DNA of 64,000 bases from Promicromonospora sp. AC04 (GTDB lineage: Bacteria; Actinomycetota; Actinomycetes; Actinomycetales; Cellulomonadaceae), in contig NZ_QBUG01000005.1 in assembly GCF_003058225.1 (NCBI RefSeq), positions 1 through 64,000 of the forward strand, in the 5' to 3' direction. Made by a program: the position numbers and the translations under genes. The notes beneath the pieces were generated by a model. That model made no database searches. It was not told the origin of the DNA and saw only the letters and a list, made by a program, of their open reading frames with translations. Positions 1 to 64,000 of the stretch are shown here, one piece after another. How positions within the stretch are numbered: the stretch's first letter is position 1; each line of letters begins with the position of its first letter.

Positions 1-1
1 C

Positions 2-79
2 CGCCAGCTCAAGCGCTACCTCACCCGCAAGATCTACCGACTCCTGACCCGGACCAACACCCTCGCACCCACCACTTGA
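2..79 (+). CDS. C-terminal tail of an IS110-like transposase (cut by window edge)
   Basis: An open frame enters from the left edge and ends at TGA 77-79. It encodes 25 residues that include LKRYLTRKIYRLL. A basic LKRxLxRxxYRLL-type ending resembles the extreme C-terminus of IS110/IS116 family transposases. No start, catalytic motif or terminal sequence is visible, so the family call rests on this tail alone. Whether the element is intact depends on sequence to the left of the window. Confidence 0.4.
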   Translation, partial: RQLKRYLTRKIYRLLTRTNTLAPTT

Positions 80-128
80 CGAACATAGAAGCGTCTGACA
101 GCAACCGACCTCGGATTCGTCGTGTCAC

Positions 129-174
129 CCTGCCGGGTCGCTCCGAGGGACTACCTCGGAGCTACCCCGGCAGG
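129..174. terminator. Long two-part hairpin, probable bidirectional terminator
   Basis: The outer arms 129-137 and 166-174 are perfectly complementary (CCTGCCGGG/CCCGGCAGG). The inner arms 140-148 and 154-162 are perfect 9-bp complements around the 5-nt loop GACTA. The structure sits between the transposase tail and the convergent aldo/keto reductase stop, which suits a terminator for both. There is no T-tract, as is common in high-GC actinobacteria. Confidence 0.6.
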
Positions 175-184
175 TCAGGCCGGA

Positions 185-1198
185 TCAGGCCGGGCGCTTC
201 TTGGGCATGCCCTCGAGCGTCTTGGCCGGGTCGCGCACGACGACACCGTCCAGGGCCTCGTCGATCTGCTTCAGCAGCTCGGCAGGGATGGTCACGCCCG
301 ACGCCTTCACGTTCTCCGCTACCTGCTCGGGGCGCGACGCGCCCACGAGCGCAGCGGCCACGTTGTCGTTCTGCAGCACCCATGCGACGGAGAGCTGCGC
401 CATGGACAGGCCCAGCTCGTCGGCGACCGGCTTGAGGTTCTGCACGGCGGCCAGGGTCTCGTCGGTCATGAAGCGGCTGATCGTCTGGGCGCCGCCCTTC
501 TCGTCCGTCGCCCGCGAGCCGGCCGGCGCCGGCTGGCCCGGCAGGTACTTGCCGGACAGCACGCCCTGCGCCATCGGCGACCACACGATCTGCGAGACAC
601 CGACCTCCTTCGAGGCCGGCACCACCTCGTCCTCGATGACGCGCCACAGCATCGAGTACTGCGGCTGCGAGGAGATCAGCTGGAAGCCGAGCTCCCTCGC
701 CAGGGCGGCGCCGTCGCGGATCTGGTCGGCGGTCCACTCGGAGACGCCGATGTAGAGGGCCTTGCCCTGGCGGACGACATCGGCGAACGCCTGCATCGTC
801 TCCTCGAGCGGGGTCTCCACGTCGAACCGGTGGGCCTGGTACAGGTCGACGTAGTCGGTGCCGAGGCGCGTCAGGGAGCCGTTGATGGACTCCATGATGT
901 GCTTGCGCGACAGGCCGACATCGTTGGGGCCCTTAGGCCCGGTGGGCCAGTAGACCTTCGTGAAGATCTCCAGGGACTCGCGACGCTCGCCCTTCAGCGC
1001 GTCGCCGAGGACCTGCTCCGCCGCCGTGTTCGCGTACACGTCAGCGGTGTCGAAGGTGGTGATTCCGGCGTCGAGAGCGGCGCGGACGCACGCCGTGGCG
1101 ACGTCGTTCTCGACCTGCGAGCCGTGGGTGAGCCAGTTGCCGTACGTGATCTCCGAGATCTTGAGACCACTGTTGCCGAGGTACCGATAGTTGACCAT
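185..1198 (-). CDS. Aldo/keto reductase
   Basis: This 337-residue protein has the length and order of the AKR superfamily, closest in style to the Kv-beta/YghZ-like group. The AKR catalytic tetrad can be followed. Asp and Tyr lie in FDTADVYANT near residues 49-55, Lys is in IFTKVY near 81, and His is in YQAHRFD near 120. The C-terminal half has the expected NADPH-binding region (SPMAQGVLSGKY, then GASRPEQVAENV). The family reduces aldehydes and ketones in the cytoplasm with NADPH; the substrate cannot be told. The gene stands alone, ends beside the hairpin at 129-174, and its ATG at 1198 precedes a short gap to the next gene. Confidence 0.9.
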   Translation of the reverse strand: MVNYRYLGNSGLKISEITYGNWLTHGSQVENDVATACVRAALDAGITTFDTADVYANTAAEQVLGDALKGERRESLEIFTKVYWPTGPKGPNDVGLSRKHIMESINGSLTRLGTDYVDLYQAHRFDVETPLEETMQAFADVVRQGKALYIGVSEWTADQIRDGAALARELGFQLISSQPQYSMLWRVIEDEVVPASKEVGVSQIVWSPMAQGVLSGKYLPGQPAPAGSRATDEKGGAQTISRFMTDETLAAVQNLKPVADELGLSMAQLSVAWVLQNDNVAAALVGASRPEQVAENVKASGVTIPAELLKQIDEALDGVVVRDPAKTLEGMPKKRPA

Positions 1199-1298
1199 GG
1201 CATCACCCTATGACAGCGTTCGAATCGCTTTGACCCGGTTTCGCGCACCGGAACGGCCAAGCCCGCGGAGCGCGCGGATCGAGGCCGCCACTTCGCGC

Positions 1299-3161
1299 TC
1301 AGTGCTCGAACCTGGCCCGGTACAGCGACGCCGTGCCGGCGTCCACGTCGCGCACCGACCAGGCGACGAGGTTCCCCGCGATCCCTACCGAGAAGCCCGA
1401 GGCACCCTCGTCCAGGACCTGGGGTCGCCCGTCGCCGAGCGCGTCGGCGACCAGGTACGCGGTGCCGGCGCCGTCACGCACCGTGCTCCACGCCACGTCG
1501 CCCGCCGATACGTCGATCGAGATCACGGCGTCCCCAGCGGCTCCCGGTTCGAAGGCCCGCTCCCGCCCGGTCCTGCGGTCCAGCACGTGGACCGCTGCGC
1601 CGTCGTTCCACGCCACGAGCCTGTCGGACACCGCGAGCCGGGTGCCCCAGCCGGAAGTCTCTCCGGGGCCGACCGGGGTGGCGGGCCGGATGATCTCCGT
1701 GCGCCCGTCGTCCCGGAAGGAGGTGATGACGTGCCGCGTGACACCGTCCGCGCCCGTCGTCGCCGTCGTGGTGACCACCTCGTCGTCGTGGGTCGCGAAC
1801 GTCCGCGCCCCCGTCGCGACGACCTGCTCGTCTCCCTCGCCGTCCGCATCCTTCGCCCAGACCTTGCTGAGGTACTCGCCGTCCGGCCCCGCGCCGTTGG
1901 TCATCCAGACGGCTCGTCCGGCGGTGAGCCCGACCCACGGGTCGCCGAGGATCTCGCCGTCCGCCGAGAGGTCCGAGTCGAGGTGCTCCGCCACCGTGAC
2001 CGGCGACCCGGCTGCTCCGTCGTACACGCGGATCGCCCACACTCCCGGGTCCCCGCCGTCGACCACCGGTGTCTCGACCCAGGCCAACCGGTCACCCTGG
2101 CGCACCGCATTGAAGAAGATCGGGGAGCTCCGGCCGTCGACCGTTCCCGACCCCACGTAGTCGCCGCGGTGCGGGATCCCATCCTCCTGGATCTCAACGG
2201 ACTCGACGACGGACGAACCGGCGTAATCAGGCGCTCCGGGCGTCCCGGACCCCGGGAAGGTCTTCACCATGAAGTACGAGCCGTCCTCGGCGAGCGTTGC
2301 CGTGGAGGTGTCGTCGCCGAACACGGCGAAGGTCTCGCGCAGCGGCTCCACCTCCGCGGCAGGAACGGTAGGGGCGGCGGTCAGGCCCGGCGCGGGCTCC
2401 GCGTCCTCGAACAGCCGCTCGATCCCCGTCACCTCCCGGAACCACTCGCTCCCCGGCAGAGCGATCTCCCCCAGGCCCGGCACCCGCACCGGTCCCGCCA
2501 GGAACCACACCAGCAGCAGCGCGGCGGCGCCCGACGCCGCGCCCTGCGCCACGCGGCGACGGCGCAGCGCCGCCCGGCTACCGCGCAGCACAGCGGCGGC
2601 GTCGACGACCGGCGCGTCGACGACCTCCAGATCGGCGCCCGCGACCAGGCCACGCAGGCGTTCCAGCGCACGGGCGTTGGTCGCCTTGACCGTGCCGACG
2701 CTCCGGCCGAGCTCCGCCGCGACGTCCGCCTCCGAGAGGTCCAGCAGGTGCCGGAGCACGACGACGCGCCGCTGCTGTGGTGCGAGTCTCGAGAGGGCCC
2801 GCACGAGCGCGTCCCGCAGCGCCACCTCGCCGGATCCGTCCTGGGCGGCCCCTACCGGGATGTGGTCGTCGCCCGGTATCACCTCACGCCGGATGTGCCG
2901 CCAGGTGTCGATGCGCTGGTTCACCAGGATGCGCCGGGCGTACGCACGAGGTTCGCCGTCTCGCACCCTGTCCCAGACGCGGTAGGTGCGCTCGAACGCG
3001 GTCTGCACCAGGTCGTCCGCCCGGTGGCTGTCGCCGGCCAGGAGGTACGCGGTGCGGTAGAGGTAGGGTCCGGCCGTCTCGACGAACGCGACGAAGTCGT
3101 CGTCGCGCGACCGCGCCACACGGACGGTGGTGCGCTCGGTCTCTTCGGTATCGATGCTCAT
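1299..3161 (-). CDS. SigE-family ECF sigma factor with membrane anchor and large C-terminal domain
   Basis: The product is 620 residues from the ATG at 3161, chosen because GGAGG lies just upstream; the frame is open much further but lacks a better site. Residues 20-95 look like sigma region 2 (DDLVQTAFERTYRVWDRV). Residues 110-172 look like region 4, with the HTH DVAAELGRSVGTVKATNARAL. A single hydrophobic segment follows at about 207-224, then roughly 390 residues rich in W/D/G repeats that resemble a beta-propeller-like sensor. The fused layout suggests a membrane-tethered sigma factor sensing outside the cell, which is inference. No separate anti-sigma gene is adjacent. The neighbour upstream is yczE, 56 bp away on the same strand. 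Confidence 0.85.
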   Translation of the reverse strand: MSIDTEETERTTVRVARSRDDDFVAFVETAGPYLYRTAYLLAGDSHRADDLVQTAFERTYRVWDRVRDGEPRAYARRILVNQRIDTWRHIRREVIPGDDHIPVGAAQDGSGEVALRDALVRALSRLAPQQRRVVVLRHLLDLSEADVAAELGRSVGTVKATNARALERLRGLVAGADLEVVDAPVVDAAAVLRGSRAALRRRRVAQGAASGAAALLLVWFLAGPVRVPGLGEIALPGSEWFREVTGIERLFEDAEPAPGLTAAPTVPAAEVEPLRETFAVFGDDTSTATLAEDGSYFMVKTFPGSGTPGAPDYAGSSVVESVEIQEDGIPHRGDYVGSGTVDGRSSPIFFNAVRQGDRLAWVETPVVDGGDPGVWAIRVYDGAAGSPVTVAEHLDSDLSADGEILGDPWVGLTAGRAVWMTNGAGPDGEYLSKVWAKDADGEGDEQVVATGARTFATHDDEVVTTTATTGADGVTRHVITSFRDDGRTEIIRPATPVGPGETSGWGTRLAVSDRLVAWNDGAAVHVLDRRTGRERAFEPGAAGDAVISIDVSAGDVAWSTVRDGAGTAYLVADALGDGRPQVLDEGASGFSVGIAGNLVAWSVRDVDAGTASLYRARFEH

Positions 3162-3217
3162 ATCCTCCACCACGATCGAGGAGGCTCTGAGGTTTATCGG
3201 CCGACGGCGAGAGCCGC

Positions 3218-3913
3218 CTATCCCACGAGGCCGCGCGGCGCGAGCCACCGCGCGGCGATCTGCACGACCGGGCCGACCCCGAAGGCGAACACCACGGTCG
3301 CCCAGCCGAACGTGCCGCCCAGCAGCACGCCGAGCACCACCACCGTGACCTCGATGACGGTCTTGACCAGCCAGACGGGCCAGCCGGTCAGCTGCACCAC
3401 CCCGGTCATCAGCCCGTCGCGCGGCCCCGGCCCGAGCCGGGCCCCCACGTACGCGGCGGTGCTCACCCCGAGGAGCACGATCCCGCCCAGGGCCAGGCCG
3501 GTCCCCGCCGCGAGCGCCGGGGTGGGCAGCAGCCGCTCCAGCAGCCACAGGGTCGGGTCGATCACCAGGCTGATCACGATGATGTTGGCGACCGTCCCGA
3601 TGCCCGGCTTCTGCCGCAGCGGGATCCACGCGAGCATCACCAGCAGCCCGATCCCGAGCACCACCCACCCGTAGGCCAGGCCGGTGCGGTCCACGATGCC
3701 CTGGTCCAGCACCGCCCACGGCATCGCGCCCTGGCCCGAGTGCAGCATCATCGCCGTGGCGACGCCGAAGCCCACGAGCCCAAGCAGGAGCTGGGTGCCG
3801 CGGCGTACGGGGCGCATCGGGACGGGACGTGCGCCCTGCTCGGCGGTCTGCTCCGGGGAGGTGGCTGCGGTCTCCGAGGCGGGTTCGGCCGGGCGGCCGG
3901 TGGTCGTCGTCAT
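3218..3913 (-). CDS. yczE: YczE/YyaS/YitT-type membrane protein
   Basis: This 231-residue protein has five to six hydrophobic segments, including GWVVLGIGLLVMLAWIPL and ANIIVISLVIDPTLWLLE. It also has the conserved YczE features LRQKPGIGTVAN and LGPGPRDGLMTGV. The role of the family is unknown; it is repeatedly found next to a MocR-type regulator. Here the start (ATG 3913) diverges from such a regulator at 3974, leaving a 60-bp shared promoter region. The divergent layout implies that the MocR protein controls this gene. The first approximately 30 residues are a low-complexity cytoplasmic leader. Confidence 0.85.
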   Translation of the reverse strand: MTTTTGRPAEPASETAATSPEQTAEQGARPVPMRPVRRGTQLLLGLVGFGVATAMMLHSGQGAMPWAVLDQGIVDRTGLAYGWVVLGIGLLVMLAWIPLRQKPGIGTVANIIVISLVIDPTLWLLERLLPTPALAAGTGLALGGIVLLGVSTAAYVGARLGPGPRDGLMTGVVQLTGWPVWLVKTVIEVTVVVLGVLLGGTFGWATVVFAFGVGPVVQIAARWLAPRGLVG

Positions 3914-3973
3914 GCACCCATGGTGCGGGGCATTGGCCTTGTCATCCATGGCCAATTCCGCAACAGTGGCCCC

Positions 3974-5491
3974 ATGTCCGCCGCGACTCCCACCGTGCTG
4001 CGCCAGCTCTCCCCCGCCACAACCGCCCGCCTGCTCGGCACGTGGCACGCGGGCGGACCGGCCTACGTCGCCCTCGCCGACGCGCTGCGCGCCGCAGTGC
4101 TGTCCGGCACGCTCGCGCCGCACACCCGCCTGCCCAGCGAACGCGAGCTCGCGGCAACGCTCCGCGTCTCGCGCACCACGACGTCCGGCGCGTACGCGCG
4201 GCTCCGGGAGCTCGGCTTCGCGGTCAGCCGCGTCGGGTCGGGCACGGTCACCACGCTGCCGCAGCGCGCCGTCGGCCCGGGCCCGGGCAGACCGGCCGGC
4301 GGCGACGCCCCCGTGGCCGACGACGCCCTGCGGGGCGCGACGCCGGCCGGCGTGCGGTCCGGCGTCGGGCACCTGGACCTGTGGCAGGCGACGCCGCCCG
4401 CGCCACCCGAGCTGCACGAGGCGTTCGCGCGCGCCCTGGAGGGGCTGCCCGCCTACCTCGACTCGGGCGGGTACGAGCCCTACGGCCTCGCGCCGCTTCG
4501 CGAGGCGATCGCCGCCCGCTACCGCGAGCGCGGCGTGCCGACCACTGCCGACGAGATCCTCGTCACGACCGGCGCCCAGCAGGCGATCTCCTTGCTCGCG
4601 CACACGCACCTGCACCCGGGCGACCGCGCAGTGGTGGAGTCGCCCACCTACTTCCACGCCATGGAGGCCATGCGCGACGCCGGGGGCCGCGTGGTCGGCG
4701 TGCCCACCGGACCGCTCGACGTCGACCTGCTCGCCTCGACCGTGCGCCGCTCCCGGCCGCGGCTCGTGTATCTCGTGCCGGACTTCCAGAACCCGACGGG
4801 CTTCGTCATGTCCGAGAGCCAGCGGGCGGCGGTCCGGGAGATCGCCGACCGGTACGGCGTGACCGTCGTGGGCGACGAGACGCTCGTCGAGCTCGGGCTG
4901 TCCGGCGAGTGGGCGGACGGCGCGACACCGCCGGCGTTCGCCGGGGACGGCGCGTCGCCGCACGTGGTGTCGGTGGGGTCGGCCTCGAAGGCGTTCTGGG
5001 GCGGGCTCCGCGTGGGCTGGGTCCGGGCACACCCGCAGGTGATCGCGCACCTCGCGCGGGCGCGGCAGTCGGCGGACATCGCGACGGCGGTGCTGGAGCA
5101 GCTCGCCGTGACGGAGCTGCTCGGGCGCCGCGCCGAGGTCATGGCCGGGCGGCGCCACCTGCTGCGCGAGCGGCGCGATCTCCTCGTCCACAAGCTCCAG
5201 GAGTCGCTGCCCTGGGACGTCCCGACGCCGCCGGGCGGGCTGTTCTGCTGGGTCGACCTGGGCCTGCCGGTCGCGCAAGCCTTCGCGGCGGCGGCCGCGG
5301 CGGAGGGCGCGCTCGTCGCGGCCGGGCCGATCTTCAGCCCCGACAGCGCCGGCGCCACCTCACGCGTGCGGCTCACCTTCACGCGGTCGCCCGCGGAGCT
5401 GACCGAGGCCGTGCCCCGGCTGGTCCGGGCATGGGGGCGGGTCGCTGGGCGGCAGCGTTCCGCCGGCTCCGCTCGTCACGGCACCACGTAG
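3974..5491 (+). CDS. MocR-like GntR/aminotransferase regulator (YczR type)
   Basis: The product is 505 residues from ATG 3974. The N-terminus carries a GntR winged helix (residues about 25-95: [20 protein letters not shown], then [16 protein letters not shown]). The rest is a fold-type I aminotransferase domain. Landmarks are the PNPTG-like DFQNPTGFV, the Asp region [12 protein letters not shown], and the PLP-lysine region [17 protein letters not shown] (Lys of SKAFW). MocR regulators bind PLP or its adducts and usually control a neighbouring divergent gene, here yczE. The 3' end overlaps the convergent hydro-lyase gene by 16 bp. Confidence 0.9.
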
Positions 5492-6276
5492 GCCGAGTCC
5501 CGGGCGTCCGTGATCGCCATGTGCCCCGGTGCGTGGCCGATCGCGAACGACGGGCGCGACCGCATCACCGCCGCCTGCGGGGTCACCCCGCAAGCCCAGA
5601 ACACGGGGATCTCGCCGTCGCGCACCTCCACCGGGTCGCCGAAGTCCGGGACCGCCAGGTCGGTGATGCCCAGCGCCGCCGGGTCGCCCACGTGCACGGG
5701 CGCGCCGTGGACGGCGGGATACCGCGAGGTGATCCGGACGGCGTCGGCCACCTGGCTCGCCGGGACCGGTCGCATCGACACCACGAGCGGTCCCGACAGG
5801 GCTCCCGCCGGCCGGCACTCGCGGTTGGTGCGATACATGGGCACGTTGGAGCCGGCCTCGATGTGCCGCACGGGCACCCCGGCGTCGAGCAGCGCGGCCT
5901 CGAACGTGAAGCTGCAGCCCACCAGGAAGGCGACCAGGTCGTCGCGCCACAGGTGCGTGACCGAGGTGAGGTCCTCGACCGGCTCGCCGTCGCGATACAC
6001 CCGGTAGGCGGGCAGGTCGGTGCGCAGGTCCCCCGCGAAGATCGACGCCGACGTCTGCCCGGGCTCGGTCACGTCCAGCACCGGGCACGGCTTGGGGTTG
6101 CGCTGCGCGAACAGCAGGAAGTCGTACGCGTCGGCGCGCGGCAGGGCAATCAGGTTGGCCTGGGTCCAGCCCGCGGACCAGCCCGACGTCGGCACGCGCA
6201 GCCCGGCACGAAAACGTGCCCTGGCCTGGTCAGGGGTGAGCTGGTTCGGGGCGATCTCGGCGGCAGGGAGGTCCAT
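5476..6276 (-). CDS. Putative hydro-lyase (DUF1445 / D-glutamate cyclase-like)
   Basis: At 266 residues the length is typical of the DUF1445 family. Recognisable blocks are [43 protein letters not shown], the MYRTNREC block ([14 protein letters not shown]), and the closing [13 protein letters not shown] and [10 protein letters not shown]. Family members are annotated as hydro-lyases, and a mammalian homologue is D-glutamate cyclase; the bacterial substrate is not certain. The gene is the last of a five-gene minus-strand run (8388 to 5476) and lies 30 bp after the small gene at 6307. Confidence 0.85.
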
Positions 6277-6306
6277 CGGACCATCATGCCGCCGGTCGCC
6301 GCCGGT

Positions 6307-6516
6307 TCAGGGGACCCGCAGGTCCACGCCCGGTGCGGCCCGGGTGCCGTCATGCAGCAGGGTCGCCTGTACCGCACCGGCCTCGGCCAGCTCGCGCCAG
6401 TGCTCGCCGAGCCACTGCTCGGCGTCGTACTGCGCGGTGAAGACGGGCGTGACGGGCTCGCTCAGGAGACGCCCCTCGGCGTCGTCCAGGGCCCACTCCC
6501 ACTGCGGACGGATCAC
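6307..6516 (-). CDS. Small acidic actinobacterial protein, unknown function
   Basis: This 69-residue acidic protein starts with [15 protein letters not shown]. Its ATG overlaps the pyrD stop codon by 4 bp (ATGA), so it is translationally coupled to pyrD. The pattern WxW...AEQWLGEHWREL resembles short conserved proteins seen in actinobacterial genomes, but no domain is recognised. The coupling suggests it is a genuine gene; nothing in the sequence points to a biochemical role. Confidence 0.75.
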   Translation of the reverse strand: MIRPQWEWALDDAEGRLLSEPVTPVFTAQYDAEQWLGEHWRELAEAGAVQATLLHDGTRAAPGVDLRVP

Positions 6517-7604
6517 TCAAGCCTCCCACTTGCTGTCGAGCCGGCCGAACGGGTCAGCGCGCGGTTGATCCGCGACGCCCACAGCGGCCCCTCGTAGACG
6601 AATGACGTGTAACCCTGGGTCAGGTCGGCTCCGGCGCGCAGGTAGGCGCGGACGTCGTCGGCGCGGGTGATACCCCCCACGCCGATGATGACCGGACCCG
6701 TGCCGAGCCGCTTGCGCAGCCGCGCGACCACCTCGATTCCCCGGCCCAGCAGCGGCGGACCGGACAGCCCGCCGGGGCCGCGGTCGTGGCCGATGGTCGT
6801 GTTGACCGCGACGACGCCGTCCAGCCCCAGCTCGAGCACGAGGTCGGCGACGGCGTCGACGTCGGCGTCCGCGAGGTCCGGGGCGATCTTCACCAGGAGC
6901 GGGACGCGCCGCCCGGCGCCCGTGGACACCGTGGCGTTGGCCTCGTCGGCGGCGGCGCGCACCGCCTGCAGGATGGGGCGCAAAGACTCGGTGGCCTGCA
7001 GGTCACGCAGGCCGGGAGTGTTCGGGGACGAGACGTTGACCACGAGGTAGTCCGCCCAGGGAGCCAGGAGGCGGGCCGACGTCGCGTAGTCGGCGGCGGC
7101 GTCCTCGGGCGGCGTCACCTTGGACTTGCCGATGTTGGCGCCGACCACAATCGCGCGCCCCGCGGCGGTGCGGCGCAGCGCGCGCAGCTGGTCCGCGGCG
7201 GCGGCCGCGCCCTCGTTGTTGAAGCCCATCCGGTTGCGCACGCCCCGCACGTCCAGCTCGCGCCACATGCGCGGCTTCTCGTTGCCGGGCTGCGGGCGGG
7301 CGGTGACGGTGCCGATCTCGACGAACCCGAAGCCGAGCATCGTCAGGCCCCGGACCGCTCGCGCGTTCTTGTCGAACCCTCCGGCGAGGCCGAACGGCGC
7401 GGGCACGACCCGGCCGAAGAGCCGCACGCTGCCCGGGCCCCCGGCGCGCTGGCCCAGGTAGGGGGCGACGGCGCCCTGCACGATGTCGCGCAGCACCGGC
7501 ATCTTCCCTGCACGCTCGATCATCGAGAACGCGAGCTCGTGCGCACGTTCCGGGTCCATCCGACGGAAGGCGCCGTTGAACAACAGCGAGTACGGCCAGC
7601 TCAT
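6513..7604 (-). CDS. pyrD: Dihydroorotate dehydrogenase (quinone), class 2
   Basis: The 363-residue protein starts at ATG 7604 behind GAGGAGAGGA. It oxidises dihydroorotate to orotate in pyrimidine synthesis, passing electrons through FMN to quinone at the membrane. Class 2 features are visible: the N-terminal quinone-tunnel extension ([19 protein letters not shown]), [22 protein letters not shown], the catalytic-serine block [16 protein letters not shown], and the FMN phosphate loop [14 protein letters not shown]. The start overlaps the upstream membrane gene by 4 bp and its stop overlaps the downstream small gene by 4 bp, so this is a strictly coupled operon. Confidence 0.95.
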
Positions 7605-8029
7605 GCGGTCCTCTCCTCGGACGTGCTGCGCGACGTCCGCCACAGCCACCACAACCCCACGAAGGGCAGGACAAGCGGCACGTAACCGTAGCCCTGGCCG
7701 AACCCGGACCAGACGGTCGACTCGCCGAACAGGTCCGGGTCGGCGAGCGACAGCGCACCGACCGTGACGACGCCGACCGCCTCGATCCCGACGGTGATCC
7801 AGGCGGTCACCCGCCAGGCCGGGGTGCCGATCGCGAGCGCGAACGTCGCGACCACGTACACGGCGGCCGCGAGCGTGGAGAGCGTGTACGCCACGGGCGC
7901 CTCGCCGAACTTCACGACCAGCTCGTAGGACGACCGGCCGAGAGCCGCGAACGCCAGGATCCCGTACACGGTCACCAGCACGCGGCCGAAGCCCCGACCG
8001 GTCCGCCGTCCGGCTGTCCGTTCCGTCAT
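7601..8029 (-). CDS. Four-helix membrane protein, pyrD operon
   Basis: This 142-residue protein has four predicted hydrophobic segments (VLVTVYGILAFAALG, YTLSTLAAAVYVVATFALAI, AWITVGIEAVGVVTVGAL, YVPLVLPFVGLWWLW). It has a basic N-terminus (RTAGRRTGRG) and no recognised catalytic motif. ATG 8029 overlaps the preceding membrane gene's TGA by one base, and the stop overlaps the pyrD start by 4 bp. This arrangement makes co-translation with pyrD likely. A role in the same membrane compartment as the quinone-linked PyrD is only a guess. Confidence 0.8.
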   Translation of the reverse strand: MTERTAGRRTGRGFGRVLVTVYGILAFAALGRSSYELVVKFGEAPVAYTLSTLAAAVYVVATFALAIGTPAWRVTAWITVGIEAVGVVTVGALSLADPDLFGESTVWSGFGQGYGYVPLVLPFVGLWWLWRTSRSTSEERTA

Positions 8030-8388
8030 CACGCCCCCATCCAGATCTGCCACATGCGCCACTCCAGGAAGGCCACCGTCAGGGACGCCACCAGCAGCAC
8101 CACCGAGCTCCACTTGGTGCGCTCGGCAAACGCCCACGCGGCGGCGATCGGCAGGATCACCAGGGTGGTCGCGTAGTAGCCCCAGAACAGCAGCGGGTCG
8201 CTCGCACCGGCGCCGGTGGCGCCCTGCACGATCGCGACCACGCCCTGCACCAGCACGAAGAGCTCGATCGCGGCGCCGCCCCACAGCTGGTTCAGGATGA
8301 CCGCGCGGTCGCGGGCCACGAACCAGCCGGCCCACCCGGCCAGGGCCACGCACAGCGCGACCACGAGGAGCAGGAGGGCAAGGATCAC
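8029..8388 (-). CDS. Small membrane protein, first gene of pyrD operon
   Basis: This 119-residue protein starts with GTG 8388. It has about four hydrophobic segments (LALLLLVVALCVALAGWAGWF, ELFVLVQGVVAIVQGA, YYATTLVILPIAAAWAF, VVLLVASLTVAFLEW). No motif is recognised. It is the first gene of the coupled minus-strand run leading into pyrD, and it diverges from pepA across about 145 bp that should hold both promoters. The Shine-Dalgarno match is weak (GGGAC). Confidence 0.75.
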   Translation of the reverse strand: MILALLLLVVALCVALAGWAGWFVARDRAVILNQLWGGAAIELFVLVQGVVAIVQGATGAGASDPLLFWGYYATTLVILPIAAAWAFAERTKWSSVVLLVASLTVAFLEWRMWQIWMGA

Positions 8389-8532
8389 GTCCCGCAGACT
8401 ACCGGGCGGTACCTGCGGGGCGGCAATCGGATCGTGCGTGACCTGCGCCTCTTCGAGGGCTGCCCGGCCCCCGCCCGGCCCCCGCCCGGCTCCAAGAACA
8501 GGGAGTCAGAGGCCCGGGATACGATCGGCCTC

Positions 8533-10050
8533 GTGACCGACGTGACCCTCTCCAGCAAGAATCCCACCGCCGTGAAGGCCGAAGCGCTAGTGGTGGCGAC
8601 CGCCCAGACGTCGGACGGCGTAGCCGTCGTGTCCGACCTGCTCCCGACCGACCTGCTGACGCAGCTCGAGACGCTCGCGCCGCAGCTCGGCGTCACCGGC
8701 GCGCGCGACGAGGTCCGCAGGATCCCCGCCGGCTCCAAGCTCGCCGCCGACGTGCTGGTCCTGACCGGCCTGGGTGAGCGCGCCGAGGACGGCACCTTCA
8801 CCACCGAGACCCTGCGCCGCGCCGCGGGCGCCGCGACCCGCGAGCTGGCGGGCCTCAAGTCCGCCGCCATCGCGCTGCCCGCCTCGGACGACGCCGAGAT
8901 CACCGCCGTCACCGAGGGCGCGCTGCTGGGCGCCTACGCCTTCAACCGCTACCGCAGCACCGGCAAGGACGCCGGGAAGGACGCGAAGAACGGCAAGGAC
9001 CCGGTCGCCGCGCTCGAGATCCTCACCCCGCTGCACAAGAACGCGAAGGCCAAGGTCGCCGCCGAGCGCGCAGAGATCGTCGCCGCGGCCGTCCACGCCG
9101 CCCGCGACCTGGTCAACACCGCGCCCAACGAGCTGTACCCGGCCACGTTCGCCGACGCCGCGAAGGCCGCCGCCAAGGACGTGAAGCAGGTCAAGGTGAC
9201 CGTCCTGGACGACAAGCAGCTCGCGTCGGGCGGCTACGGCGGGCTCACCGCCGTCGGGCAGGGCTCGACCCGCGGTCCGCGCCTCGTCAAGGTCGCCTAC
9301 ACGCCGGCCAAGCCGGCCGCGAAGGTCGCGCTCGTGGGCAAGGGCATCACGTTCGACTCGGGCGGCATCTCGATCAAGCCGGCCGCCGGCATGGAGGCCA
9401 TGAAGTCCGACATGGCCGGCGCCGCCGCCGTCCTGTCCACAGTGGTCGCCGCCGCGAAGCTGAACCTGCCGGTCGCCGTGACGGGCTACCTCTGCCTCGC
9501 CGAGAACATGCCGGGCGGCAACGCGCAGCGCCCCGCCGACGTCATCACCATCTACGGCGGCAAGACCGTCGAGGTGCTGAACACCGACGCCGAGGGCCGC
9601 ATCGTCATGGCCGACGGCCTCGTGTCCGCCGTCGAGGACGGCCACGACGTCGTGCTCGACATCGCCACCCTCACCGGCGCTCAGATGGTCGCGCTCGGCA
9701 CCCGCACCTCCGCCGTCATGGGCACCGACGAGGTGCGCGACGAGGTCAAGGCCGCCGCCGACGCCACGGGCGAGCTCTTCTGGCCGATGCCGCTCCCGGA
9801 GGAGCTCAAGTCGAACATCAAGTCCAAGGTGGCCGACGTCGCGAACTCGGGGCCGCGCTGGGGCGGCATGCTCAATGCCGGCCTGTTCCTGAAGACCTTC
9901 GTGGGCGACCACCCGTGGGCCCACCTGGACATCGCCGGCCCGGCCTTCAACGAGGGCGGCGCACACGGCTACACGCCCGGGGGCGGCACCGGCGTGGGCG
10001 TCCGCACCCTGCTGAGCTTCCTCGAGGGCCGAGCTTCCGCGACGAAGTAG
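8533..10050 (+). CDS. pepA: Leucyl aminopeptidase (M17)
   Basis: The protein is 505 residues from GTG 8533; residues upstream of this do not fit the family. M17 peptidases are hexameric di-metal enzymes that release N-terminal amino acids in the cytoplasm. The metal and catalytic blocks are present: VGKGITFDSGGISIKP (Lys and Asp ligands), KSDMAGAAAV, and the signature NTDAEGRIVMADGL. The N-terminal domain has the usual macro-like fold region (AEALVVATAQTSDG). It diverges from the pyrD operon and is followed 33 bp later by an unrelated small gene. Confidence 0.95.
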   Translation: MTDVTLSSKNPTAVKAEALVVATAQTSDGVAVVSDLLPTDLLTQLETLAPQLGVTGARDEVRRIPAGSKLAADVLVLTGLGERAEDGTFTTETLRRAAGAATRELAGLKSAAIALPASDDAEITAVTEGALLGAYAFNRYRSTGKDAGKDAKNGKDPVAALEILTPLHKNAKAKVAAERAEIVAAAVHAARDLVNTAPNELYPATFADAAKAAAKDVKQVKVTVLDDKQLASGGYGGLTAVGQGSTRGPRLVKVAYTPAKPAAKVALVGKGITFDSGGISIKPAAGMEAMKSDMAGAAAVLSTVVAAAKLNLPVAVTGYLCLAENMPGGNAQRPADVITIYGGKTVEVLNTDAEGRIVMADGLVSAVEDGHDVVLDIATLTGAQMVALGTRTSAVMGTDEVRDEVKAAADATGELFWPMPLPEELKSNIKSKVADVANSGPRWGGMLNAGLFLKTFVGDHPWAHLDIAGPAFNEGGAHGYTPGGGTGVGVRTLLSFLEGRASATK

Positions 10051-10082
10051 CCGCAGAAAATACGCGTCTGGGCGACCGGAGA

Positions 10083-10757
10083 ATGACGGAGTTCGAAGAG
10101 AATCTGGTGGCGATGCTGCATGAGCTGAGGGGCGCTCCTGGCATCGAGGTGGACATCGACAAGCAAGGTGATGTCGCCGACGAGTTCGGCGATGCCGAAA
10201 GCGCCTTTCAGCTGGTCGCCGACTGGTTCGGCATGCCCTTGCGTCCGTCGCTGCAGCGCCGCTACATGCGATTCTCGCAATTCTGGTGCCACTGGCGGTA
10301 CAAGGCCGGAGGCATGACCTTCCCCGGCGAGATGCGCATGTCCTATCTGCTTGCCGCCCTGGGCACGCCCACCCCTCCGCTGGGCGGCGCCGGCTCCTCG
10401 ACGTCCGAGCGGCAGCTCTACGAACAGCTGCGAGTTCTGGATGATCGTCCAGAAAGCGGCACGGGAGCCCTTGCGGCCATCAGGCTTCAGCCAAGCGTGG
10501 ACAGCCCGGAGATCTGGTACTACGACCCGGCGCACGGGACCTTCAAGATGGATGTCGACTACTGCCAGTATCTTGACGCGATCCTGGTCACCAAGGGGAC
10601 CTCGGGATGGCAGTACCTCTTCACTGAAGCGCCGCTTGCATCCCGTGAGTTCGTGGGGCCCGTCACCAATCTCAAGTCGATGCTCGAAGTTTTCCCCGAG
10701 GTATTTCCCGCACACGACTACGAGCCACTTCGGCAGCGACTTTTGGAGCGCTTGTAG
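10083..10757 (+). CDS. Uncharacterised protein, possibly SUKH/Smi1-like
   Basis: The product is 224 residues from ATG 10083, preceded by a GGAGA site. The middle region ends in YLDAILVTKGTSGWQYLF, a pattern seen in SUKH/SMI1-KNR4-type proteins, many of which are toxin immunity proteins. The acidic N-terminus (MTEFEENLVAML) and a central aromatic segment (YMRFSQFWCHWRYKAGG) are unassigned. No toxin gene is adjacent, so an orphan immunity protein is possible but unproven. Codon use is somewhat less GC-biased than pepA, which may indicate acquisition. Confidence 0.6.
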   Translation: MTEFEENLVAMLHELRGAPGIEVDIDKQGDVADEFGDAESAFQLVADWFGMPLRPSLQRRYMRFSQFWCHWRYKAGGMTFPGEMRMSYLLAALGTPTPPLGGAGSSTSERQLYEQLRVLDDRPESGTGALAAIRLQPSVDSPEIWYYDPAHGTFKMDVDYCQYLDAILVTKGTSGWQYLFTEAPLASREFVGPVTNLKSMLEVFPEVFPAHDYEPLRQRLLERL

Positions 10758-10818
10758 CTGGATGTCAGGGCATCCCCAAACCCATTCGCTCCGGTCCCTG
10801 TCGAGGCCGCGAGCAGAA

Positions 10819-11172
10819 CTACTTCGGCTTGCGCTGGGCGCTGTTCCAGTCGCGCATCCGCTGGGGGTAGCCGGTGAACCGGACGTTGTACACCGGCACC
10901 CCGAGCTGGTTCGCGATGTCGAACGCGGTGCGCTCGTCGGGCACCCGGCGTCGGGTCCACTCTCCAGTGCTCGCCACGAGCAGGATGGTGCTGGGGATCT
11001 GCGCCGTCGGGGGCTCCACGTAGGCCTCGACACCGACCCGCGACCCGATGAACTCACCGAGGTGCGCCAGGGTCTGACGGCGCGCGTCGTTGCCGCTGGG
11101 GCGCGGTCCGCTGCCGGGGGTGGACCGTCGCTGGAAGAAACGCGCGAGCGAGCTACGGGACTGGCGGGGCAT
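10819..11172 (-). CDS. Conserved actinobacterial protein of unknown function
   Basis: The 117-residue product has a basic, proline-rich N-terminus (PRQSRSSLARFFQRRSTPG). A compact domain follows with EPPTAQIPSTILLVASTGEWTRR and VPDERTAFDIANQLGVPVYNV. Similar proteins are found near lpdA and pepA in related genomes from memory, but no enzyme motif is visible. It diverges from lpdA across about 270 bp. That gap contains the lpdA leader and nothing else I can assign. Confidence 0.7.
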   Translation of the reverse strand: MPRQSRSSLARFFQRRSTPGSGPRPSGNDARRQTLAHLGEFIGSRVGVEAYVEPPTAQIPSTILLVASTGEWTRRRVPDERTAFDIANQLGVPVYNVRFTGYPQRMRDWNSAQRKPK

Positions 11173-11442
11173 GAAAAGAGGGTACTAGCGAGATCCGCGC
11201 CGGCCTAGGCAACCCAGCGCAGATCCAGGGAAACCCACACTCCTGTTACAGGCCGCCCACCAGTCACAGCCCAACTCGCCCGTCAATGTCGCCACGGTCA
11301 CACCCGTCAAGCCGGGTACACGATTGGGGCCACGCCCGCTGAAGTGTCAAGATGGCATGCGGTACCAACTATCTGCACGCAGCCTGCTGGATCGCATGCA
11401 GGGACGCCCGCAGAGTCAACGCAGTCAACGAGGAGCCAGCAC

Positions 11443-12861
11443 GTGCCTACGCATGACAATCCGGCCACGTTCGACGTCGTCGTGCTCGGCGGAGGAAGCG
11501 GCGGCTACGCCACCGCGCTCCGGGCGGCACAGCTGGGTCTGAGCGTGGCCCTCGTGGAAGAGGGCAAGCTGGGCGGCACCTGCCTGCACGTGGGCTGCGT
11601 CCCTACCAAGGCCCTGCTCCACGCGGCCGAGGTGGCCGACGCCGCCGCGCACAGCGCGCAGTTCGGCGTCCGGGCCTCGCTGGACGGCATCGACATGCCC
11701 GGCGTGCTCGCCTACAAGGACTCGGTGGTAGCCGGCCTGTACAAGGGTCTGCAGGGGCTGATCGCCTCCCGGAAGATCACCGTCGTCGAGGGGCACGGCA
11801 CGCTCGCCTCCCCCGGCGTCGTCGAGGTAACCGCCGCGGACGGCGCGAAGAGCAGCTACACCGGCACCCACGTGGTGCTCGCTACCGGCTCGTATGCCCG
11901 GAGCCTGCCCGGCCTGGAGCTCGGCGGCCGCGTCATCACCTCCGACCAGGCCCTCACGCTCGACACGGTGCCCAAGTCGGTCGTCGTGCTCGGCGGCGGC
12001 GTGATCGGCGTCGAGTTCGCGAGCGTCTGGAAGTCCTTCGGCGCCGACGTGCAGATCGTCGAGGCGCTGCCCCACCTCGTCCCGAACGAGGACGTCGCCC
12101 TGTCGAAGGCGCTGGAACGCGCGTTCCGCAAGCGCGGCATCAAGTTCTCCCTGGGCGATCGCTTCGCCCAGGTCAAGCAGTCCGACGACGGCGTCAAGGT
12201 CGAGCTGGAGTCGGGCACCACGTTCGACGCCGAGCTGCTGCTCGTCGCCGTCGGGCGCGGTGCGCGGACCGCCGACCTCGGCTTCGAGGCGGCCGGCGTG
12301 CGCATCGACCGCGGCTTCGTCCTGACCGACGAGCTGCTCCGTACCGGTGTCGCGACGCCGGCCGGCGGGCAGGTCTGGGCCGTCGGCGACATCGTGCCCG
12401 GCCTGCAGCTGGCCCACCGCGGGTTCGCGCAGGGCATCTTCGTGGCCGAGCAGATCGCGGGCCTGACGCCCGCGCCGATCGACGAGGCCGGGATCCCGCG
12501 CGTCACCTACTGCGAGCCCGAGGTGGCGTCCGTCGGCGTCACCGAGGCGCGGGCCGCCGAGCTGTACGGACCGGACCAGGTGGAGACCATCGAGTACAAC
12601 CTCGCGGGCAACGGCAAGAGCAAGATCCTGGGAACCCAGGGCTTCGCGAAGCTGGTGCGCCGCAAGGACGGGCCCGTGGTCGGTATGCACCTGATCGGCT
12701 CGCGGGTGGGCGAGCTGATCGGCGAGGGCCAGCTCATCGTCGGCTGGGAGGCGTTCCCTGAGGACGTCGCCTCGCTCGTCCACGCACATCCCACCCAGAA
12801 CGAGGCACTCGGAGAGGCACACATGGCGCTGGCCGGTAAGCCTCTGCACGCCCACAACTGA
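11443..12861 (+). CDS. lpdA: Dihydrolipoamide dehydrogenase (E3)
   Basis: The 472-residue flavoprotein starts at GTG 11443 behind GAGGAG. It reoxidises dihydrolipoyl groups of 2-oxo acid dehydrogenase complexes with NAD. Visible are the FAD dinucleotide fold [19 protein letters not shown], the redox disulfide [13 protein letters not shown], the NAD fold [17 protein letters not shown], the second FAD block [10 protein letters not shown], and the C-terminal catalytic HAHPTQNE. It lies 29 bp upstream of sucB, forming an E3-E2 operon. That pairing implies service to the 2-oxoglutarate and/or pyruvate complex. Confidence 0.95.
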
Positions 12862-12890
12862 CCAGAACGAACAAGGAGACCCCACAGGTC

Positions 12891-14714
12891 ATGTCTGAGA
12901 ACGTGCAGCTGCCGGCCCTCGGCGAATCCGTTACCGAGGGCACTGTCACCCGCTGGCTCAAGGCTGTCGGCGACGAGGTCGCCGTCGACGAGCCGCTGCT
13001 CGAGGTGTCGACCGACAAGGTCGACACCGAGATCCCGTCGCCCATCGCGGGCGTCCTCGAGCAGATCCTCGTCCAGGAGGACGACACCGTTGAGGTCGGT
13101 GCCATCCTCGCCGTCATCGGCGACGGCTCAGGTTCGGGTGCCGCCCCGGCCGCGCCCGCCGCCGAGCCGGCCGTCGCCGAGGCGCCCGCCCCCGAGCCGA
13201 CGCCGGAGGTGGCCGGGCCCGCTCCCGCCGAGGCGCCCGCCGCGGAGGAGTCTCCCGCGCCTGCCCCCGCCGCCGCGCTTGCCGAGGCCCCTGCTGCCGG
13301 TGCGGGTACCGAGGTCCCGCTGCCCGCGCTGGGCGAGTCGGTCACCGAAGGCACCGTGACGCGCTGGCTCAAGGAGGTCGGCGACGAGGTCGCCGTCGAC
13401 GAGCCGCTGCTCGAGGTATCGACCGACAAGGTCGACACCGAGATCCCGTCGCCCGTCGCGGGGACGCTCCAGGAGATCCTGGTCAAGGAGGACGAGACCG
13501 TCGAGGTCGGCGCCATCCTGGCCCGCGTCGGTTCCGGCGCCGCCGCTCCGGCCGCTGCCCCGGCCCCCGCCGCTCCGGCGCCGGCTCCTGTCGCCGAGGC
13601 TGCTGCTCCGGCGCCGGCACCGGCGGCTCCCGCCCCGGCTGCACCTGCTCCGGCACCCGCGCCTGCCCCGGTCGCGCCGGCACCTGCCCCGGCCCCGGTC
13701 GCCGCGGCAGCCGCCGCACCCGCGGCTCCGGCACCCGCGCCCGCCGCCGCACCGGTGTCGGCCGGCCGCACCATCGGCTCCTACCTGACCCCGCTCGTGC
13801 GCAAGCTCGCCGCGGAGAAGGGCGTCGACGTCGCCGAGGTGAAGGGCACCGGCGTCGGCGGCCGGATCCGCAAGGAGGACGTGCTCGCCGCGGCCGAGGC
13901 CAAGGCCGCTCCGGCTCCCTCCGCACCTGCGGCGACGGCTGCCCCGGCGGCGACCGCGCCGTCGGCCCCGGCCAAGCTCGAGGTGTCGCCGCTGCGTGGC
14001 ACCACCGAGAAGATGTCGCGCCTGCGCAAGATCGTCGCCGAGCGGATGCTCGAGGCGGTACAGACGCAGGCCCAGCTGACCACGGTCATGGAGGTCGACG
14101 TCACCCGCGTCGCGCAGCTGCGGGCCAAGGCCAAGGCGTCGTTCGCCGCGCGCGAGGGCGCCAAGCTGACGTTCCTGCCGTTCTTCACGCTGGCCGCCGT
14201 CGAGGCGCTCAAGGCGTACCCGAAGATCAACGCCACCATCGACACCGAGAAGGGCGAGATCACCTATCACGCCTCGGAGAACGTCGGCATCGCCGTCGAC
14301 ACCGAGCGTGGCCTCGTGGTCCCGGTCATCAAGAACGCGGGCGACCTGAACCTGGCCGGCATCGCGCGGCAGATCCAGGACCTGGGTGCCCGCACGCGGG
14401 GCAACAAGGTGGGTCCCGACGAGCTGTCGGGCTCGACGTTCAACATCACGAACACGGGCTCGGGCGGCTCCCTCATGGACACGCCGATCGTCCCGGTCGG
14501 CCACGCGGCCATCCTGGGCACGGGCACCATCACGAAGCGCCCCGTCGTCGTGACCGACGCCGACGGCAACGAGAGCATCGCGGTGCGCTCGATGGCGTAC
14601 ATCTTCCTGTCCTACGACCACCGCCTGGTCGACGGCGCGGATGCCGCCCGCTTCCTCACCGCCATCAAGAACCGGGTCGAGGAGGGCGCGTTCGAGTCGG
14701 AGGTCGGTCTCTGA
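12891..14714 (+). CDS. sucB: 2-oxo acid dehydrogenase E2 (dihydrolipoamide succinyl/acyltransferase), two lipoyl domains
   Basis: The 607-residue E2 core component has this domain order: lipoyl 1 (residues about 3-78, lipoyl-Lys43 in [10 protein letters not shown]), an Ala/Pro linker, lipoyl 2 (about 140-215, Lys180 in the same sequence), a long Ala/Pro-rich linker, a peripheral-subunit-binding domain (about 296-335, [11 protein letters not shown]), and the catalytic acyltransferase domain ending in the active-site [19 protein letters not shown] precedes ATG 12891. The two lipoyl domains are almost identical at DNA level, indicating a recent internal duplication or gene conversion. Actinobacterial annotation calls this sucB, but the pyruvate E2 role is equally possible. 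Confidence 0.93.
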
Positions 14715-14782
14715 CGGAGACCCTCGGGTCCGCCGGCTAGCGCCGACCGGAGCTTCGAGCACTTAGCGTCGAGCAGTTGGCT

Positions 14783-14812
14783 GTGGCCGGTTCCGGGTTC
14801 GGGACCGGCCAC
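14783..14812 (+). terminator. Terminator-like hairpin after lpdA-sucB
   Basis: Arms 14783-14794 (GTGGCCGGTTCC) and 14801-14812 (GGGACCGGCCAC) pair over 12 bp with one G-T wobble around a 6-nt loop. It lies 69 bp after the sucB stop. No T-tract follows. Confidence 0.65.
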
Positions 14813-14845
14813 TGTCGTATGCCGGCTCGCAGGTCCGGCGCTCAG

Positions 14846-14920
14846 GTCCTGCAGGCACGTCCTGCAGGCACGTCCTGCAGGCACGTCCGGCGGGCACGTC
14901 CGGCGGGCACGTCCGGCGGG
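14846..14920. repeat. 13-bp tandem repeat, nearly six units
   Basis: Three units of GTCCTGCAGGCAC are followed by nearly three of GTCCGGCGGGCAC, in perfect 13-bp register. The array lies between the sucB terminator and the epimerase start. The unit length gives no reading frame across it, so it is non-coding. The array ends 35 bp before ATG 14956. Confidence 0.85.
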
Positions 14921-14955
14921 CCGCACCCGCGCCGGGCACGCTGTAGGTTCGCCGC

Positions 14956-15888
14956 ATGGACGTAGTGGTGGCCGGCTCGCACGGTCTCATCGGCTCCGCG
15001 CTGGTCGCGGACCTCGTCGCCGGCGGCCACGGCGTGCGGCGCCTGGTGCGCCGCGGCGCCGCGCCGTCCGACGGCGCCCGCGCGGCCCACGAGGACCCCG
15101 CCGAGGCCGGTGTCCGGGACGTGCAGTGGGACCCGCGGACCGGCGAGCTGGACGCGGCCACCCTGGAGGGCGCGGACGCCGTCGTGAACCTGGCCGGTGC
15201 CGGGATCGGCGACCATCGCTGGACCCGGGCCTACAAGCAGACCCTCCTCGGCTCGCGCACCACCACCACGAGCCTGCTCGCCCGCACCATCGCCCGGCTC
15301 GACACCCCGCCCGTGCTGGTCAACAGCTCAGCGATCGGGGCGTACGGGAACCGCGGGGACGAGGTGCTCACCGAGGCGTCGGAGCGCGGGGACGACTTTC
15401 TTGCGGACCTGGTCAAGGCGTGGGAGAACGCCACCGCGCCCGCCGCCGAGGCGGGGGCCCGCGTCGTCTGGCTGCGCAACGGCTTGGTGCTGGCGCCGTC
15501 GGGCGGCGCGCTCGGCAAGCTGCTGCCGCTGCTGCGCCTCGGCGTCGGCGGGCCGCTCGGCAGCGGCCGCCAGTGGTGGAGCTGGATCACCCTGGCCGAC
15601 GAGGTCGCGGCGATCCGGCACGTCATCGACACGGACGTCCGCGGCCCCGTCAACGCCGTGGCCCCCGAGCCCACCACGAACCGGGCCCTGACCCGCGCGC
15701 TGGCGGAGGCCCTGCACCGGCCGGCGGCCCTCGCGGTGCCCCGGTTCGCGCTACGGATCGCCGTCGGACAGTTCGCCGGCGACCTCGTGGCCTCCCAGCG
15801 GGTAGTGCCCGCCGTGCTGAACCGGACGGGCTTCACCTGGACGCACGCGAGCCCTGAGGACGCCGCCCGCTGGGTCGTGGAGCGCTGA
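14956..15888 (+). CDS. TIGR01777-family NAD-dependent epimerase/dehydratase
   Basis: The 310-residue protein has an extended SDR fold. The N-terminal Rossmann motif is VVVAGSHGLIGSALVADL. Further blocks are the family-typical VNLAGAGIGDHRWT, SSAIGAYGNRGDE, and the DUF1731-like C-terminus (LGSGRQWWSWITLADEVAAI). This family is conserved in bacteria without a proven substrate. In Actinobacteria it often sits near sucB/lipB, as here. Its stop is 6 bp from the convergent pseudokinase stop. Confidence 0.88.
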   Translation: MDVVVAGSHGLIGSALVADLVAGGHGVRRLVRRGAAPSDGARAAHEDPAEAGVRDVQWDPRTGELDAATLEGADAVVNLAGAGIGDHRWTRAYKQTLLGSRTTTTSLLARTIARLDTPPVLVNSSAIGAYGNRGDEVLTEASERGDDFLADLVKAWENATAPAAEAGARVVWLRNGLVLAPSGGALGKLLPLLRLGVGGPLGSGRQWWSWITLADEVAAIRHVIDTDVRGPVNAVAPEPTTNRALTRALAEALHRPAALAVPRFALRIAVGQFAGDLVASQRVVPAVLNRTGFTWTHASPEDAARWVVER

Positions 15889-15894
15889 GCGGGG

Positions 15895-17361
15895 TCAGCG
15901 CACCTCGCTGACCCGCCAGCCACCCGGCGTCCACACCAGCGTCAGGTCGGCCGACTCCTGCGATGCGGGTACCGCCGTCTCACCGCTGTCGGACACCTGC
16001 ATGTGCGCCGTGATCGTGTACTGGATCCGGACCACCGCCTCGATGAGCACCTTCCCGGCGGGCTGCTCCCCTTCGGTGGCCACCGTCTCGGACGTGCTGC
16101 TGCGCGACGTCGTGGTCGCGCTGTGCAGGTCCGACGCGGCACCGGGGCCCACCGTCACGAGCTTTGTCGACTGCACCTCGGCGGACGCGCCGACCACCTG
16201 TGCCTTGTTCTGCTTGAGCTCGTCGAGGACCTGCTGGTCGGCCAGGTAGGCCGGCGAGCCCTCGACGTTGACCGTGCTGATGTCGGACACGGCGCCCGCC
16301 AGCAGGGCGAGGCGGCGCTCGGTGAGCTCGACCGCCGCACCGGCCGGGTCCTTGGCGTTGGCGATCGGGCTGATGCCGCCCCAGGCCTGTGCCGAGGCCT
16401 CCGGCGACGGCGCCGCGACCGCCGGCTCCTCGCCGCCGAACACCTCGGGCAGGGCCGTCACCCCCACCGTGATCCCAGCTACGAGCCCGGCCGCGATCAT
16501 GGCCGTCGCGAACACGGAGCCGGAGGTGACCCGTGGCCGAGCGGCCGTCTCGCCAGGCCGCGTCGTCCCGCCGGGGCGGCCCGTGACGGGCATCGTCGCC
16601 CGACGCCGCGCCGTCGCCGCCCAGGACCTGGCGTCCACCGCCGCGATCGAGCCGGTGAGGGTCTTGGCCGCGGAGCGCCAGGCCGACGGCGTGTGGGCGC
16701 CGAGCGGCACGTGGCCCGCGATCGGGACCGGGCCGCTGAGAGCCGCAGAGACCAGCGCCGAACCGTGCGGGAGCCGGACGGGCTCGGGCTGCACGGCGTC
16801 GTGCGCGAGCGCCGCGAGCGTGCCCGGCTCGGGCCGGTCGCGCGGGTCCTCCGCGCGGGCGCGGGCCAGCACGGCCCGCAGCGCCTCGTCGGCCGCGGAG
16901 TTCAGGCTGGGGCCGGGGAAGCCCAGCACCGACTCCACGAGCGTGGCCAGAGACGTGACGTCGACCGGGTCGTCGCTGTGGTCCGGGAGCGTCACACGCG
17001 GCCGCAGCATCGCGCTGCCGTCGGTACGCAGGAGCACGTCCGTCGGCCGGACGCCGCCGTGGACGAGGCCCACGCTGTGCAGCGCGGCGAGCGCCTGCGC
17101 GATCGCGACAGTGATCCCCGACCCCTCGGCGGCGGTCAGGGGTCCCCGCGAGCCGACGGCGGTCGGCAGGTCGACCGCCCCCGTCCGCGACAGCCGGACG
17201 TCGAGGTTGTCCGGGCCGTTCGGGGAGATCGCGATGAGCGGCACGAGGTGTGGGTGGTCAAGTGTCGCGAGGGTGTCCAGTCGGCGCACCAGGAGGTCCC
17301 GTGCCGCGGCCTCGGTGGGGACGGCTACGCGGACCAGTTCCGCGGATTCGATGTAGTGCAC
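15895..17361 (-). CDS. Membrane-anchored pseudokinase (Ser/Thr kinase-like)
   Basis: The 488-residue protein starts with GTG 17361. Residues 1-200 follow a kinase lobe layout (HPHLVPLIAI, then AIAQALAALHSVGLVHGGVRPTDVLL). The catalytic HRD-Asp is replaced (HGG at 101-103), no VAIK lysine is present, and no DFG is visible. It should therefore be catalytically dead. A basic linker leads to one transmembrane segment at about 285-305. An extracellular domain of about 180 residues ends in an NTF2-like pattern (LTLVWTPGGWRVSEV). It may scaffold or regulate envelope proteins, like actinobacterial pseudokinases of the MviN-associated type; that is inference. Confidence 0.8.
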   Translation of the reverse strand: MHYIESAELVRVAVPTEAAARDLLVRRLDTLATLDHPHLVPLIAISPNGPDNLDVRLSRTGAVDLPTAVGSRGPLTAAEGSGITVAIAQALAALHSVGLVHGGVRPTDVLLRTDGSAMLRPRVTLPDHSDDPVDVTSLATLVESVLGFPGPSLNSAADEALRAVLARARAEDPRDRPEPGTLAALAHDAVQPEPVRLPHGSALVSAALSGPVPIAGHVPLGAHTPSAWRSAAKTLTGSIAAVDARSWAATARRRATMPVTGRPGGTTRPGETAARPRVTSGSVFATAMIAAGLVAGITVGVTALPEVFGGEEPAVAAPSPEASAQAWGGISPIANAKDPAGAAVELTERRLALLAGAVSDISTVNVEGSPAYLADQQVLDELKQNKAQVVGASAEVQSTKLVTVGPGAASDLHSATTTSRSSTSETVATEGEQPAGKVLIEAVVRIQYTITAHMQVSDSGETAVPASQESADLTLVWTPGGWRVSEVR

Positions 17362-17493
17362 CCGTTCATGAGAACCCCGTCGTTCGGAGCCCGCCCTTTA
17401 TCCACAGGATTTGCCGAATCAAACAGCCTGTGGGTGAAGCCGCGAATGCATGGATCAAACCTGGACCGGGCCCGGCGGGGCGCCTCCGGCGAC

Positions 17494-18582
17494 TCACACG
17501 TCGATGAGGCGCCCCTCCTTGGCCGAGACCCGGGCCGCGTCCAGGACCTCCGCGGTCCGGACGGCGTCGGCGGGGTCCACGGGTACCTCGGCCTCACCCG
17601 CGAGCCAGTCGGCGACGGCGGTGTAGAAGTCCGCGTGCCCGCCGCGGGGCTGCGGCACGGCCGTTCGCTCCCGGCCGCGCACGAGCCAGCCGTGGGTGCC
17701 CTCGGGCTGTTCGCCGTCGAGCACGTCGAAGGGTGAGGCGTCACCCTCGAAGGAGTTGACGAGGTATGCGCCGCCGTCCCCGAGGACGCGCGTGCGCGGG
17801 CCGGGCGCGCCGACGAGGGAACCGGCCCACAGCCGGGAGACCACGCCCTTGGCGGGCGGCTCGACCCCGAACAGGACGTCGGCCGCGGCGGTCCGCCCCG
17901 GGACCGCTCCCGGCTTGCTGCCCGGCGCCGCGTGGTGCAGCACGAGGAACACGTCGTCCTCGGTGGGGGTCGAGAGCGCGCGCGTCTCCGCGTACACGGA
18001 GACGACCGGGCCGAACAGCTGGGTCGCCGAGTCGACGAGGTGCGGGCCGAGGTCGAGCAGGAGCCCGCCGCCGAGGACGTCGTTCTCCTTCCACCGCTGC
18101 TGCGGCTTGGGCCGCCAGCGCTCCCAGTGCCGCTCGAAGGTGTGCACCTTGCCGAGGTCGCCCCGCTCCAGCAGGGCCGCGAGGGTCAGCTGCTCCGGGT
18201 CCCAGCGCCGGTTCTGGAACACGGTGAACGGCGTGCCCGACGACGACGCCGCGCTCACCACCCGCCGTGCCTCCGCCGCCGTGGTGGCTATGGGCTTGTC
18301 CAGCACGAAGGGCTTGCCCGCCACGGAGACGGCGTTGGCGTGCTCGGCGTGCAGCGACGACGGGCTGGCGATGACCACCAGGTCGTAGAGACCGGTCTCG
18401 GCGAGCATCGACGGGAGGTCGTTGAACAGCCGTGCACCCGGCCAGTCGCCGGCCGCCTGGACCCGCCGTCCCGAGTCGCGCGCGACGACCGCTGTTACCG
18501 CCATTCCCGCTGCTCGCACCAGGCGGGCGTGAATTTGCCTGCCCGCACCTCCGTAGCCGACAATCCCGATCCGAAGAGCCAT
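17494..18582 (-). CDS. Gfo/Idh/MocA-family oxidoreductase
   Basis: The 362-residue protein has an N-terminal NAD(P) Rossmann fold (IGIVGYGGAGRQIHARLV), the family hallmark EKP variant LDKPIATT near residues 95-102, and the C-terminal alpha/beta substrate domain with LLDLGPHLVDSATQLFG. The family oxidises sugars or related polyols in the cytoplasm; the substrate is not evident. ATG 18582 is used. The gene diverges from the HNH gene across about 170 bp. Confidence 0.9.
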   Translation of the reverse strand: MALRIGIVGYGGAGRQIHARLVRAAGMAVTAVVARDSGRRVQAAGDWPGARLFNDLPSMLAETGLYDLVVIASPSSLHAEHANAVSVAGKPFVLDKPIATTAAEARRVVSAASSSGTPFTVFQNRRWDPEQLTLAALLERGDLGKVHTFERHWERWRPKPQQRWKENDVLGGGLLLDLGPHLVDSATQLFGPVVSVYAETRALSTPTEDDVFLVLHHAAPGSKPGAVPGRTAAADVLFGVEPPAKGVVSRLWAGSLVGAPGPRTRVLGDGGAYLVNSFEGDASPFDVLDGEQPEGTHGWLVRGRERTAVPQPRGGHADFYTAVADWLAGEAEVPVDPADAVRTAEVLDAARVSAKEGRLIDV

Positions 18583-18750
18583 GGCCCCATCGTGCCCCGC
18601 GGGACGCGGCAACGCGAGATCACTGGTCAGCGGCTCAAGCCCCGTAACACAACTCTGGCAGACTGGGGCAAGACGTACGTTTCGCACGTTTTTACTCTTG
18701 TCCGGCCATCTGCGGCCCGGACAAAACCGGCCGACAGAATGAGGGGGCTC

Positions 18751-19464
18751 GTGTCCGCCACAGCCAGGAAGTCCAGCCAGACCCGTAAGACCCTGCAGCT
18801 CGTCCTGATCGCCGTCGCGGCGCTCGTGCTCGCCGGCAACTTCATCGTCAAGTCCCTGGGGGACGACGTCGCCCCCGCCGAGGGCGCCGAGGGCTCGGCC
18901 CTCGCGACGCTGGACACGCTCACGGTGCAGGACTCCGCCACCGAGGACGGCTACGACCGCGAGGCCGACTTCGGCAGTGCCTGGCAGGACGCCGACGACA
19001 ACGGCTGCGACACCCGCAACGACATCCTCCAGCGCGACCTCGAGGACATCGTGCTGACCGAAGGCGACACGTGCGAGGTCGCGTCCGGCACGCTCGACGA
19101 CCCGTACACGGGCGAGACCATCAACTTCGAGCGCGGCGAGAACTCCGGCGACGTGCAGATCGACCACGTGATCGCCCTGATGAACGCCTGGACCACCGGC
19201 GCGGCGGACTGGGACGAGGACAAGCGCGTCCAGTTCGCGAACGACCCGCTGAACCTCATCGCCTCCGACGGCCCCGCCAACATGGGCAAGGGCGCGAAGG
19301 ATGCCGCCGAGTGGCTGCCCGAGAACCAGGCGTTCCGCTGCGAGTACGTCGCCCGCCAGATCGCGGTGAAGGCCACGTACGAGCTGTGGGTCACGCCCGC
19401 CGAGCACGACGCCATGGAGGACGTCCTGACAAGCTGCCCGGCGGAACCCCTCCCTACCTCCTGA
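18751..19464 (+). CDS. Secreted or membrane-anchored HNH nuclease-like protein (DUF1524 / GmrSD C-terminal type)
   Basis: The product is 237 residues from GTG 18751, chosen because GAGGGGG lies just upstream; ATG 18739 is an in-frame alternative without such a site. An N-terminal basic stretch and one hydrophobic segment (LQLVLIAVAALVLAGNFIV) act as signal or anchor. The conserved core is VQIDHVIALMNAW...NDPLNLIASDGPANMGKGAKD, a His-Asn-His-type nuclease motif shared with DUF1524 proteins. Cys residues (NGCDTRND, GDTCEV, FRCEYV, TSCPAE) suggest disulfides outside the cell. It is probably an extracellular nuclease for nucleic acid uptake or nutrition. Confidence 0.85.
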   Translation: MSATARKSSQTRKTLQLVLIAVAALVLAGNFIVKSLGDDVAPAEGAEGSALATLDTLTVQDSATEDGYDREADFGSAWQDADDNGCDTRNDILQRDLEDIVLTEGDTCEVASGTLDDPYTGETINFERGENSGDVQIDHVIALMNAWTTGAADWDEDKRVQFANDPLNLIASDGPANMGKGAKDAAEWLPENQAFRCEYVARQIAVKATYELWVTPAEHDAMEDVLTSCPAEPLPTS

Positions 19465-19480
19465 GCCCCTCACCGCCCCA

Positions 19481-19526
19481 CCCCCGGCCCCCGGCCCCCG
19501 GCCCCCGGCCCCCGGCCCCCGGCCCC
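19481..19526. repeat. 7-bp CCCCCGG tandem repeat
   Basis: Six units of CCCCCGG plus a partial unit run 17 bp after the HNH gene stop. The 7-bp period and C5 runs make this a likely slippage-prone, secondary-structure-forming tract. Confidence 0.9.
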
Positions 19527-19530
19527 ATCC

Positions 19531-19630
19531 TGACCGGCTCATGCTGACTGGCCCATACTGATCCGGCTCATACTGATCCGGCTCATGCTGACCGGTTCAC
19601 GCTGACCGGTTCACGCTGACCGGCACATGC
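19531..19630. repeat. 14-15-bp tandem repeat, seven units
   Basis: Seven degenerate units based on TGAccGGctCAtgC (14-15 bp each) run directly into the palindromic element at 19630. With the heptad repeat before it, the whole 447-bp gap between the HNH gene and the gene at 19912 is filled by repeats. No coding potential is convincing here, and the remaining 19709-19911 stretch shows nothing I can assign. Confidence 0.8.
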
Positions 19631-19708
19631 TGACTGAGGTTCAGCAGGCGCTGGACGACCACATTCGGGCCGGAGGTGGTCGCCTGCCGCCTGCTGAATC
19701 TCGGTCAG
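19630..19708. repeat. Long palindromic repeat element, copy 1
   Basis: An approximately 79-bp imperfect inverted repeat. The outer arms contain TTCAGCAGGCG and CGCCTGCTGAA, and the inner arms contain GACGACCAC and GGTGGTCGCC around TTCGGGCCGGA. The copy at 20939-21017 shares its outer arms and centre. The pair flanks the gene 19912-20925. Confidence 0.85.
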
Positions 19709-19911
19709 CGCCGAGTGCCCCGCCGGCACGGCAGCTTGGCGCATCGTCAGCCCTGTGCCGTCGCCCGCGCGATTGCCCGACGGCGGCCGCAGCCCCTCTC
19801 CCCGGGAAGTCGCCGCCGCGAGCGCGACCACAGCCCGACATCTGGCTCTGTTGTGCACAGCCGCCGCACAGCGGTGGCCGAGTGCGGGTGCAACGCTGGT
19901 CTGATCGGGAC

Positions 19912-20925
19912 ATGCACCGGCTGAACACCGTCCCGCAGGCCATACATGACCTGGCCGCCCGCCAGGAGGGCCTCGTCGCGGTCCGGCAGTGCTATGCGGC
20001 GGGTGTCGACCGGCGCCGGATCGGCAGGCTCGTCGAGCACGGCGTCTGGCGCCGGGAGGGAACTCGCCTCATCGACACCGATCCCACTCCACCGGCCACG
20101 AGACGGCGGGAGGACTACTTCGACCACATCCGGCGCCGGGCCGCTGTCAAAGGCCTGCTCGTCTTCCCGGGATCGGGGGCGGTCGGGGCTGCCGCGCTCG
20201 CCCTCCATGGCGTGTCCGGCCTCCCGCGCCACATCGATCCGGAGGTCTCGTTTCCTCGGGGCGTGCACCGCAAGGGACATGACGGGGTGATCGTGCGGCA
20301 GTACGGAAACTTCCGGACGCAGCAATACCGCGGATGGCGCATCGCACAGATCGAGCACGCCCTCGCCCAGGGGCTGCCTGGCCTGACCAGGGACGAAGGC
20401 GTCGCCGCCCTCAGCAGCACGCTGCACACGGGACAGATCAGCCACGACGGACTCGCCACGGTCAGGCACCTGCTCCGGTGGCGCAGGGGATCCAGTCAAG
20501 TCCTTGGCTGGACCGACCTCGCGAGCCGCCACGACGAGTCCCCCGCCGAAAGCTCCGCCCGGCTCTCCTGCATCGACAACGCCGTGCCACCTGACCGGTG
20601 CCAGGCCGAGTTCTGGAAGGACGGCAAGTTCCTCGCCCGGTGCGACTTCGCGTGGCTCCTGCCCGACGGCCGGTGGCTCGTCGTGGAGATCGACGGCGTT
20701 GGCCCACACTCCACCCCCGAGGCACTGGTCAGGGACGCGCCGCGGCAGAACGCACTGCTGGCGACCGGGAGGATCGTGATGCTGCGCTTCAAGCCTGCCG
20801 ACAACGACCGGCCCGGAGGGATCGGGGCAGTGGTCGCCGCCAGGCTCCAGGCACTGGGCCGCCGGCCAACGTCGCCCGACCCCCCACCCGACGACGTCAG
20901 CCCCAACGGTCCGGTAACCCTCTGA
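19912..20925 (+). CDS. AbiEi-like winged-helix/DUF559-type protein
   Basis: The product is 337 residues from ATG 19912. The N-terminus (QAIHDLAARQEGLVAVRQC, then GVDRRRIGRLVEHGVWRREG) matches the winged-helix module of AbiEi-type antitoxins. The C-terminus has a Vsr/DUF559-like nuclease fold pattern (FLARCDFAWLLPDGRWLVVEIDG, RQNALLATGRIVMLRF) with an ExD-type pair in VVEIDG. Such proteins are common orphan genes in Micrococcales; no AbiEii toxin partner is adjacent. It stands alone between the two palindromic repeats. Codon use matches the backbone. Confidence 0.8.
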   Translation: MHRLNTVPQAIHDLAARQEGLVAVRQCYAAGVDRRRIGRLVEHGVWRREGTRLIDTDPTPPATRRREDYFDHIRRRAAVKGLLVFPGSGAVGAAALALHGVSGLPRHIDPEVSFPRGVHRKGHDGVIVRQYGNFRTQQYRGWRIAQIEHALAQGLPGLTRDEGVAALSSTLHTGQISHDGLATVRHLLRWRRGSSQVLGWTDLASRHDESPAESSARLSCIDNAVPPDRCQAEFWKDGKFLARCDFAWLLPDGRWLVVEIDGVGPHSTPEALVRDAPRQNALLATGRIVMLRFKPADNDRPGGIGAVVAARLQALGRRPTSPDPPPDDVSPNGPVTL

Positions 20926-20938
20926 CCCACGCCCGCTG

Positions 20939-21017
20939 CTGAGCCAGATTCAGCAGGCGGAAGACGACCACATCCGGGCCGGAGACGGTCGTATTCAGCC
21001 TGCTGAATCTCAGCCAG
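20939..21017. repeat. Long palindromic repeat element, copy 2
   Basis: Outer arms CTGAGCCAGATTCAGCAGGC and GCCTGCTGAATCTCAGCCAG are almost perfect complements. Inner arms ACGACC/GGTCGT and TCCGG/CCGGA stack inside them. The element can form one extended hairpin or cruciform. It may also terminate transcription of the preceding gene, whose stop is 14 bp upstream. Confidence 0.85.
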
Positions 21018-21098
21018 TAGGTGTGGGGCGGGGCCGGGCGGGCCGGGGGTTGCGCGCGGGTCCGGGGTGGGCGGCGGTGGAGGCTTAGGCTTGCGGGC

Positions 21099-21815
21099 AT
21101 GGACATCCGCCACCTCACCGGGCACGTCGAGTACCACGAGGGCTGGGACCTGCAGCGACGCACCCACGAGGGCGTCCGTGCCGAGGAGCTGGCCGACACG
21201 GTCTTCTTCCTCGAGCACGCGTCCGTCTACACGGCGGGCGCTCGCACGCACCGCGACGAGTACCCGACCGACGGCACCGTGGTCATCAAGGTCGACCGCG
21301 GCGGCAAGATCACCTGGCACGGGCCGGGGCAGATCGTGGCCTACCCGATCGTCAAGCTGGCCAAGCCGTTCGACGTCGTCGAGTACGTCCGCACGCTGGA
21401 GCAGGCGGTGATGGACGTGTGCGCCGCCGTCGGCGTCGAGACCATGCGGGTCGAGGGCCGCTCCGGCGTCTGGGTCGCCGCCGACTCCCCCGACGTGCCG
21501 AACCCGCGGCTCGAACGCAAGGTGTGCGCCATCGGGGCGCGGGTCGCCAAGGGTGTGACCATGCACGGCCTGGCCCTGAACTGCGACGCCGACCTGGCCG
21601 CGTTCGACCACATCGTCCCGTGCGGCATCCCCGCCGAGGACGCCGACGTGACGTCGCTGACCGCCGAGCTCGGCCGGCAGGTCACGGTCGACGAGGTCCG
21701 GCCCCTGCTGGAGGCGGCCCTGATCGAGCGCCTCGCGCCGCTGCTCGCCCGGGAGGGCGCGCCGTCCGGCACACCGGCCCGAACGCCGTCCGAAACCGTC
21801 GCCGCGACAGCCTGA
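21099..21815 (+). CDS. lipB: Lipoyl(octanoyl) transferase
   Basis: The 238-residue enzyme transfers octanoate from acyl-carrier protein to lipoyl domains of E2 and GcvH. Family blocks are visible: [33 protein letters not shown], the catalytic Lys in [11 protein letters not shown], and the catalytic Cys in [14 protein letters not shown]. The start is ATG 21099. A repeat-rich 151-bp gap separates it from lipA, with CTGACCAAC-type repeats just after its stop. Together with lipA it supplies the cofactor to the nearby sucB product. Confidence 0.95.
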
Positions 21816-21966
21816 CCAACAGCCTGACCAACCGCTTGACCAACAACGCGACGAACCATGCGCCGAGCCGCGTGACGAACGCCACGTGCCGCCGCCGGGA
21901 CGGCCGCGCAAGCGCGGGCGCCCGAGGCTTAGGCTGGGCGAACCCGCTGACCTGGGAGGGATCTGC

Positions 21967-22968
21967 GTGACCATCGCACCTGAAGGCCGACGCATGTTGC
22001 GCATCGAAGCGCGCAACTCGGCCACGCCCATCGAGAAGAAGCCCGAGTGGATCAAGACCCGGGCCGTGATGGGACCCGAGTACCGCGACATGAAATCGCT
22101 CGTCAAGGGCGAGGGCCTGCACACGGTGTGCGAGGAGGCCGGCTGTCCCAACATCTTCGAGTGCTGGGAGGACCGCGAGGCCACCTTCCTCATCGGTGGT
22201 GACCAGTGCACGCGCCGCTGCGACTTCTGCCAGATCGACACGGGCAAGCCCGCCGACTTCGACAAGGACGAGCCGCGCCGCGTCGCCGAGTCCGTCCGCA
22301 CCATGGGCCTGAAGTACTCGACCGTCACGGGCGTCGCCCGCGACGACCTGGCCGACGGCGGCGCCTGGCTCTACGCGGAGACCGTCCGCCAGATCCACGC
22401 GCTCAACCCCGGCACCGGCGTCGAGCTGCTGATCCCGGACTTCAACGCCATCCCCGAGCTGCTGGACGCCGTCAACGAGTCCCGCCCCGAGGTGCTCGCG
22501 CACAACGTCGAGACCGTGCCGCGGATCTTCAAGCAGATCCGGCCGGCGTTCACCTACGAGCGGTCGCTCTCGGTCATCACCCGGGCCCGCGACGCCGGCC
22601 TGGTCACCAAGTCGAACCTGATCCTCGGCATGGGCGAGACGGTCGACGAGGTCAAGCAGGCGCTGCAGGACCTGCACGACGCCGGTTGCGACATCATCAC
22701 GATCACCCAGTACCTGCGCCCGTCGCTGCGCCACCACCCGGTGGACCGCTGGGTGCGGCCCGAGGAGTTCGTGGAGCTGTCCGAGACGGCGGAGGAGATC
22801 GGCTTCCTCGGCGTCATGGCGGGGCCGCTGGTGCGTTCCTCGTACCGCGCGGGCCGGCTGTGGGGCCAGGCGATGACCAAGCACGGCCGGGCGATCCCCG
22901 AGGCGCTCTCGCACCTCGCGCAGCCCACCACCTCCCGTCAGGAGGCGGCGAGCCTGCTGGCGCGCTGA
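21967..22968 (+). CDS. lipA: Lipoyl synthase
   Basis: The 333-residue radical SAM enzyme inserts two sulfurs into octanoyl groups. Start is GTG 21967 behind GGGAGGG. The auxiliary cluster motif is [12 protein letters not shown], and the radical SAM cluster is [22 protein letters not shown] and the closing [11 protein letters not shown] are also typical. It is downstream of lipB and upstream of the DUF4191 gene, a conserved actinobacterial order. Confidence 0.97.
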
Positions 22969-23010
22969 CCCGGCACGCCGAACCCTCGCAGCGCACTAGA
23001 ATCGATGACC

Positions 23011-23748
23011 ATGGCCCGAACCTCGTCCGGAGGCGAAGCGCGCGACGACGCGTCCGTCACCAAGCAGAAGAAGCCCAAGAAGCGCCGCTGGTATCACCAG
23101 CTGTGGGACGTCTACCAGATGACCCGCAAGCAGAACCCGCTCGTCACCTGGTGGATGCTCGCCTCGTTCCTCGGCGTGGTGGCGGTCGCGCTGCTCATCG
23201 GCGTCCTGGCGGGCCCCTGGGTCTACGCGCTGGTGATCGGTGTGCCGTTCGGCGTGCTCGCTGCGATGTTCGTGCTGTCGCGCAGCGCGGAGAAGGCCGC
23301 CTACACGCAGATCGCCGGCCAGCCCGGTGCGGCCCGTGCCGCGCTCGGCACCGTCCGCGGTGGCTGGACGTTCGAGGACGAGCCGGTCGCCGTCGACGCG
23401 CGCAACCAGGACTTCGTGTTCCGGGGCGTCGGCCGGGCCGGTGTGGTGCTCGTCTCCGAGGGCCCGTCGCACCGCGTGACGCGCCTGCTCGACCAGGAGC
23501 GCAAGAAGGTCAGCCGCATCCTGTCCAACGTGCCGGTCACGCTGATCCAGTGCGGCGACGGCGAGGGGCAGGTGCCGCTGACGAAGGTGGCACGCGCCGT
23601 CACCAGGCTCAAGTCGACCCTGACCCGGGCCGAGGTGGCCGAGATCAGCAAGCGCCTCAAGGCCATCGGCGGCATGAAGCTCCCGATCCCGAAGGGCATC
23701 GACCCGAACCGCGCCCGCCCCGACCGCAAGGGCATGCGCGGCCGCTGA
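23011..23748 (+). CDS. DUF4191 membrane protein
   Basis: The product is 245 residues if started at ATG 23011; ATG 23005 adds two residues. A basic N-terminus (KQKKPKKRRWYHQLWDVYQM) precedes two transmembrane segments (WWMLASFLGVVAVALLIGVLAG, VYALVIGVPFGVLAAMFVLS). A cytoplasmic domain with GQPGAARAALGTVRGGW and KGMRGR follows. DUF4191 proteins lie between lipA and glnA throughout Actinobacteria; function unknown. The RDD-family gene often found between this gene and glnA is not present here. Confidence 0.88.
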   Translation: MARTSSGGEARDDASVTKQKKPKKRRWYHQLWDVYQMTRKQNPLVTWWMLASFLGVVAVALLIGVLAGPWVYALVIGVPFGVLAAMFVLSRSAEKAAYTQIAGQPGAARAALGTVRGGWTFEDEPVAVDARNQDFVFRGVGRAGVVLVSEGPSHRVTRLLDQERKKVSRILSNVPVTLIQCGDGEGQVPLTKVARAVTRLKSTLTRAEVAEISKRLKAIGGMKLPIPKGIDPNRARPDRKGMRGR

Positions 23749-23805
23749 CCGGCCACGACCGCCGTCCGGCCACGACCGCCGTCCGGCCGCCAACCGCCGT
23801 CCGGC
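23749..23805. repeat. 17-bp tandem repeat, three units
   Basis: Two exact units of CCGGCCACGACCGCCGT and a diverged 18-bp third unit follow immediately after the DUF4191 stop codon. The array is non-coding and precedes the terminator at 23829. Confidence 0.8.
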
Positions 23806-23828
23806 AGCGGCCGGATGGCCCTGGCAGA

Positions 23829-23858
23829 GGGCGCCTTCCGCACGGAAGGCGCCCTTTT
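23829..23858 (+). terminator. Rho-independent terminator after DUF4191 gene
   Basis: A perfect 11-bp stem (GGGCGCCTTCC/GGAAGGCGCCC) with loop GCAC is followed directly by TTTT. It isolates the lip operon from glnA transcription. Confidence 0.9.
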
Positions 23859-23964
23859 GCCTGCCTTTCATCCGTCCGATGGACGGACGCCGCCAGGCCA
23901 CGCCATGTGAGTTCTGGCACGCTGGGGTCGGCTGTCGGAGCCACCACCAGCGCATCTCGCCCCG

Positions 23965-24023
23965 GTTACACGGGCGAGAGGCGCGAGAAACAATCCGGCA
24001 ACAATCAGTAACCCGAGAGAAAC
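23965..24023 (+). promoter_or_regulatory. GlnR-type boxes upstream of glnA
   Basis: GTTAC (23965), GAGAG (23976), GAAAC (23987) and GCAAC (23998) are spaced exactly 11 bp apart. A full box GTAAC-n6-GAAAC follows at 24008-24023. This matches the actinobacterial GlnR consensus (gTnAc-n6-GaAAc repeats). The sites lie about 100-160 bp before glnA and imply nitrogen-dependent control. The rest of the 23859-24126 gap is leader and promoter with no gene. Confidence 0.75.
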
Positions 24024-24126
24024 CACCGGCCCATAGGTTCGTGGCGATCCGCGTGCAACCCTGCCCAGCCCATTCGGCACAGTGCGACGGACTCCCCTGG
24101 ACTTATCGAGCGAGCAAGGAGCGCAG

Positions 24127-25551
24127 ATGTTCAACAACGCCGAGGAGGCGATCGCCTTCACCCGCAACGAGGGGGTGGAGTTCGTCGACGTCCGGTTCAT
24201 CGACCTGCCGGGTGTCACTCAGCACTTCAACATCCCGGTCGAGCAGTTCGACGAGGACGCCTTCAGCGAGGGCCTCATGTTCGACGGCTCGTCCATCCGC
24301 GGGTTCCAGGCGATCCACGAGTCCGACATGAAGCTCGTGCCGGACATTGCGACGGCGTTCATCGACCCGTTCCGCAAGGCCAAGACGCTGATCGTGAACT
24401 TCTCGATCGTGGACCCGTTCACGAACGAGCCCTACGCCCGCGACCCGCGCAACATCGCGGCCAAGGCCGAGGCCTACCTGAAGTCCACCGGCATCGCCGA
24501 CACCGTGTTCTTCGGTGCCGAGGCCGAGTTCTACGTGTTCGACGACGTGCGCTTCAAGACGTCCGCGAACGAGAGCTTCTACTCCATCGACTCCGTCGAG
24601 GCCGCGTGGAACACGGGCCGCGAGGAGGAGGGTGGCAACCTCGGGTACAAGACCCGCTACAAGGGCGGCTACTTCCCCACCTCGCCGAGCGACCGCTTCG
24701 CGGACCTGCGCGACGACATGGTCAAGACCCTCGGCCAGGTCGGTCTCTCCGTCGAGCGCGCGCACCACGAGGTGGGCACCGCCGGCCAGCAGGAGATCAA
24801 CTACCGGTTCAACAGCCTGCTGCACGCCGCCGACGACCTGATGAAGTTCAAGTACGTCATCAAGAACGTCGCGTTCGACGCCGGCAAGTCGGCCACGTTC
24901 ATGCCGAAGCCGATCTTCGGCGACAACGGCTCGGGCATGCACTCGCACCAGTCCCTCTGGAAGAACGGCGAGCCGCTGTTCTACGACGAGAAGGGCTACG
25001 GCGGCCTGTCCGACATCGCCCGCTGGTACATCGGCGGCATCCTGAAGCACGCGCCGTCCCTGCTCGCCTTCACCAACCCGTCGGTGAACTCGTACCACCG
25101 CCTGGTGCCCGGCTTCGAGGCTCCCGTGAACCTCGTCTACTCGGCCCGTAACCGTTCCGCCTCGATCCGTATCCCGATCACGGGTACGTCGCCGAAGGCG
25201 AAGCGCATCGAGTTCCGCGCGCCCGACCCGTCGTCGAACCCGTACCTGGCGTTCTCGGCGATGCTGATGGCCGGCCTCGACGGCATCAAGAACCGCATCG
25301 AGCCGCCGGCCCCGGTCGACAAGGACCTGTACGAGCTGCCGCCGGAGGAGCACGAGCAGATCGCGCAGGTGCCGACCTCGCTCCCGGGCGTGCTCGACGC
25401 GCTCGAGGCCGACCACGAGTTCCTCACCGCCGGTGACGTGTTCACCGAGGACCTGATCGAGACCTGGATCGCCTACAAGCGCGAGAACGAGATCGACCCG
25501 ATCCGCCTGCGGCCGCACCCGCACGAGTTCGAGCTCTACTACGACATCTAA
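24127..25551 (+). CDS. glnA: Glutamine synthetase type I
   Basis: The 474-residue enzyme makes glutamine from glutamate, ammonia and ATP as a dodecamer. Start is ATG 24127 behind AAGGAG. Family blocks are FDGSSIRGF, the metal and substrate region [20 protein letters not shown], the ATP loop [16 protein letters not shown], the Glu flap [13 protein letters not shown], and RSASIRIP. The adenylylation region [10 protein letters not shown] marks a GS-I-beta enzyme regulated by GlnE. The last codons form the integration site of the mobile element. The stop codon overlaps the convergent integrase by 4 bp and the native terminator is now 25 kb away. Confidence 0.98.
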
Positions 25552-25556
25552 GCCTG
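25528..25556 (+). other. attL core in glnA 3' end
   Basis: TTCGAGCTCTACTACGACAT plus CTA gives a 23-bp core identical to 50792-50814. One mismatch (A versus G, changing the stop codon from TAA to TAG) and a further identical GCCTG follow. The core encodes the final FELYYDI-stop of glutamine synthetase. Confidence 0.92.
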
Positions 25557-26711
25557 ATCGGCTAGATTCCGGGCTTTCGGGGCCTTCTTTGACCCCTTAG
25601 TCCACGAAGAGTCCACGCGAGCCGCAAGCACCTTCCCGGTGGCAGTTCGCGTGGACTCTTCTGTGTCCGGCCACAGGTGCGCGTAGGTGTCGAGTGTCGT
25701 CTTCGCACTCGCGTGCCGGAGGCGTGCCTGGACCACCTTCACGTCCGAGCCCTCGGAGATGAGCAGCGAGGCGTAGTAGTGCCTCAGGTCGTGGAACCGG
25801 AACTCGTCCGGCAGTCCCTTGACTCCCTCCCCCTCGGCGTCCTTGTACGTCGCGGCCAACCGAGCAGCGCGCACCGCTCGCTGGATCTGCCAAGGGCCGA
25901 CCTGCTCCCCCGCTTCGTCGGCGATCATCCACGCTGACGCTGGGCGCCCAACCATCGAGGCCGACAGCACCTCGATGAGTTCGCGCGCTACCGGGATGGG
26001 CGTCTTGGACTCGTCGGTCTTCAAGTCCTCAGCCGGGTACTGGACGGCCTGATTGATGATCGCCCGCAGGAAGTCAACATCCGCGACACGAAGACCGCAT
26101 ACCTCGGCAACCCGCAGTCCGGCGAACGCGCCCAGGAGGATCGCGGGCCGCAAGTGCTCAGGCATCGCGTCGTGCAGCGCCCACATCTGGTCCGTGGTCG
26201 CGATGAACGCCCGCTGCTTGCCGGACGGCGGAGCAGTGCGCCGCGAGCATGGATTGACCGGCAGGATGCCGTCCAAGACCGCGTCGGTAAGGATCTGCGA
26301 GAGCCGTGCGTGAAGCGCATAAACGTAGGACGCCTCGGCACCGCCATCCGCCAGCGCGCCGGTCCACGCCTTCACGTCCGAGGGCTTCAAATTCCGCAGC
26401 TTGCGCCCGCCGAAGGTTTCCTTGATCTTCGCGACGTGCGTGCGCGCCTGCCTGACCGTAGACGGCTTCTTGACCGCGTAGCCTTCGAGCCAGCGGTCGC
26501 ACCACTGGCCGACCGTCATTCGCGCGTTCTTCGGGTCCGTCCACTTACCCGTCCGAAGCGCTGTCTTCTGCTCGTCGATCCAGTCCTCGCCGTCCTTCTT
26601 CCGGTCATGGTGGGTTGTGTGCTGCTTGGGAACGCCCTTGTGCCGCTCGCAGCCTTCACACGTGAAGACTGCTCGCCACCTTCCACTAGGTCGCTTCGTG
26701 ACCGATGCCAT
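25548..26711 (-). CDS. int: Tyrosine recombinase/integrase
   Basis: The 387-residue protein has an N-terminal arm-binding region containing a Cys pair ([11 protein letters not shown]), a SAM-like core-binding domain ([21 protein letters not shown]) and a C-terminal catalytic domain. Catalytic residues are recognisable: Arg in [14 protein letters not shown] near 200, HxxR in [12 protein letters not shown], His in [11 protein letters not shown] and Tyr in LDTYAHLWP. It catalyses integration into glnA. Its last residues (QA-stop) are encoded by the att core and its stop overlaps glnA. It starts inside the upstream regulator gene (26-bp overlap), so the two are co-expressed. Confidence 0.95.
25599..25676. 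repeat. Left-end arm-type repeats and inverted repeat
   Basis: Direct repeats of AGTCCAC occur at 25599 and 25610, 11 bp apart. A perfect 15-bp inverted repeat (GAAGAGTCCACGCGA at 25606-25620 and its complement at 25647-25661) surrounds the following 26 bp. TGTCCGGCCACAG at 25664-25676 recurs at the right end. All lie within the 3' coding part of int. They are likely integrase or excisionase arm sites. Confidence 0.7.
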
Positions 26712-27267
26712 CGGCGTCTCCTTCCGTAGAGTCCAGGTCGCCTCGGGTAAGGACTCGGGCTAGTTCCTCGGGTGTCAGGGATTCGAGGTTGAGCGGTGTG
26801 AGCTGCTCGCTGTCGAGGATCACTCGGGTCATGTGGATCAGCTTGTCGAGGGTGTGCTGATCGAGGGCTTGCGCTGCGGCTTGGGGGCGTTCCCAGCCGG
26901 GGACCTTCGCCGCTTCCTCGATGGCGGCCAGGAGTCCTCGTCGTTCGCGTTCGAACCCGATGAGCACTTTGATAGCACTGGCGGCGTGGAACGCGACCTG
27001 GCGTGCCCGGTAGCCGACCTCACGGCTCGCAGCGGCTTGTTCGGGTTCCTGGATGAGGTCTTCGAGGCGGACGTTCAGTTCGTCAGCGAGGTCGATCGCT
27101 TCGGCGAGTTTGAGTGGTCGTTCTCCTTTCTCGATGGCTGAGGCGGTGGCCTGGGACCACTTCCAGCCTCGGTTGCGCATGGCGCGGGCGAGGGCTTGCT
27201 GGCTGCGGACGCCGCGCCGGCTGGTGAGGTTCTTGCCGATGTGGATGTCTCGTTCGTCTGCTGACAC
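26686..27267 (-). CDS. XRE-family HTH regulator of the element
   Basis: The 193-residue product starts at GTG 27267 (VSADERDIH...), with GGAG just upstream; an in-frame GTG at 27303 is the alternative. The N-terminal Cro/CI-type HTH is seen in RSQQALARAMRNRGWKWSQ followed by ATASAIEKGERPLKLAEAI. The C-terminal half is helical and acidic with no known domain. It overlaps int by 26 bp and diverges from the HTH gene at 27361. Control of integration or excision is therefore the likely role, by analogy with phage and ICE repressors. Confidence 0.85.
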   Translation of the reverse strand: MSADERDIHIGKNLTSRRGVRSQQALARAMRNRGWKWSQATASAIEKGERPLKLAEAIDLADELNVRLEDLIQEPEQAAASREVGYRARQVAFHAASAIKVLIGFERERRGLLAAIEEAAKVPGWERPQAAAQALDQHTLDKLIHMTRVILDSEQLTPLNLESLTPEELARVLTRGDLDSTEGDADGIGHEAT

Positions 27268-27360
27268 ACTCCAACAGTATCGGCTATTCTTGTTGACGAC
27301 CACACGGAATCATGATGAAATTAATCTCCAAGCACCTGAAAACCGAGGAGGGTGGTCGTC

Positions 27361-27564
27361 GTGGAGTCTGATCCGTTGCTGCGCACCCGGGAGGTCTCTG
27401 ACCTGCTGGGCGTGCCCGAGAACACGCTGCGGTGGTGGCGATACATCGGGAAGGGCCCGGACTCGTTCCGGCTCGGCCCGCGCCGGGTGGTCTACCGGCG
27501 CTCGAAGGTGATGGCCTGGCTCGCGGCACAGGAGGCGGCCGGTGCCAAGCACACGATGGCCTGA
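27361..27564 (+). CDS. AlpA/MerR-type HTH protein, candidate excisionase
   Basis: The 67-residue protein starts at GTG 27361, 8 bp after GAGGAGGG. It has the layout of DNA-binding excisionase-family proteins: LLRTREVSDLLGVPENTLRWWR followed by FRLGPRRVVYRRSKVMAWL. Such small proteins serve as excisionase (Xis) or activator in actinobacterial integrative elements. It diverges from the XRE-int operon across about 95 AT-rich base pairs and is followed by a strong terminator. It could equally be a transcription factor for the relaxase gene downstream. Confidence 0.85.
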   Translation: MESDPLLRTREVSDLLGVPENTLRWWRYIGKGPDSFRLGPRRVVYRRSKVMAWLAAQEAAGAKHTMA

Positions 27565-27588
27565 CTCCTCTCGGGGTAGGCGGATGAA

Positions 27589-27620
27589 CGGGGCTCGGAC
27601 ACTTCGGTGTCCGAGCCCCG
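27589..27620 (+). terminator. Perfect 14-bp hairpin with TTCG tetraloop
   Basis: CGGGGCTCGGACAC and GTGTCCGAGCCCCG pair perfectly around TTCG and are followed by TTGTCGTT. It terminates transcription of the small HTH gene, separating it from the relaxase. Confidence 0.9.
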
Positions 27621-27742
27621 TTGTCGTTGGCGGCAACGCGATCGGCTTGCGTCAGCCGGTCTCGGCGCTGCGCCCTGCGACCACGGGGCGGGTCGTACTC
27701 CCGCTGCGGCGGGGGTCCCACCCCCGCGACTCATCCCACCCG

Positions 27743-27896
27743 CCCTTCCCCACCCACACCTTCCCAACCTTCCCAACCATCCCCCTCTCCACCCCGCCCA
27801 CCTCCACCCCCCTCATCCCCTCCCACCCCTTCCCCCACCTCCCCAACCCCACCCCCTCCACCACCTCCCCCCTTCCCCTCACCTCCCCACAATCCA
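27743..27896. other. Extreme C-rich, G-free tract upstream of relaxase
   Basis: In 154 nt there is a single G (at 27796); the rest is C with T and A. The tract occupies most of the 441-bp gap between the HTH gene and the relaxase. It could be a Rho-utilisation site, part of an origin of transfer, or an unusual-structure tract with the G-rich strand opposite. No protein-coding reading is credible. Confidence 0.8.
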
Positions 27897-28005
27897 GCAC
27901 ACCTCAGGCAGTTGAGGAACGACGGCGCCGTTGGCGTTGGCACGTGCGGGCACTGTTGGCGTGCGGCTCGCTCACGCGGAATCGCGTCCGAGGTGGTGGC
28001 CGCTC

Positions 28006-31000
28006 ATGGCGGTGACGGTGCACGCGATGAGCGTGGGTGAAGGGACCGACTACCTGACCCGGTCGGTGGCCAACGCCGACCGCGACACTCCCAGCCCCGA
28101 GGGCGAGGGCCCCGGGATGGATCCGGTGATCGCGTACTACACCGAGACGGGCACCCCGCCCGGGTACTGGCTCGGACGCGGCATCGACGACCTCGGCGGC
28201 GGAGGCGCACTGGTGGCGGGTGACCGGGTGACCACGACGCAGCTCCAGCGTCTCCTGGACGCGGGCCGCGACCCAGTCACCACGGAACCCTTGGGCCGCG
28301 CGTACCCGAAGATCGTCCCGCTGGGCGAGCGGATCGAGAAGCGCACCGCCACCCTCGACCCCGGCCTGAGCCCGACCGAGCGGCAGGCCGCGGTGGACCA
28401 GATCACCCAGGACGAGCAGTGGGCCGGGAAACGCCACGCGGTAGGCGGGTTCGACCTGACCTTCTCGCCGATGAAGTCGGTCTCGGTCCTGTGGGGCCTG
28501 TCAGACCGCACCACCCAGGCCCTGATCCTGGGAGCGCACCGCGCCGCCGTGACCGAGACCCTCCGGTTCATCGAGGACCACGTAGCCGCCACCCGGACCG
28601 GCACCGATGCGGGAGACGGGTCGATCGCCCAGGTCGACGTCACCGGCCTGATCGCCACGGCGTTTGACCACTGGGACTCCCGAGCCCACGACCCGCAGCT
28701 GCACACGCACCTGGTGATAGCGAACAAGGTCCGCGCGGTGACCGACGGGAAATGGCGCACCCTGGACTCGCGGGCGCTGTTCAACGCGAACGTCGCGTTC
28801 AGCGAGCACTACGACGCGGTCCTTGCCGACCGGTTGACCGCCAGCCTCGGCGTCCAGTGGGAACGACGCCCCGCACGGGGCAAGAACCGCAACCCCGGGT
28901 TCGAGATCGTCGGGGTGAGTGACGAGCTGATCGAAGAGTTCTCGACCCGGTCGGCCGACATCGAACCCGCGACTGACAAGTTGATCGCGGAGTATCGGGA
29001 GAAGCACGGGCGGATGCCGTCGCGGGGCACGATCAACCGGCTGCGCGAGCAAGCGAATCTGGCCACGCGCCCGCCCAAGTCGATCGAGTCCCTGGCCGAC
29101 CTGTCCGCCCAGTGGCGCGACCGCGCCGCACGCATCCTGGGACAGGACCCCGGCCAGTGGGCGCGGGACCTGATCGCCAGGTCGGTGGACGAGCCGGGCC
29201 GGTCGTTCACCGCCCACGACGTCCCGAACGAGGTCATCGAGAAGGCGGCTGCTGTCGTGCTGCGCGTGGTCGGGGACAAGCGGGCCACCTGGAAGCACTG
29301 GCACCTCTGGGCCGAAGCCGAACGCCAGACCAAGCACTGGCGCCTGACTACCCACCACGACCGCGTCGAGACCGTGGCCCGGATCGTCGCCACCGCCGAA
29401 GGCGCCTCGGTCCTGCTGACGCCGCCGGAACTGGCCCCCACCCCGGACTTCCTGCTCCGGGCGGACGGCACCACCACACTGCGCCCCAAGCACTCCCAGG
29501 TCTTCACCTCGCAGGCCGTCCTGAACGCCGAGACCCGCCTCCTGGCGGCGATGATCGAGCGCACTGCACCCCACGTAGACACAAATGAGTTCCGGGCCGT
29601 GCTCGCCGAAGGCGTGCGGCAGGGCGTGCTGGACGCGTCCCAGGCCGAAGCCGTGATCGCCGTCGCAGGTTCGGGGCGGCGCCTGGACCTGCTGGTCGGA
29701 CCGGCCGGGACCGGGAAGACGACGACGCTGCGGGCGCTGCGGGCAATGTGGGAGCAGCAGCACGGCCCCGGCACCGTCGTGGGCCTCGCGCCGTCCGCAG
29801 CGGCGGCCGACGTCCTGGGCACGGAGCTGGGGATCGAGTGCGAGAACACTGCCATGTGGCTCACCCGCCACCGCCACGGCCGCGCCGAGTTCGAGGCGGG
29901 GCAACTGGTGATCGTGGACGAGGCATCCCTGGCCGGGACTCACACCCTGGACCGGATCACGAGGCTCGCGGCCGAGGCCGGCGCGAAGGTGCTCCTGGTC
30001 GGCGACCCCGCCCAGCTCCCCGCCGTCGAGACCGGCGGCGCCCTGAACCTCCTGGTCTCCGAACGCGCCCGCACCACCGAAGACGTCCCCACCCTGACCG
30101 ACGTCCACCGCTTCCACGCCGACTGGGAGAAGCACGCCACCCTGCGCCTGCGCGACGGCGACCCCGACGTCCTGAACCTCTACACCGACCACGGGCGCAT
30201 CCAGGCCGGGACTACCGACGACATGACCGACGCCGCCTACACCGCATGGAAGGCCGACACCCGGGCCGGACGCTCGTCGGTCCTGGTCGTGCCCGACAAC
30301 GCGACGATGAACGACCTCAACCGCCGCGCCCGCGCCGAACGCGTCCTGGCCGGACACGTCTCCGACGGCCGACACGTCCACCTCGCCGGACAGACCCGGG
30401 CGTCAGCCGGGGACCTGGTCATCACCCGGGACAACGACCGCCACCTCCGCTACGGGCGCGAGGGGTGGGTCCGCAACGGCGACCGCTGGAGGATCCTCCA
30501 CGTTCACCGGGACGGCTCGGTCACCGTGCAACGCGTCGACCTCGAACCACACACCAACCCGCGCCCCGACCGCGACGGCGCGCCGTCCTGGGGGATCGTC
30601 CGCCTGCCCGCCGCCTACGTGACCGAGCACGTCGACCTCGGGTACGCGATCACCGCACACCGCGCCCAGGGACTGACCGTCGACACCGCCCACACCGTCG
30701 CCAGCCCGACGATGAGCCGCGAGAACCTGTACGTCGCCCTCACCCGAGGCCGCACGACGAACACCGTGTTCGTCCCGGTCGACCAGCCCGACCGCGACCA
30801 CAACCACGAACACGCCATCGGAGCGGCGATCGACCCGGACATGCCCGAGCTGACCGCCGCGCGCGCCATGCTGGCGGGGATCCTGCACCGGGTCGGCGCC
30901 GAACCCTCCGCACACCAGTCCCGTCAGGACGAGGAACACCGCTGGGGATCGATCGCACAGCTCGCCGCCGAGTACGACACCATCGCCAGCCACGCCCAAC

Positions 31001-31650
31001 GCCCACACTGGACCCAACTGGTCGCGCACACCCTGGCCGGGGAAGGCTTCACCCGACGCGATATCGCCCAGGTCGTGGAGTCCGACGCGTTCGGGCCGCT
31101 ATGCGCCGAACTGCGCCGAGCCGAAGCCGACGGCCACGACGTGACCCGCCTGCTACCCCGGCTCGCCGCCGCCCGCAGCCTGCACGACGCCGACGACATC
31201 GCCGCCGTCCTGCACCACCGCCTCACCCACACTGCAACGCGCACATCCACCGTGCGGAACCGGATCGCTGGCCTCATCCCACAAGCCCAAGGACAGTTCC
31301 CCGACGACGTCCGCGAAGCCCTCGACCGCCGCGCCGAACTCATCGAGGACCGCGCCCGAACCCTCGCCGGGCAAGCCCTCCGCGACCGCCAACCCTGGAC
31401 CCGACACCTACCACCACGCCCCCACGGCCCCGCCGAGCGCGCATGGCAGAACACCGTCGCCGCCCTGGCCGCCTACCGCGACCGCTACGCGATCACGACG
31501 GACGACCCATTCGGCGAACCGCCCACCACGCTCACCCAACGCGACGACGCACGACGCATCCGCAATATGGTCCAAGACGTGGCAAGCACTGACCACGCGC
31601 CCAATCGGCGGACCATACTGGAACGCTCCACTGGTCCTGACCTCGGGTGA
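28006..31650 (+). CDS. MobF-family relaxase/helicase (TrwC/TraA-like)
   Basis: The 1214-residue protein starts at ATG 28006, after residues that do not fit the family. The N-terminal TrwC relaxase domain has the usual start (VTVHAMSVGEGTDYLTRSV) with candidate catalytic Tyr16. The metal-binding triad lies in HDPQLHTHLVIANKV near residue 230. The central helicase domain has Walker A GPAGTGKTTT near 565, Walker B LVIVDEASLAG and LLVGDPAQLPAVE. The RecD/UvrD-type end is GYAITAHRAQGLTVD and YVALTRGR. It nicks oriT and unwinds DNA for transfer. Its C-terminal region is duplicated as a decayed remnant at 34440-34775. Confidence 0.95.
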   Translation: MAVTVHAMSVGEGTDYLTRSVANADRDTPSPEGEGPGMDPVIAYYTETGTPPGYWLGRGIDDLGGGGALVAGDRVTTTQLQRLLDAGRDPVTTEPLGRAYPKIVPLGERIEKRTATLDPGLSPTERQAAVDQITQDEQWAGKRHAVGGFDLTFSPMKSVSVLWGLSDRTTQALILGAHRAAVTETLRFIEDHVAATRTGTDAGDGSIAQVDVTGLIATAFDHWDSRAHDPQLHTHLVIANKVRAVTDGKWRTLDSRALFNANVAFSEHYDAVLADRLTASLGVQWERRPARGKNRNPGFEIVGVSDELIEEFSTRSADIEPATDKLIAEYREKHGRMPSRGTINRLREQANLATRPPKSIESLADLSAQWRDRAARILGQDPGQWARDLIARSVDEPGRSFTAHDVPNEVIEKAAAVVLRVVGDKRATWKHWHLWAEAERQTKHWRLTTHHDRVETVARIVATAEGASVLLTPPELAPTPDFLLRADGTTTLRPKHSQVFTSQAVLNAETRLLAAMIERTAPHVDTNEFRAVLAEGVRQGVLDASQAEAVIAVAGSGRRLDLLVGPAGTGKTTTLRALRAMWEQQHGPGTVVGLAPSAAAADVLGTELGIECENTAMWLTRHRHGRAEFEAGQLVIVDEASLAGTHTLDRITRLAAEAGAKVLLVGDPAQLPAVETGGALNLLVSERARTTEDVPTLTDVHRFHADWEKHATLRLRDGDPDVLNLYTDHGRIQAGTTDDMTDAAYTAWKADTRAGRSSVLVVPDNATMNDLNRRARAERVLAGHVSDGRHVHLAGQTRASAGDLVITRDNDRHLRYGREGWVRNGDRWRILHVHRDGSVTVQRVDLEPHTNPRPDRDGAPSWGIVRLPAAYVTEHVDLGYAITAHRAQGLTVDTAHTVASPTMSRENLYVALTRGRTTNTVFVPVDQPDRDHNHEHAIGAAIDPDMPELTAARAMLAGILHRVGAEPSAHQSRQDEEHRWGSIAQLAAEYDTIASHAQRPHWTQLVAHTLAGEGFTRRDIAQVVESDAFGPLCAELRRAEADGHDVTRLLPRLAAARSLHDADDIAAVLHHRLTHTATRTSTVRNRIAGLIPQAQGQFPDDVREALDRRAELIEDRARTLAGQALRDRQPWTRHLPPRPHGPAERAWQNTVAALAAYRDRYAITTDDPFGEPPTTLTQRDDARRIRNMVQDVASTDHAPNRRTILERSTGPDLG

Positions 31651-31697
31651 GTTGCGTGCGCCGACTTTGGCGACCGCGCCAAGACCTCCATGACAAC

Positions 31698-32546
31698 TCA
31701 GCCTGTGAGAACTTGGCGCCAGAACGACTCATCTGTGCCGAGGGCAGCTTGAAGGCATGCGTCCCAGTACCAAGGGCCGTAGGTTTTCAGTTTTGCTGCG
31801 GCGATGCTCGAGTGCCGGTCGAGTGCCATGTCAATAGAGAGTCGGCTTGCCCGGGCCACGTAGACAGAGGATCCGAGTTCTCCGACGCAGGCCCTCCTCA
31901 GCCTGAGCAGGAGGCCGAGCCGCTCATAGTGCGATTCGACAATCGCGGCGATATTTGGTGGTACGTGCGTGCCGAACCGGATCTGAACGTCCAGTGTCGG
32001 ATTGCCACTCACGACATCCAGGTCAACCACGAGTTCCACGCCCGCCATCATCTCGCGGTCGAAGTAGGGATGCAGGAACGGCAGGTGCGCCAATGAGATG
32101 TGGGACGCCGACGCCTTAAGCTGATTGCAGTGGCCGCAACAATACACAAGGTTGGTTGGCAGAATTGCGAATTGAGGAAACGGGCACTTGCCCTTCTTTG
32201 GAGCGAAGTGGTCGAATTGCGTTGCCTCACTGATTCCGCAGTACGGGCATTTGCTCCCAGTAGGCTCGACGGTCTCGTGGATCCGCGCCCGATCACGTCG
32301 GTGGGCAGAGCGTCGCTGAAAGCGCTCATACGCGTCACGCATAGTGTCGGACTCTGCCTCGCTCAGTGAAAGAAGCGGCTGATCCGAACGCGGCCTAAAA
32401 CTCGCGCTGTAGTGTGGATACTCCGCAGACACCGTCTCACGGAGGTACTCGGGAATCGATTGCGCCTGCGCACCGCGGGTCCTCAGCCTGGCAGCTCTGT
32501 CTAACAAATCGTTTGCGTCGATGTCTGGCTGATCGACGAAGATCAT
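31698..32546 (-). CDS. ptuB: Septu-like HNH nuclease (PtuB-like)
   Basis: The 282-residue product starts at ATG 32546, overlapping the ATPase stop by 4 bp. The HNH core is in order: CPYC at 100-103, FDHFAPK (Asp112-His113), then PTNLVYCCGHCNQLKAS with Asn132 and zinc Cys residues at 136-140. ATPase plus HNH pairs in one coupled operon define Septu anti-phage systems. The base composition is clearly AT-richer than the surroundings. Stop codons of this gene and the relaxase face each other 47 bp apart. Subtype assignment within Septu would need a profile search. Confidence 0.75.
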   Translation of the reverse strand: MIFVDQPDIDANDLLDRAARLRTRGAQAQSIPEYLRETVSAEYPHYSASFRPRSDQPLLSLSEAESDTMRDAYERFQRRSAHRRDRARIHETVEPTGSKCPYCGISEATQFDHFAPKKGKCPFPQFAILPTNLVYCCGHCNQLKASASHISLAHLPFLHPYFDREMMAGVELVVDLDVVSGNPTLDVQIRFGTHVPPNIAAIVESHYERLGLLLRLRRACVGELGSSVYVARASRLSIDMALDRHSSIAAAKLKTYGPWYWDACLQAALGTDESFWRQVLTG

Positions 32547-34048
32547 GAGCCGCCCTCCCGCCACCGACCGTTTACGTACGCCCAAGCCTCAACGCCAAGC
32601 CCGAGCGGAAACAGGCCCTCAACTTCGGCGGCGGTATGGCCGACCAAAAGCCGATCAAGTTTTGCGTGGTAGTCGGTGGCATCAGCACTAAGATGAAATA
32701 CGTCACGGACGATCGCTCCAATATTTTCCCCGAACGTCTCTATCCCCGGTCCGCGCACGACGCGGTCTCCGGACTGGTTCGTCAGAACTTGGACAGCGTG
32801 GGCAGGGAGTTCCTGCAGGACGACCGGTGAGTGCGTTGCGACCACCGCTTGTGAGCCTGTTTCGTTCAGGAGTTCTTCCATTGCGTTCATCAGCGCCGCC
32901 AGCAAGGAAGGGTGAAGGTGCGACTCTGGTTCATCAAACAGGACCAGCGACTCCGGCTTTAGGTATGCGCATAGATGAAAGATCGCGCAGATGACGATTT
33001 TGTGGCCCGAACTCATGCTGGGAAAACTCTCCACGACCCATTGGCTGCTCGTGTCATCCGGAAGTATCTGCGCAAACGATGGCTCTCTTCGGAGGGTTGC
33101 GAGCGCGCGTAACGTGAGCCGGCGGTTCAGTTTCAATGCTCTGCTCAGCGCTCTCGTTGCTTCGTCGGCGAGGACTCCCGGCTTTTTCAATTGTTCGACA
33201 CCTGCAGAACTAATGTCGCGTAGCCCGCAATACGAGTACCCAAAAACCTCCGTCTTTCGACTCCCGCTTATCCCACCGAGTCTCTTTGACTGGTTTTGTG
33301 GGAGCTCGAATGTGTCGAATGCGCTATAGGAGACCATGATCACAGCGGCGAATTTTGGTGCTTGGCCGACGAACTGGCCGTATTCTGAACGGAAGCGACG
33401 CGCTGCTCTGGTCTTCTGGTCCGAGTGAGCAATCAGTGCGAGCCTTGCCAAGCTGGTGGTCTTCCCGGTCCCGTTGTAGCCGATAATTGCTGCGATCCTG
33501 CTCTGAATTCCGTTCGCAGGAGCGAAGGAAAAGCGGAGATCGATTGCGGGATCTCCTTGCGCTCTAATTCGAACCATGAAGTCGCGCGGAGCTCCGTGAA
33601 ATGGAGCGTCCTCCAGGACGAGCGCAGCGTGCTCTAGGGCTAAGGAGGCGGAGTCGAAGCGCAAGATTGATGTCACCCACACTTCCTGAGAACTAAAGTG
33701 GGCGCGAGCTTCAATATCATGTGTTGCGTCTCGCATTGTTCGTAGATATTCGGAACGAACTGTTGCAGGTAGCCGCGCCAGTGCCTCGTAGTAGGAAATG
33801 CTCTGGCCCAGGGATACGTAGTCGCGCCCTAGCTCATCTTCTAGGGCCTCGAGGTTCGACCGTGTTCGCTCACCAGATTCTTGGCCATAAAAGCCAATTT
33901 TTACGTCGCCCAGATCGATTCTTGTTAAGTTGGCCAGGTGTAGTCTCACTTCAAATGTCGTCTTGAAGCCGTAGTCATCCCAATTGTCGGATATTAGATG
34001 AATGGCCATTCGTTCCGGCGGCGGTGGTGTGTCGACAAAGATCTGCAC
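32543..34048 (-). CDS. ptuA: Septu-like ABC/SMC-type ATPase (PtuA-like)
   Basis: The 501-residue protein is an ABC/OLD-like ATPase. Walker A is GYNGTGKTT (190-198), the signature-like loop is SSGHK (346-350), Walker B is LVLFDEPESHLHP (369-380) and the H-loop is VVATHSP. An unassigned N-terminal region of about 160 residues with FEVRLHLANL precedes the P-loop. In Septu, PtuA senses or is regulated by nucleotide and controls the PtuB nuclease. The gene is coupled to ptuB by an ATGA overlap. GC content is visibly lower than the backbone, in keeping with transfer. Confidence 0.8.
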   Translation of the reverse strand: MQIFVDTPPPPERMAIHLISDNWDDYGFKTTFEVRLHLANLTRIDLGDVKIGFYGQESGERTRSNLEALEDELGRDYVSLGQSISYYEALARLPATVRSEYLRTMRDATHDIEARAHFSSQEVWVTSILRFDSASLALEHAALVLEDAPFHGAPRDFMVRIRAQGDPAIDLRFSFAPANGIQSRIAAIIGYNGTGKTTSLARLALIAHSDQKTRAARRFRSEYGQFVGQAPKFAAVIMVSYSAFDTFELPQNQSKRLGGISGSRKTEVFGYSYCGLRDISSAGVEQLKKPGVLADEATRALSRALKLNRRLTLRALATLRREPSFAQILPDDTSSQWVVESFPSMSSGHKIVICAIFHLCAYLKPESLVLFDEPESHLHPSLLAALMNAMEELLNETGSQAVVATHSPVVLQELPAHAVQVLTNQSGDRVVRGPGIETFGENIGAIVRDVFHLSADATDYHAKLDRLLVGHTAAEVEGLFPLGLGVEAWAYVNGRWREGGS

Positions 34049-34213
34049 GTGAACCCTTCTGAATGGCTGTTGAGGCCGCTTCTTTCCTGACGAAAGTCAC
34101 TTGCTCACAACGTGTACCCGTGGGCTCGTCGACATCGACGAAGTCCCTCCCGGCCGAGCGATAGGGATATTGTGGACATCGCGATGCCACGAAGGAGCGC
34201 CAAGTCGCTCGTT

Positions 34214-34239
34214 TCACCCGGGTGATGTCACTCGGGTGA
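34214..34239. promoter_or_regulatory. Paired 12-bp palindromes upstream of Septu operon
   Basis: TCACCCGGGTGA (34214-34225) and TCACTCGGGTGA (34228-34239) are separated by 2 bp, so their centres are 14 bp apart. They lie about 165 bp upstream of the ATPase start. The layout suits a dimeric repressor operator; the cognate protein is unknown. The rest of 34049-34440 holds no gene that I can support. Confidence 0.45.
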
Positions 34240-34439
34240 CTCCGATGCCCGCTCCGGGCGTGTTGCTAACTCTGAGACGGGTTCATCCGGCCGAGCGAGC
34301 CCGCGCAACACACCCAGCAGTCATTCGGACATAGGCGCGTACCCGTGCCGCCAGGTCGTGATAGTCGCCGTGGCGAGTGGGTCGAGGATGCGTGGCGCAG
34401 CGAGGAAGCTGGGAGAGTCGCCTGGCTGGCGTGTCGAGG

Positions 34440-34775
34440 ATGCTGGCATCGCCGCTGCACTCCGGCAGCAAGTCGAGCACGGCGCCACTCGCTCTATGGC
34501 TCGGGCGTCGAGCTGGATCGCCGGCCTCATCCCACGCGTCTTGAGCAAAGTCTCGGCGCTGTCCGCAAGCCTTCGAACGACGCGCTGAACGTATCGAGGA
34601 CCGCGCATGCCCTCGCCGAAACAAGGACTTCCGCGACCGCCGACCCCCGTCTCCGGCGAACGCGGATGGCAGAACACCGTCGTTGCCGCCGCCGCCTGTT
34701 GCGTCCGCCGCAGACAGCTAGTTGGGCAACACGCCCAACACTCTCACTCAACGCGACGACGCCCGTCGGCTCATG
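34440..34775 (+). pseudogene. Decayed C-terminal remnant of a second relaxase
   Basis: Stretches match the relaxase 3' end in the same order. GCCTCATCCCAC corresponds to 31271, ATCGAGGACCGCGC to 31342, CCGCGACCGCC to 31380, ATGGCAGAACACCGTCG to 31443 and CAACGCGACGACGC to 31537. Frame-breaking insertions and deletions and stops between them preclude a protein. The remnant has diverged from the intact copy, so it came from a related but different relaxase or is old. It lies on the far side of the Septu genes from the intact relaxase. Confidence 0.85.
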
Positions 34776-34894
34776 AACCGGAGTAGGAGCGTTGGCAATC
34801 GCCGAGACGAGAGTCGCCGCGACGGTGATAATCGGGCAGTGAGTGGTCCGGGCACGTAGCACGGTGACCATATGCGATCCAACGCCCTGCCGGA

Positions 34895-35938
34895 TCAGCC
34901 GAAGACGGTCTCGCGAAATTGGTCGCGGAGGGTGGCGAGGGGTTCGCGGTCCCGGGTGTAGTAGAGCTTGTTGGTCAGCAGTACGGCCCACCGGTCCTGC
35001 TTCGGGTTCAGCCACATGGCGGTGCCGGTGAAGCCGTAGTGTGTCCAACTCTGGTCAGCGGGGTCGGTGCCGGGAGCTGGGTGCCAGAACAGGCCCCGTG
35101 CCGGTTCCAGGCTGCCGGTGTGGACGTTGAGGGACTCGCGCGTCCAGTCGGGGCCGAAGCCCGGAGGCGTCGCGGCGGTGCCGGGATCCAGCAGGTAGCG
35201 CAGCAGCACGGTGAGGTCGTCGAGGGTGGAGAACGCTCCGGCGATGCCGCACACGCCGCCGAGGAGGCGGGCGGAGAAGTCGTGAGCGATGCCCTTGAGG
35301 TGTGTGCCGGTCTCCTCGTCGAGTTCGGTTGGGGCGCAGCGCGCGACCGTTGCCGTCGGCAGAGGTCCATAGCGGGTCTCCCGCATGCCGAGCGGGCTCC
35401 AGACACGGTCGGTGGCGAGATGGTCCAGCGGCTCGCCGCTGAGGTACTCGGCGAGGTAGCCGAGGATGAGTGCGGCACGGTCGGTGTACTCCACGGCCTG
35501 GCTCGGTGGGCGGTGCAACGCCTCGTGCAGGACACCGCTTCGGATGGCGTCATGGTTGGTGCCGTAGAGGTTCTTGAGTTGGGCGCGCAGCGGTAGCCCA
35601 GCGGTGTGGGTGAGGAGCTGGTGGGCATTCACCTGGCCGAGCGGGTATCCGGCGACGTCAGGCCAGAACTGGCCGAGAGGCTCGTCGAGGTCCAGGTGGT
35701 TGTCCTGCCAGAGGGTCCCGATGGTGCTCCAGACGGCGAGGATCTTGGTGAGGCTCGCGACGTCGAACACGGTGTCCGGCGTCATGGGCTCGTCGGAACG
35801 TGTCGGGTCCAGGAGGCCGGTGGTGCCGCGGTCGATCACGCCGTCCGCGTTGCCGACGGCCCACACTGCACCGGGGTAGACGCCGTCGTTGACTCCTGCG
35901 GTCACCAGGCCGTGGAGGTGTTCGGTGGTGGAGGGCAT
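34895..35938 (-). CDS. Serine hydrolase (class C beta-lactamase/PBP4*-like)
   Basis: The 347-residue protein has the SxxK catalytic motif SLTK at 62-65, a Tyr-based second motif YTD at 151-153, and HYGFTGT near 300 in place of KTG. This is the pattern of class C beta-lactamase-like esterases and D-Ala peptidases. No signal peptide is visible, so it probably acts in the cytoplasm. It is 79 bp downstream of the glycosyltransferase on the same strand and ends the operon. Possible roles are acyl transfer or hydrolysis of the pathway product, or resistance. Substrate unknown. Confidence 0.85.
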   Translation of the reverse strand: MPSTTEHLHGLVTAGVNDGVYPGAVWAVGNADGVIDRGTTGLLDPTRSDEPMTPDTVFDVASLTKILAVWSTIGTLWQDNHLDLDEPLGQFWPDVAGYPLGQVNAHQLLTHTAGLPLRAQLKNLYGTNHDAIRSGVLHEALHRPPSQAVEYTDRAALILGYLAEYLSGEPLDHLATDRVWSPLGMRETRYGPLPTATVARCAPTELDEETGTHLKGIAHDFSARLLGGVCGIAGAFSTLDDLTVLLRYLLDPGTAATPPGFGPDWTRESLNVHTGSLEPARGLFWHPAPGTDPADQSWTHYGFTGTAMWLNPKQDRWAVLLTNKLYYTRDREPLATLRDQFRETVFG

Positions 35939-36017
35939 CGGTTCCTCTGCTTCGTGGGATAGGCCGTCCTGGTCAGCGTAGGGGCGGTAAGGACGGCATA
36001 GCTGGATCTGTCTGTGG

Positions 36018-37103
36018 TCAGGAGAGGCTGTCGCCGAGGTGACTCAACGAGGCGGCGGCAGCGGACAAGGGGAATCGAGCGGCGTTGGCGCGGGCGGCAG
36101 CTCGGAGGTCGTCGGCCAGGCCGGACACCGCGAGGTGACGCAGGTTGGCCGCGACGTGGTTCGGGTCGGTGAAGCCGGTGGGCAGGGCGGCCTCGCCGAG
36201 CGTCTCGTCGAGTCCAGGCACGGGTTGGTAGAGCACGGGAAGTCCGCAGGCTTGCGCTTCGAGGGCGACCAGGCCCATGGCCTCCAGGGTGGTGGAGGGC
36301 ATGAGCAGCGCGTCATGGTCCGCAAATGCCTTCCACAGTTCAGGCCGAGGAAGCCACCCGAGGTAGTGAACGTCGAGCCCGGCCCGGTGCAGGGCAGGCC
36401 GGAGCGCCCGGAACTCGTGGGGCGGCGCGGCGATGCTGAGCGTGAAGTTCGTGGCCACTCCGAGGGCTTGGGTGAGGCGGTCGGCGCCCTTCTCGGGCGT
36501 CAGCCTGCCCGCGTACAGGAGTCGTTGCCTGCCCTCCGGGGACGAGCGTCGTGGAGGCGGTCCGGCGAGGAGGTGGTCGGGGATGCCCCAGGGGATCTTC
36601 ACGACCCGGGCGGCGTCGGGGGCGAGCGTGCGGAGGCGGTCTGCCATCGCGGAGGTGGGTACGACGATCGCGTCCGCGCGACGGACCGTGTCGCGTAGGA
36701 CTCGCAGTTGGTCGGGGTGGGTCTCGGCGAAGAGCAAGTCGGTCCCGTGGACCAGGGCAATCGTCGGATGGTCCGGGAGCGTTCGCAGGAGCGCCGGAGT
36801 GGCACCGAAGGTGAGGTGTTGCAGGTGGAGGACGTCGACATCCTCGGGGTCGAGCACATCGGCCAGGGCGCGGTGCAGTGCCGTGACGTACTGCGTGAAG
36901 CCGGGCTCGTCGATGCACTTGCCGTCGACCGCGAGCAGGTCCAGACCCGGCACGGCTGAGGGCCCGTTGTGGACGGCGTCGAGCATGAATGCTCGTGCAG
37001 GGATGAGCGGCTCGGTACCGGTGTACAGGTCGCGGAACAGTTCCACGCTGCCGCCGGGGCTCGCGGCGGGTAGGTCGAGGAAGGTCGCCACACGAGCGGT
37101 CAT
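36018..37103 (-). CDS. GT4-family glycosyltransferase
   Basis: The 361-residue protein has a GT-B fold. The N-terminal domain includes VLHLQHLTFGATPALL and VPTSAMADRLRTL. The C-terminal donor domain has LLYAGRLTPEKGADRL and the GT4 E-x7-E pattern in MPSTTLEAMGLVALEAQACG. It would transfer a sugar from a nucleotide donor; the acceptor is unknown. ATG 37103 overlaps the preceding deaminase-like gene stop by 4 bp, so it is coupled to the nucleotide-enzyme block. No membrane segment is visible. Confidence 0.88.
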   Translation of the reverse strand: MTARVATFLDLPAASPGGSVELFRDLYTGTEPLIPARAFMLDAVHNGPSAVPGLDLLAVDGKCIDEPGFTQYVTALHRALADVLDPEDVDVLHLQHLTFGATPALLRTLPDHPTIALVHGTDLLFAETHPDQLRVLRDTVRRADAIVVPTSAMADRLRTLAPDAARVVKIPWGIPDHLLAGPPPRRSSPEGRQRLLYAGRLTPEKGADRLTQALGVATNFTLSIAAPPHEFRALRPALHRAGLDVHYLGWLPRPELWKAFADHDALLMPSTTLEAMGLVALEAQACGLPVLYQPVPGLDETLGEAALPTGFTDPNHVAANLRHLAVSGLADDLRAAARANAARFPLSAAAASLSHLGDSLS

Positions 37104-37636
37104 GAGGTGCCCTCCTGGAACTCTTCGTGGAGCCGGGAGATGTCGATGCCGTCGGTGGAGGTGTACTTGCGGCCGAGCTGCTGGTAGCTGGCCGTTGGCC
37201 CATAGGTGCGCAGGAAGATCAACTTGCCGAACGTCATCCCGGGGTAGACACGAACGGGTCTGACGGCGCGGATCTCCAGCGTCCAGCGGATCGCGTGCCC
37301 GACATGGCCCAGGGGCGCGGAGACATGGACCCAGATACCGAGGCAACCGGTGACACGGTCGCCGTTGAGCATCTGGGCGTACCTGTCAGATGCCGTCCGC
37401 TCCAGGGTCACCCCGAGGTACAGGACCCCGGGCTCCAGGACGTACCCCGACTCGGGGATAGTGACCTCGGTGAACGGCGTTGGTATGGCGGCGTCCAGGT
37501 CCGTCGTGCAGACCCGAAGGGTGGATCCGAGTCGCCAGTCGTACGCGTTCGCGGACAGCCGGTCCGGGTCGAACGGATCGATGGTGATGTCCCCGGCTGC
37601 TATGGCTGTGGCGATGGCGGGGCCGGTCAGGATCAT
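37100..37636 (-). CDS. dCTP deaminase-fold protein B (retains Glu, lost Ser/Arg motif)
   Basis: The 178-residue protein has the Dcd/dUTPase fold order: MILTGPAIA, SANAYDWRLGSTLRV, YVLEPGVLYLGVTLE, and PGMTFGKLIFLRTYGP. At the conserved Dcd motif GRSSxxRxG the sequence is GDRVTGCLG (92-100), so both Ser and both Arg positions are changed. The catalytic Glu position is kept (WTLEI, Glu121). The nucleotide-binding KYxxQxG end is altered to KYTSTDG. It overlaps both neighbours by 4 bp. Alone it should not be an active deaminase; pairing with protein A is suggested. Confidence 0.85.
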   Translation of the reverse strand: MILTGPAIATAIAAGDITIDPFDPDRLSANAYDWRLGSTLRVCTTDLDAAIPTPFTEVTIPESGYVLEPGVLYLGVTLERTASDRYAQMLNGDRVTGCLGIWVHVSAPLGHVGHAIRWTLEIRAVRPVRVYPGMTFGKLIFLRTYGPTASYQQLGRKYTSTDGIDISRLHEEFQEGTS

Positions 37637-38166
37637 GAGGCCGCCGAGTGGGGGATGTCGTGCCAGTAGCGTGAGGCCTGCGGTCCCTGCGCTGCCTGGT
37701 ACTTGCCCGCGTACAACTCGAGCGGGCCGGCGGCGACGAAGAACATGATCTGTCCGATCTTCATCCCGGCGTAGACGCGCAGGGGGCGCGTGGGGGCGAG
37801 CATGAGGGTCCACTGGCCGTGGAAGCCGATGTCGCCGATCGGAGCGGTGATCTCCACGAAAAGACCGAGCCGCCCGACGGAGGACCGTCCGAACAGCAGC
37901 GGCACGAACACATCCGAGCCGACCTCCTCCAGCGTGTGCCCGAGGTACAGCTCGTTCGGCTGCAGAACGTACCCCTTCGGACCCATCTCGATGGTGGACG
38001 TCGGGTTCGGCCGATGCGCATCGATCACCGGGTCCACGTACGTCATCAGGGTTGGGCCGAGGCGCACGTTGTAGCTGTTCGGGTTGACCTGCGCGGGCTC
38101 GAACGGCGTGACCCGCAACCGCCCGTCGCGCACTGATGCGGTGATCTCGGGACCGGTAAGGATCAT
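37633..38166 (-). CDS. dCTP deaminase-fold protein A (retains Ser/Arg motif, lost Glu)
   Basis: The 177-residue paralogue of the next gene also begins MILTGP. It keeps the Dcd substrate motif GRSSVGRLG (93-101) and the triphosphate-side motif KYQAAQG (155-161). The catalytic Glu found in Dcd (VLEF in E. coli) is replaced by Met122 in WTLML. Spacing otherwise matches E. coli Dcd closely, including PNSYNVRLG and RVYAGMKIGQIMFF. It overlaps protein B and the metallophosphoesterase by 4 bp each. Nucleotide binding is likely; deamination by this chain alone is unlikely. Confidence 0.87.
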   Translation of the reverse strand: MILTGPEITASVRDGRLRVTPFEPAQVNPNSYNVRLGPTLMTYVDPVIDAHRPNPTSTIEMGPKGYVLQPNELYLGHTLEEVGSDVFVPLLFGRSSVGRLGLFVEITAPIGDIGFHGQWTLMLAPTRPLRVYAGMKIGQIMFFVAAGPLELYAGKYQAAQGPQASRYWHDIPHSAAS

Positions 38167-39368
38167 GGCGTTACCTCCTGGCAGAGGACATGACGGACGG
38201 CCTGGCTGAGTTCGAGAACTGTCGTGGGCGGACCTTCAAGGGGAAGCGTCTCGGCGAGGTAGTCCGTGGTCAGGACGGTGCTCACCCGACCGCCGGCCCG
38301 GTCGGGTTCGACGACCAAGGGACCGGCCCTCTCCGCGAACTCAGCGAGCAGCGCTGAGAGATCTACCTCGGGCTCGACTCGGGCATGCACGATGCGATTG
38401 CCGAACGGCTCGATGGCCAACAGGTTGTCGGCGGTCAGTGCCTGCCCGAGATGAACCTGTCGCAGCGCGGACTCGTTGAGGATCGCCACGGCAGACGGCG
38501 CGCTCCTTGGAAGCCATCTGGCGACCTGTTCGAGCACGGCCATGCGGTCAAGGGCGCGGCCTCTCCAGCGGTGATCGAGCGGGCCGATACGTGTCGTCAA
38601 CTGGTCGCGGAGTAATTCGATCTGGCGGCCGAAAGACTCCAACGCTGCCGGAACCGTGTCGGTGGGTTCGAACCGAGCGGTACGCGCGTCCCAACCGCTC
38701 CCGGCTGGTGCAGCGGTCGAGAACCCGGACGCGAGTTCAGCCCCCTTGACGACGACGGTTGAGCCGACCCGCTCGGGTCCGTGACGTTCGCTGTGGCAGT
38801 GGCCTGCGAAGATGACGTCGAGGAACGGGCAAGCTTCGGCGAGGCGGAGGTCTTGCTCGAAGCCGGAGTGCGACAGCAGCACCCACGCGTCGACCTCATG
38901 ACGGTGCTTCTGCCACACGTCCGTGAGCGCGACGGCAGGGTCGATGACGCGGTGCCCAGAGCGTTCGCTCACAGGGATCGCCGTGAACGCCTGCACGCCG
39001 ATGACGGCGGTCACCGCTACCCGCTGTCCGCCGATTGTCGTCCGGTGCAGGCCGCGGAACAGTGTCTCGCCGCTCGACCCCTCGACGACGTTGGCGCACA
39101 CGGTCATCTCGCGCAGGCCAGGCTGCAGATGGTGACGCCAGCCGTGGTTGCCCGGGACGAAGACGTCGTAGAGCGAGACCAGGATCTCCGTCTCGATCCG
39201 GCCCTGGCCGAGACGGTAGTAGCCGGTCCCCTCGAAGAAGTCCCCGCAGTCCACGACCAGAGCGTTGCGCCGTGCACGGTGCAGCCCAGCGAGCAACGGC
39301 CCGACCCCGCCGAGCTGAGAGTGCACGTCGGTCGTCGCCACGATCCGCTCCAGGACGCGTTCGCTCAT
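38163..39368 (-). CDS. Metallophosphoesterase / 5'-nucleotidase-like
   Basis: The 401-residue protein has the calcineurin-like motif series: TTDVHSQ (Asp14, His16), VDCGDFFEG, PGNHGW, LLSHSGF and AGHCHSE. A C-terminal 5'-nucleotidase-like domain follows (LNESALRQVHLGQALTADNLLAIEPFGN). Bacterial relatives (UshA type) remove phosphate from nucleotides or cleave UDP-sugars, usually in the periplasm. No signal peptide is seen here, so action in the cytoplasm is likely. It overlaps the MurA-like gene and deaminase-like gene A by 4 bp each. Hydrolysis of a nucleotide intermediate is a reasonable inference. Confidence 0.87.
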   Translation of the reverse strand: MSERVLERIVATTDVHSQLGGVGPLLAGLHRARRNALVVDCGDFFEGTGYYRLGQGRIETEILVSLYDVFVPGNHGWRHHLQPGLREMTVCANVVEGSSGETLFRGLHRTTIGGQRVAVTAVIGVQAFTAIPVSERSGHRVIDPAVALTDVWQKHRHEVDAWVLLSHSGFEQDLRLAEACPFLDVIFAGHCHSERHGPERVGSTVVVKGAELASGFSTAAPAGSGWDARTARFEPTDTVPAALESFGRQIELLRDQLTTRIGPLDHRWRGRALDRMAVLEQVARWLPRSAPSAVAILNESALRQVHLGQALTADNLLAIEPFGNRIVHARVEPEVDLSALLAEFAERAGPLVVEPDRAGGRVSTVLTTDYLAETLPLEGPPTTVLELSQAVRHVLCQEVTP

Positions 39369-40705
39369 AGGAGCTCCTGGAGGTCTGCGCCCAGCGCACG
39401 GAGCTTGCCGGGCAGGTCGGCGTGGCCACGCCGAAGCTGCGCCAGCCCGGTCACCGTCGTCTCGCCGTGGGCGGCCAAGGCCGCGACCAGCAGGGCCGAA
39501 CCCGTCCGGATGTCCGTGGCCTCCGCAGTTCCTCCCACCAGATGCTGCGGTCCGGTCAAGCGGGCTGTCGTCGCGGTCAGCGGCTCAATGTCCGCACCCA
39601 GGTGAGCGAGTTGCGCCAACAGGTTTCCGTGCCGCCCGGGGTTGATCGAATCGCCGAACTCATGCATGCCGGGCAACCCAAGCGCCAGGGCCATCAGCGC
39701 CGGTTCGAAGTCGGCGTCCAAGCCCTCCGGGTCCAGGGACGCGCTCACTCGCAGACCGTGGCCGCCCCGCTCACCACCGTCGAGAACGGCGAGCGCGTCG
39801 TTCTCGACGTCGACATGAACGCCGACGCCGTTGAGGAGCAGCCCGACGTACTGGATGTCACGACCCGTGACTCCCTCGACGCGCCCGCTGCCGCCCGTGG
39901 CCGCGATCGCGCACGCCAGCGTGCCTGCCTCGATCTTGTCTCCGGGGACCAGCCACGACACCGGATGGGCATTGGTCTCGTGCGGCGGGGCCATCCGGAG
40001 GCGGGAAGCGAGTAGATCGATGTGCCAGCCGGCGGAGCGCAGACCATCGAGGGTGCCTGTGAACTCCGGGGAGAGATTCGGGTTGCCCAGTTCCAGCCGC
40101 ACACGTCCCACGACGGCGCGGAGCACGGCCACGACGCTCGCGCCCCGGGAACGGAACGGGAGATCTATCGTCACCTGGTCCGGGGTCTCCCGCGCCGTTA
40201 CGTGGTAGCCGCTGGCGTCAAGCTCGACCGTGTCACCGAATGCGGCGTAGACGTCGAAGTGCAGGTCCATGCCGCGATCCCCGATCCGGCAGCCACCAGG
40301 CCAGGGCAAGTCGGCACGACCATGGGCCGCCAGGAGCGCGGGCACCAGGTAGTACGACGCCCGGATGGTCCCAGCGAGATCCAGCCCTCCAAGACGGCGC
40401 TCTGACGCCAGGCGCACGGTCACGGACTGCTGATCGTCCGGTGCACGGTCAACTCGAAAGCCAGCGTGCTCCAGGAGCGTGAGCATCACGCTCACATCCG
40501 CGCTCGACGGGATGTTCGACACCTGCACCGGCCCTTCGGTGACCGCAGCACAGGCGAGCAGCGGGAGTGCCGCGTTCTTCGAGCCATCCACTCGGACCCT
40601 GCCCGACAAACGATGCCCGGGACGAACGACGACAGCGGCTGTCTGTGCGCCGCCCCAGCCGCGGGCTCGCAGAGAGTGCTCAGTCATGTTCGCGATCTCG
40701 CTCAC
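39365..40705 (-). CDS. MurA/NikO-like enolpyruvyl transferase
   Basis: The 446-residue protein starts at GTG 40705 behind GGGGAG; ATG 40687 is an internal alternative. It has the two-domain EPT fold and keeps the MurA reaction residues: Lys43-Asn44 in DGSKNAALPLL, Cys139 and Arg144 in PGGCRIGDRGMDLH, and an acidic DADFEP in the Asp305 region. It should transfer enolpyruvate from PEP to a nucleotide-linked hydroxyl. Both UDP-GlcNAc (as MurA) and a plain nucleotide (as UMP in nikkomycin biosynthesis) are possible. Its place among nucleotide enzymes favours the latter. It leads the five-gene chain with 4-bp overlaps. Confidence 0.85.
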   Translation of the reverse strand: MSEIANMTEHSLRARGWGGAQTAAVVVRPGHRLSGRVRVDGSKNAALPLLACAAVTEGPVQVSNIPSSADVSVMLTLLEHAGFRVDRAPDDQQSVTVRLASERRLGGLDLAGTIRASYYLVPALLAAHGRADLPWPGGCRIGDRGMDLHFDVYAAFGDTVELDASGYHVTARETPDQVTIDLPFRSRGASVVAVLRAVVGRVRLELGNPNLSPEFTGTLDGLRSAGWHIDLLASRLRMAPPHETNAHPVSWLVPGDKIEAGTLACAIAATGGSGRVEGVTGRDIQYVGLLLNGVGVHVDVENDALAVLDGGERGGHGLRVSASLDPEGLDADFEPALMALALGLPGMHEFGDSINPGRHGNLLAQLAHLGADIEPLTATTARLTGPQHLVGGTAEATDIRTGSALLVAALAAHGETTVTGLAQLRRGHADLPGKLRALGADLQELL

Positions 40706-40751
40706 AGTTCTCCCCTGGTCGGGAACTTCGCGGAGTTGCACGGCAGGCCAT
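40680..40751 (-). CDS. Candidate 23-residue leader ORF overlapping MurA-like start
   Basis: ATG 40751 follows a strong AAGGGGAG site at 5-bp spacing. The frame reads MACRATPRSSRPGENCERDR and three more residues before TGA 40680-40682. It overlaps the start of the MurA-like gene in another frame. Ribosomes leaving it would terminate near ATG 40687, so a translational-coupling leader is possible. It could equally be chance. Confidence 0.3.
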   Translation of the reverse strand: MACRATPRSSRPGENCERDREHD

Positions 40752-40789
40752 GGTGGCTCCCCTTCGGGTGTGCGGAGTGTTCTCAGGGC

Positions 40790-40823
40790 GGCTGAGGCTC
40801 CCGGGAGGTCGGGAGCCTCAGCC
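40790..40823 (-). terminator. Perfect 14-bp hairpin between HAD gene and MurA-like operon
   Basis: GGCTGAGGCTCCCG (40790-40803) and CGGGAGCCTCAGCC (40810-40823) pair perfectly around a 6-nt loop, 75 bp after the HAD gene stop. It can terminate HAD transcription or attenuate read-through into the core operon. No T-tract follows on the minus strand. Confidence 0.7.
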
Positions 40824-40897
40824 TGGGGTCCGCCGTCTGGGGGCGGCTCGCGGCCAGGTCGGGGCAGAATCGGCCGCAAGATCGAGGGGTCAGGTCT

Positions 40898-42028
40898 CTA
40901 CAGATCGCTCAGGGGCAGTTCGAAGCCCGCCGGGCCGTTCCCATTGACGCTGCGCCACTGGGCGCGTCGGCGGCCCTCGTCCCCACGCGGGAACGGCAAG
41001 CCCGCCTCCAGTGCTGCGGTCTCGATCGCGCGCATGGTGATACCTACGCCGGATGGGATTGGAGCGTGCCTGACCCATTGACCGGCTTGGAGCGTCCATG
41101 CCTCGCAACGGGACAGGTCGGGTCCCGTGCCGTGCCACACCCGCAGGACCACGGGGCCCGGTGCACTGGCCTCGGCAGTAGCGATCTGCGCGGCCACCGG
41201 TGGCAACGAGCTGTCCACGTCCGGGACGAGCGAGCGCAGCACCGGCAGCACCCCGCTATCCGCGATGGTGCCGGTCGTCTCGTCGGCGGCGCTGCGGACG
41301 ATCGCGGGCGCGTGCCCCATCGCGACCGAGCGCCCGGCCCACTCCAGCATGGTCAAATCGTTGATGCCGTCCCCGACCGCAACAGTGCAGTCGGCGGGGA
41401 TACGCAGATGCTTGCGTATGTCGTCGAGTGCGACCGCTTTGTTCACGTCCAGCGCCGTTATGTCGGCCCAGTCGGCGCCCATCGGCGCGACCGTGACACC
41501 GGTCGCGGCCAGCGCGTCGGTGTATCGGCGGATGCCCGGTCCGGCGAGCACGATCCGGGTAGCAGGCTGTGCCGTCAGGTCGTCCAGCAGAGCGAGCTTC
41601 TGCTGCCCGTTGAGTTCCCCCGGCTCGAACGGCGTGCCCGTACGCCAGCCCCAGCCGACCTCTTCCACCGCGACCCGCACCGCCGGAACCAGGTCCATGG
41701 CGCGGCGGATCACCGGCCCGGGGTCGAACGTGCGGGCGGCAACGACGTCATACCCCGACGGCGCGGCCGGGTCCAGCCGTACGGTCACAGCGCCGTTGGA
41801 ACCGACCGCCCACCCATCGGTGAGCCCCAGCCGCACCGCGATCGGGATGAGCCCGGGCAACGATCGCCCCGAGGAGAGCACCACCTTGTGTCCTGCGGCG
41901 CGGACCAGGTCCAGAGCCCCCACGGTTCCGGATGGCACCTTCCCGTCGACGTCGAGGAGCGTCCCGTCGATGTCGAGGGCGACGAGACGGCGAACTGTGG
42001 TGTGGGTGCTGGTGGGGCGTGATGTCAC
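40898..42028 (-). CDS. HAD-IIB (Cof-type) phosphatase with C-terminal extension
   Basis: The 376-residue product starts at GTG 42028. HAD motifs are clear: I DIDGTLLD, II LSSGRS, III Lys in LDVNKAVALDD, IV VGDGINDLTML. The Cof-type cap lies between II and III. About 90 extra residues follow the HAD fold (VVLRVWHGTGPDLSRCEAWT...) and match no domain I know. Family members dephosphorylate sugar phosphates and nucleotides, including PLP and FMN precursors. It precedes the core operon by 192 bp with a hairpin between, so the coupling is looser. Confidence 0.87.
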   Translation of the reverse strand: MTSRPTSTHTTVRRLVALDIDGTLLDVDGKVPSGTVGALDLVRAAGHKVVLSSGRSLPGLIPIAVRLGLTDGWAVGSNGAVTVRLDPAAPSGYDVVAARTFDPGPVIRRAMDLVPAVRVAVEEVGWGWRTGTPFEPGELNGQQKLALLDDLTAQPATRIVLAGPGIRRYTDALAATGVTVAPMGADWADITALDVNKAVALDDIRKHLRIPADCTVAVGDGINDLTMLEWAGRSVAMGHAPAIVRSAADETTGTIADSGVLPVLRSLVPDVDSSLPPVAAQIATAEASAPGPVVLRVWHGTGPDLSRCEAWTLQAGQWVRHAPIPSGVGITMRAIETAALEAGLPFPRGDEGRRRAQWRSVNGNGPAGFELPLSDL

Positions 42029-42099
42029 TGTTCCACTTCTCACTGACGGGTGTCCTGGGCGCTCTTGAACGTGCGGCAAGCGGCTCATTTCCGGTGCCC

Positions 42100-42420
42100 T
42101 CACTGGAGGAGTCCTACGGGCTGGCGAAGCACGGATCGGATCTGGACTTCGAGCCCGTCGACGATTCCGGTCCACAACGTGTGTCCGGGGACGAACATCC
42201 GATGATCCAGAGGGAAGTCGCACCCGACGGCCCGAGCGATCTGCTCGCCCTCGGCGAGGTCCGCAGGATGCAGGCAGATGCGGTCACTGGTGAAGGTGAC
42301 CAGCTCGATCCGACCCATGCCGATGTCCGCCATCAGACGCGCGGCCACGGCGAGCGCGTGACCGATCGTTGCTCCGGCGTCTGTGCTGGTGTTCGTGTCG
42401 AACGAGTTCAACGTGATCAC
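42100..42420 (-). CDS. Small protein of unknown function at head of operon
   Basis: The 106-residue product starts at GTG 42420 behind AAAGGA. It reads as a single alpha/beta domain (IGHALAVAARLMADIGMGRIELV, FTSDRICLHPADLAEGEQI) without a recognised motif or signal. It is 71 bp upstream of the HAD gene and divergent from the HTH-TPR regulator at 42579. It is probably the first gene of the regulated unit. Function cannot be assigned. Confidence 0.65.
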   Translation of the reverse strand: MITLNSFDTNTSTDAGATIGHALAVAARLMADIGMGRIELVTFTSDRICLHPADLAEGEQIARAVGCDFPLDHRMFVPGHTLWTGIVDGLEVQIRSVLRQPVGLLQ

Positions 42421-42578
42421 CGTCCTTTCTTGCCCCGGCTGAGGGGTGCCGTGTAGCCAAGGACCACTGTTGCTGGCGCGGCGCACCGTGGGAGGGGCAG
42501 ACTGGGCGGCAGACTGGAGACCTGGGTCGGGCAGGAGCCGATCACCACACGGGATGCTTGGGAGGGGGTGGGGCAGCG

Positions 42579-43757
42579 GTGGCGACCCCCAACGAGCGTC
42601 TTCGGCGGCTCCGCACCGAGAAGCCTTCCCTCGCCGATCCGGCGCGGCCCATGAGCCGCGCCGAACTTGCCGAGCTGGTGAACCTGCACCTCTGGAGGAC
42701 GACCGGTCGTCGCGCCGCCCTCGACGCAGACGCGATATCCCGGTACGAACGCGGGATCGTCAACTGGCCCAGCAAGACTTACCGGGCCGCCTTCCGTGCG
42801 GTGCTCGACGTGACGACCGACGCCGAGTTGGGCTTCTACCCGAGCCCACGCGGACCGAAGGCGCGACCGGACACAGCCGATGACGACATCATGGGCTGGC
42901 TCCAGCGCGCGTCGTCCGTCGACCAGACGACCATCACGACCATGGCGGCCCGGACGGAGGATATCCGCCTAGGTGACCGCGGACAGTCCAGCGTGGCGAC
43001 GAGCCAAGCGCTCAAGGAGCACTTGGACGTCCTGTGGTCGCTGCGCGCATACAGCCTGGAACCGTCGATGCGCGAGGTACTGGCGAGCGTCTACAGCGAT
43101 ACCGCGTCGTTGGCCGGCTGGGTGTATCTGGACAGCGGGAACATCAAGGAAGCCTGGCGCTTGCATGAGGCGGCGAAGGACGCTGGTCGCGAGAGTTCGG
43201 CCAGGGCGGATCTCGCGCACGCCACCGCGCAACAGGCCTACGTCCTCGTAGATACGGATCAGCCCCAGTACGCGCTGCGCATTGCGGAGCACGCAATCAC
43301 CGTCGGCGCCACGGCGCTATCCGGTCCAGTGCGGTCCTGGCTCCACGGGGTTGCGGGCGAGGTCGCCGCAATTGTTGGCGAGACGACCGCGAGCATGGAA
43401 CATTTCGACCGGGCCGTAGCCCTACTGTCGGGCGACACGCGCGACCCGGACGCGCCTTACATCATGCTCGACGAATACAGCCTCGCCCGCTGGCGCGGAG
43501 CAGCACTCGCCCGCCTCGGCGACGAAGAAGCTATCGCCGACCTGCACTTCGCCCTGAGCGGCATGGATCCCAACCACCTACGCGCCGGGGCCCAGCTCAA
43601 CGTGGATCTCGCGCATTCCCTCGTCGCGGCAGGCCACACGCCAGAAGCTGTGCAGGCGCTTGACACGGCTCGCGGGCTTGCTAAACGAGCCGGATCGGCG
43701 CGGCAGAAACGCCGAATCAAGAACCTTCAGTCACGTCTAGGCGTCCAGGCCAGCTAG
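42579..43757 (+). CDS. HTH-TPR transcriptional regulator
   Basis: The 392-residue product starts at GTG 42579, 9 bp after GGAGGGGG. The N-terminus contains an XRE-like HTH (PMSRAELAELVNLHLW, ALDADAISRYERGIVNWPS). About 280 helical residues follow with TPR-like pairs (GWVYLDSGNIKEAWRLHEAA, ATAQQAYVLVDTDQPQYALRIAEHA). This design is common for actinobacterial regulators that sense a peptide or small molecule. It is divergent from the small protein and HAD operon across about 158 bp, making it the likely local regulator. It overlaps the convergent Nudix gene by 21 bp. Confidence 0.88.
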   Translation: MATPNERLRRLRTEKPSLADPARPMSRAELAELVNLHLWRTTGRRAALDADAISRYERGIVNWPSKTYRAAFRAVLDVTTDAELGFYPSPRGPKARPDTADDDIMGWLQRASSVDQTTITTMAARTEDIRLGDRGQSSVATSQALKEHLDVLWSLRAYSLEPSMREVLASVYSDTASLAGWVYLDSGNIKEAWRLHEAAKDAGRESSARADLAHATAQQAYVLVDTDQPQYALRIAEHAITVGATALSGPVRSWLHGVAGEVAAIVGETTASMEHFDRAVALLSGDTRDPDAPYIMLDEYSLARWRGAALARLGDEEAIADLHFALSGMDPNHLRAGAQLNVDLAHSLVAAGHTPEAVQALDTARGLAKRAGSARQKRRIKNLQSRLGVQAS

Positions 43758-44297
43758 GACCGCCAGAAGCCCGACGAGCGTTCCAGAGCCCAGCACCTCT
43801 CTGGCCCGGATCAGCTCTGCAATTCGCGTCAGGGAAACCCACTCGACTACGGCCGCTTCTTCGGCGTCCGTCGGTTCACCGATCTGCTCGGCGCCGTGGA
43901 AGACGAAGACCTCGTGCGGGGTATCCACCATCCCCGGCATCGGCTGAAAGCCTGCGACCGGGCGTCCCTCGCCCCGGGGCTTCCAGCCCGTCTCCTCGAT
44001 GGTCTCCCGGACCGCAGCGACGTGTGTCGACTCGTCATGCCCAACGATGCCGCCTGGAGCGTCCCATCCGATCTGGTGAGTGGCGAAGCGGTGACGCCGC
44101 AGCAGCAGCACGTGTTCGCGCGCGTCATCCAGGACGATGGCGGTGGACACGGTCTGGAGTCGCACCACGTGGTGCCAGAACCGTCGGCCGTCGGGCGGTT
44201 CGATCTCCACCTGCACAAGCCGGACCCAGGGGTTGTCGTAGAGCAACCGCTCGCCGAACACTCGGGTCAGCGGCACACCGGCATCGTCGTCGCTCAC
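43737..44297 (-). CDS. Nudix hydrolase
   Basis: The 186-residue product starts at GTG 44297 (VSDDDAGVPL); an in-frame ATG at 44318 would add seven residues. The Nudix box is GGIVGHDESTHVAAVRETIE followed by ETGW, with the expected Glu pair. The fold around it (VRLQTVSTAIVLDD, HEVFVFHGAE) is that of ADP-sugar or nucleoside-diphosphate hydrolases. Nudix genes next to regulators recur in actinobacterial integrative elements. Removal of a nucleotide signal or intermediate is a plausible role. Confidence 0.9.
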   Translation of the reverse strand: MSDDDAGVPLTRVFGERLLYDNPWVRLVQVEIEPPDGRRFWHHVVRLQTVSTAIVLDDAREHVLLLRRHRFATHQIGWDAPGGIVGHDESTHVAAVRETIEETGWKPRGEGRPVAGFQPMPGMVDTPHEVFVFHGAEQIGEPTDAEEAAVVEWVSLTRIAELIRAREVLGSGTLVGLLAVLAGLDA

Positions 44298-44344
44298 GCT
44301 CCCACTCTGACACGTCATCAGCCCAAGTCAGAACCGGCCGAGGG

Positions 44345-45166
44345 CTATCGGCCCTCTCCTCTGCCGAGCGCTTGGATCAAGTGTGCGACACGCTGCTGAT
44401 CGGGCATCGGCCAGTAGAGATGTCGCGGTTCGAACAAGCAGTGGAGGGCGCCGGCAGCTCCAAGTTCTTCAACAACTTCGAGTGGACTCGCGAGCAGCAA
44501 ACCCAGTGGCGCCACGCGGTCGCGGGCCCTGAGGATTCCCTTGTCGCACGTCAGGAAGACATGCATTCCCGCTATAAGGGCATCCCGGACCAGTGCACGG
44601 TCGTTGCCCGCAGGCACCGCCGACAGTGCGTCGTCAAGGTCGTGATCTGAGATTCCCATCGGTAGGACTGGTTCCCCGTGCCCATCTTCGGCGTCCTCGA
44701 CAAGAGAAATAGCAGCACAGAATTCTTCCCACGCATGAATACGCTGCTGCTTTCTGGTTTGGGCGAGCGGCTTCCTTTTCGAGTCGTCAATGACGCCCGG
44801 GAGAATGTGAAATCGAATGTCCCTTAGCACCCAAAGGCTAACGATCATCTGAAGACCTTCGAGTTCCTCTCCCTGCTCGGTGGGCATCAGTTCCGGTAGC
44901 GATTCGCCCTCCCAGAGCTGTACGCCAAATTCGAAATAGTCAACGAGTAAGTTGGTATCCCATGCCACTTGCAGCGGTCCTTGCCCGCTACGGCCGAGGA
45001 ACAGCGACGGACCATCGTCGTACCGGAAGTGAGGCCCTTCGGGAGGGTGGACATCGCGCGGAAGCTGCAGCCCACCCGCTCGTATCCGACCGATCGTGTC
45101 GCTAGCGAGCCAGACGCCTTGTTCTTCCTGAGCGCTGGCCTGTCCGGTGCGGGCATGACGAGTCAT
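44345..45166 (-). CDS. PIN-domain-like protein
   Basis: The 273-residue protein has a PIN-type acidic motif WDTNLLVDYFEFG near residue 69, a later Asp in DDALSAVPAGNDRALVRDAL, and the closing TCDKGILRARDR pattern. The RxLVxDAxxAGxxVFLTxDKG arrangement is typical of PIN nucleases. Residues between (QTRKQQRIHAWEEF) are an insertion. The gene is somewhat AT-richer than its neighbours. It follows the zinc-ribbon nuclease gene by 114 bp on the same strand, and no antitoxin gene is seen adjacent. It may be a defence effector. Confidence 0.7.
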   Translation of the reverse strand: MTRHARTGQASAQEEQGVWLASDTIGRIRAGGLQLPRDVHPPEGPHFRYDDGPSLFLGRSGQGPLQVAWDTNLLVDYFEFGVQLWEGESLPELMPTEQGEELEGLQMIVSLWVLRDIRFHILPGVIDDSKRKPLAQTRKQQRIHAWEEFCAAISLVEDAEDGHGEPVLPMGISDHDLDDALSAVPAGNDRALVRDALIAGMHVFLTCDKGILRARDRVAPLGLLLASPLEVVEELGAAGALHCLFEPRHLYWPMPDQQRVAHLIQALGRGEGR

Positions 45167-45280
45167 GGGGCAATAATGGCACTTGGCAATGGTGCCGTGG
45201 GCCCGCTCCTACCGATGGAGTATCCCTACGACCGTGCCCTTGGGGCCCGGTTCGGGTTCCCGCATCGGCTGGCTGGTTCG

Positions 45281-47104
45281 CTACGGTCGCCGCTGCGTTC
45301 CAGCTGTAGGCAGCCAGGCGGCGATCTCCGCGATGACATTGGCGGGGTCCAGGGCCGCTGCATATACGACGATCTCGCGGTATCGCTCCGACTTGATTGT
45401 CAACGGCGGAAGTGGATGTTCGCGCAGACGAACGAGGTGATGTCCGGCGGTGAGCAGGTCAAAGGACTTCGCGACGTCGACGTCGGCCTTTTTTGAGTGC
45501 CAGTAGGACCCGTCGTACTCGATCACGAGGAGGCCACCGTCTGGTAGGTCGATCGTGACGTCGGGGTGCCACACAGCTCGGGTAGTAAACGCCCGGTGCC
45601 GCAGTGGCTTGCCGGAGGCGGCGTTGCCAAACCGATCGCGAGCGGCTTGGAGGATCTCTAGCTCCGGTGCAGATTTTCCGGCCTGCTTGCACATTGGGCA
45701 GCCTGATCCGGAGGTCCGTGAGGCCAGCGATGCCTCCCAGGTGTGCTCCTGGTCTTGTGGACAGACCCAGCGGGGTACGAACGACAGGGTCGCCGTGGGG
45801 CGCACGTGCCAGGCTGTGACGGGATTGTCAGGCGCCCACTGCTGAGCCAGTGCGGGAAAGTGGTAGGCCAGGGAGTCCAGGATCGTGCGGCACTCGGGGC
45901 AACGCAGTCGCTGGCGCTTGTCACGTTCGGCCGGTGTTGCCGTCCATTCGTGACCGCAGCTCTCCTCGCGCCACCACACGGTGCGTCTGGAGGTCGGTGG
46001 GATGCGAGCCTGGTCCAGGTCCTGGTTCTTCGTTGGGTGCCACTGGGCAGCGATCTCTGAGTTCATGCCGTAGGCGGCAGGGTCGGCTTCGAGTGCGGCG
46101 AGGGTGTTCTGGGTGGTGCGCTGTCCGCGGCAGTGGGGGCAGCCGGCGGTCAGATAGCGCAGCGGGCTCAGTCGTGGATGGTGCCCTGCCAGGCAGCGGA
46201 AGCGGCGTAGTTCCCAATCGCCCGCGACCATCACGGTTGCGGGGTCCGTTTCGTCGTCCCACGCCTGAAGAAGTTCCGGGAGTTCGCTAACCGGGGTGTG
46301 CTTGTAGGTGTTGATCGCGGCGCTCCATGCAGCCTGTCGTCGTGGCTCGCAGACCGGGCACTCAACGCCGCCGGTCATGTCGAGCACCCTCTTCTCAAAC
46401 TGATGCCCACACTCGGGACATTGCCACCAGACAACACGCCGCGCCTTGGGTGTGGCAGTCGCCCACGACTCCGCGGAGTTGCGCGCGTGGTTCCACCAGT
46501 CGATTGCGGGGCTGTCCGAGTCTTTAAGCAGGACTTTTGCCTTCTTCGGCGACGCTTCGCTTGAGGCGCTGCGCCGAGGATTGACCTGACACTGGCAGCC
46601 CCAGCCGATGTCCCCCAGACGGCTGGCGGACAACCGCCCGCAGTACACACACCGCACATGATGTGGGTCGTCGGGGAGCGAGGGGTCGGTCAGCCTGCCG
46701 AGGTACTCGTATCCGTTCTTCTCGGCCAGCGCCCTTGCGTCTTCGATGAGTACGGACTCGGTGCGGGCGTAGGGGCCCTGCATATGGCGCGTCGTCGCGG
46801 CCCAGTCTCGCCAGTAGCAAGCACGGCACGTCGGTGTCTTGATTTTGTTGTTGTCCAGGACGTACACGAGCCGGTAGTGCGCGAGGCACCCGCATTGGAT
46901 GCACCTCGTCAGCCACCATGCTGTCGGCCTGCCCGGGAACGGTTCCATGGGCTCAAGCCCTGCGACGGCAAGGATCGCGATGATGTGCTCATCGCACCAC
47001 GCAGGCTTAGTCCGGGTCGTGAAGGCGGCGGGCGTCGAGCAACCGGGCTCGGCACATGGGGTCTGGACGGGCACAGCCGAAAGGTACGGCGCAAGCACAT
47101 GCAT
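45281..47104 (-). CDS. Multi-zinc-ribbon protein with Vsr/PD-(D/E)XK-like C-terminus
   Basis: The 607-residue protein has at least six Cys-pair ribbons (CIQCG...CRAC, CVYCG...CQC, CPECGHQ...CPVC, CPHC, CGHEW...CPEC, CPQ...CPMC) spread over the first 480 residues. Their spacing resembles DUF4379-type treble-clef repeats. The C-terminus from about 485 has an ELEI start, then DVTIDLPDGGLLVIEYDG (Asp515, Glu529, Asp531) and a WHSKKADVDVAKSFDLL helix, as in Vsr and DUF559 nucleases. Together this suggests a nucleic-acid-recognising endonuclease. Target and system are unknown. Confidence 0.72.
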   Translation of the reverse strand: MHVLAPYLSAVPVQTPCAEPGCSTPAAFTTRTKPAWCDEHIIAILAVAGLEPMEPFPGRPTAWWLTRCIQCGCLAHYRLVYVLDNNKIKTPTCRACYWRDWAATTRHMQGPYARTESVLIEDARALAEKNGYEYLGRLTDPSLPDDPHHVRCVYCGRLSASRLGDIGWGCQCQVNPRRSASSEASPKKAKVLLKDSDSPAIDWWNHARNSAESWATATPKARRVVWWQCPECGHQFEKRVLDMTGGVECPVCEPRRQAAWSAAINTYKHTPVSELPELLQAWDDETDPATVMVAGDWELRRFRCLAGHHPRLSPLRYLTAGCPHCRGQRTTQNTLAALEADPAAYGMNSEIAAQWHPTKNQDLDQARIPPTSRRTVWWREESCGHEWTATPAERDKRQRLRCPECRTILDSLAYHFPALAQQWAPDNPVTAWHVRPTATLSFVPRWVCPQDQEHTWEASLASRTSGSGCPMCKQAGKSAPELEILQAARDRFGNAASGKPLRHRAFTTRAVWHPDVTIDLPDGGLLVIEYDGSYWHSKKADVDVAKSFDLLTAGHHLVRLREHPLPPLTIKSERYREIVVYAAALDPANVIAEIAAWLPTAGTQRRP

Positions 47105-47445
47105 TGTCTCGGAACTAGGAGAATCTCACCCATGTCGCGAGGAGGCGAACGCCCCAGCGCTCCGACCGAGAGTCGGGCGTCTGCGCGAGGATACGCCGCG
47201 TGGCAGTGGCAGTTGCAGATGACATCGTGGGGCGGGCGCGCGTGCACATTGGGTACACATGAACGCCGTCACGGCCCGTCTGCCACCAACTTCACCACCG
47301 CACCGTGCCTTTGAACAAACCCCGGAATTTCAACGATCTCGCGGTGCCCAACCAACCCGTCGGACACCGCGAGACATACCGGCGCACCCTCCGGGAGAAC
47401 CCGGCGTACGGACCAGCTCATCCGCATTCACCGCTGCGAGCTGCG
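47105..47445. other. Intergenic region without a supported gene
   Basis: This 341-bp gap separates the zinc-ribbon gene from the SIR2-STAND gene, both on the minus strand. A plus-strand frame from 47305 reads plausibly at first (MPLNKPRNFNDLAV) but runs antisense into the SIR2 gene and lacks a ribosome site. No repeat or strong hairpin stands out. Confidence 0.5.
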
Positions 47446-49866
47446 CTAGTCGGTCTGTTCGACCAGTGCATTCGTCGCGAACCATTTCTGCACGGCCGTC
47501 CAACTGCTCTGCACATCGTCGGCGTCCGGGAACAGGCGGGATCCCATGTTGCCGTAGTAGCGCAGGTGCTCCCGCAGCTGCCGCTGCTCCTCCACTCCGA
47601 GCGGCCCCTGCTTCAACCACCGCAGTCCGTAGATCAGGTACACGGCGTAAGTGTGCGGGGAGTGATTCTGAGGATTTTGCATGATCGGGACGAGCAGACC
47701 GAACGCTTCTGCGACTTGGATCGCCGCTTCCGAAGACGTCGCTGCAGTAAGGGCACGCTTAAGCAGTAGCATCGCCCAGGCGGTGTCAATCAGGACGTCG
47801 CCGCTGGCGAGGGCACGGGCTTGCCGAAGGAAGTTGTCTGCAGCGGACAGGTCGCCGTAGTCGGTCTCGAAGCTCCCCCGTTGCAGCCAAAAATGCGGGT
47901 CGCGAGACAGCCACGCCTCTGCGGCGCCGTAGATGCGTTGCACCTCGGCAGTCTCACCAACCTGCCTCTTCAGGTTCTGGTGGTTGATCAACCGAATCAG
48001 CAGCCTCCCATACCTGGTTCGGCGGGCGTCGAGGGGCTGGTAGTGCGCTGCGACAAGAAAGATCAGGTCCGTTATCCAGGCTTCGAGGAGCCCTTCCGCC
48101 CGGAAGTAGTCGACCGCCGACTCCGCGACCACCCGATGCCTGGCCTGGTAGCCATGCCCGGTCGGATGCAGCAGGCGGGAGCTCTCCAACCGCTGCAGCG
48201 CCTGGAGAGCATCGTTCGGTTCGTAGGTGCGGCCTGCGGCATAGAGTAGATCCTGCCGCGAAAGAGGCTTGTTGTCCGCCCACGCCGAGGTGCACACAAC
48301 CCCGTACAGGGTCAGTTGGGCCCCTGTCAGGGAACGGCATTCTGCGGCGATCTTACTGTGGAAGCGTTCCCCAGACGTGGCCTCAATGAGAGTAACCAGC
48401 AGCTGCCGGTCGTCGTGTTCGGTGATCTTGCGGATCTGTTCCGCGTGGCTCAGCGCGACAAGTGCACCGAGCCGATGCCCGCGGTCGAGTTCGGCAAGCA
48501 GCGCGGCCGCGTCGTTATCGCTAAGGCGCGCCTGTTTCAGCAGCTTGTCCAACGGGAGCCGTTCGTCATATCTCAGCTGATAGAACCGGGCGCTTCGAAC
48601 GCCGACCACGACAACGAGGGCGTCCACGTCCCGTTGGAGCCCGCGCAGCAATCCAGCGGCTTCTCCGCCAAACCGGTCGACGTCGTCCACGAACAGGTAG
48701 TCCGGTGCCCGGTCCTTTACCTCACGTCGCAGCTCAGCGATCGGCAATTCGGTCTCACGTCCCAGCCACAGCACAGAGTTCCCGCGAGCGGCGAGTATGG
48801 CAGCCGCCTTCATCAACGACGTCGTCTTCCCAGATCCGGCACTGCCGACCACACCGACGGTTCCCTCGCTCAGCTGGTCGATAGAGTCCGTGAGTTCGAC
48901 GTCGAACTCGAACATCGCCGAGTACCCATCGGTGATGTCGCCCCACCTTGGCGCCGAACCGAGCAGGTAGTCCGGGCTGCCGGGCTTGGCGACACGAACA
49001 CTTTCCGCCACGTCCTGGAGCGAGTCATCACCCGGTCGACGCTCCTTGATCTGTGCCGCCGATAGTAGTCGCGGCGCGGCTGGGGCGATGGTGGTGTCGA
49101 AGAACTCCTCTTCGGTCTGTCCGATGTGTTTGAAGTTCAGTCCGTCGAGCATCGCCTTCCGCCCAACATCCAAGCGCGGCGCGACAAGCCAGGAGCGCGG
49201 CCGCAGTTCCTTGGCTGAGCCGCGCTGTCCACGGAGAGTCAGGTAGTGCCAGAGCGGCGGTTCGTCCAACACCGACCCAATCACCACAACCGGGCGGGCG
49301 GCGAGATCCGCGACGAACTCCAGGTACCACGGGTCAGCGGCGGCGGTTCGGGCGGCAAAGTCCCACGGACCGAACGTCAGCTTCGGGAAGTCCTGCAGCC
49401 GGCCGTTGACGTGCACCACCGGGAGTCGGTCGCTGCGCAGCAACCCTGGCGTGGCATCTAGGGCGGACACGATCTGCAATCGGGAACCGGGCATCAGGTC
49501 AGCGACCGCTTCGTCACCGTCATCGATGTTGAGGGTGTAGATCCGATGCCACGGCAGCGAGAACCACGTCTTGTATCGCTCCGGGAGAAGATCCCGATCG
49601 ATCCGAAAGTGCCGCTCCAGCTGATCCCGGAGCAGTTTTGGCGACTTCGCCATCGACGTGTCATAGACCATGCTCAGTGCCGTGTCGGGGTCGAACTCCT
49701 CGTCGACGCCGAACGCAATTGGCCAGATGCTCTTGGAGAGCTCCGAGCCGATCGGCAGCGAGTCACCGAATTGATCGGTCATGGCGCGGGAAAAGCCCGC
49801 CCCGGTCAGTAGCACTGCCTCGCCACTCAGGATGGCGTTGACGATCTGCGCGCCATCTATTGGCAT
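47446..49866 (-). CDS. SIR2-STAND-TPR protein, candidate anti-phage NADase
   Basis: The 806-residue protein has three parts. Residues 1-270 form a SIR2-like domain (VLLTGAGFSRAM, TLNIDDGDEA, HVNGRL with His152, VVVIGSVLDEPP). Residues 330-640 form a STAND NTPase (Walker A GSAGSGKTTS at 341-350, Walker B YLFVDDVDRF at 390-399). The C-terminus is helical, TPR-like. SIR2 fused to a P-loop sensor is a known anti-phage design (DSR/Avs5 type) in which detection of a phage protein triggers NAD depletion. The single-gene layout fits. It is divergent from the gene at 50135 across 268 bp in which I see no other gene. Confidence 0.82.
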   Translation of the reverse strand: MPIDGAQIVNAILSGEAVLLTGAGFSRAMTDQFGDSLPIGSELSKSIWPIAFGVDEEFDPDTALSMVYDTSMAKSPKLLRDQLERHFRIDRDLLPERYKTWFSLPWHRIYTLNIDDGDEAVADLMPGSRLQIVSALDATPGLLRSDRLPVVHVNGRLQDFPKLTFGPWDFAARTAAADPWYLEFVADLAARPVVVIGSVLDEPPLWHYLTLRGQRGSAKELRPRSWLVAPRLDVGRKAMLDGLNFKHIGQTEEEFFDTTIAPAAPRLLSAAQIKERRPGDDSLQDVAESVRVAKPGSPDYLLGSAPRWGDITDGYSAMFEFDVELTDSIDQLSEGTVGVVGSAGSGKTTSLMKAAAILAARGNSVLWLGRETELPIAELRREVKDRAPDYLFVDDVDRFGGEAAGLLRGLQRDVDALVVVVGVRSARFYQLRYDERLPLDKLLKQARLSDNDAAALLAELDRGHRLGALVALSHAEQIRKITEHDDRQLLVTLIEATSGERFHSKIAAECRSLTGAQLTLYGVVCTSAWADNKPLSRQDLLYAAGRTYEPNDALQALQRLESSRLLHPTGHGYQARHRVVAESAVDYFRAEGLLEAWITDLIFLVAAHYQPLDARRTRYGRLLIRLINHQNLKRQVGETAEVQRIYGAAEAWLSRDPHFWLQRGSFETDYGDLSAADNFLRQARALASGDVLIDTAWAMLLLKRALTAATSSEAAIQVAEAFGLLVPIMQNPQNHSPHTYAVYLIYGLRWLKQGPLGVEEQRQLREHLRYYGNMGSRLFPDADDVQSSWTAVQKWFATNALVEQTD

Positions 49867-50134
49867 GGCTTGTCAACCTGTGCGGCTTGGAATGCGCGCT
49901 TAGCGTCGTAACTGCTCATGTACCGACGGTGCCACGGCGCGAGGATCCAGTGGCCTCGACGCCGGGTGAACCTCCGGATGATATTCGCCCGGCGGTCACC
50001 GCAGACCGGCCGACATCGGTAGTGAGCATCGAGTCCGCAGACAGCCCGGTGGCCGATCCGTAGCCATCCGGAGTTCCGAGGCACAGCGTGCCCCGCACGA
50101 GTTACCCGAACAACACTCGAAGGAGAGAACCATC

Positions 50135-50578
50135 GTGGACACCAACGTCCTGGACAACGCACAGCGCGCCCGTCTCGTCGCAGCCATGCCATCGGGCAGT
50201 GACACAGGGGTCACCGAGATTCTGCTTGAGCGATGCAACACCCTGGCCGAGGCCGAGAGGATCCTCCGGCACGTGACACCAACCTTCCCCCTGCCACAGG
50301 CGGTCCCGCTGCCGACGTGGGTGAACGAGAACGGCTCCTGGGGCTGGGACGCCGACGAGCGGAGCTGGTCGCGCCCCGTGGCCCGCGCCGGTGCGAGTGG
50401 CTTCGCCATCGGCGCATTCCAGGTAGTGAAGGAGGACGGCGAACTCGCCGAGCTCTCTGCCCCTTCCCTCTTGCCCGCCTCGGACGATGAGGTCGCCGGG
50501 GTCACACCCCAGCAACTGGCGGATCTCGGGCAGTGGCTCATCGATGTCGCCGCGATCCTCGATTCCACCGAGGCGTAG
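50135..50578 (+). CDS. Uncharacterised 147-residue protein
   Basis: The start is GTG 50135 behind AAGGAGA. The sequence is acidic with a Trp-rich centre (PLPTWVNENGSWGWDADERSW) and a helical C-terminus (QQLADLGQWLIDVAAIL). No domain is recognised. It is the last gene before the right end of the element and diverges from the SIR2-STAND gene. Its base composition is nearer to the backbone than to the Septu genes. Confidence 0.7.
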   Translation: MDTNVLDNAQRARLVAAMPSGSDTGVTEILLERCNTLAEAERILRHVTPTFPLPQAVPLPTWVNENGSWGWDADERSWSRPVARAGASGFAIGAFQVVKEDGELAELSAPSLLPASDDEVAGVTPQQLADLGQWLIDVAAILDSTEA

Positions 50579-50668
50579 GACAGCAAAACGAATGGGCCGG
50601 GATCACAAGGTCACCGGCTCTTCGGCGTCCCCGCTGCGTGGGCAGGCACCGCGTCGCCTTCGTGGTCG

Positions 50669-50703
50669 AGTCCAAGAAAAGTCCACAAGATGTCCGGCCA
50701 CAG
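50669..50703. repeat. Right-end arm-type repeats
   Basis: AGTCCA recurs at 50669 and 50680, 11 bp apart, as at the left end. TGTCCGGCCACAG at 50691-50703 exactly repeats 25664-25676. GCTAGATTCC at 50738 repeats 25561-25570. The shared subterminal motifs support a common recombination machinery acting on both ends. Confidence 0.7.
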
Positions 50704-50791
50704 CCCGAATCGACCGGCACTGGCCAACGCAGAAACCGCTAGATTCCAACGATCCCAACGTGACCAGCACCGGCCGTCTGCCAGGTCCGAC

Positions 50792-50820
50792 TTCGAGCTC
50801 TACTACGACATCTAGGCCTG
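50792..50820 (+). other. attR core
   Basis: The 23-bp core is identical to attL, followed by G in place of A and the same GCCTG. It encodes FELYYDI followed by TAG and has no ORF upstream, so it is a partial copy of the glnA 3' end. The minus-strand stop of the ATP-grasp gene lies within it. Confidence 0.92.
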
Positions 50821-52338
50821 TCGTTCGTCAATACCCCCGGATCCGAGCGTGGATCCGGGGGTATCGCGCGTCTCAGGGAGGCCCCGATCGTGACGCGAGG
50901 CGGGCGTCTCCATCGCGGCAACTGCCGCCCGGTGGAGCCGTTCGGCGTGGTCGGGTGAGCGGCCGATCGTCGTGAGTCCGATCCGACCGTCGATGTCGAG
51001 CCCGACGAAGCTGTGGAGGATCGCGCCGACTCCGGACCGTGGGTCGAACTCCAGCCCGGCCGAGCGGACGGCATCGATGACGTCGTCAGCGGCGCGCCCG
51101 CGCCAGGCAGGATCGACGACGTTGTCGGTCGAGCGGTAGCAGCGTTCAGAACCGTCCTCGGCCGACCAGCTGCCCGTCTCGGCGTCGTAGTGCCCTGGAA
51201 CCAGGTTGTGCAGCAGGGAGAGCGGGTGCGAGGTGCCGGTCTTGCGCAGGTTGATCTCGAGGCCGTGTACCTGCCACCCCGACGAGGGGGATCGTGTTGC
51301 CGCGAAGTCGACGCAGAAGCGGCCCATCGCACCCTGGTCCGCGAGAAGCTCGCCCACGGCCTTGCCGTACGACATGAGGTGGCTGCCGTAGTCCGGGTTC
51401 GCCGGGAACCGACATCCCAGGTACACCTGTCCGCCGGCACCGCCGAGGAACTGTTCGTGGGTGGAGATGACTTCCACGTGGCGGACCGGTGCGATGTCGA
51501 CCTGCACGCTGGGGCTGGCGAACTCGTGCCCGGTGACGAGCTCCTCGACGACGGCTCCGCCCGCGAGGTCGGAGAGGTACCACGGCTCCAGGGACTCCAC
51601 GACCGCCCGCAGCTCGGCGGCGGTGGGCGAGCTCGCGAACCGGACCACGCGGTTACCGTGCCCCGTGCCGCTGTTGTCCAGCTTGATGACCACCCCGGCG
51701 GCGTCGGGATGCTGCCGCCTGATGGCCTCCGCGGCTGCCAGGACGTCGGCGACGGAGCGGACGTCTTCCTGTCCGAGCGGAATCGGCACTCCGGCGCTGC
51801 GCATGATTCTTCGGCCGTTGCTCTTGAACCCGAGCGGCCACAGGCGCGGCGCGGTGCCGTTGAGCGGCAGCCCTAGGCGGCGGGCGACGTCCATCTCCAG
51901 CTGCGTGACGTTCCACGGCTCGATATAGGCCAGGCGGCCGGACGTCATCGTCCGGATCCTCGCCATGAGGTCCGGCCGGTCCAAGAGCTTCGAGGTGATC
52001 GAACGCGGGGTCGGGTCGGGGACCTCGACGAGCCGGATCCGTGCCCGCGTGTCGTTTCGGCGGTCCGCCGGCACGAAGGACAGGTAGTACTCGAGCACGC
52101 GCTCCGTGGGGGCTTTGGCCGTCACGAAGATCATCTCCGACTCCGGCACCCGCGGAAGCATCAGCATGGTCAGCAGCTGTCGATGCTCCAGGGCAGGGAT
52201 GCGCGCGCCGTACTGCGCCAGCAGCGACGGGTCCACGCTGTACGACGGGAGAACCACCACGGTGTGGGGCACGCGGGACCGGGGCTGGTTTGCCGACCTC
52301 GCGCGGGCCAGTCGCGCCTGTGAGTTGAAGGCTCCCAT
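50812..52338 (-). CDS. PGM1-like ATP-grasp peptide ligase
   Basis: The 508-residue protein starts at ATG 52338 behind GGAGGG. The order is a preATP-grasp domain (VVVLPSYSVDPSLLAQYG), then the ATP-grasp lobe (GVVIKLDNSGTGHGNRVVRF, VVEELVTGHEFASPSVQVD), the metal-binding end HGLEINLRKTGTSHPL, and a PGM1-type C-terminus. Relatives ligate a small amine or peptide to a carboxylate using ATP. Its final codons and stop lie in the att core, so it was convergent with glnA before the element came in. It diverges from the glutamine amidotransferase across about 160 bp. Confidence 0.8.
   Translation of the reverse strand: MGAFNSQARLARARSANQPRSRVPHTVVVLPSYSVDPSLLAQYGARIPALEHRQLLTMLMLPRVPESEMIFVTAKAPTERVLEYYLSFVPADRRNDTRARIRLVEVPDPTPRSITSKLLDRPDLMARIRTMTSGRLAYIEPWNVTQLEMDVARRLGLPLNGTAPRLWPLGFKSNGRRIMRSAGVPIPLGQEDVRSVADVLAAAEAIRRQHPDAAGVVIKLDNSGTGHGNRVVRFASSPTAAELRAVVESLEPWYLSDLAGGAVVEELVTGHEFASPSVQVDIAPVRHVEVISTHEQFLGGAGGQVYLGCRFPANPDYGSHLMSYGKAVGELLADQGAMGRFCVDFAATRSPSSGWQVHGLEINLRKTGTSHPLSLLHNLVPGHYDAETGSWSAEDGSERCYRSTDNVVDPAWRGRAADDVIDAVRSAGLEFDPRSGVGAILHSFVGLDIDGRIGLTTIGRSPDHAERLHRAAVAAMETPASRHDRGLPETRDTPGSTLGSGGIDERQA
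50831..50864 (+). terminator. Displaced glnA terminator
   Basis: ATACCCCCGGATCC and GGATCCGGGGGTAT form a perfect 14-bp stem with loop GAGCGT, 11 bp outside the attR core. Before integration this lay directly after the glnA stop codon. It also falls within the 3' coding end of the convergent ATP-grasp gene. Confidence 0.85.
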
Positions 52339-52498
52339 GTCCCTCCGATCCTGGTCTCAGGTGCTGGGGATCGCCGGGCGGGCGTAGGTCGACAGTGGGA
52401 GACCAGGCTATGGGCCCGTTGCGGGTTCGACCTCACCCACTTTGGATGACCCGCGGCGTCTGTCCCCGACGCACACTGGAACGGAGAGTGAGGTTGAT

Positions 52499-53341
52499 AT
52501 GTGTCGTTGGCTCGCGTATTCAGGTTCGCCGGTACTTCTGGAAGATCTTCTCTACAAGCCTGAGAACTCGCTCGTGGTGCAGAGCAAGCACTCACGGCTG
52601 GGCGTGGAGACGATCAACGGTGACGGTTTCGGTGTCGGCTGGTACGGCGCCCCGGAGACACCGGGCATCTACCACAGCACCGAGCCGGCATGGAACGACC
52701 GCAATCTGCAAGAACTCTCGGCCCATGCGGCCGCCGGGCGAGTCTTCGCTCACATCCGCGCGTCGACCGGCACGGCGGTCCAGCAGACCAACTGTCATCC
52801 CTTCCGCCACGGCCGCTGGCTCTGGATGCACAACGGGGCCATCGCGGACTTCAAGCTGCTGAAGCGCGATCTGGTCCTGGCCGTCGATCCTGCTCTCTAC
52901 ACGGAGATCGAGGGGTCGACGGACTCGGAGCTCTTCTTCTTCCTGGCCCTGACGTTCGGACTCGAAGAAGACCCACCGGCAGCAGTCGCCCGAGCAGTCG
53001 GTCTCATCGAGGAGACAGGGCGACGACACGGCATCCAGTACCCGATCCAGATGACGGTGGCCACCACCGACGGGACTACCACGTGGGCGTTCCGCTACTC
53101 CAGCGAGGGCATGTCCCGGTCGCTGTTCCACAGCACCGACATCTCCACGCTCCGCCTTCAGTACCCCGACAACCCCGTGCTGCACGAGCTCTCCGAGGAC
53201 GCACGGCTCGTGGTGTCCGAACCGCTCGGGGGCCTGCACGGAGCCTGGCAAGAGGTGCCGGAGTCCACGTGCCTCGTCGTCCGGGGTGGCAGCGAGGAGC
53301 TGCACGGGTTCTCACCCACGCATGGAAAGGATCCGAAATGA
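52499..53341 (+). CDS. Class II glutamine amidotransferase (YafJ/EgtC-like)
   Basis: The 280-residue protein starts at ATG 52499, which places Cys2 as the N-terminal nucleophile (MCRWLAYSG). Typical blocks are NGDGFGVGWYG, FAHIRASTGTAVQQTNCHPF and WMHNGAIADF, then an EGSTDSELFFFL region. The family releases ammonia from glutamine or cleaves gamma-glutamyl bonds, as EgtC does in ergothioneine synthesis. The ATGA overlap couples it to the DUF7144 gene. With the divergent ATP-grasp ligase it could form an amide-making pair, but no other ergothioneine gene is visible. Confidence 0.87.
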   Translation: MCRWLAYSGSPVLLEDLLYKPENSLVVQSKHSRLGVETINGDGFGVGWYGAPETPGIYHSTEPAWNDRNLQELSAHAAAGRVFAHIRASTGTAVQQTNCHPFRHGRWLWMHNGAIADFKLLKRDLVLAVDPALYTEIEGSTDSELFFFLALTFGLEEDPPAAVARAVGLIEETGRRHGIQYPIQMTVATTDGTTTWAFRYSSEGMSRSLFHSTDISTLRLQYPDNPVLHELSEDARLVVSEPLGGLHGAWQEVPESTCLVVRGGSEELHGFSPTHGKDPK

Positions 53342-53763
53342 CTCAGCAACCCGCAGCGAGCCACCTGGCAGGTAGCGAAGCTCCAAGCGCCTGGGCAACC
53401 GGCTTCATCATCTTCGCAGCCGTGATGATGATGCTGTCCGGAGCGTTCCAGGCCCTCGCCGGGCTCGTGGCCCTGTTCGAGGACGAGTTCTACGTCACGA
53501 CGTCCGACTATCTGCTGCAGCTCGACACCACCACCTGGGGGTGGATCCACCTGCTGCTCGGCCTGCTCGTGGTGATCGCGAGCTTCGCGGTCCTGGGCGG
53601 CAGGATCTGGGGTCGCGTCATCGGAGTCATCCTGGCCGCCATCAGCGCCCTGGCGAACTTCGTCTTCATCCCCTACTACCCCGTGTGGTCCCTGGTGGTC
53701 ATCACCCTGGACGTGTTCGTCATCTGGGCGCTCACCGCGCACGGACGCGACATCGTCCGATGA
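53338..53763 (+). CDS. DUF7144 family membrane protein
   Basis: The 141-residue protein has four membrane segments (TGFIIFAAVMMMLSGAFQALAG, WIHLLLGLLVVIASFAVLG, VIGVILAAISALANFVFIPYY, SLVVITLDVFVIWALT). This matches the small four-helix DUF7144 family of Actinobacteria; role unknown. It overlaps the amidotransferase stop by 4 bp and is therefore co-translated. A 17-bp tandem repeat follows its stop. Confidence 0.82.
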   Translation: MTQQPAASHLAGSEAPSAWATGFIIFAAVMMMLSGAFQALAGLVALFEDEFYVTTSDYLLQLDTTTWGWIHLLLGLLVVIASFAVLGGRIWGRVIGVILAAISALANFVFIPYYPVWSLVVITLDVFVIWALTAHGRDIVR

Positions 53764-53772
53764 CAGCTCTCT

Positions 53773-53823
53773 GAACGGTCGGCGACGACGAACGGTCGGC
53801 AACGACGAACCGTCGGCGACGAC
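53773..53823. repeat. 17-bp tandem repeat, three units
   Basis: Three consecutive 17-bp units based on GAACGGTCGGCGACGAC lie between the DUF7144 gene and the antiporter start. They are non-coding; the antiporter ribosome site GGAGAG follows. Confidence 0.8.
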
Positions 53824-53856
53824 GCCGTGCCCGTCGGGTGAACGGAGAGCTGTCGC

Positions 53857-55047
53857 GTGGAGATCCTGCCGGTGTGCGTGGCGCTCGCCACGATCTTCGT
53901 CTGGTGCGCGCTGGCCGGTCGTCTCGAACGCACGGGCCTGACCGCTCCGATCGTGTTCGTCGCGGCCGGCTTCGTGCTGGTCGAGGTCTTCGATCCGCAC
54001 GACCTCGGTCTCGAACCTGAGCTGGTCAAGCTGATCGCCGAGGTGACGCTGGTCTGGATCCTGTTCGGGGACGCTTCCGGGGTCCGCTGGCGCGAGTTCC
54101 GCCGCGACCTCGGCACGTACTGGCGCCTGCTCGGGATCGGGCTCCCCCTCACCATGGCGCTCGGGACAGGCGTCGCGCTGGTGGTCCTCGGCCTCGACCC
54201 GTGGCCCGCCCTGCTGGTCGGCGCCGCACTCGCACCCACCGATGCGGCCCTGGGGGCGAGCGTCATGTCCAACCAACGGGTGCCCGGCAGGGTGCGCAGC
54301 GCACTCAACGTCGAGAGCGGGCTCAACGACGGGATCGCCACACCGATCGTCCTGGTGGCCATCGCCGGAACCGCGGCCGCCGAGGGGATCACCGGGGTGG
54401 AGAGCCCGGGGCGCGCGGTGCTCTCGCTGGTCGTGGGAGTCGCGGGCGGCGCGCTGATCGGTGGGCTGGGCGCCTGGGCGACCAAGCGAGCCCGGGACCT
54501 GGGATGGCTGCGCGACAAGCTCGACGGGGTCGCTGTCCTGGCCCTGGCTCTGCTCGCCTATGCCGGGGCCCTGTTGATCGACGGCAACGGCTTCGTCGCA
54601 GCCTTCGTCGCCGGGTTGGTCTTCGGCAACGTCGCGGGGCGCCGCCAGGAGGAGGAGGTGACCTTCGTCGAGCAGTCCGGGAACCTCGCCTCGATGATCA
54701 GCTGGCTGGTCTTCGGTGCCCTGGCCGTGCCGGTGATCGTCGAGCGGTGGAGCTGGAGCGTGCTCGCCTGCGTCGCCCTGAGTCTCACGGTCGTGCGCAT
54801 GCTCCCCGTCCTCGTGTCGTTGCTCGGCGCCGGGTTCGACCGCTATTCGGTCGCCTTCATCGGCTGGTTCGGCCCCCGTGGGCTCGCCTCGGTCATCTTC
54901 GCCCTGCTCGCCCTGGAGGGACTCGGGGACGCCGGCCAGGAGGTCGTCGCCGTCATCTCGCTCACGGTCCTGGTCAGCGTCGTCGTCCACGGGTTCAGCG
55001 CCAGACCGCTGTCGACAAGATTCCCCGAGGTGTCCAGGACGGCCTAG
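53857..55047 (+). CDS. CPA1-family cation:proton antiporter
   Basis: The 396-residue protein starts at GTG 53857 behind GGAGAG. It has about 11-12 transmembrane segments with the CPA1 hallmark ALAPTDAALGASVM followed by LNVESGLNDGIATPIVL, in which the ND pair is part of the ion site. It exchanges Na+ or K+ for H+ across the cytoplasmic membrane. No large cytoplasmic C-terminus is present. Its stop faces the P-type ATPase stop 48 bp away. Confidence 0.9.
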   Translation: MEILPVCVALATIFVWCALAGRLERTGLTAPIVFVAAGFVLVEVFDPHDLGLEPELVKLIAEVTLVWILFGDASGVRWREFRRDLGTYWRLLGIGLPLTMALGTGVALVVLGLDPWPALLVGAALAPTDAALGASVMSNQRVPGRVRSALNVESGLNDGIATPIVLVAIAGTAAAEGITGVESPGRAVLSLVVGVAGGALIGGLGAWATKRARDLGWLRDKLDGVAVLALALLAYAGALLIDGNGFVAAFVAGLVFGNVAGRRQEEEVTFVEQSGNLASMISWLVFGALAVPVIVERWSWSVLACVALSLTVVRMLPVLVSLLGAGFDRYSVAFIGWFGPRGLASVIFALLALEGLGDAGQEVVAVISLTVLVSVVVHGFSARPLSTRFPEVSRTA

Positions 55048-55095
55048 CGGCCCGTCAAGACGGCGCAGCCTCCCGCACCGGGCTTCGACGCCGCG

Positions 55096-57867
55096 TCAGG
55101 CCGCCCGCGCGATCACAGCCCCGGGTACGGTCCGGGCCGCACCGACGTCGGCCGCGCGCCGGCGGAGGAAGAGCTTGATGATCTCCTCGACGACGAGCAG
55201 GCTCGCCGCGAGCGCGAGGCAGATGCCCCACTGCCCCGCGTCGAGCTCAGTGGTGCCGAAGATCCGTTCGAGCAGGTCGATGGTCGTGACCAGCACGATG
55301 GCCAGCAGTGCCAGGCCGTAGCGGCGCAGCTGCGCGACTCCGGGCACCGCGTCGCGGTCGAAGATCGTGCCGAGCTGGTCGCGGGAGAGCAGACCGGCGA
55401 TCACGTGGAAGATCGACAGCGTCGTGAGCAGCATGGTCCCCGCGACGACGGGGCCGCCCGGACCGACGCCGATCTGGTAGGCCACCAGCGAGCCGGCCGT
55501 CATGACCGCGCCCTGGATGCATAGCCGGATCCAGCTGGTCCGGGACAGGACGGGCGCGCTGACCGGGCGCGGGGGCCTGCCCATCAGGCCCTTGGTGGCC
55601 TGGTCGAAGCCGAGCGCGACAGCGATCGGGATGTCGATGACCATGTTGAGCCACAGGATCTGCAGCGGGTTCAGGGGCGTGCCGGCCGCGATGTTCAGGA
55701 CGCCCGCGACCAGGAAGATGGCGATGTACGCCACCAGCGTGGACATCTGGAAGCGCAGGTACTTCACGAGGTTGTCGTACAGCGAGCGGCCGTAGGAGAC
55801 GGCGCCCACGATGGTCGCGAAGTTGTCGTCGGTCAGGATCATCACCGCGGCCTCCTTGGAGACCTCGGTTCCGGTGATGCCCATGGCGACGCCGATGTCG
55901 GCGGCCTTCAGCGCGGGCGCGTCGTTCACGCCGTCGCCGGTCATCGCGACGACGTCGCCCGACCGCTTGAGCAGCTGGACCAGCCGGATCTTGTCCTCGG
56001 GCGCGACCCGGGCGACCACCCCGATGTCGTCGAGCTGGGCCAGGAGCTCGTCGTCGCTCAGGGCCGCGAACTCGGCCCCCGTCAGGGCCCGGCCCTCGAT
56101 GCCGAGCTCCCCGGCGATGGCGGCAGCGGTGGTGGCGTGGTCACCCGTGATCATCCGGACCCGGATCCCCGCCGAGTGGCACTCCGCGATCGCCGCCTTG
56201 GCCTCCGGGCGCGGCGGGTCCACGATGCCCACCATCGCCAGCAGCGTCAGGTCGGTGACCAGGCCGATCAGGTTCCCGTCGCCGCCCGGTCGCGCGGCGT
56301 CGAAGGTCGCGTGGTCGAAGTCGCGCTGGGCGACGACCATCACGCGCTCGCCGGAGTTCGCCATCCGGTCGTTCGCCTCGAGCGCCAGGCCTCGGTTCTG
56401 GTCGGTGATCGGCACGATGGTGCCGTCCGGGGTCCGGTAGGTGGCACCGCGCGCGACCAGCACGTCCGGGGCGCCCTTGACGTAGCAGCGCACCACGGGG
56501 CGCCCGTCGTCCGCGGTCATGTCGTGGAAGGTGGCCATGAACTTGTACTCGGAGTCGAACGGCACCTCGGCGACACGGGGAAAGTCCCGCCGGGTGGCGT
56601 CGATGTCGAGCCCGCCCTTGGCGCCGAGCACGATCAGCGCGCCCTCGGTGGGGTCGCCGATCAGGCTGTCGCCGTCGAGGACCGCGTCCGCGCACAGGAT
56701 CATCGGCAGCAGGTACGGGTCGAGGTCGATGTTGGAGCCGCCGACGTGCCGGATCTCGCCGGCGGTGCCATAGCCCTCGCCCGTGACGGTGAACCCGTTG
56801 TAGCCGGGGATCGCCAGCTCCCGGGCGGTCATCTTGTTCAGGGTCAGCGTCCCGGTCTTGTCCGAGCAGATCGCCGACGTCGCACCGAGCGTCTCCACCG
56901 CGGGCAGCCGCTTGACTATCGCGTTGCGGCGCGCGATCTCGCGGGTGCCCATGGAGAGCAGGGCCGTGACGACGGCGGGCAAACCGGTCGGGATCGCGGC
57001 CACCGCGAGCGCCACCCCGGTGATGAACAGGGTGTCGAACGACTCGCCTCGCACCAGCCCGAACACCACCACGAGGACCAGCGCGACGGCCGCGATGGAC
57101 GCGATGATCCTGGACAGGCCGTCCAGCTGCTTCTGCAGCGGCGTCTTGTCCGCCTCGGTGCTGGCCAGCAGGTCGGCGATGTGCCCGATCTCGGTGTTCA
57201 TGCCCGTCGTGGTGACGACAATCTCGCCGCGGCCGCGGGTGACCGAGGTGTTCATGTACGCCATGCAGGTCCGGTCGCCCAGCGGCACGTCGTCGCCCAG
57301 GACCGGGTCGGTCGACTTGCTCACCGGGAGGCTCTCCCCGGTCAGCGCGGCTTCCTCGATCTCCAGGGTGGCGGCGAGCATGACGCGGCCGTCCGCCGGC
57401 ACCCGGTTTCCGGCCTCGACCAGCACGACGTCGCCCGGCACCAGCTCCCCTGCGTCGATCTCGACCGCCTGGCCGTCGCGCCGGACCCGGGCGACCGTCT
57501 TCATCATCTGCGCCAGCGCGGCGACGCTCTCCTCCGCCTTCGCCTCCTGCCGAAGGCCGATGACCGCGTTGAACAGGGTCAGTCCGGCCAGCACCAGGGA
57601 GGTGCCGACGTCGCCGGTGACCAGGAGGTTCACCACCGCCGCCACCAGCAGGACGATCTGCATGAAGTCGCGGTACTGCCGCAGGAACGCCTGCAGCCCT
57701 GACTCCTTCTTCGCCGCGGTCAGGCGGTTCGGCCCGTACGCCTCCAGCCTGCGGGCCGCCTCGGCGACCGCGAGCCCCTGCGTCGCGTCGACGTGGAGCC
57801 GGTCGGCGACCTCGTACGCAGGCGTGGACGCCGGGTCCACCGCGATCCGCCCCACGGTCCGCGACAT
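55096..57867 (-). CDS. P2-type cation-transporting ATPase
   Basis: The 923-residue protein starts at ATG 57867 behind GGAGG. P-type features: actuator TGES (EEAALTGESLPVSK), phosphorylation DKTGTLTLNKM, nucleotide-domain KGAPDVL, hinge VAMTGDGVNDAPALKAADI, and PTGLPAVVTALLSMGTREIA in M4. Ten membrane segments and an N-terminal cation-ATPase domain (VDATQGLAVAEAARRLEAYGPN) place it with Ca2+/Mn2+/Na+-type P2 ATPases. The exact ion is not certain. It is a single gene. Confidence 0.92.
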   Translation of the reverse strand: MSRTVGRIAVDPASTPAYEVADRLHVDATQGLAVAEAARRLEAYGPNRLTAAKKESGLQAFLRQYRDFMQIVLLVAAVVNLLVTGDVGTSLVLAGLTLFNAVIGLRQEAKAEESVAALAQMMKTVARVRRDGQAVEIDAGELVPGDVVLVEAGNRVPADGRVMLAATLEIEEAALTGESLPVSKSTDPVLGDDVPLGDRTCMAYMNTSVTRGRGEIVVTTTGMNTEIGHIADLLASTEADKTPLQKQLDGLSRIIASIAAVALVLVVVFGLVRGESFDTLFITGVALAVAAIPTGLPAVVTALLSMGTREIARRNAIVKRLPAVETLGATSAICSDKTGTLTLNKMTARELAIPGYNGFTVTGEGYGTAGEIRHVGGSNIDLDPYLLPMILCADAVLDGDSLIGDPTEGALIVLGAKGGLDIDATRRDFPRVAEVPFDSEYKFMATFHDMTADDGRPVVRCYVKGAPDVLVARGATYRTPDGTIVPITDQNRGLALEANDRMANSGERVMVVAQRDFDHATFDAARPGGDGNLIGLVTDLTLLAMVGIVDPPRPEAKAAIAECHSAGIRVRMITGDHATTAAAIAGELGIEGRALTGAEFAALSDDELLAQLDDIGVVARVAPEDKIRLVQLLKRSGDVVAMTGDGVNDAPALKAADIGVAMGITGTEVSKEAAVMILTDDNFATIVGAVSYGRSLYDNLVKYLRFQMSTLVAYIAIFLVAGVLNIAAGTPLNPLQILWLNMVIDIPIAVALGFDQATKGLMGRPPRPVSAPVLSRTSWIRLCIQGAVMTAGSLVAYQIGVGPGGPVVAGTMLLTTLSIFHVIAGLLSRDQLGTIFDRDAVPGVAQLRRYGLALLAIVLVTTIDLLERIFGTTELDAGQWGICLALAASLLVVEEIIKLFLRRRAADVGAARTVPGAVIARAA

Positions 57868-58021
57868 CGACGCCTCCAACGCTCCGCCGGGCGCGCCCGA
57901 AGCCGGGCGACGCCTCCTCCGCAAGGCACACGATGGTTGACCGGCGGCCCGGAGGCCTCCCCCGAAACGGGCGATCGTCGCGGCGAGCCGCTCGACGCCT
58001 CGCGTCCACAGGGCGCCAAAG

Positions 58022-59869
58022 TCACGACCGCGTCACCTCCCGCACCGGCTCGAACCGGTCGTGCTCCGTGCGGCACATGCCCTCACCGCGCGTCAGGCCA
58101 GGCAGGTCCCGCTGCAACGCGGCAACGGCTCCGGCCGGCATCTCGCCGCGCACGACGGCAATCCCCGCGGCCGTGGCGCGCGACTCGAACGGCACCCCGC
58201 CCAGCCGTCCCACCAGCGAGGCCACCGGTCCGACGGCGTCGTCCGGCACCTCGATCACGAACCGGTGCACCGGTTCGCACACCACCGTCCCCGCCCGCCG
58301 GAGAGCCGTCGCCAGCACGCGCGGTGTCAGCCCGCGGAAGTCGGCCCCGGTGCTGGACATCGCCTTGTTGAACTTCTGGTGCATGTGGCTCTGCCGCGGC
58401 GCGTAGCCCGAGTGGGTCATTGTCACGCGGGCGTCCGGGACCGGGAACCGCAACGGCCCGCGGGCCAGCTCCCGGCGGACGGTGTCCTCGGTGGCGTCGA
58501 AGAAGGCCGGCGGTATGGACCCGCGCTCGCATTCCAGGTCGAACGTCACGCCCGCCCCGACCGGGACGGGCTCCAGCCGCAGCCCGATCGTCGCCAGGAG
58601 CTCGTTGCCGTCCTGCTTCATCACCTCCAGCGCGTGCCCCGTGCCCGTGAGCCGCTCGGTGCGCGCCGTCCGGACCTCGCCGAACCGCGCGTCCACCCCG
58701 TACTCCCGCTGCAGGACGGCGGCCAGCACCTCGCGCTGGACCTCGCCGTACAGCGACACGGTGATCTCCTGCTCCCGCCGCCGCACCCGGATCAGCGGGT
58801 CCTGCTCGGCCAGCTCGGTGAGCGCTGCATACAGCCGCCCGCGGTCGCCGGGGGCGGCGCCCACCACGGTCTCGTACGACGGCGGCGGGAACTGGCTCAC
58901 CCGCTCGTCCCCTGCCCGCGCCCGCCCGACGACGTCGCCGACGCGCGCCGTCGACAGCCCGTGCACGACGGCGATCTGGCCGGCCCGGGCGGTCGAGCGC
59001 GGCTCGAGCGTCCCACGGGAGGCGACGCCCAGACCGGTGATCCGCTCGGCCCGCCCGTGCCCCAGGTCGAGCCGGTCGCGCAGCCGCAGCGCGCCCGCCC
59101 GCATCCGGACGAACGCCCGCTTGCGGCCGGCCTCCCGGTCGATGGCGAAGACGACGCCGGACGCTTCGCCGCCGTCGGCGCTCCGGTCCGCGCCGCCGTC
59201 GGCGCTCCCGCCGGCGTCCACCACAGGCAGGTACGTCCCGAGTGCGGCCGCCAGCTCGGGCACGCCCACGCCCGTCACCGCCGACCCGAACAGCACGGCG
59301 TGGGCGCTCCCCCGCCGCGACTCGCCCGCAAGCCAGTCGCGCAGGCCGTCGTCCGGCAGTGGCTCCACCCGGGCGGCCGGGGTCCCCACGGCAAGCACCC
59401 GCTGGACGGGCAGCACGTCGGGGCTGAGGCGGCGCGCGACGGCGTCGACCACCGCCTCCGGGCGTGCCCCGCGCCGATCGATCTTGTTCACGAACACGAT
59501 CACCGGCAGCCGCAGCCGCTGCAGGGCCCGCATGAGGACGAGGGTCTGCGCCTGCACGCCCTCGACGGCGGACAGCACGAGCACAGCGCCGTCGAGCACG
59601 GTGAGGCTGCGGTCCACCTCGGCGATGAAGTCCGGGTGGCCGGGCGTGTCCAGCACGTTGATCGTGACGTCCCCGGCGGGGAACGACGCCACCGACGCGC
59701 GGATGGTGATACCGCGCTCGCGCTCCAGCGCGAGCGTGTCGGTGGTGGTGTCGCCGCGGTCCACGCTGCCCGGGCGGTCGATCACGCCCGAGTGGTGCAG
59801 CAGGCGTTCGGTCAGGCTGGTCTTACCGGCATCGACATGGGCGACGATCCCGAGGTTGAGGTACGACAA
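58022..59869 (-). CDS. Tet(M)/OtrA-like ribosome-protection GTPase
   Basis: The 615-residue EF-G-like GTPase has G1 AHVDAGKTSLTE, a G2 region with RGITIRAS, G3 DTPGHPDF and G4 NKID. Then come domain II, domain III and domain IV (MTHSGYAPRQSHMHQKFNKA), and domain V. Such proteins dislodge tetracycline from the ribosome. The chromosomal actinobacterial ones resemble OtrA and may be housekeeping or intrinsic resistance. The length is slightly below Tet(M). No mobile signals surround it. Confidence 0.88.
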   Translation of the reverse strand: MSYLNLGIVAHVDAGKTSLTERLLHHSGVIDRPGSVDRGDTTTDTLALERERGITIRASVASFPAGDVTINVLDTPGHPDFIAEVDRSLTVLDGAVLVLSAVEGVQAQTLVLMRALQRLRLPVIVFVNKIDRRGARPEAVVDAVARRLSPDVLPVQRVLAVGTPAARVEPLPDDGLRDWLAGESRRGSAHAVLFGSAVTGVGVPELAAALGTYLPVVDAGGSADGGADRSADGGEASGVVFAIDREAGRKRAFVRMRAGALRLRDRLDLGHGRAERITGLGVASRGTLEPRSTARAGQIAVVHGLSTARVGDVVGRARAGDERVSQFPPPSYETVVGAAPGDRGRLYAALTELAEQDPLIRVRRREQEITVSLYGEVQREVLAAVLQREYGVDARFGEVRTARTERLTGTGHALEVMKQDGNELLATIGLRLEPVPVGAGVTFDLECERGSIPPAFFDATEDTVRRELARGPLRFPVPDARVTMTHSGYAPRQSHMHQKFNKAMSSTGADFRGLTPRVLATALRRAGTVVCEPVHRFVIEVPDDAVGPVASLVGRLGGVPFESRATAAGIAVVRGEMPAGAVAALQRDLPGLTRGEGMCRTEHDRFEPVREVTRS

Positions 59870-59987
59870 GGGTTGTCACGTCCGTGGTTCGGTGGGTCAG
59901 GGCACGGGGCGTGACAGCTGTCATCGGAGTTCCAATCTCTCGGGTCGTCCCCACCATGCGCCGGGGGCCGCGATCAGATCAACGGAT

Positions 59988-60917
59988 TTACGGCACCACC
60001 TCGAGCGTCACCGTCACGGTCTGGTTCCTGGTGCGGTTCGCCTCGTCCGTGTTGGGGTACGGCGGGTCGACGTCGCCCGCGCTGGCCACGTCCACCGCGC
60101 TCAGCGGGATCCCGCTGCCGGAGGAGACCACCTGCGCCGCCGCGAGCGCGCGCGCCAGGCCCACCTCGGCGTTGTTCGCATAGGGGCTGCCGGGCACGGG
60201 CGCGGTGTCGCTGGTGTGGCCCACCACCGTCACCGAGACGTCGGCGAGGCCGCCGAGCCGGCCGGCGAGGCCGGTCAGCGCGTCGTCGCCGCGTGCCGAC
60301 GTCTCGGCGCCACCCGCCTGGAACACCGGGTCCCGGAACGTGAGCACCAGCGATCGCGCGCCGAGCGTGGTGGTCCACCGCGGGTCGGCGAGCGCCTCCC
60401 GGATCTGCCGGAGGCGGTCCTGCGCCGCCTGCTCCGGCGCCGCACTCGGCGTCGTGCTGCCTGGTTCGGCGGCGACCGCCGCGCGCAGCTCGCCCATCTC
60501 GTCGCGCAGCCGGGCGAGCTCCTGGGCCACCGCGGGGTCGGTGGTGTGCTCGTCCGCGGGTCGTGGGGCCAGGCTCCAGCCGGCCGCGGCCCCGCCTGCG
60601 GCGAGCAGGAGGCCGACGACGGCGGCGCCCGCGGCCGCACCTGCGCGCGGGCGCCGGCCGGCCCAGGTCGTCTGTATCCGGCGTCGTCCTTCGCGCGCCC
60701 CGCCGTGTTCGGGGTCGAGCTGCTCGACGCGGGCCCAGCACGCGTCGGCCCGGGCGAGGTCGCCGCGCTGGGCGTGGATGCGCGCGAGCAGGTCGAGGAC
60801 CTCGACGTCGTCGCTGTCCTGGCCGCCGACCGTGTCGAGCAGCCGCCGCGCCGAGTCGTAGCGTCCGGCGCGGGCGTGCTGCGTGGCTTCGGCCACGGTG
60901 CTGTCCACGGCGCTCAT
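59988..60917 (-). CDS. OmpA-domain membrane protein
   Basis: The 309-residue protein has an N-terminal TPR-like stretch (YDSARRLLDTVGGQDSDDVEVL), one transmembrane segment at about 93-113 (AAAGAAVVGLLLAAGGAAAGW), a helical linker, and a C-terminal OmpA-like domain (VTVVGHTSDTAPVPGS, NAEVGLARALAAAQVV). OmpA domains bind peptidoglycan. Its ATG overlaps the Hsp70-like stop by 4 bp. The cytoplasmic TPR-like part could receive the chaperone-like partner. Confidence 0.85.
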   Translation of the reverse strand: MSAVDSTVAEATQHARAGRYDSARRLLDTVGGQDSDDVEVLDLLARIHAQRGDLARADACWARVEQLDPEHGGAREGRRRIQTTWAGRRPRAGAAAGAAVVGLLLAAGGAAAGWSLAPRPADEHTTDPAVAQELARLRDEMGELRAAVAAEPGSTTPSAAPEQAAQDRLRQIREALADPRWTTTLGARSLVLTFRDPVFQAGGAETSARGDDALTGLAGRLGGLADVSVTVVGHTSDTAPVPGSPYANNAEVGLARALAAAQVVSSGSGIPLSAVDVASAGDVDPPYPNTDEANRTRNQTVTVTLEVVP

Positions 60918-63442
60918 CGTCGGCCGTCCCCGCGCTCCAGGCGCCCCAGGTTCCCCGAGCCGTACAGCTGCTCCGGATCCCCTTGGCCGACGAACCGGTA
61001 CAGCTTGGCGTTGATCCTGTCGAGGCGGCTCAGGTCGCCGGCGGCGACCGCCATGCGCCCGTCGGCCAGGAGGCTCTGCACCTCGCGGCGCGGGTCGCCG
61101 TCGAGCTCGCTCTCCAGTCCGCTGAACCGGACCAGCGGGAGCTCCCCGCTGTCCTGGAGCACCCGGATCGCGATGGCCCTGACCTCGTCGGTCCGTCGTT
61201 CGATCACTGTCCGGTTGCCGTCCGCTATGGCATCTTCGAGGTCGGCCTGCGCCCTGCGGAGGTCGGCCGCGTGCGAGCCCCCGCCCGCGTGCTCGACGAC
61301 CTCCTGCGCGATGCTCTGCGCGGCGCGGCCCTCCTCGACGACCTTGGGCAGCGCCAGCAGCTCGTCGACCTCGTCCAGCGCGGTGTCGGCGCCGAGCAGC
61401 CGCGCCTGGCAGGTCGCCACGGCGTCCTGGTCGGCCTCGGCCTGTCGCAGCTGCCGGTCGATCTCGTCGAACACACCGTCCGAGTCCAGCCGGTCGAGCC
61501 GGGCCGACGCCTCCGTGGCCCCCATCTGGTCGGCCTGGCCGCGCAGGTCGTGATAGCGGGCGTCGAGCGCCGCGCGGGTCGCCTTGAGCTCCTCGATGTC
61601 GGGCAGCACGGGGCGGGCGAGGTCGACGTCGATCGGGAACTCCGCGTCGAGGAAGGGGACGAACGCGTCGGCCCGGATCCGGAAGCTCGCGTCGACATGG
61701 AGCGTCACCTCCACCTCGCTGCCCGCGGGGAGGTCGCGCTCGACGTCGTGCGCGCGCAGGTCGAGCTGGCCCACCACCGTGTTGCGGTCGGCCCGCGGGT
61801 GTTCTCCGGACAGGATCGGGATGCGGATCAGTCCGTCGCCGGACAGCCTGTCCACGGCCTGCGTGGTCCGCAGGCCGTGGATCCGTCCGGTGCTCGGCAG
61901 CTCGGTGTTGCGCCGGACCAGGGGCTCCACCGTGTTGTCCACGAGGCCGATGCCGAGCGAGTGGCTCGCGGTCGGGGCGCCGCCCATCCCGCCGCTCTTG
62001 CGCTGGTACGTGAGGCCCGTCGTGGCCGTCTCGACCTCCGACCCGGCCGGGTCGCGCAGCGTCACGGTGATCGAGTGGGTGGTGAACGCGTCGGCGAGCA
62101 GCCGGACCGAGAACGACCCGTCCGCGCGGAGCGCGACGGCTCCGGTGCTCCAGACGGGGGCTGTGGTCGTGTTGCGGAGCTCGACCGTCCAGCCGGACCA
62201 GTCCCCGACGCCGTCGGCCTGGGCCCGGCCGCCGACCAGCGGGTCGGGGTCCAGGCCCGCCGGCGTGTACTCGAGGTTCAGCCGGATCCCGCCCAGGGCC
62301 TCCGGTGTTCCGTCCCCGACCCCTGGGGGAGTCCGCTGGGTCGCCGCGTAGACGGCCGCGCCGCGGGCCACGACGGTCATCGGGTCCAGGCTGTGGTCGA
62401 GCGGGATGCCGAGACCCTCGACCGGGTCGGTCAGCATCTCGCGCACCAGGGTGAGCTGGGACGAGCCGCCGACGAGCAGGACCCGCTCGAACGCCTCGGG
62501 CCCGATCCCGCTCTCGGACAGCGACTGCCGGCACAGCCGGATCGAGCTGGCCACCAGCGGCCGCGCGACGCTGTCGAGGTCGGCACGCGTCAGCTCGCAG
62601 AAGAACTCGACCGAGCGGCCGGTGTCGATCGTGACCTCCGCCTCGATGTCGACGGTCTCCTGCTGGGACAGCTCGACCTTCGCCTCCTCCGCCAGGTGCT
62701 TGAGCTGGGCGAGGGCGCCGCGGTACCGGGGGTCGTCCAGGGTGGCGTCGCCGAGGCCGGGCTCCTGGCGCAGGCGCGGGAAGAGGTGGTCCTCGACGAG
62801 CGCCCAGTCGATCCGCTTGCCACCCAGCGAGTTGTCGCCGGCGTGGTTGACGACGAGGAACTCACCGTCCTCGATCTTCACGACGGCGGCGTCGAACGTG
62901 CCGCCACCGAAGTCGTAGACCAGCCAGAACCCCCTGTCGGGCACGTCCGTGGCGTCTGCGGTGTACGCCCACACGGCCGCGGTGGGCTCCTGCAGGAGCG
63001 GTGCCTCGCGCAGCCCGGCGAGCTCGGCGGCCCTGCTGGTGGCCGCCGTCTGGTCCGCCGTGAACGCGGCCGGGACCGTGATGACCGCGGTCTCGATCTG
63101 CTCGCCCGTCCGGCGCTGCACGTCGCCGCGCAGCGACTTGAGCACCTCCGCCGACATCTCCTCCGGCGACATCGTCCGGCCCGAGTCCTCGAACAGCTTG
63201 TCCTGGTCGTGCCGGCCCATGCGCAGCTTGAACTCCGCGCACGAGTTGCCCGGGTCGGACACCACGCGGTCGTGCGCCACCTGACCCACGCGCACGTTCC
63301 CCGAGCGGTTCACGTACACGGCCGACGGCGTGAACTCCAGGTTGCGGTTGTTGCGGATCACCTCGGCACTCGCGCCCTTCGCCACGGCGACCGCGCTGTT
63401 GGTGGTGCCCAGGTCGATCCCGATGTCGATGGTGTCACGCAT
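60914..63442 (-). CDS. Hsp70-family (DnaK-like) protein with divergent C-terminus
   Basis: The 842-residue protein has a full N-terminal actin-like ATPase domain: GIDLGTTNSAVAV, VPAAFTADQT, PTAAVWAY, VYDFGGGTFDAAVV and LVGGSSQLTLVREML. The rest departs from DnaK: a beta-rich stretch, a helical region (LDRLDSDGVFDEIDRQL, LDEVDELLAL) and no EEVD-type end. It overlaps the OmpA gene by 4 bp and the GrpE-like gene by 8 bp. This looks like a dedicated chaperone for an envelope or secretion task, distinct from housekeeping DnaK. That role is inference. Confidence 0.88.
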   Translation of the reverse strand: MRDTIDIGIDLGTTNSAVAVAKGASAEVIRNNRNLEFTPSAVYVNRSGNVRVGQVAHDRVVSDPGNSCAEFKLRMGRHDQDKLFEDSGRTMSPEEMSAEVLKSLRGDVQRRTGEQIETAVITVPAAFTADQTAATSRAAELAGLREAPLLQEPTAAVWAYTADATDVPDRGFWLVYDFGGGTFDAAVVKIEDGEFLVVNHAGDNSLGGKRIDWALVEDHLFPRLRQEPGLGDATLDDPRYRGALAQLKHLAEEAKVELSQQETVDIEAEVTIDTGRSVEFFCELTRADLDSVARPLVASSIRLCRQSLSESGIGPEAFERVLLVGGSSQLTLVREMLTDPVEGLGIPLDHSLDPMTVVARGAAVYAATQRTPPGVGDGTPEALGGIRLNLEYTPAGLDPDPLVGGRAQADGVGDWSGWTVELRNTTTAPVWSTGAVALRADGSFSVRLLADAFTTHSITVTLRDPAGSEVETATTGLTYQRKSGGMGGAPTASHSLGIGLVDNTVEPLVRRNTELPSTGRIHGLRTTQAVDRLSGDGLIRIPILSGEHPRADRNTVVGQLDLRAHDVERDLPAGSEVEVTLHVDASFRIRADAFVPFLDAEFPIDVDLARPVLPDIEELKATRAALDARYHDLRGQADQMGATEASARLDRLDSDGVFDEIDRQLRQAEADQDAVATCQARLLGADTALDEVDELLALPKVVEEGRAAQSIAQEVVEHAGGGSHAADLRRAQADLEDAIADGNRTVIERRTDEVRAIAIRVLQDSGELPLVRFSGLESELDGDPRREVQSLLADGRMAVAAGDLSRLDRINAKLYRFVGQGDPEQLYGSGNLGRLERGDGRR

Positions 63443-64000
63443 CGTCCTGTCCCCTCTGCTCGCTTGCTGCCTGCTCGCGTACTGCCTGCTCCGGCACCGC
63501 CACGATCACTTCCCCCTCCTGGATGACGCGCCCCGCGCGACGCACCGAGGGCCGAACCGTCTCGATGACCGTCTCCTCGGTCACGTCCGGGGCGTCCTGG
63601 TAGGCCAGGACACGCAGCTCCATCCCCACGTCGAACCGGATCCCGTCGTGGCCGTGCGCCTCGATCCCGGCGGTGGTGAGCCGGTCCGCGGCGGCGCTCA
63701 GGTAGCGGCTCGCCCAGCGCACCGCGCGCGGCGCGTCCCGTTCCGCGTCCGGACCGTCCACCTTGCGGCGGGCGCGCCAGATCTCCGTCACGAGGTCGGC
63801 GAGCACGGGATCCGGCAGATCGGCCGGTTCGGGCGGCCCGCCGTGCCCGGCCGTGCCGGGCCCGGCGGACCCGCCGGCCTCCTGGCTCGACGTCGACGGG
63901 TCCGGATCCGGGGCCGGTTCCAGCAGCGGTTCCGGATCGAGACGGCGCCCGACGCCGTCGGTCACGAGCGGCGCGATCCGGAACTCGGCCGGGAACCGGC
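63435..64000 (-). CDS. GrpE-like nucleotide-exchange factor (runs off right edge)
   Basis: The frame stays open to the window edge (RFPAEFRIAPLV precedes GTG 63965), so the gene probably starts outside. The C-terminal part has a GrpE-like beta domain (IRFDVGMELRVLAYQDAP, RAGRVIQEGEVIVAVP), and a helical section (SAAADRLTTAGIEA) precedes it. The long acidic/Pro N-terminus is unusual for GrpE. The stop overlaps the Hsp70-like start by 8 bp, matching the usual GrpE-Hsp70 partnership. Confidence 0.72.
   Translation of the reverse strand, partial: RFPAEFRIAPLVTDGVGRRLDPEPLLEPAPDPDPSTSSQEAGGSAGPGTAGHGGPPEPADLPDPVLADLVTEIWRARRKVDGPDAERDAPRAVRWASRYLSAAADRLTTAGIEAHGHDGIRFDVGMELRVLAYQDAPDVTEETVIETVRPSVRRAGRVIQEGEVIVAVPEQAVREQAASEQRGQDDA

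Follow-up and report, generated by a model that had tools for sequence, protein, structure and literature searches.

The window analysed here is a 64,000-nucleotide stretch of DNA from Promicromonospora sp. AC04. On its minus strand, between positions 34895 and 40705, it carries a conserved core of six genes. These encode an enolpyruvyl transferase of the MurA/EPSP superfamily (EPT, 39365–40705; PF00275, E 6.9e-34), a metallophosphoesterase of the two-domain 5'-nucleotidase type (MPE, 38163–39368; PF00149), two Dcd-fold subunits (Dcd1, class B, 37633–38166, and Dcd2, class A, 37100–37636; both PF22769), a GT4 glycosyltransferase with an intact E..E donor motif (36018–37103; PF00534, PF13692) and a serine hydrolase or acyltransferase with the class C beta-lactamase fold (34895–35938; PF00144). 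The probable start of EPT is either the GTG at 40705, with GGGGAG upstream, or the ATG at 40687, while Dcd2 and GT4 probably start at 37636 and 37103, respectively. Consecutive genes from EPT through GT4 overlap at 39365–39368, 38163–38166, 37633–37636 and 37100–37103, and a check of the coordinates confirmed that each overlap reads ATGA, as proposed in an earlier, sequence-only reading of this DNA. GT4 and the serine hydrolase gene are separated by 79 bp, and EPT and the upstream HAD gene by about 190 bp. As both gaps lie outside the four overlaps, the coupled block is EPT–MPE–Dcd1–Dcd2–GT4, with the hydrolase following.

Upstream of EPT, two lineage-specific genes are located on the same strand: a HAD-IIB phosphatase gene (40898–42103; PF08282), starting at the GTG at 42103 or further in, and a gene for a small protein (42100–42420), which shares the letters GTGA with the HAD gene should the latter start at 42103. 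A Pfam and NCBIfam scan of 42100–42486 gave no match for the small protein. Both were matched in only one of the best 80 of 173 related loci (L032, Promicromonospora), and the Nudix hydrolase in none of these 80 within the flanks examined. For this reason, the three genes were dropped as pathway members. All the genes named in the earlier reading are indeed present and the operon is genuine, with boundaries narrower than had been claimed.

The divergent HTH-TPR regulator described previously was also found (42558–43757, plus strand). It is now assigned to the NsdA family (NF053720, 112.6 bits, cut-off 75) and placed outside the conserved core, and it is the probable controller of the operon. 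Across the best 80 of 173 loci, it was partially matched in L032 only; a 28% match was obtained in a single genome (L009/L024).

Conservation of the core and its carrier element

Conserved co-occurrence had been suggested as a check of the locus. Among the best 80 of 173 relatives, a selection which leaves out L003–L031, all six genes were matched in the same order and on one strand in 71 loci, where a match per gene rather than an intact gene was required (L081 is thus counted with damaged Dcd genes). Seven of these 80 loci are interrupted by contig ends, and in the other two (L077 and L109) most of the cassette is missing despite sufficient room. The six-gene arrangement is therefore conserved far beyond chance and is not unique to one genome. 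For the residue counts given below, ortholog rows with a coverage below 75% or with inner stops were dropped, as was the Dcd2 row of L094, which is really a Dcd1. The possibility that L081 contains a natural Dcd1–Dcd2 chimera was ruled out by a shift of the reading frame at the junction. A literature search, with most subscription journals beyond its reach, returned no paper on the cassette or on paired Dcd genes; the publications cited for the analysis as a whole are PMC5365060, PMC4827122, PMC6801904, PMC12697855 and PMC10733785.

The cassette is located inside a 25.3-kb integrative element flanked by 33-nt att direct repeats on the plus strand. attL (25524–25556) lies at the 3' end of a glutamine synthetase gene, and attR (50788–50820) is identical to it at 31 of 33 positions, with none expected in 100 shuffles. 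The element encodes a tyrosine integrase (25548–26711, minus strand; PF00589) and a TrwC-type relaxase/helicase (27931–31650, plus strand; PF08751). By its integrase, its relaxase and the att repeats at a gene end, the carrier is an element of the integrative mobilizable or conjugative kind, which may be able to excise and transfer. The sets of mobility genes beside the cassette differ between loci, and one cassette is plasmid-borne. Queries for counting mobility genes were drawn from the EPT loci, a choice that makes hits at these loci more likely. As the window's version of the cassette looks mobile and the cassette was present in 17 of 200 genomes sampled from a single family, strains with and without it can be compared.

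The paired Dcd genes

Dcd1 and Dcd2 belong by sequence to the same family as dCTP deaminase and the bifunctional DCD-DUT (PDB 2qxx, 1xs1, 4xjc). The sequence-only reading, which gave both proteins the dCTP-deaminase fold, missed that each of them holds a complementary half of the catalytic residues. Dcd1 retains RSS..R, the motif-3 aspartate and KYQ, and its catalytic glutamate is replaced by methionine in 75 of 76 rows and by glutamine in the remaining one. Dcd2 retains the catalytic glutamate and, in the EPT type, the lysine of KYQ (73/73 rows each); its motif-3 aspartate is changed to histidine in 73/73 rows and RSS..R is lost.

The same pattern was obtained beyond the EPT loci. All 21 paired class A proteins have the glutamate and lack the aspartate, and all 21 paired class B proteins show the reverse; 22 of these 42 rows are of the EPT type, and L116 and L130 are close relatives. 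Both residues were kept together in all six single Dcd proteins, and in none of the 42 paired ones. Twenty regions fetched later added 19 class A and 20 class B sequences and no others, and the complementary pattern was present in 39/39 of them. These regions were hand-picked from non-EPT matches of the class B profile, so that class B is expected there and complete single Dcd genes were possibly missed. Dcd fragments no longer than 110 residues were left out. The regions may partly coincide with those of the plasmid strains, and L167, L168 and L172 largely duplicate one another. Altogether, the main new finding from the alignments is that two Dcd paralogs have lost complementary catalytic residues, one class keeping the E138-type glutamate and the other the motif-3 aspartate.

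In the phylogenetic tree, class A forms a single clade (support 98/94), the grouping of class B is weak (53/39), and the pair lies apart from housekeeping dcd. Dcd1 passes the TIGR02274 cut-off of 92.8 with 101.6 bits and Dcd2 remains below it with 56.2; a separate Dcd encoded in the same genome reaches 213.4 bits. Known dCTP deaminases have been described as homotrimers with intersubunit active sites; here, two paralogs carry complementary subsets of the catalytic residues. In dUTPases, an active site draws its glutamate from one chain and its phosphate-binding residues from an adjacent one. We infer a Dcd1–Dcd2 heteromer. If this reading is right, the pair would be a clear example from nature of a duplication followed by complementary losses in the active site.

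Enolpyruvyl transferase and associated enzymes

EPT scored 231.2 bits on TIGR01072, under the cut-off of 392.7, and the separate MurA of the same genome reached 427.7 bits. In the tree, 14 EPT rows were separated from 7 MurA-like rows with a support of 100/100. On these sequence criteria, EPT appears as a family of its own within the MurA/EPSP superfamily, distinct from housekeeping murA; neither EPT nor the Dcd proteins group with the housekeeping genes. Eleven of the twelve EPT positions checked are invariant in 81/81 rows. In MurA numbering, the positions corresponding to K22, N23, R91, C115, R120, D305 and R397 are kept in all 81 rows, and the position aligned with D123 is a glutamate in 59 of them. 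The residue following the S162-type serine is arginine in 81/81 EPT rows, as opposed to valine (five) or threonine (one) in the six MurA-like rows shown. When compared with solved structures, the EPT profile matched MurA entries with up to 218 bits and NikO (4fqd) with 130 bits. As the profile favours MurA, sequence closeness lends no backing to UMP as the acceptor. A search for EPT relatives on viral contigs gave 12 pattern matches, none of which was a relative.

With the AlphaFold2 model of MPE (pLDDT 89), the best PDB matches were 5'-nucleotidase entries containing cytidine or uridine (E 1.2e-24, TM 0.73, 16% identity), and its metal ligands are invariant in 75/75 rows. According to the model, MPE folds as a two-domain 5'-nucleotidase with metal ligands, resembling in this respect UshA, CD73 and E. 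coli c4898. It differs from them by its length of 401 residues, compared to about 500 or more, and by an identity of 16–17% to the best entries. No signal peptide was seen in MPE by eye. For GT4, the best fold matches were MshA, sucrose-phosphate synthase and BshA; fold and donor motif are alike, while the identity to MshA and BshA is only about 20%. Its R, K, E and E residues are retained in 70/70 rows, and the SxxK, Y and HxG motifs of the serine hydrolase are invariant in 71/71 rows. GT4 and the serine hydrolase both display generic folds.

Proposed pathway and its alternatives

Our best reading, to which we give a probability of roughly 55%, is that of a mobile cassette making a glycosylated, enolpyruvylated pyrimidine nucleoside by means of a two-subunit Dcd. 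Dcd1 and Dcd2 would form a mixed trimer with a shared active site, its triphosphate-binding residues coming from Dcd1 and its catalytic glutamate from Dcd2, and would convert (d)CTP or a close relative to a (d)uridine nucleotide. With PEP as donor, EPT could then enolpyruvylate a hydroxyl group on this nucleotide, as NikO/PolA do with UMP. MPE would take off the 5'-phosphate, GT4 would add a sugar from an NDP-sugar, and the serine hydrolase may make or break an ester or amide. The divergent HTH regulator would control the operon, and the element would act as carrier only. If right, the cassette would represent a small factory for a sugar-decorated, nucleotide-derived compound. Points that weigh against this reading are that no exporter or self-resistance gene was recognised among the recurrent neighbours (10 representatives scanned), that the core contains no PolH-type gene, that the EPT profile scores higher on MurA than on NikO, that GT4 and the serine hydrolase have generic folds, that class B is weakly grouped and that Dcd2 of the EPT type retains the lysine of KYQ.

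Among the nearest known systems is the entry of nikkomycin and polyoxin biosynthesis (NikO/PolA, PolH, PolJ). There, PolA/NikO makes 3'-enolpyruvyl-UMP, and the phosphatase PolJ can yield 3'-enolpyruvyl-uridine in vitro. In the polyoxin pathway, PolH, a radical SAM enzyme, takes the enolpyruvyl nucleotide as its substrate ahead of PolJ. A MurA-like enolpyruvyl transferase and a phosphatase are common to both systems, and in nikkomycin/polyoxin the transferase acts on a nucleotide. The core described here has no PolH-type radical SAM gene and possesses the Dcd pair, GT4 and the serine hydrolase in addition; by profile score, EPT is no closer to NikO than it is to MurA. Of the two possibilities left by the sequence-only reading, the nucleoside-type small molecule is favoured over defence because of the 5'-nucleotidase fold of MPE, the polyoxin precedent for an enolpyruvyl transferase with a phosphatase and the recurrence of the Dcd pair in other operons beside typical small-molecule tailoring genes. 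That reading is upheld in part; substrates, order of steps and product of the pathway proposed here are inferred.

A signalling module, in which a nucleoside-type autoregulator would be read by the divergent HTH regulator and would time development or transfer, is unlikely. It agrees with the NsdA family membership of the window's regulator and with the neighbourhood of the cassette: among the best 80 of 173 loci, 73 contain a homologue of either of two kinds of XRE regulator, 62 a flavoprotein gene and 60 a HATPase gene, and in 63/67 loci the TPR-kind regulator and EPT lie on opposite strands. The six enzymes, however, are constant while the regulator family varies by lineage, other families occupying the regulator position in Streptomyces loci, which argues against a fixed ligand–receptor pair being maintained. 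The differing mobility genes and the plasmid-borne cassette speak against it as well.

Defence, in the form of an anti-phage or anti-plasmid module that would respond to infection by producing a nucleotide analogue or draining a nucleotide pool, is equally improbable. The cassette is mobile cargo adjoined in the window by a Septu-like AAA/HNH pair and an nSTAND NTPase, and GT4 exceeds the cut-off of PF20706 'GT4-conflict' (38.4 vs 26), though other GT models score higher. No transporter was recognised, so that the product may act within the cell. This reading nevertheless finds little support, since PADLOC recognised none of the six core proteins (its single hit among the 10 proteins examined was a weak one to the Nudix hydrolase, E 2.9e-6) and homologues of the Septu-like pair and of the nSTAND NTPase were each found in 0/80 other loci (best 80 of 173). 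Furthermore, the family matches of the core include no effector, nuclease or sensor family. Least probable is a bypass in which EPT serves as a second MurA on UDP-GlcNAc or another sugar nucleotide, leading to a modified envelope precursor or to tolerance of MurA inhibitors: it fits the retained MurA-type residues and the proximity to MurA structures, but is opposed by the score of EPT under the MurA cut-off, its separate clade, the arginine after the S162-type serine and the family matches of the core proteins, which include neither a MurB-like gene nor any other wall gene.

The proposed nucleoside pathway can be placed in a wider context, as the Dcd pair was detected in at least five other types of biosynthetic-looking operons, which carry TauD, PIG-L, WbqC, aaRS-like, radical SAM, NTP-transferase, P450, methyltransferase and aminotransferase genes. 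We give about even odds to a broader reading, in which a single duplication, followed by loss of part of the active site in each paralog, produced a split dCTP-deaminase-like enzyme. This enzyme would be the common entry point to a so far undescribed class of nucleoside-type small-molecule pathways, found in actinobacteria and some rhizobia, of which the window would hold the mobile enolpyruvyl-transferase member. Paired Dcd genes would then offer a simple genome-mining tag for nucleoside pathways differing in their tailoring enzymes (EPT, TauD, P450, radical SAM, PPDK-like). Plasmid-borne operons of Streptomyces sp. NBC_00239, pFRL6 and Nonomuraea sp. NBC_00507 combine the Dcd A/B pair with a GT4-type gene, as here, and have TauD, aaRS-like, radical SAM or methyltransferase genes in place of EPT and the serine hydrolase. 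The NBC_00239 operon encodes homologues of MPE (30%) and GT4 (37%), and the glycosyltransferases of pFRL6 and Nonomuraea show weak similarity to the GT4 of the cassette. The TauD of operon type II gave two marginal matches only to solved structures.

The core cassette and its conservation

The core cassette lies on the minus strand and consists of genes for a MurA/EPSP-superfamily enolpyruvyl transferase (EPT, 39365-40705), a metallophosphoesterase (MPE, 38163-39368), two dCTP-deaminase-fold paralogs (Dcd1 of class B, 37633-38166; Dcd2 of class A, 37100-37636), a GT4 glycosyltransferase (36018-37103) and, 79 bp further, a serine hydrolase of class C beta-lactamase fold (SerH, 34895-35938). The four successive ATGA overlaps that the sequence-only reading had claimed from EPT to GT4 were borne out in the window sequence. 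Genes for a HAD-IIB phosphatase, a small protein and a divergent NsdA-family HTH-TPR regulator are located 5' of the core, with a Nudix gene farther out.

A search of the named genome collection with an EPT profile gave 173 relatives, the best 80 of which were analysed. All six genes were found in the same order on one strand in 71 of these best 80 loci; the co-occurrence search proposed by the sequence-only reading thus showed that the gene order is not unique to this genome. Contig ends interrupt the cassette in seven of the 80 loci, and two (L077 and L109) lack most of it. The hosts are chiefly Streptomyces, together with Kitasatospora, Streptacidiphilus, Actinacidiphila, Microtetraspora, Kribbella and Promicromonospora. 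Across this set, ATGA or GTGA stop-codon overlaps join EPT/MPE in 74/74 loci, MPE/Dcd1 in 62/74, Dcd1/Dcd2 in 70/72, Dcd2/GT4 in 67/67 and GT4/SerH in 4/69. Median identity to the window proteins was 78% for Dcd1, 72% for Dcd2, 68% for SerH, 62% for GT4, 57% for EPT and 51% for MPE. In whole-genome draws, EPT was present in 17 of 200 genomes of one family and matched in five of 296 genomes of the class (two of these being MurA-like at 32% and one the window's own). The cassette is real and conserved. No published report of it was found in the literature searched, which lay mostly outside subscription journals.

Neither EPT nor the Dcd-like genes grouped with housekeeping murA and dcd, from which scores and trees separate them. 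The genome encodes a separate MurA (427.7 bits versus 231.2 for EPT, with a cut-off of 392.7) and a separate Dcd (213.4 bits), and 14 EPT rows were split from seven MurA-like rows with support of 100/100. Eleven of 12 checked EPT positions were invariant in 81 rows, including the equivalents of K22, N23, R91, C115, R120, D305 and R397 (MurA numbering); the D123-equivalent is variable (E in 59/81). The residue following the S162-type serine is R in 81/81 EPT rows, and V (5/6) or T (1/6) in the six MurA-like rows compared. A MurA-like cell-wall role of EPT is possible, if less likely.

Complementary residue loss in the Dcd pair

The complementary Dcd pair is the most surprising part of the cassette and rests on residue counts, which a later test bore out. 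Dcd1 orthologs retain RSS..R and the motif-3 aspartate in all 76 rows and carry M (75) or Q (1) at the position equivalent to E. coli E138. Conversely, the E138-type glutamate is kept in 73/73 Dcd2 orthologs, the motif-3 aspartate is replaced by H in 73/73, and RSS..R is missing while the K of KYQ is still present. Searching plasmids with Dcd1 gave 19 records, ten of which have the pair in a context other than an EPT operon (41-51% identity). Among 42 paired proteins, 22 of them of EPT type, class A keeps E and lacks D (21/21) and class B keeps D and lacks E (21/21); all six unpaired Dcd proteins have both. A later test covered 20 regions picked from non-EPT matches of the class B profile, and thus partly selected. 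It gave 39 Dcd sequences, 20 of class B, 19 of class A and none of another kind, with one of each per region except L173, where solely a B member lies within the stretch. Given that a class B profile was used for picking, the telling result is that 19/19 partners were class A and that no sequence combined the two residues.

In the tree, class A formed a single clade (98/94), class B lay on one side of a weakly supported branch (53/39), and the six unpaired rows were separate from the 42 paired ones (89/85). The sequences are most simply explained by a single duplication with complementary losses afterwards, which would make the pair an obligate heteromer. Published work places Dcd active sites at intersubunit clefts (PMC4827122) and describes dCTP deaminases as homotrimers (PMC10733785). 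A possible picture of the ancestor before the split comes from plasmids of Paenibacillus (L117) and Aneurinibacillus (L119), whose single, compact Dcd shares 44% identity with Dcd1 and retains every catalytic residue.

Of 345 genomes from the family, 51 had a match to the class B profile. Pair-bearing operons of other types, with gene families assigned from one or two representatives per type, look like small-molecule operons with a common entry enzyme. Type II comprises methyltransferase-like, MPE homologue, TauD, DcdA, DcdB (the class A and B members), PIG-L, WbqC, GT4 and aaRS-like genes. Type III has a P-loop kinase, the pair, a CDA-like protein, a methyltransferase, an NTP-transferase or epimerase, a radical SAM or Gfo/Idh protein, a GT4-type protein and a HAD protein, and the Rhizobium type the pair, a methyltransferase, a kinase-CDA protein and Nudix. 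Type V shows DcdB fused to PPDK_N/PEP-utiliser domains, a nucleotide pyrophosphatase-type phosphodiesterase, DUF6001 and a class III aminotransferase; type VI has P450, the pair, class II aaRS-like, methyltransferase and class I LysRS genes.

Chromosomal operons (L167-L173) encode a class B Dcd with PPDK_N and PEP-utiliser domains joined to it (read in L169), several adding phosphodiesterase, DUF6001 and aminotransferase genes; they are candidates for another pathway. Operons with P450, the Dcd pair, class II aaRS-like and methyltransferase genes were seen in L181, L182, L184, L185 and L186. A class I lysyl-tRNA synthetase gene in four of these five stretches perhaps confers self-resistance to a LysRS-directed product.

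A candidate nucleoside pathway

The MPE model was predicted as a two-domain 5'-nucleotidase fold, whose best solved matches (16% identity) bind cytidine and uridine. GT4 is nearest to MshA, sucrose-phosphate synthase and BshA. In polyoxin biosynthesis (PMC5365060), PolA/NikO yields 3'-enolpyruvyl-UMP, which the phosphatase PolJ alone converts in vitro to 3'-enolpyruvyl-uridine, although the pathway itself has PolH act before PolJ. The translational coupling of EPT and MPE suggests a short version of this route. On this ground we propose that the Dcd pair would act first, followed by EPT, MPE, GT4 and the serine hydrolase, and that the end product may be a glycosylated enolpyruvyl nucleoside. 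Two observations speak against this proposal: neither an exporter nor a resistance gene could be recognised among the recurrent neighbours (ten representatives scanned), and EPT has nearer relatives than NikO among solved structures.

A signalling module is possible but less likely than this pathway. The defence module also offered by the sequence-only reading is improbable, as PADLOC matched none of the six core proteins and Septu-like and nSTAND neighbours were found in none of the best 80 loci.

The probable integrative element and neighbouring genes

A 33-nt direct repeat is present at 25524-25556, at the 3' end of a glutamine synthetase gene, and at 50788-50820 (31/33 identical; 0 expected in shuffles). 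Besides the cassette, the segment between the copies encodes an integrase, a TrwC relaxase, a Septu-like pair, a DUF4379 protein and an nSTAND NTPase; its G+C content is 66.1%, versus 71.7 and 71.6% in the flanks. The stretch reads as a 25.3-kb integrative element, and the cassette is apparently mobile. When five mobility gene families were sought with queries taken from the EPT loci themselves, 43 of the best 80 EPT loci had one or more of them, versus 0/20 regions of other operon types. Of the 13 plasmid records matched by EPT, one, that of Streptomyces sp. NBC_00161, carries a cassette EPT (57%) together with the other five core genes and the upstream set. No EPT relatives were found in a scan of viral contigs.

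Regulators vary among the best 80 loci while the cassette enzymes persist: XRE-TPR homologues were found in 61, a flavoprotein gene in 62, a HATPase gene in 60 and a DUF5753 XRE gene in 12, and a homologue of the window's NsdA-type gene solely in L032.

Between relaxase and cassette, a Septu-like AAA ATPase and HNH-type pair (31698-34048, minus strand) matched PDC-M01A (367.8 bits), PtuA (274 bits) and PDC-M01B. The relaxase gene's 3' end (31316-31556) recurs, with 77-85% identity, in three stretches at 34567-34768, which thus form a relaxase remnant beyond the pair, as if the latter had been inserted through recombination between relaxase copies. An 806-aa nSTAND NTPase near attR, the right-hand repeat (47446-49866, minus strand; PF25199), had no PADLOC match and is possibly an undescribed defence gene. 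The 607-aa DUF4379 zinc-finger protein (45281-47104, minus strand) also matched phage HNH endonuclease families (best E 5e-15).

In one other genome, two diaminopimelate-epimerase-like genes, named by eye, lie a few kb from the cassette (L022, 477-1553 and 3675-4673, minus strand). Genes named by eye as hemL-like, mostly also resA/ccdA/ccsB-like, adjoin several cassettes (L045, L052, L057, L059, L067, L072, L081, L082, L086, L087, L103 and L107), some with an integrase, which suggests a preferred insertion site in Streptomyces.
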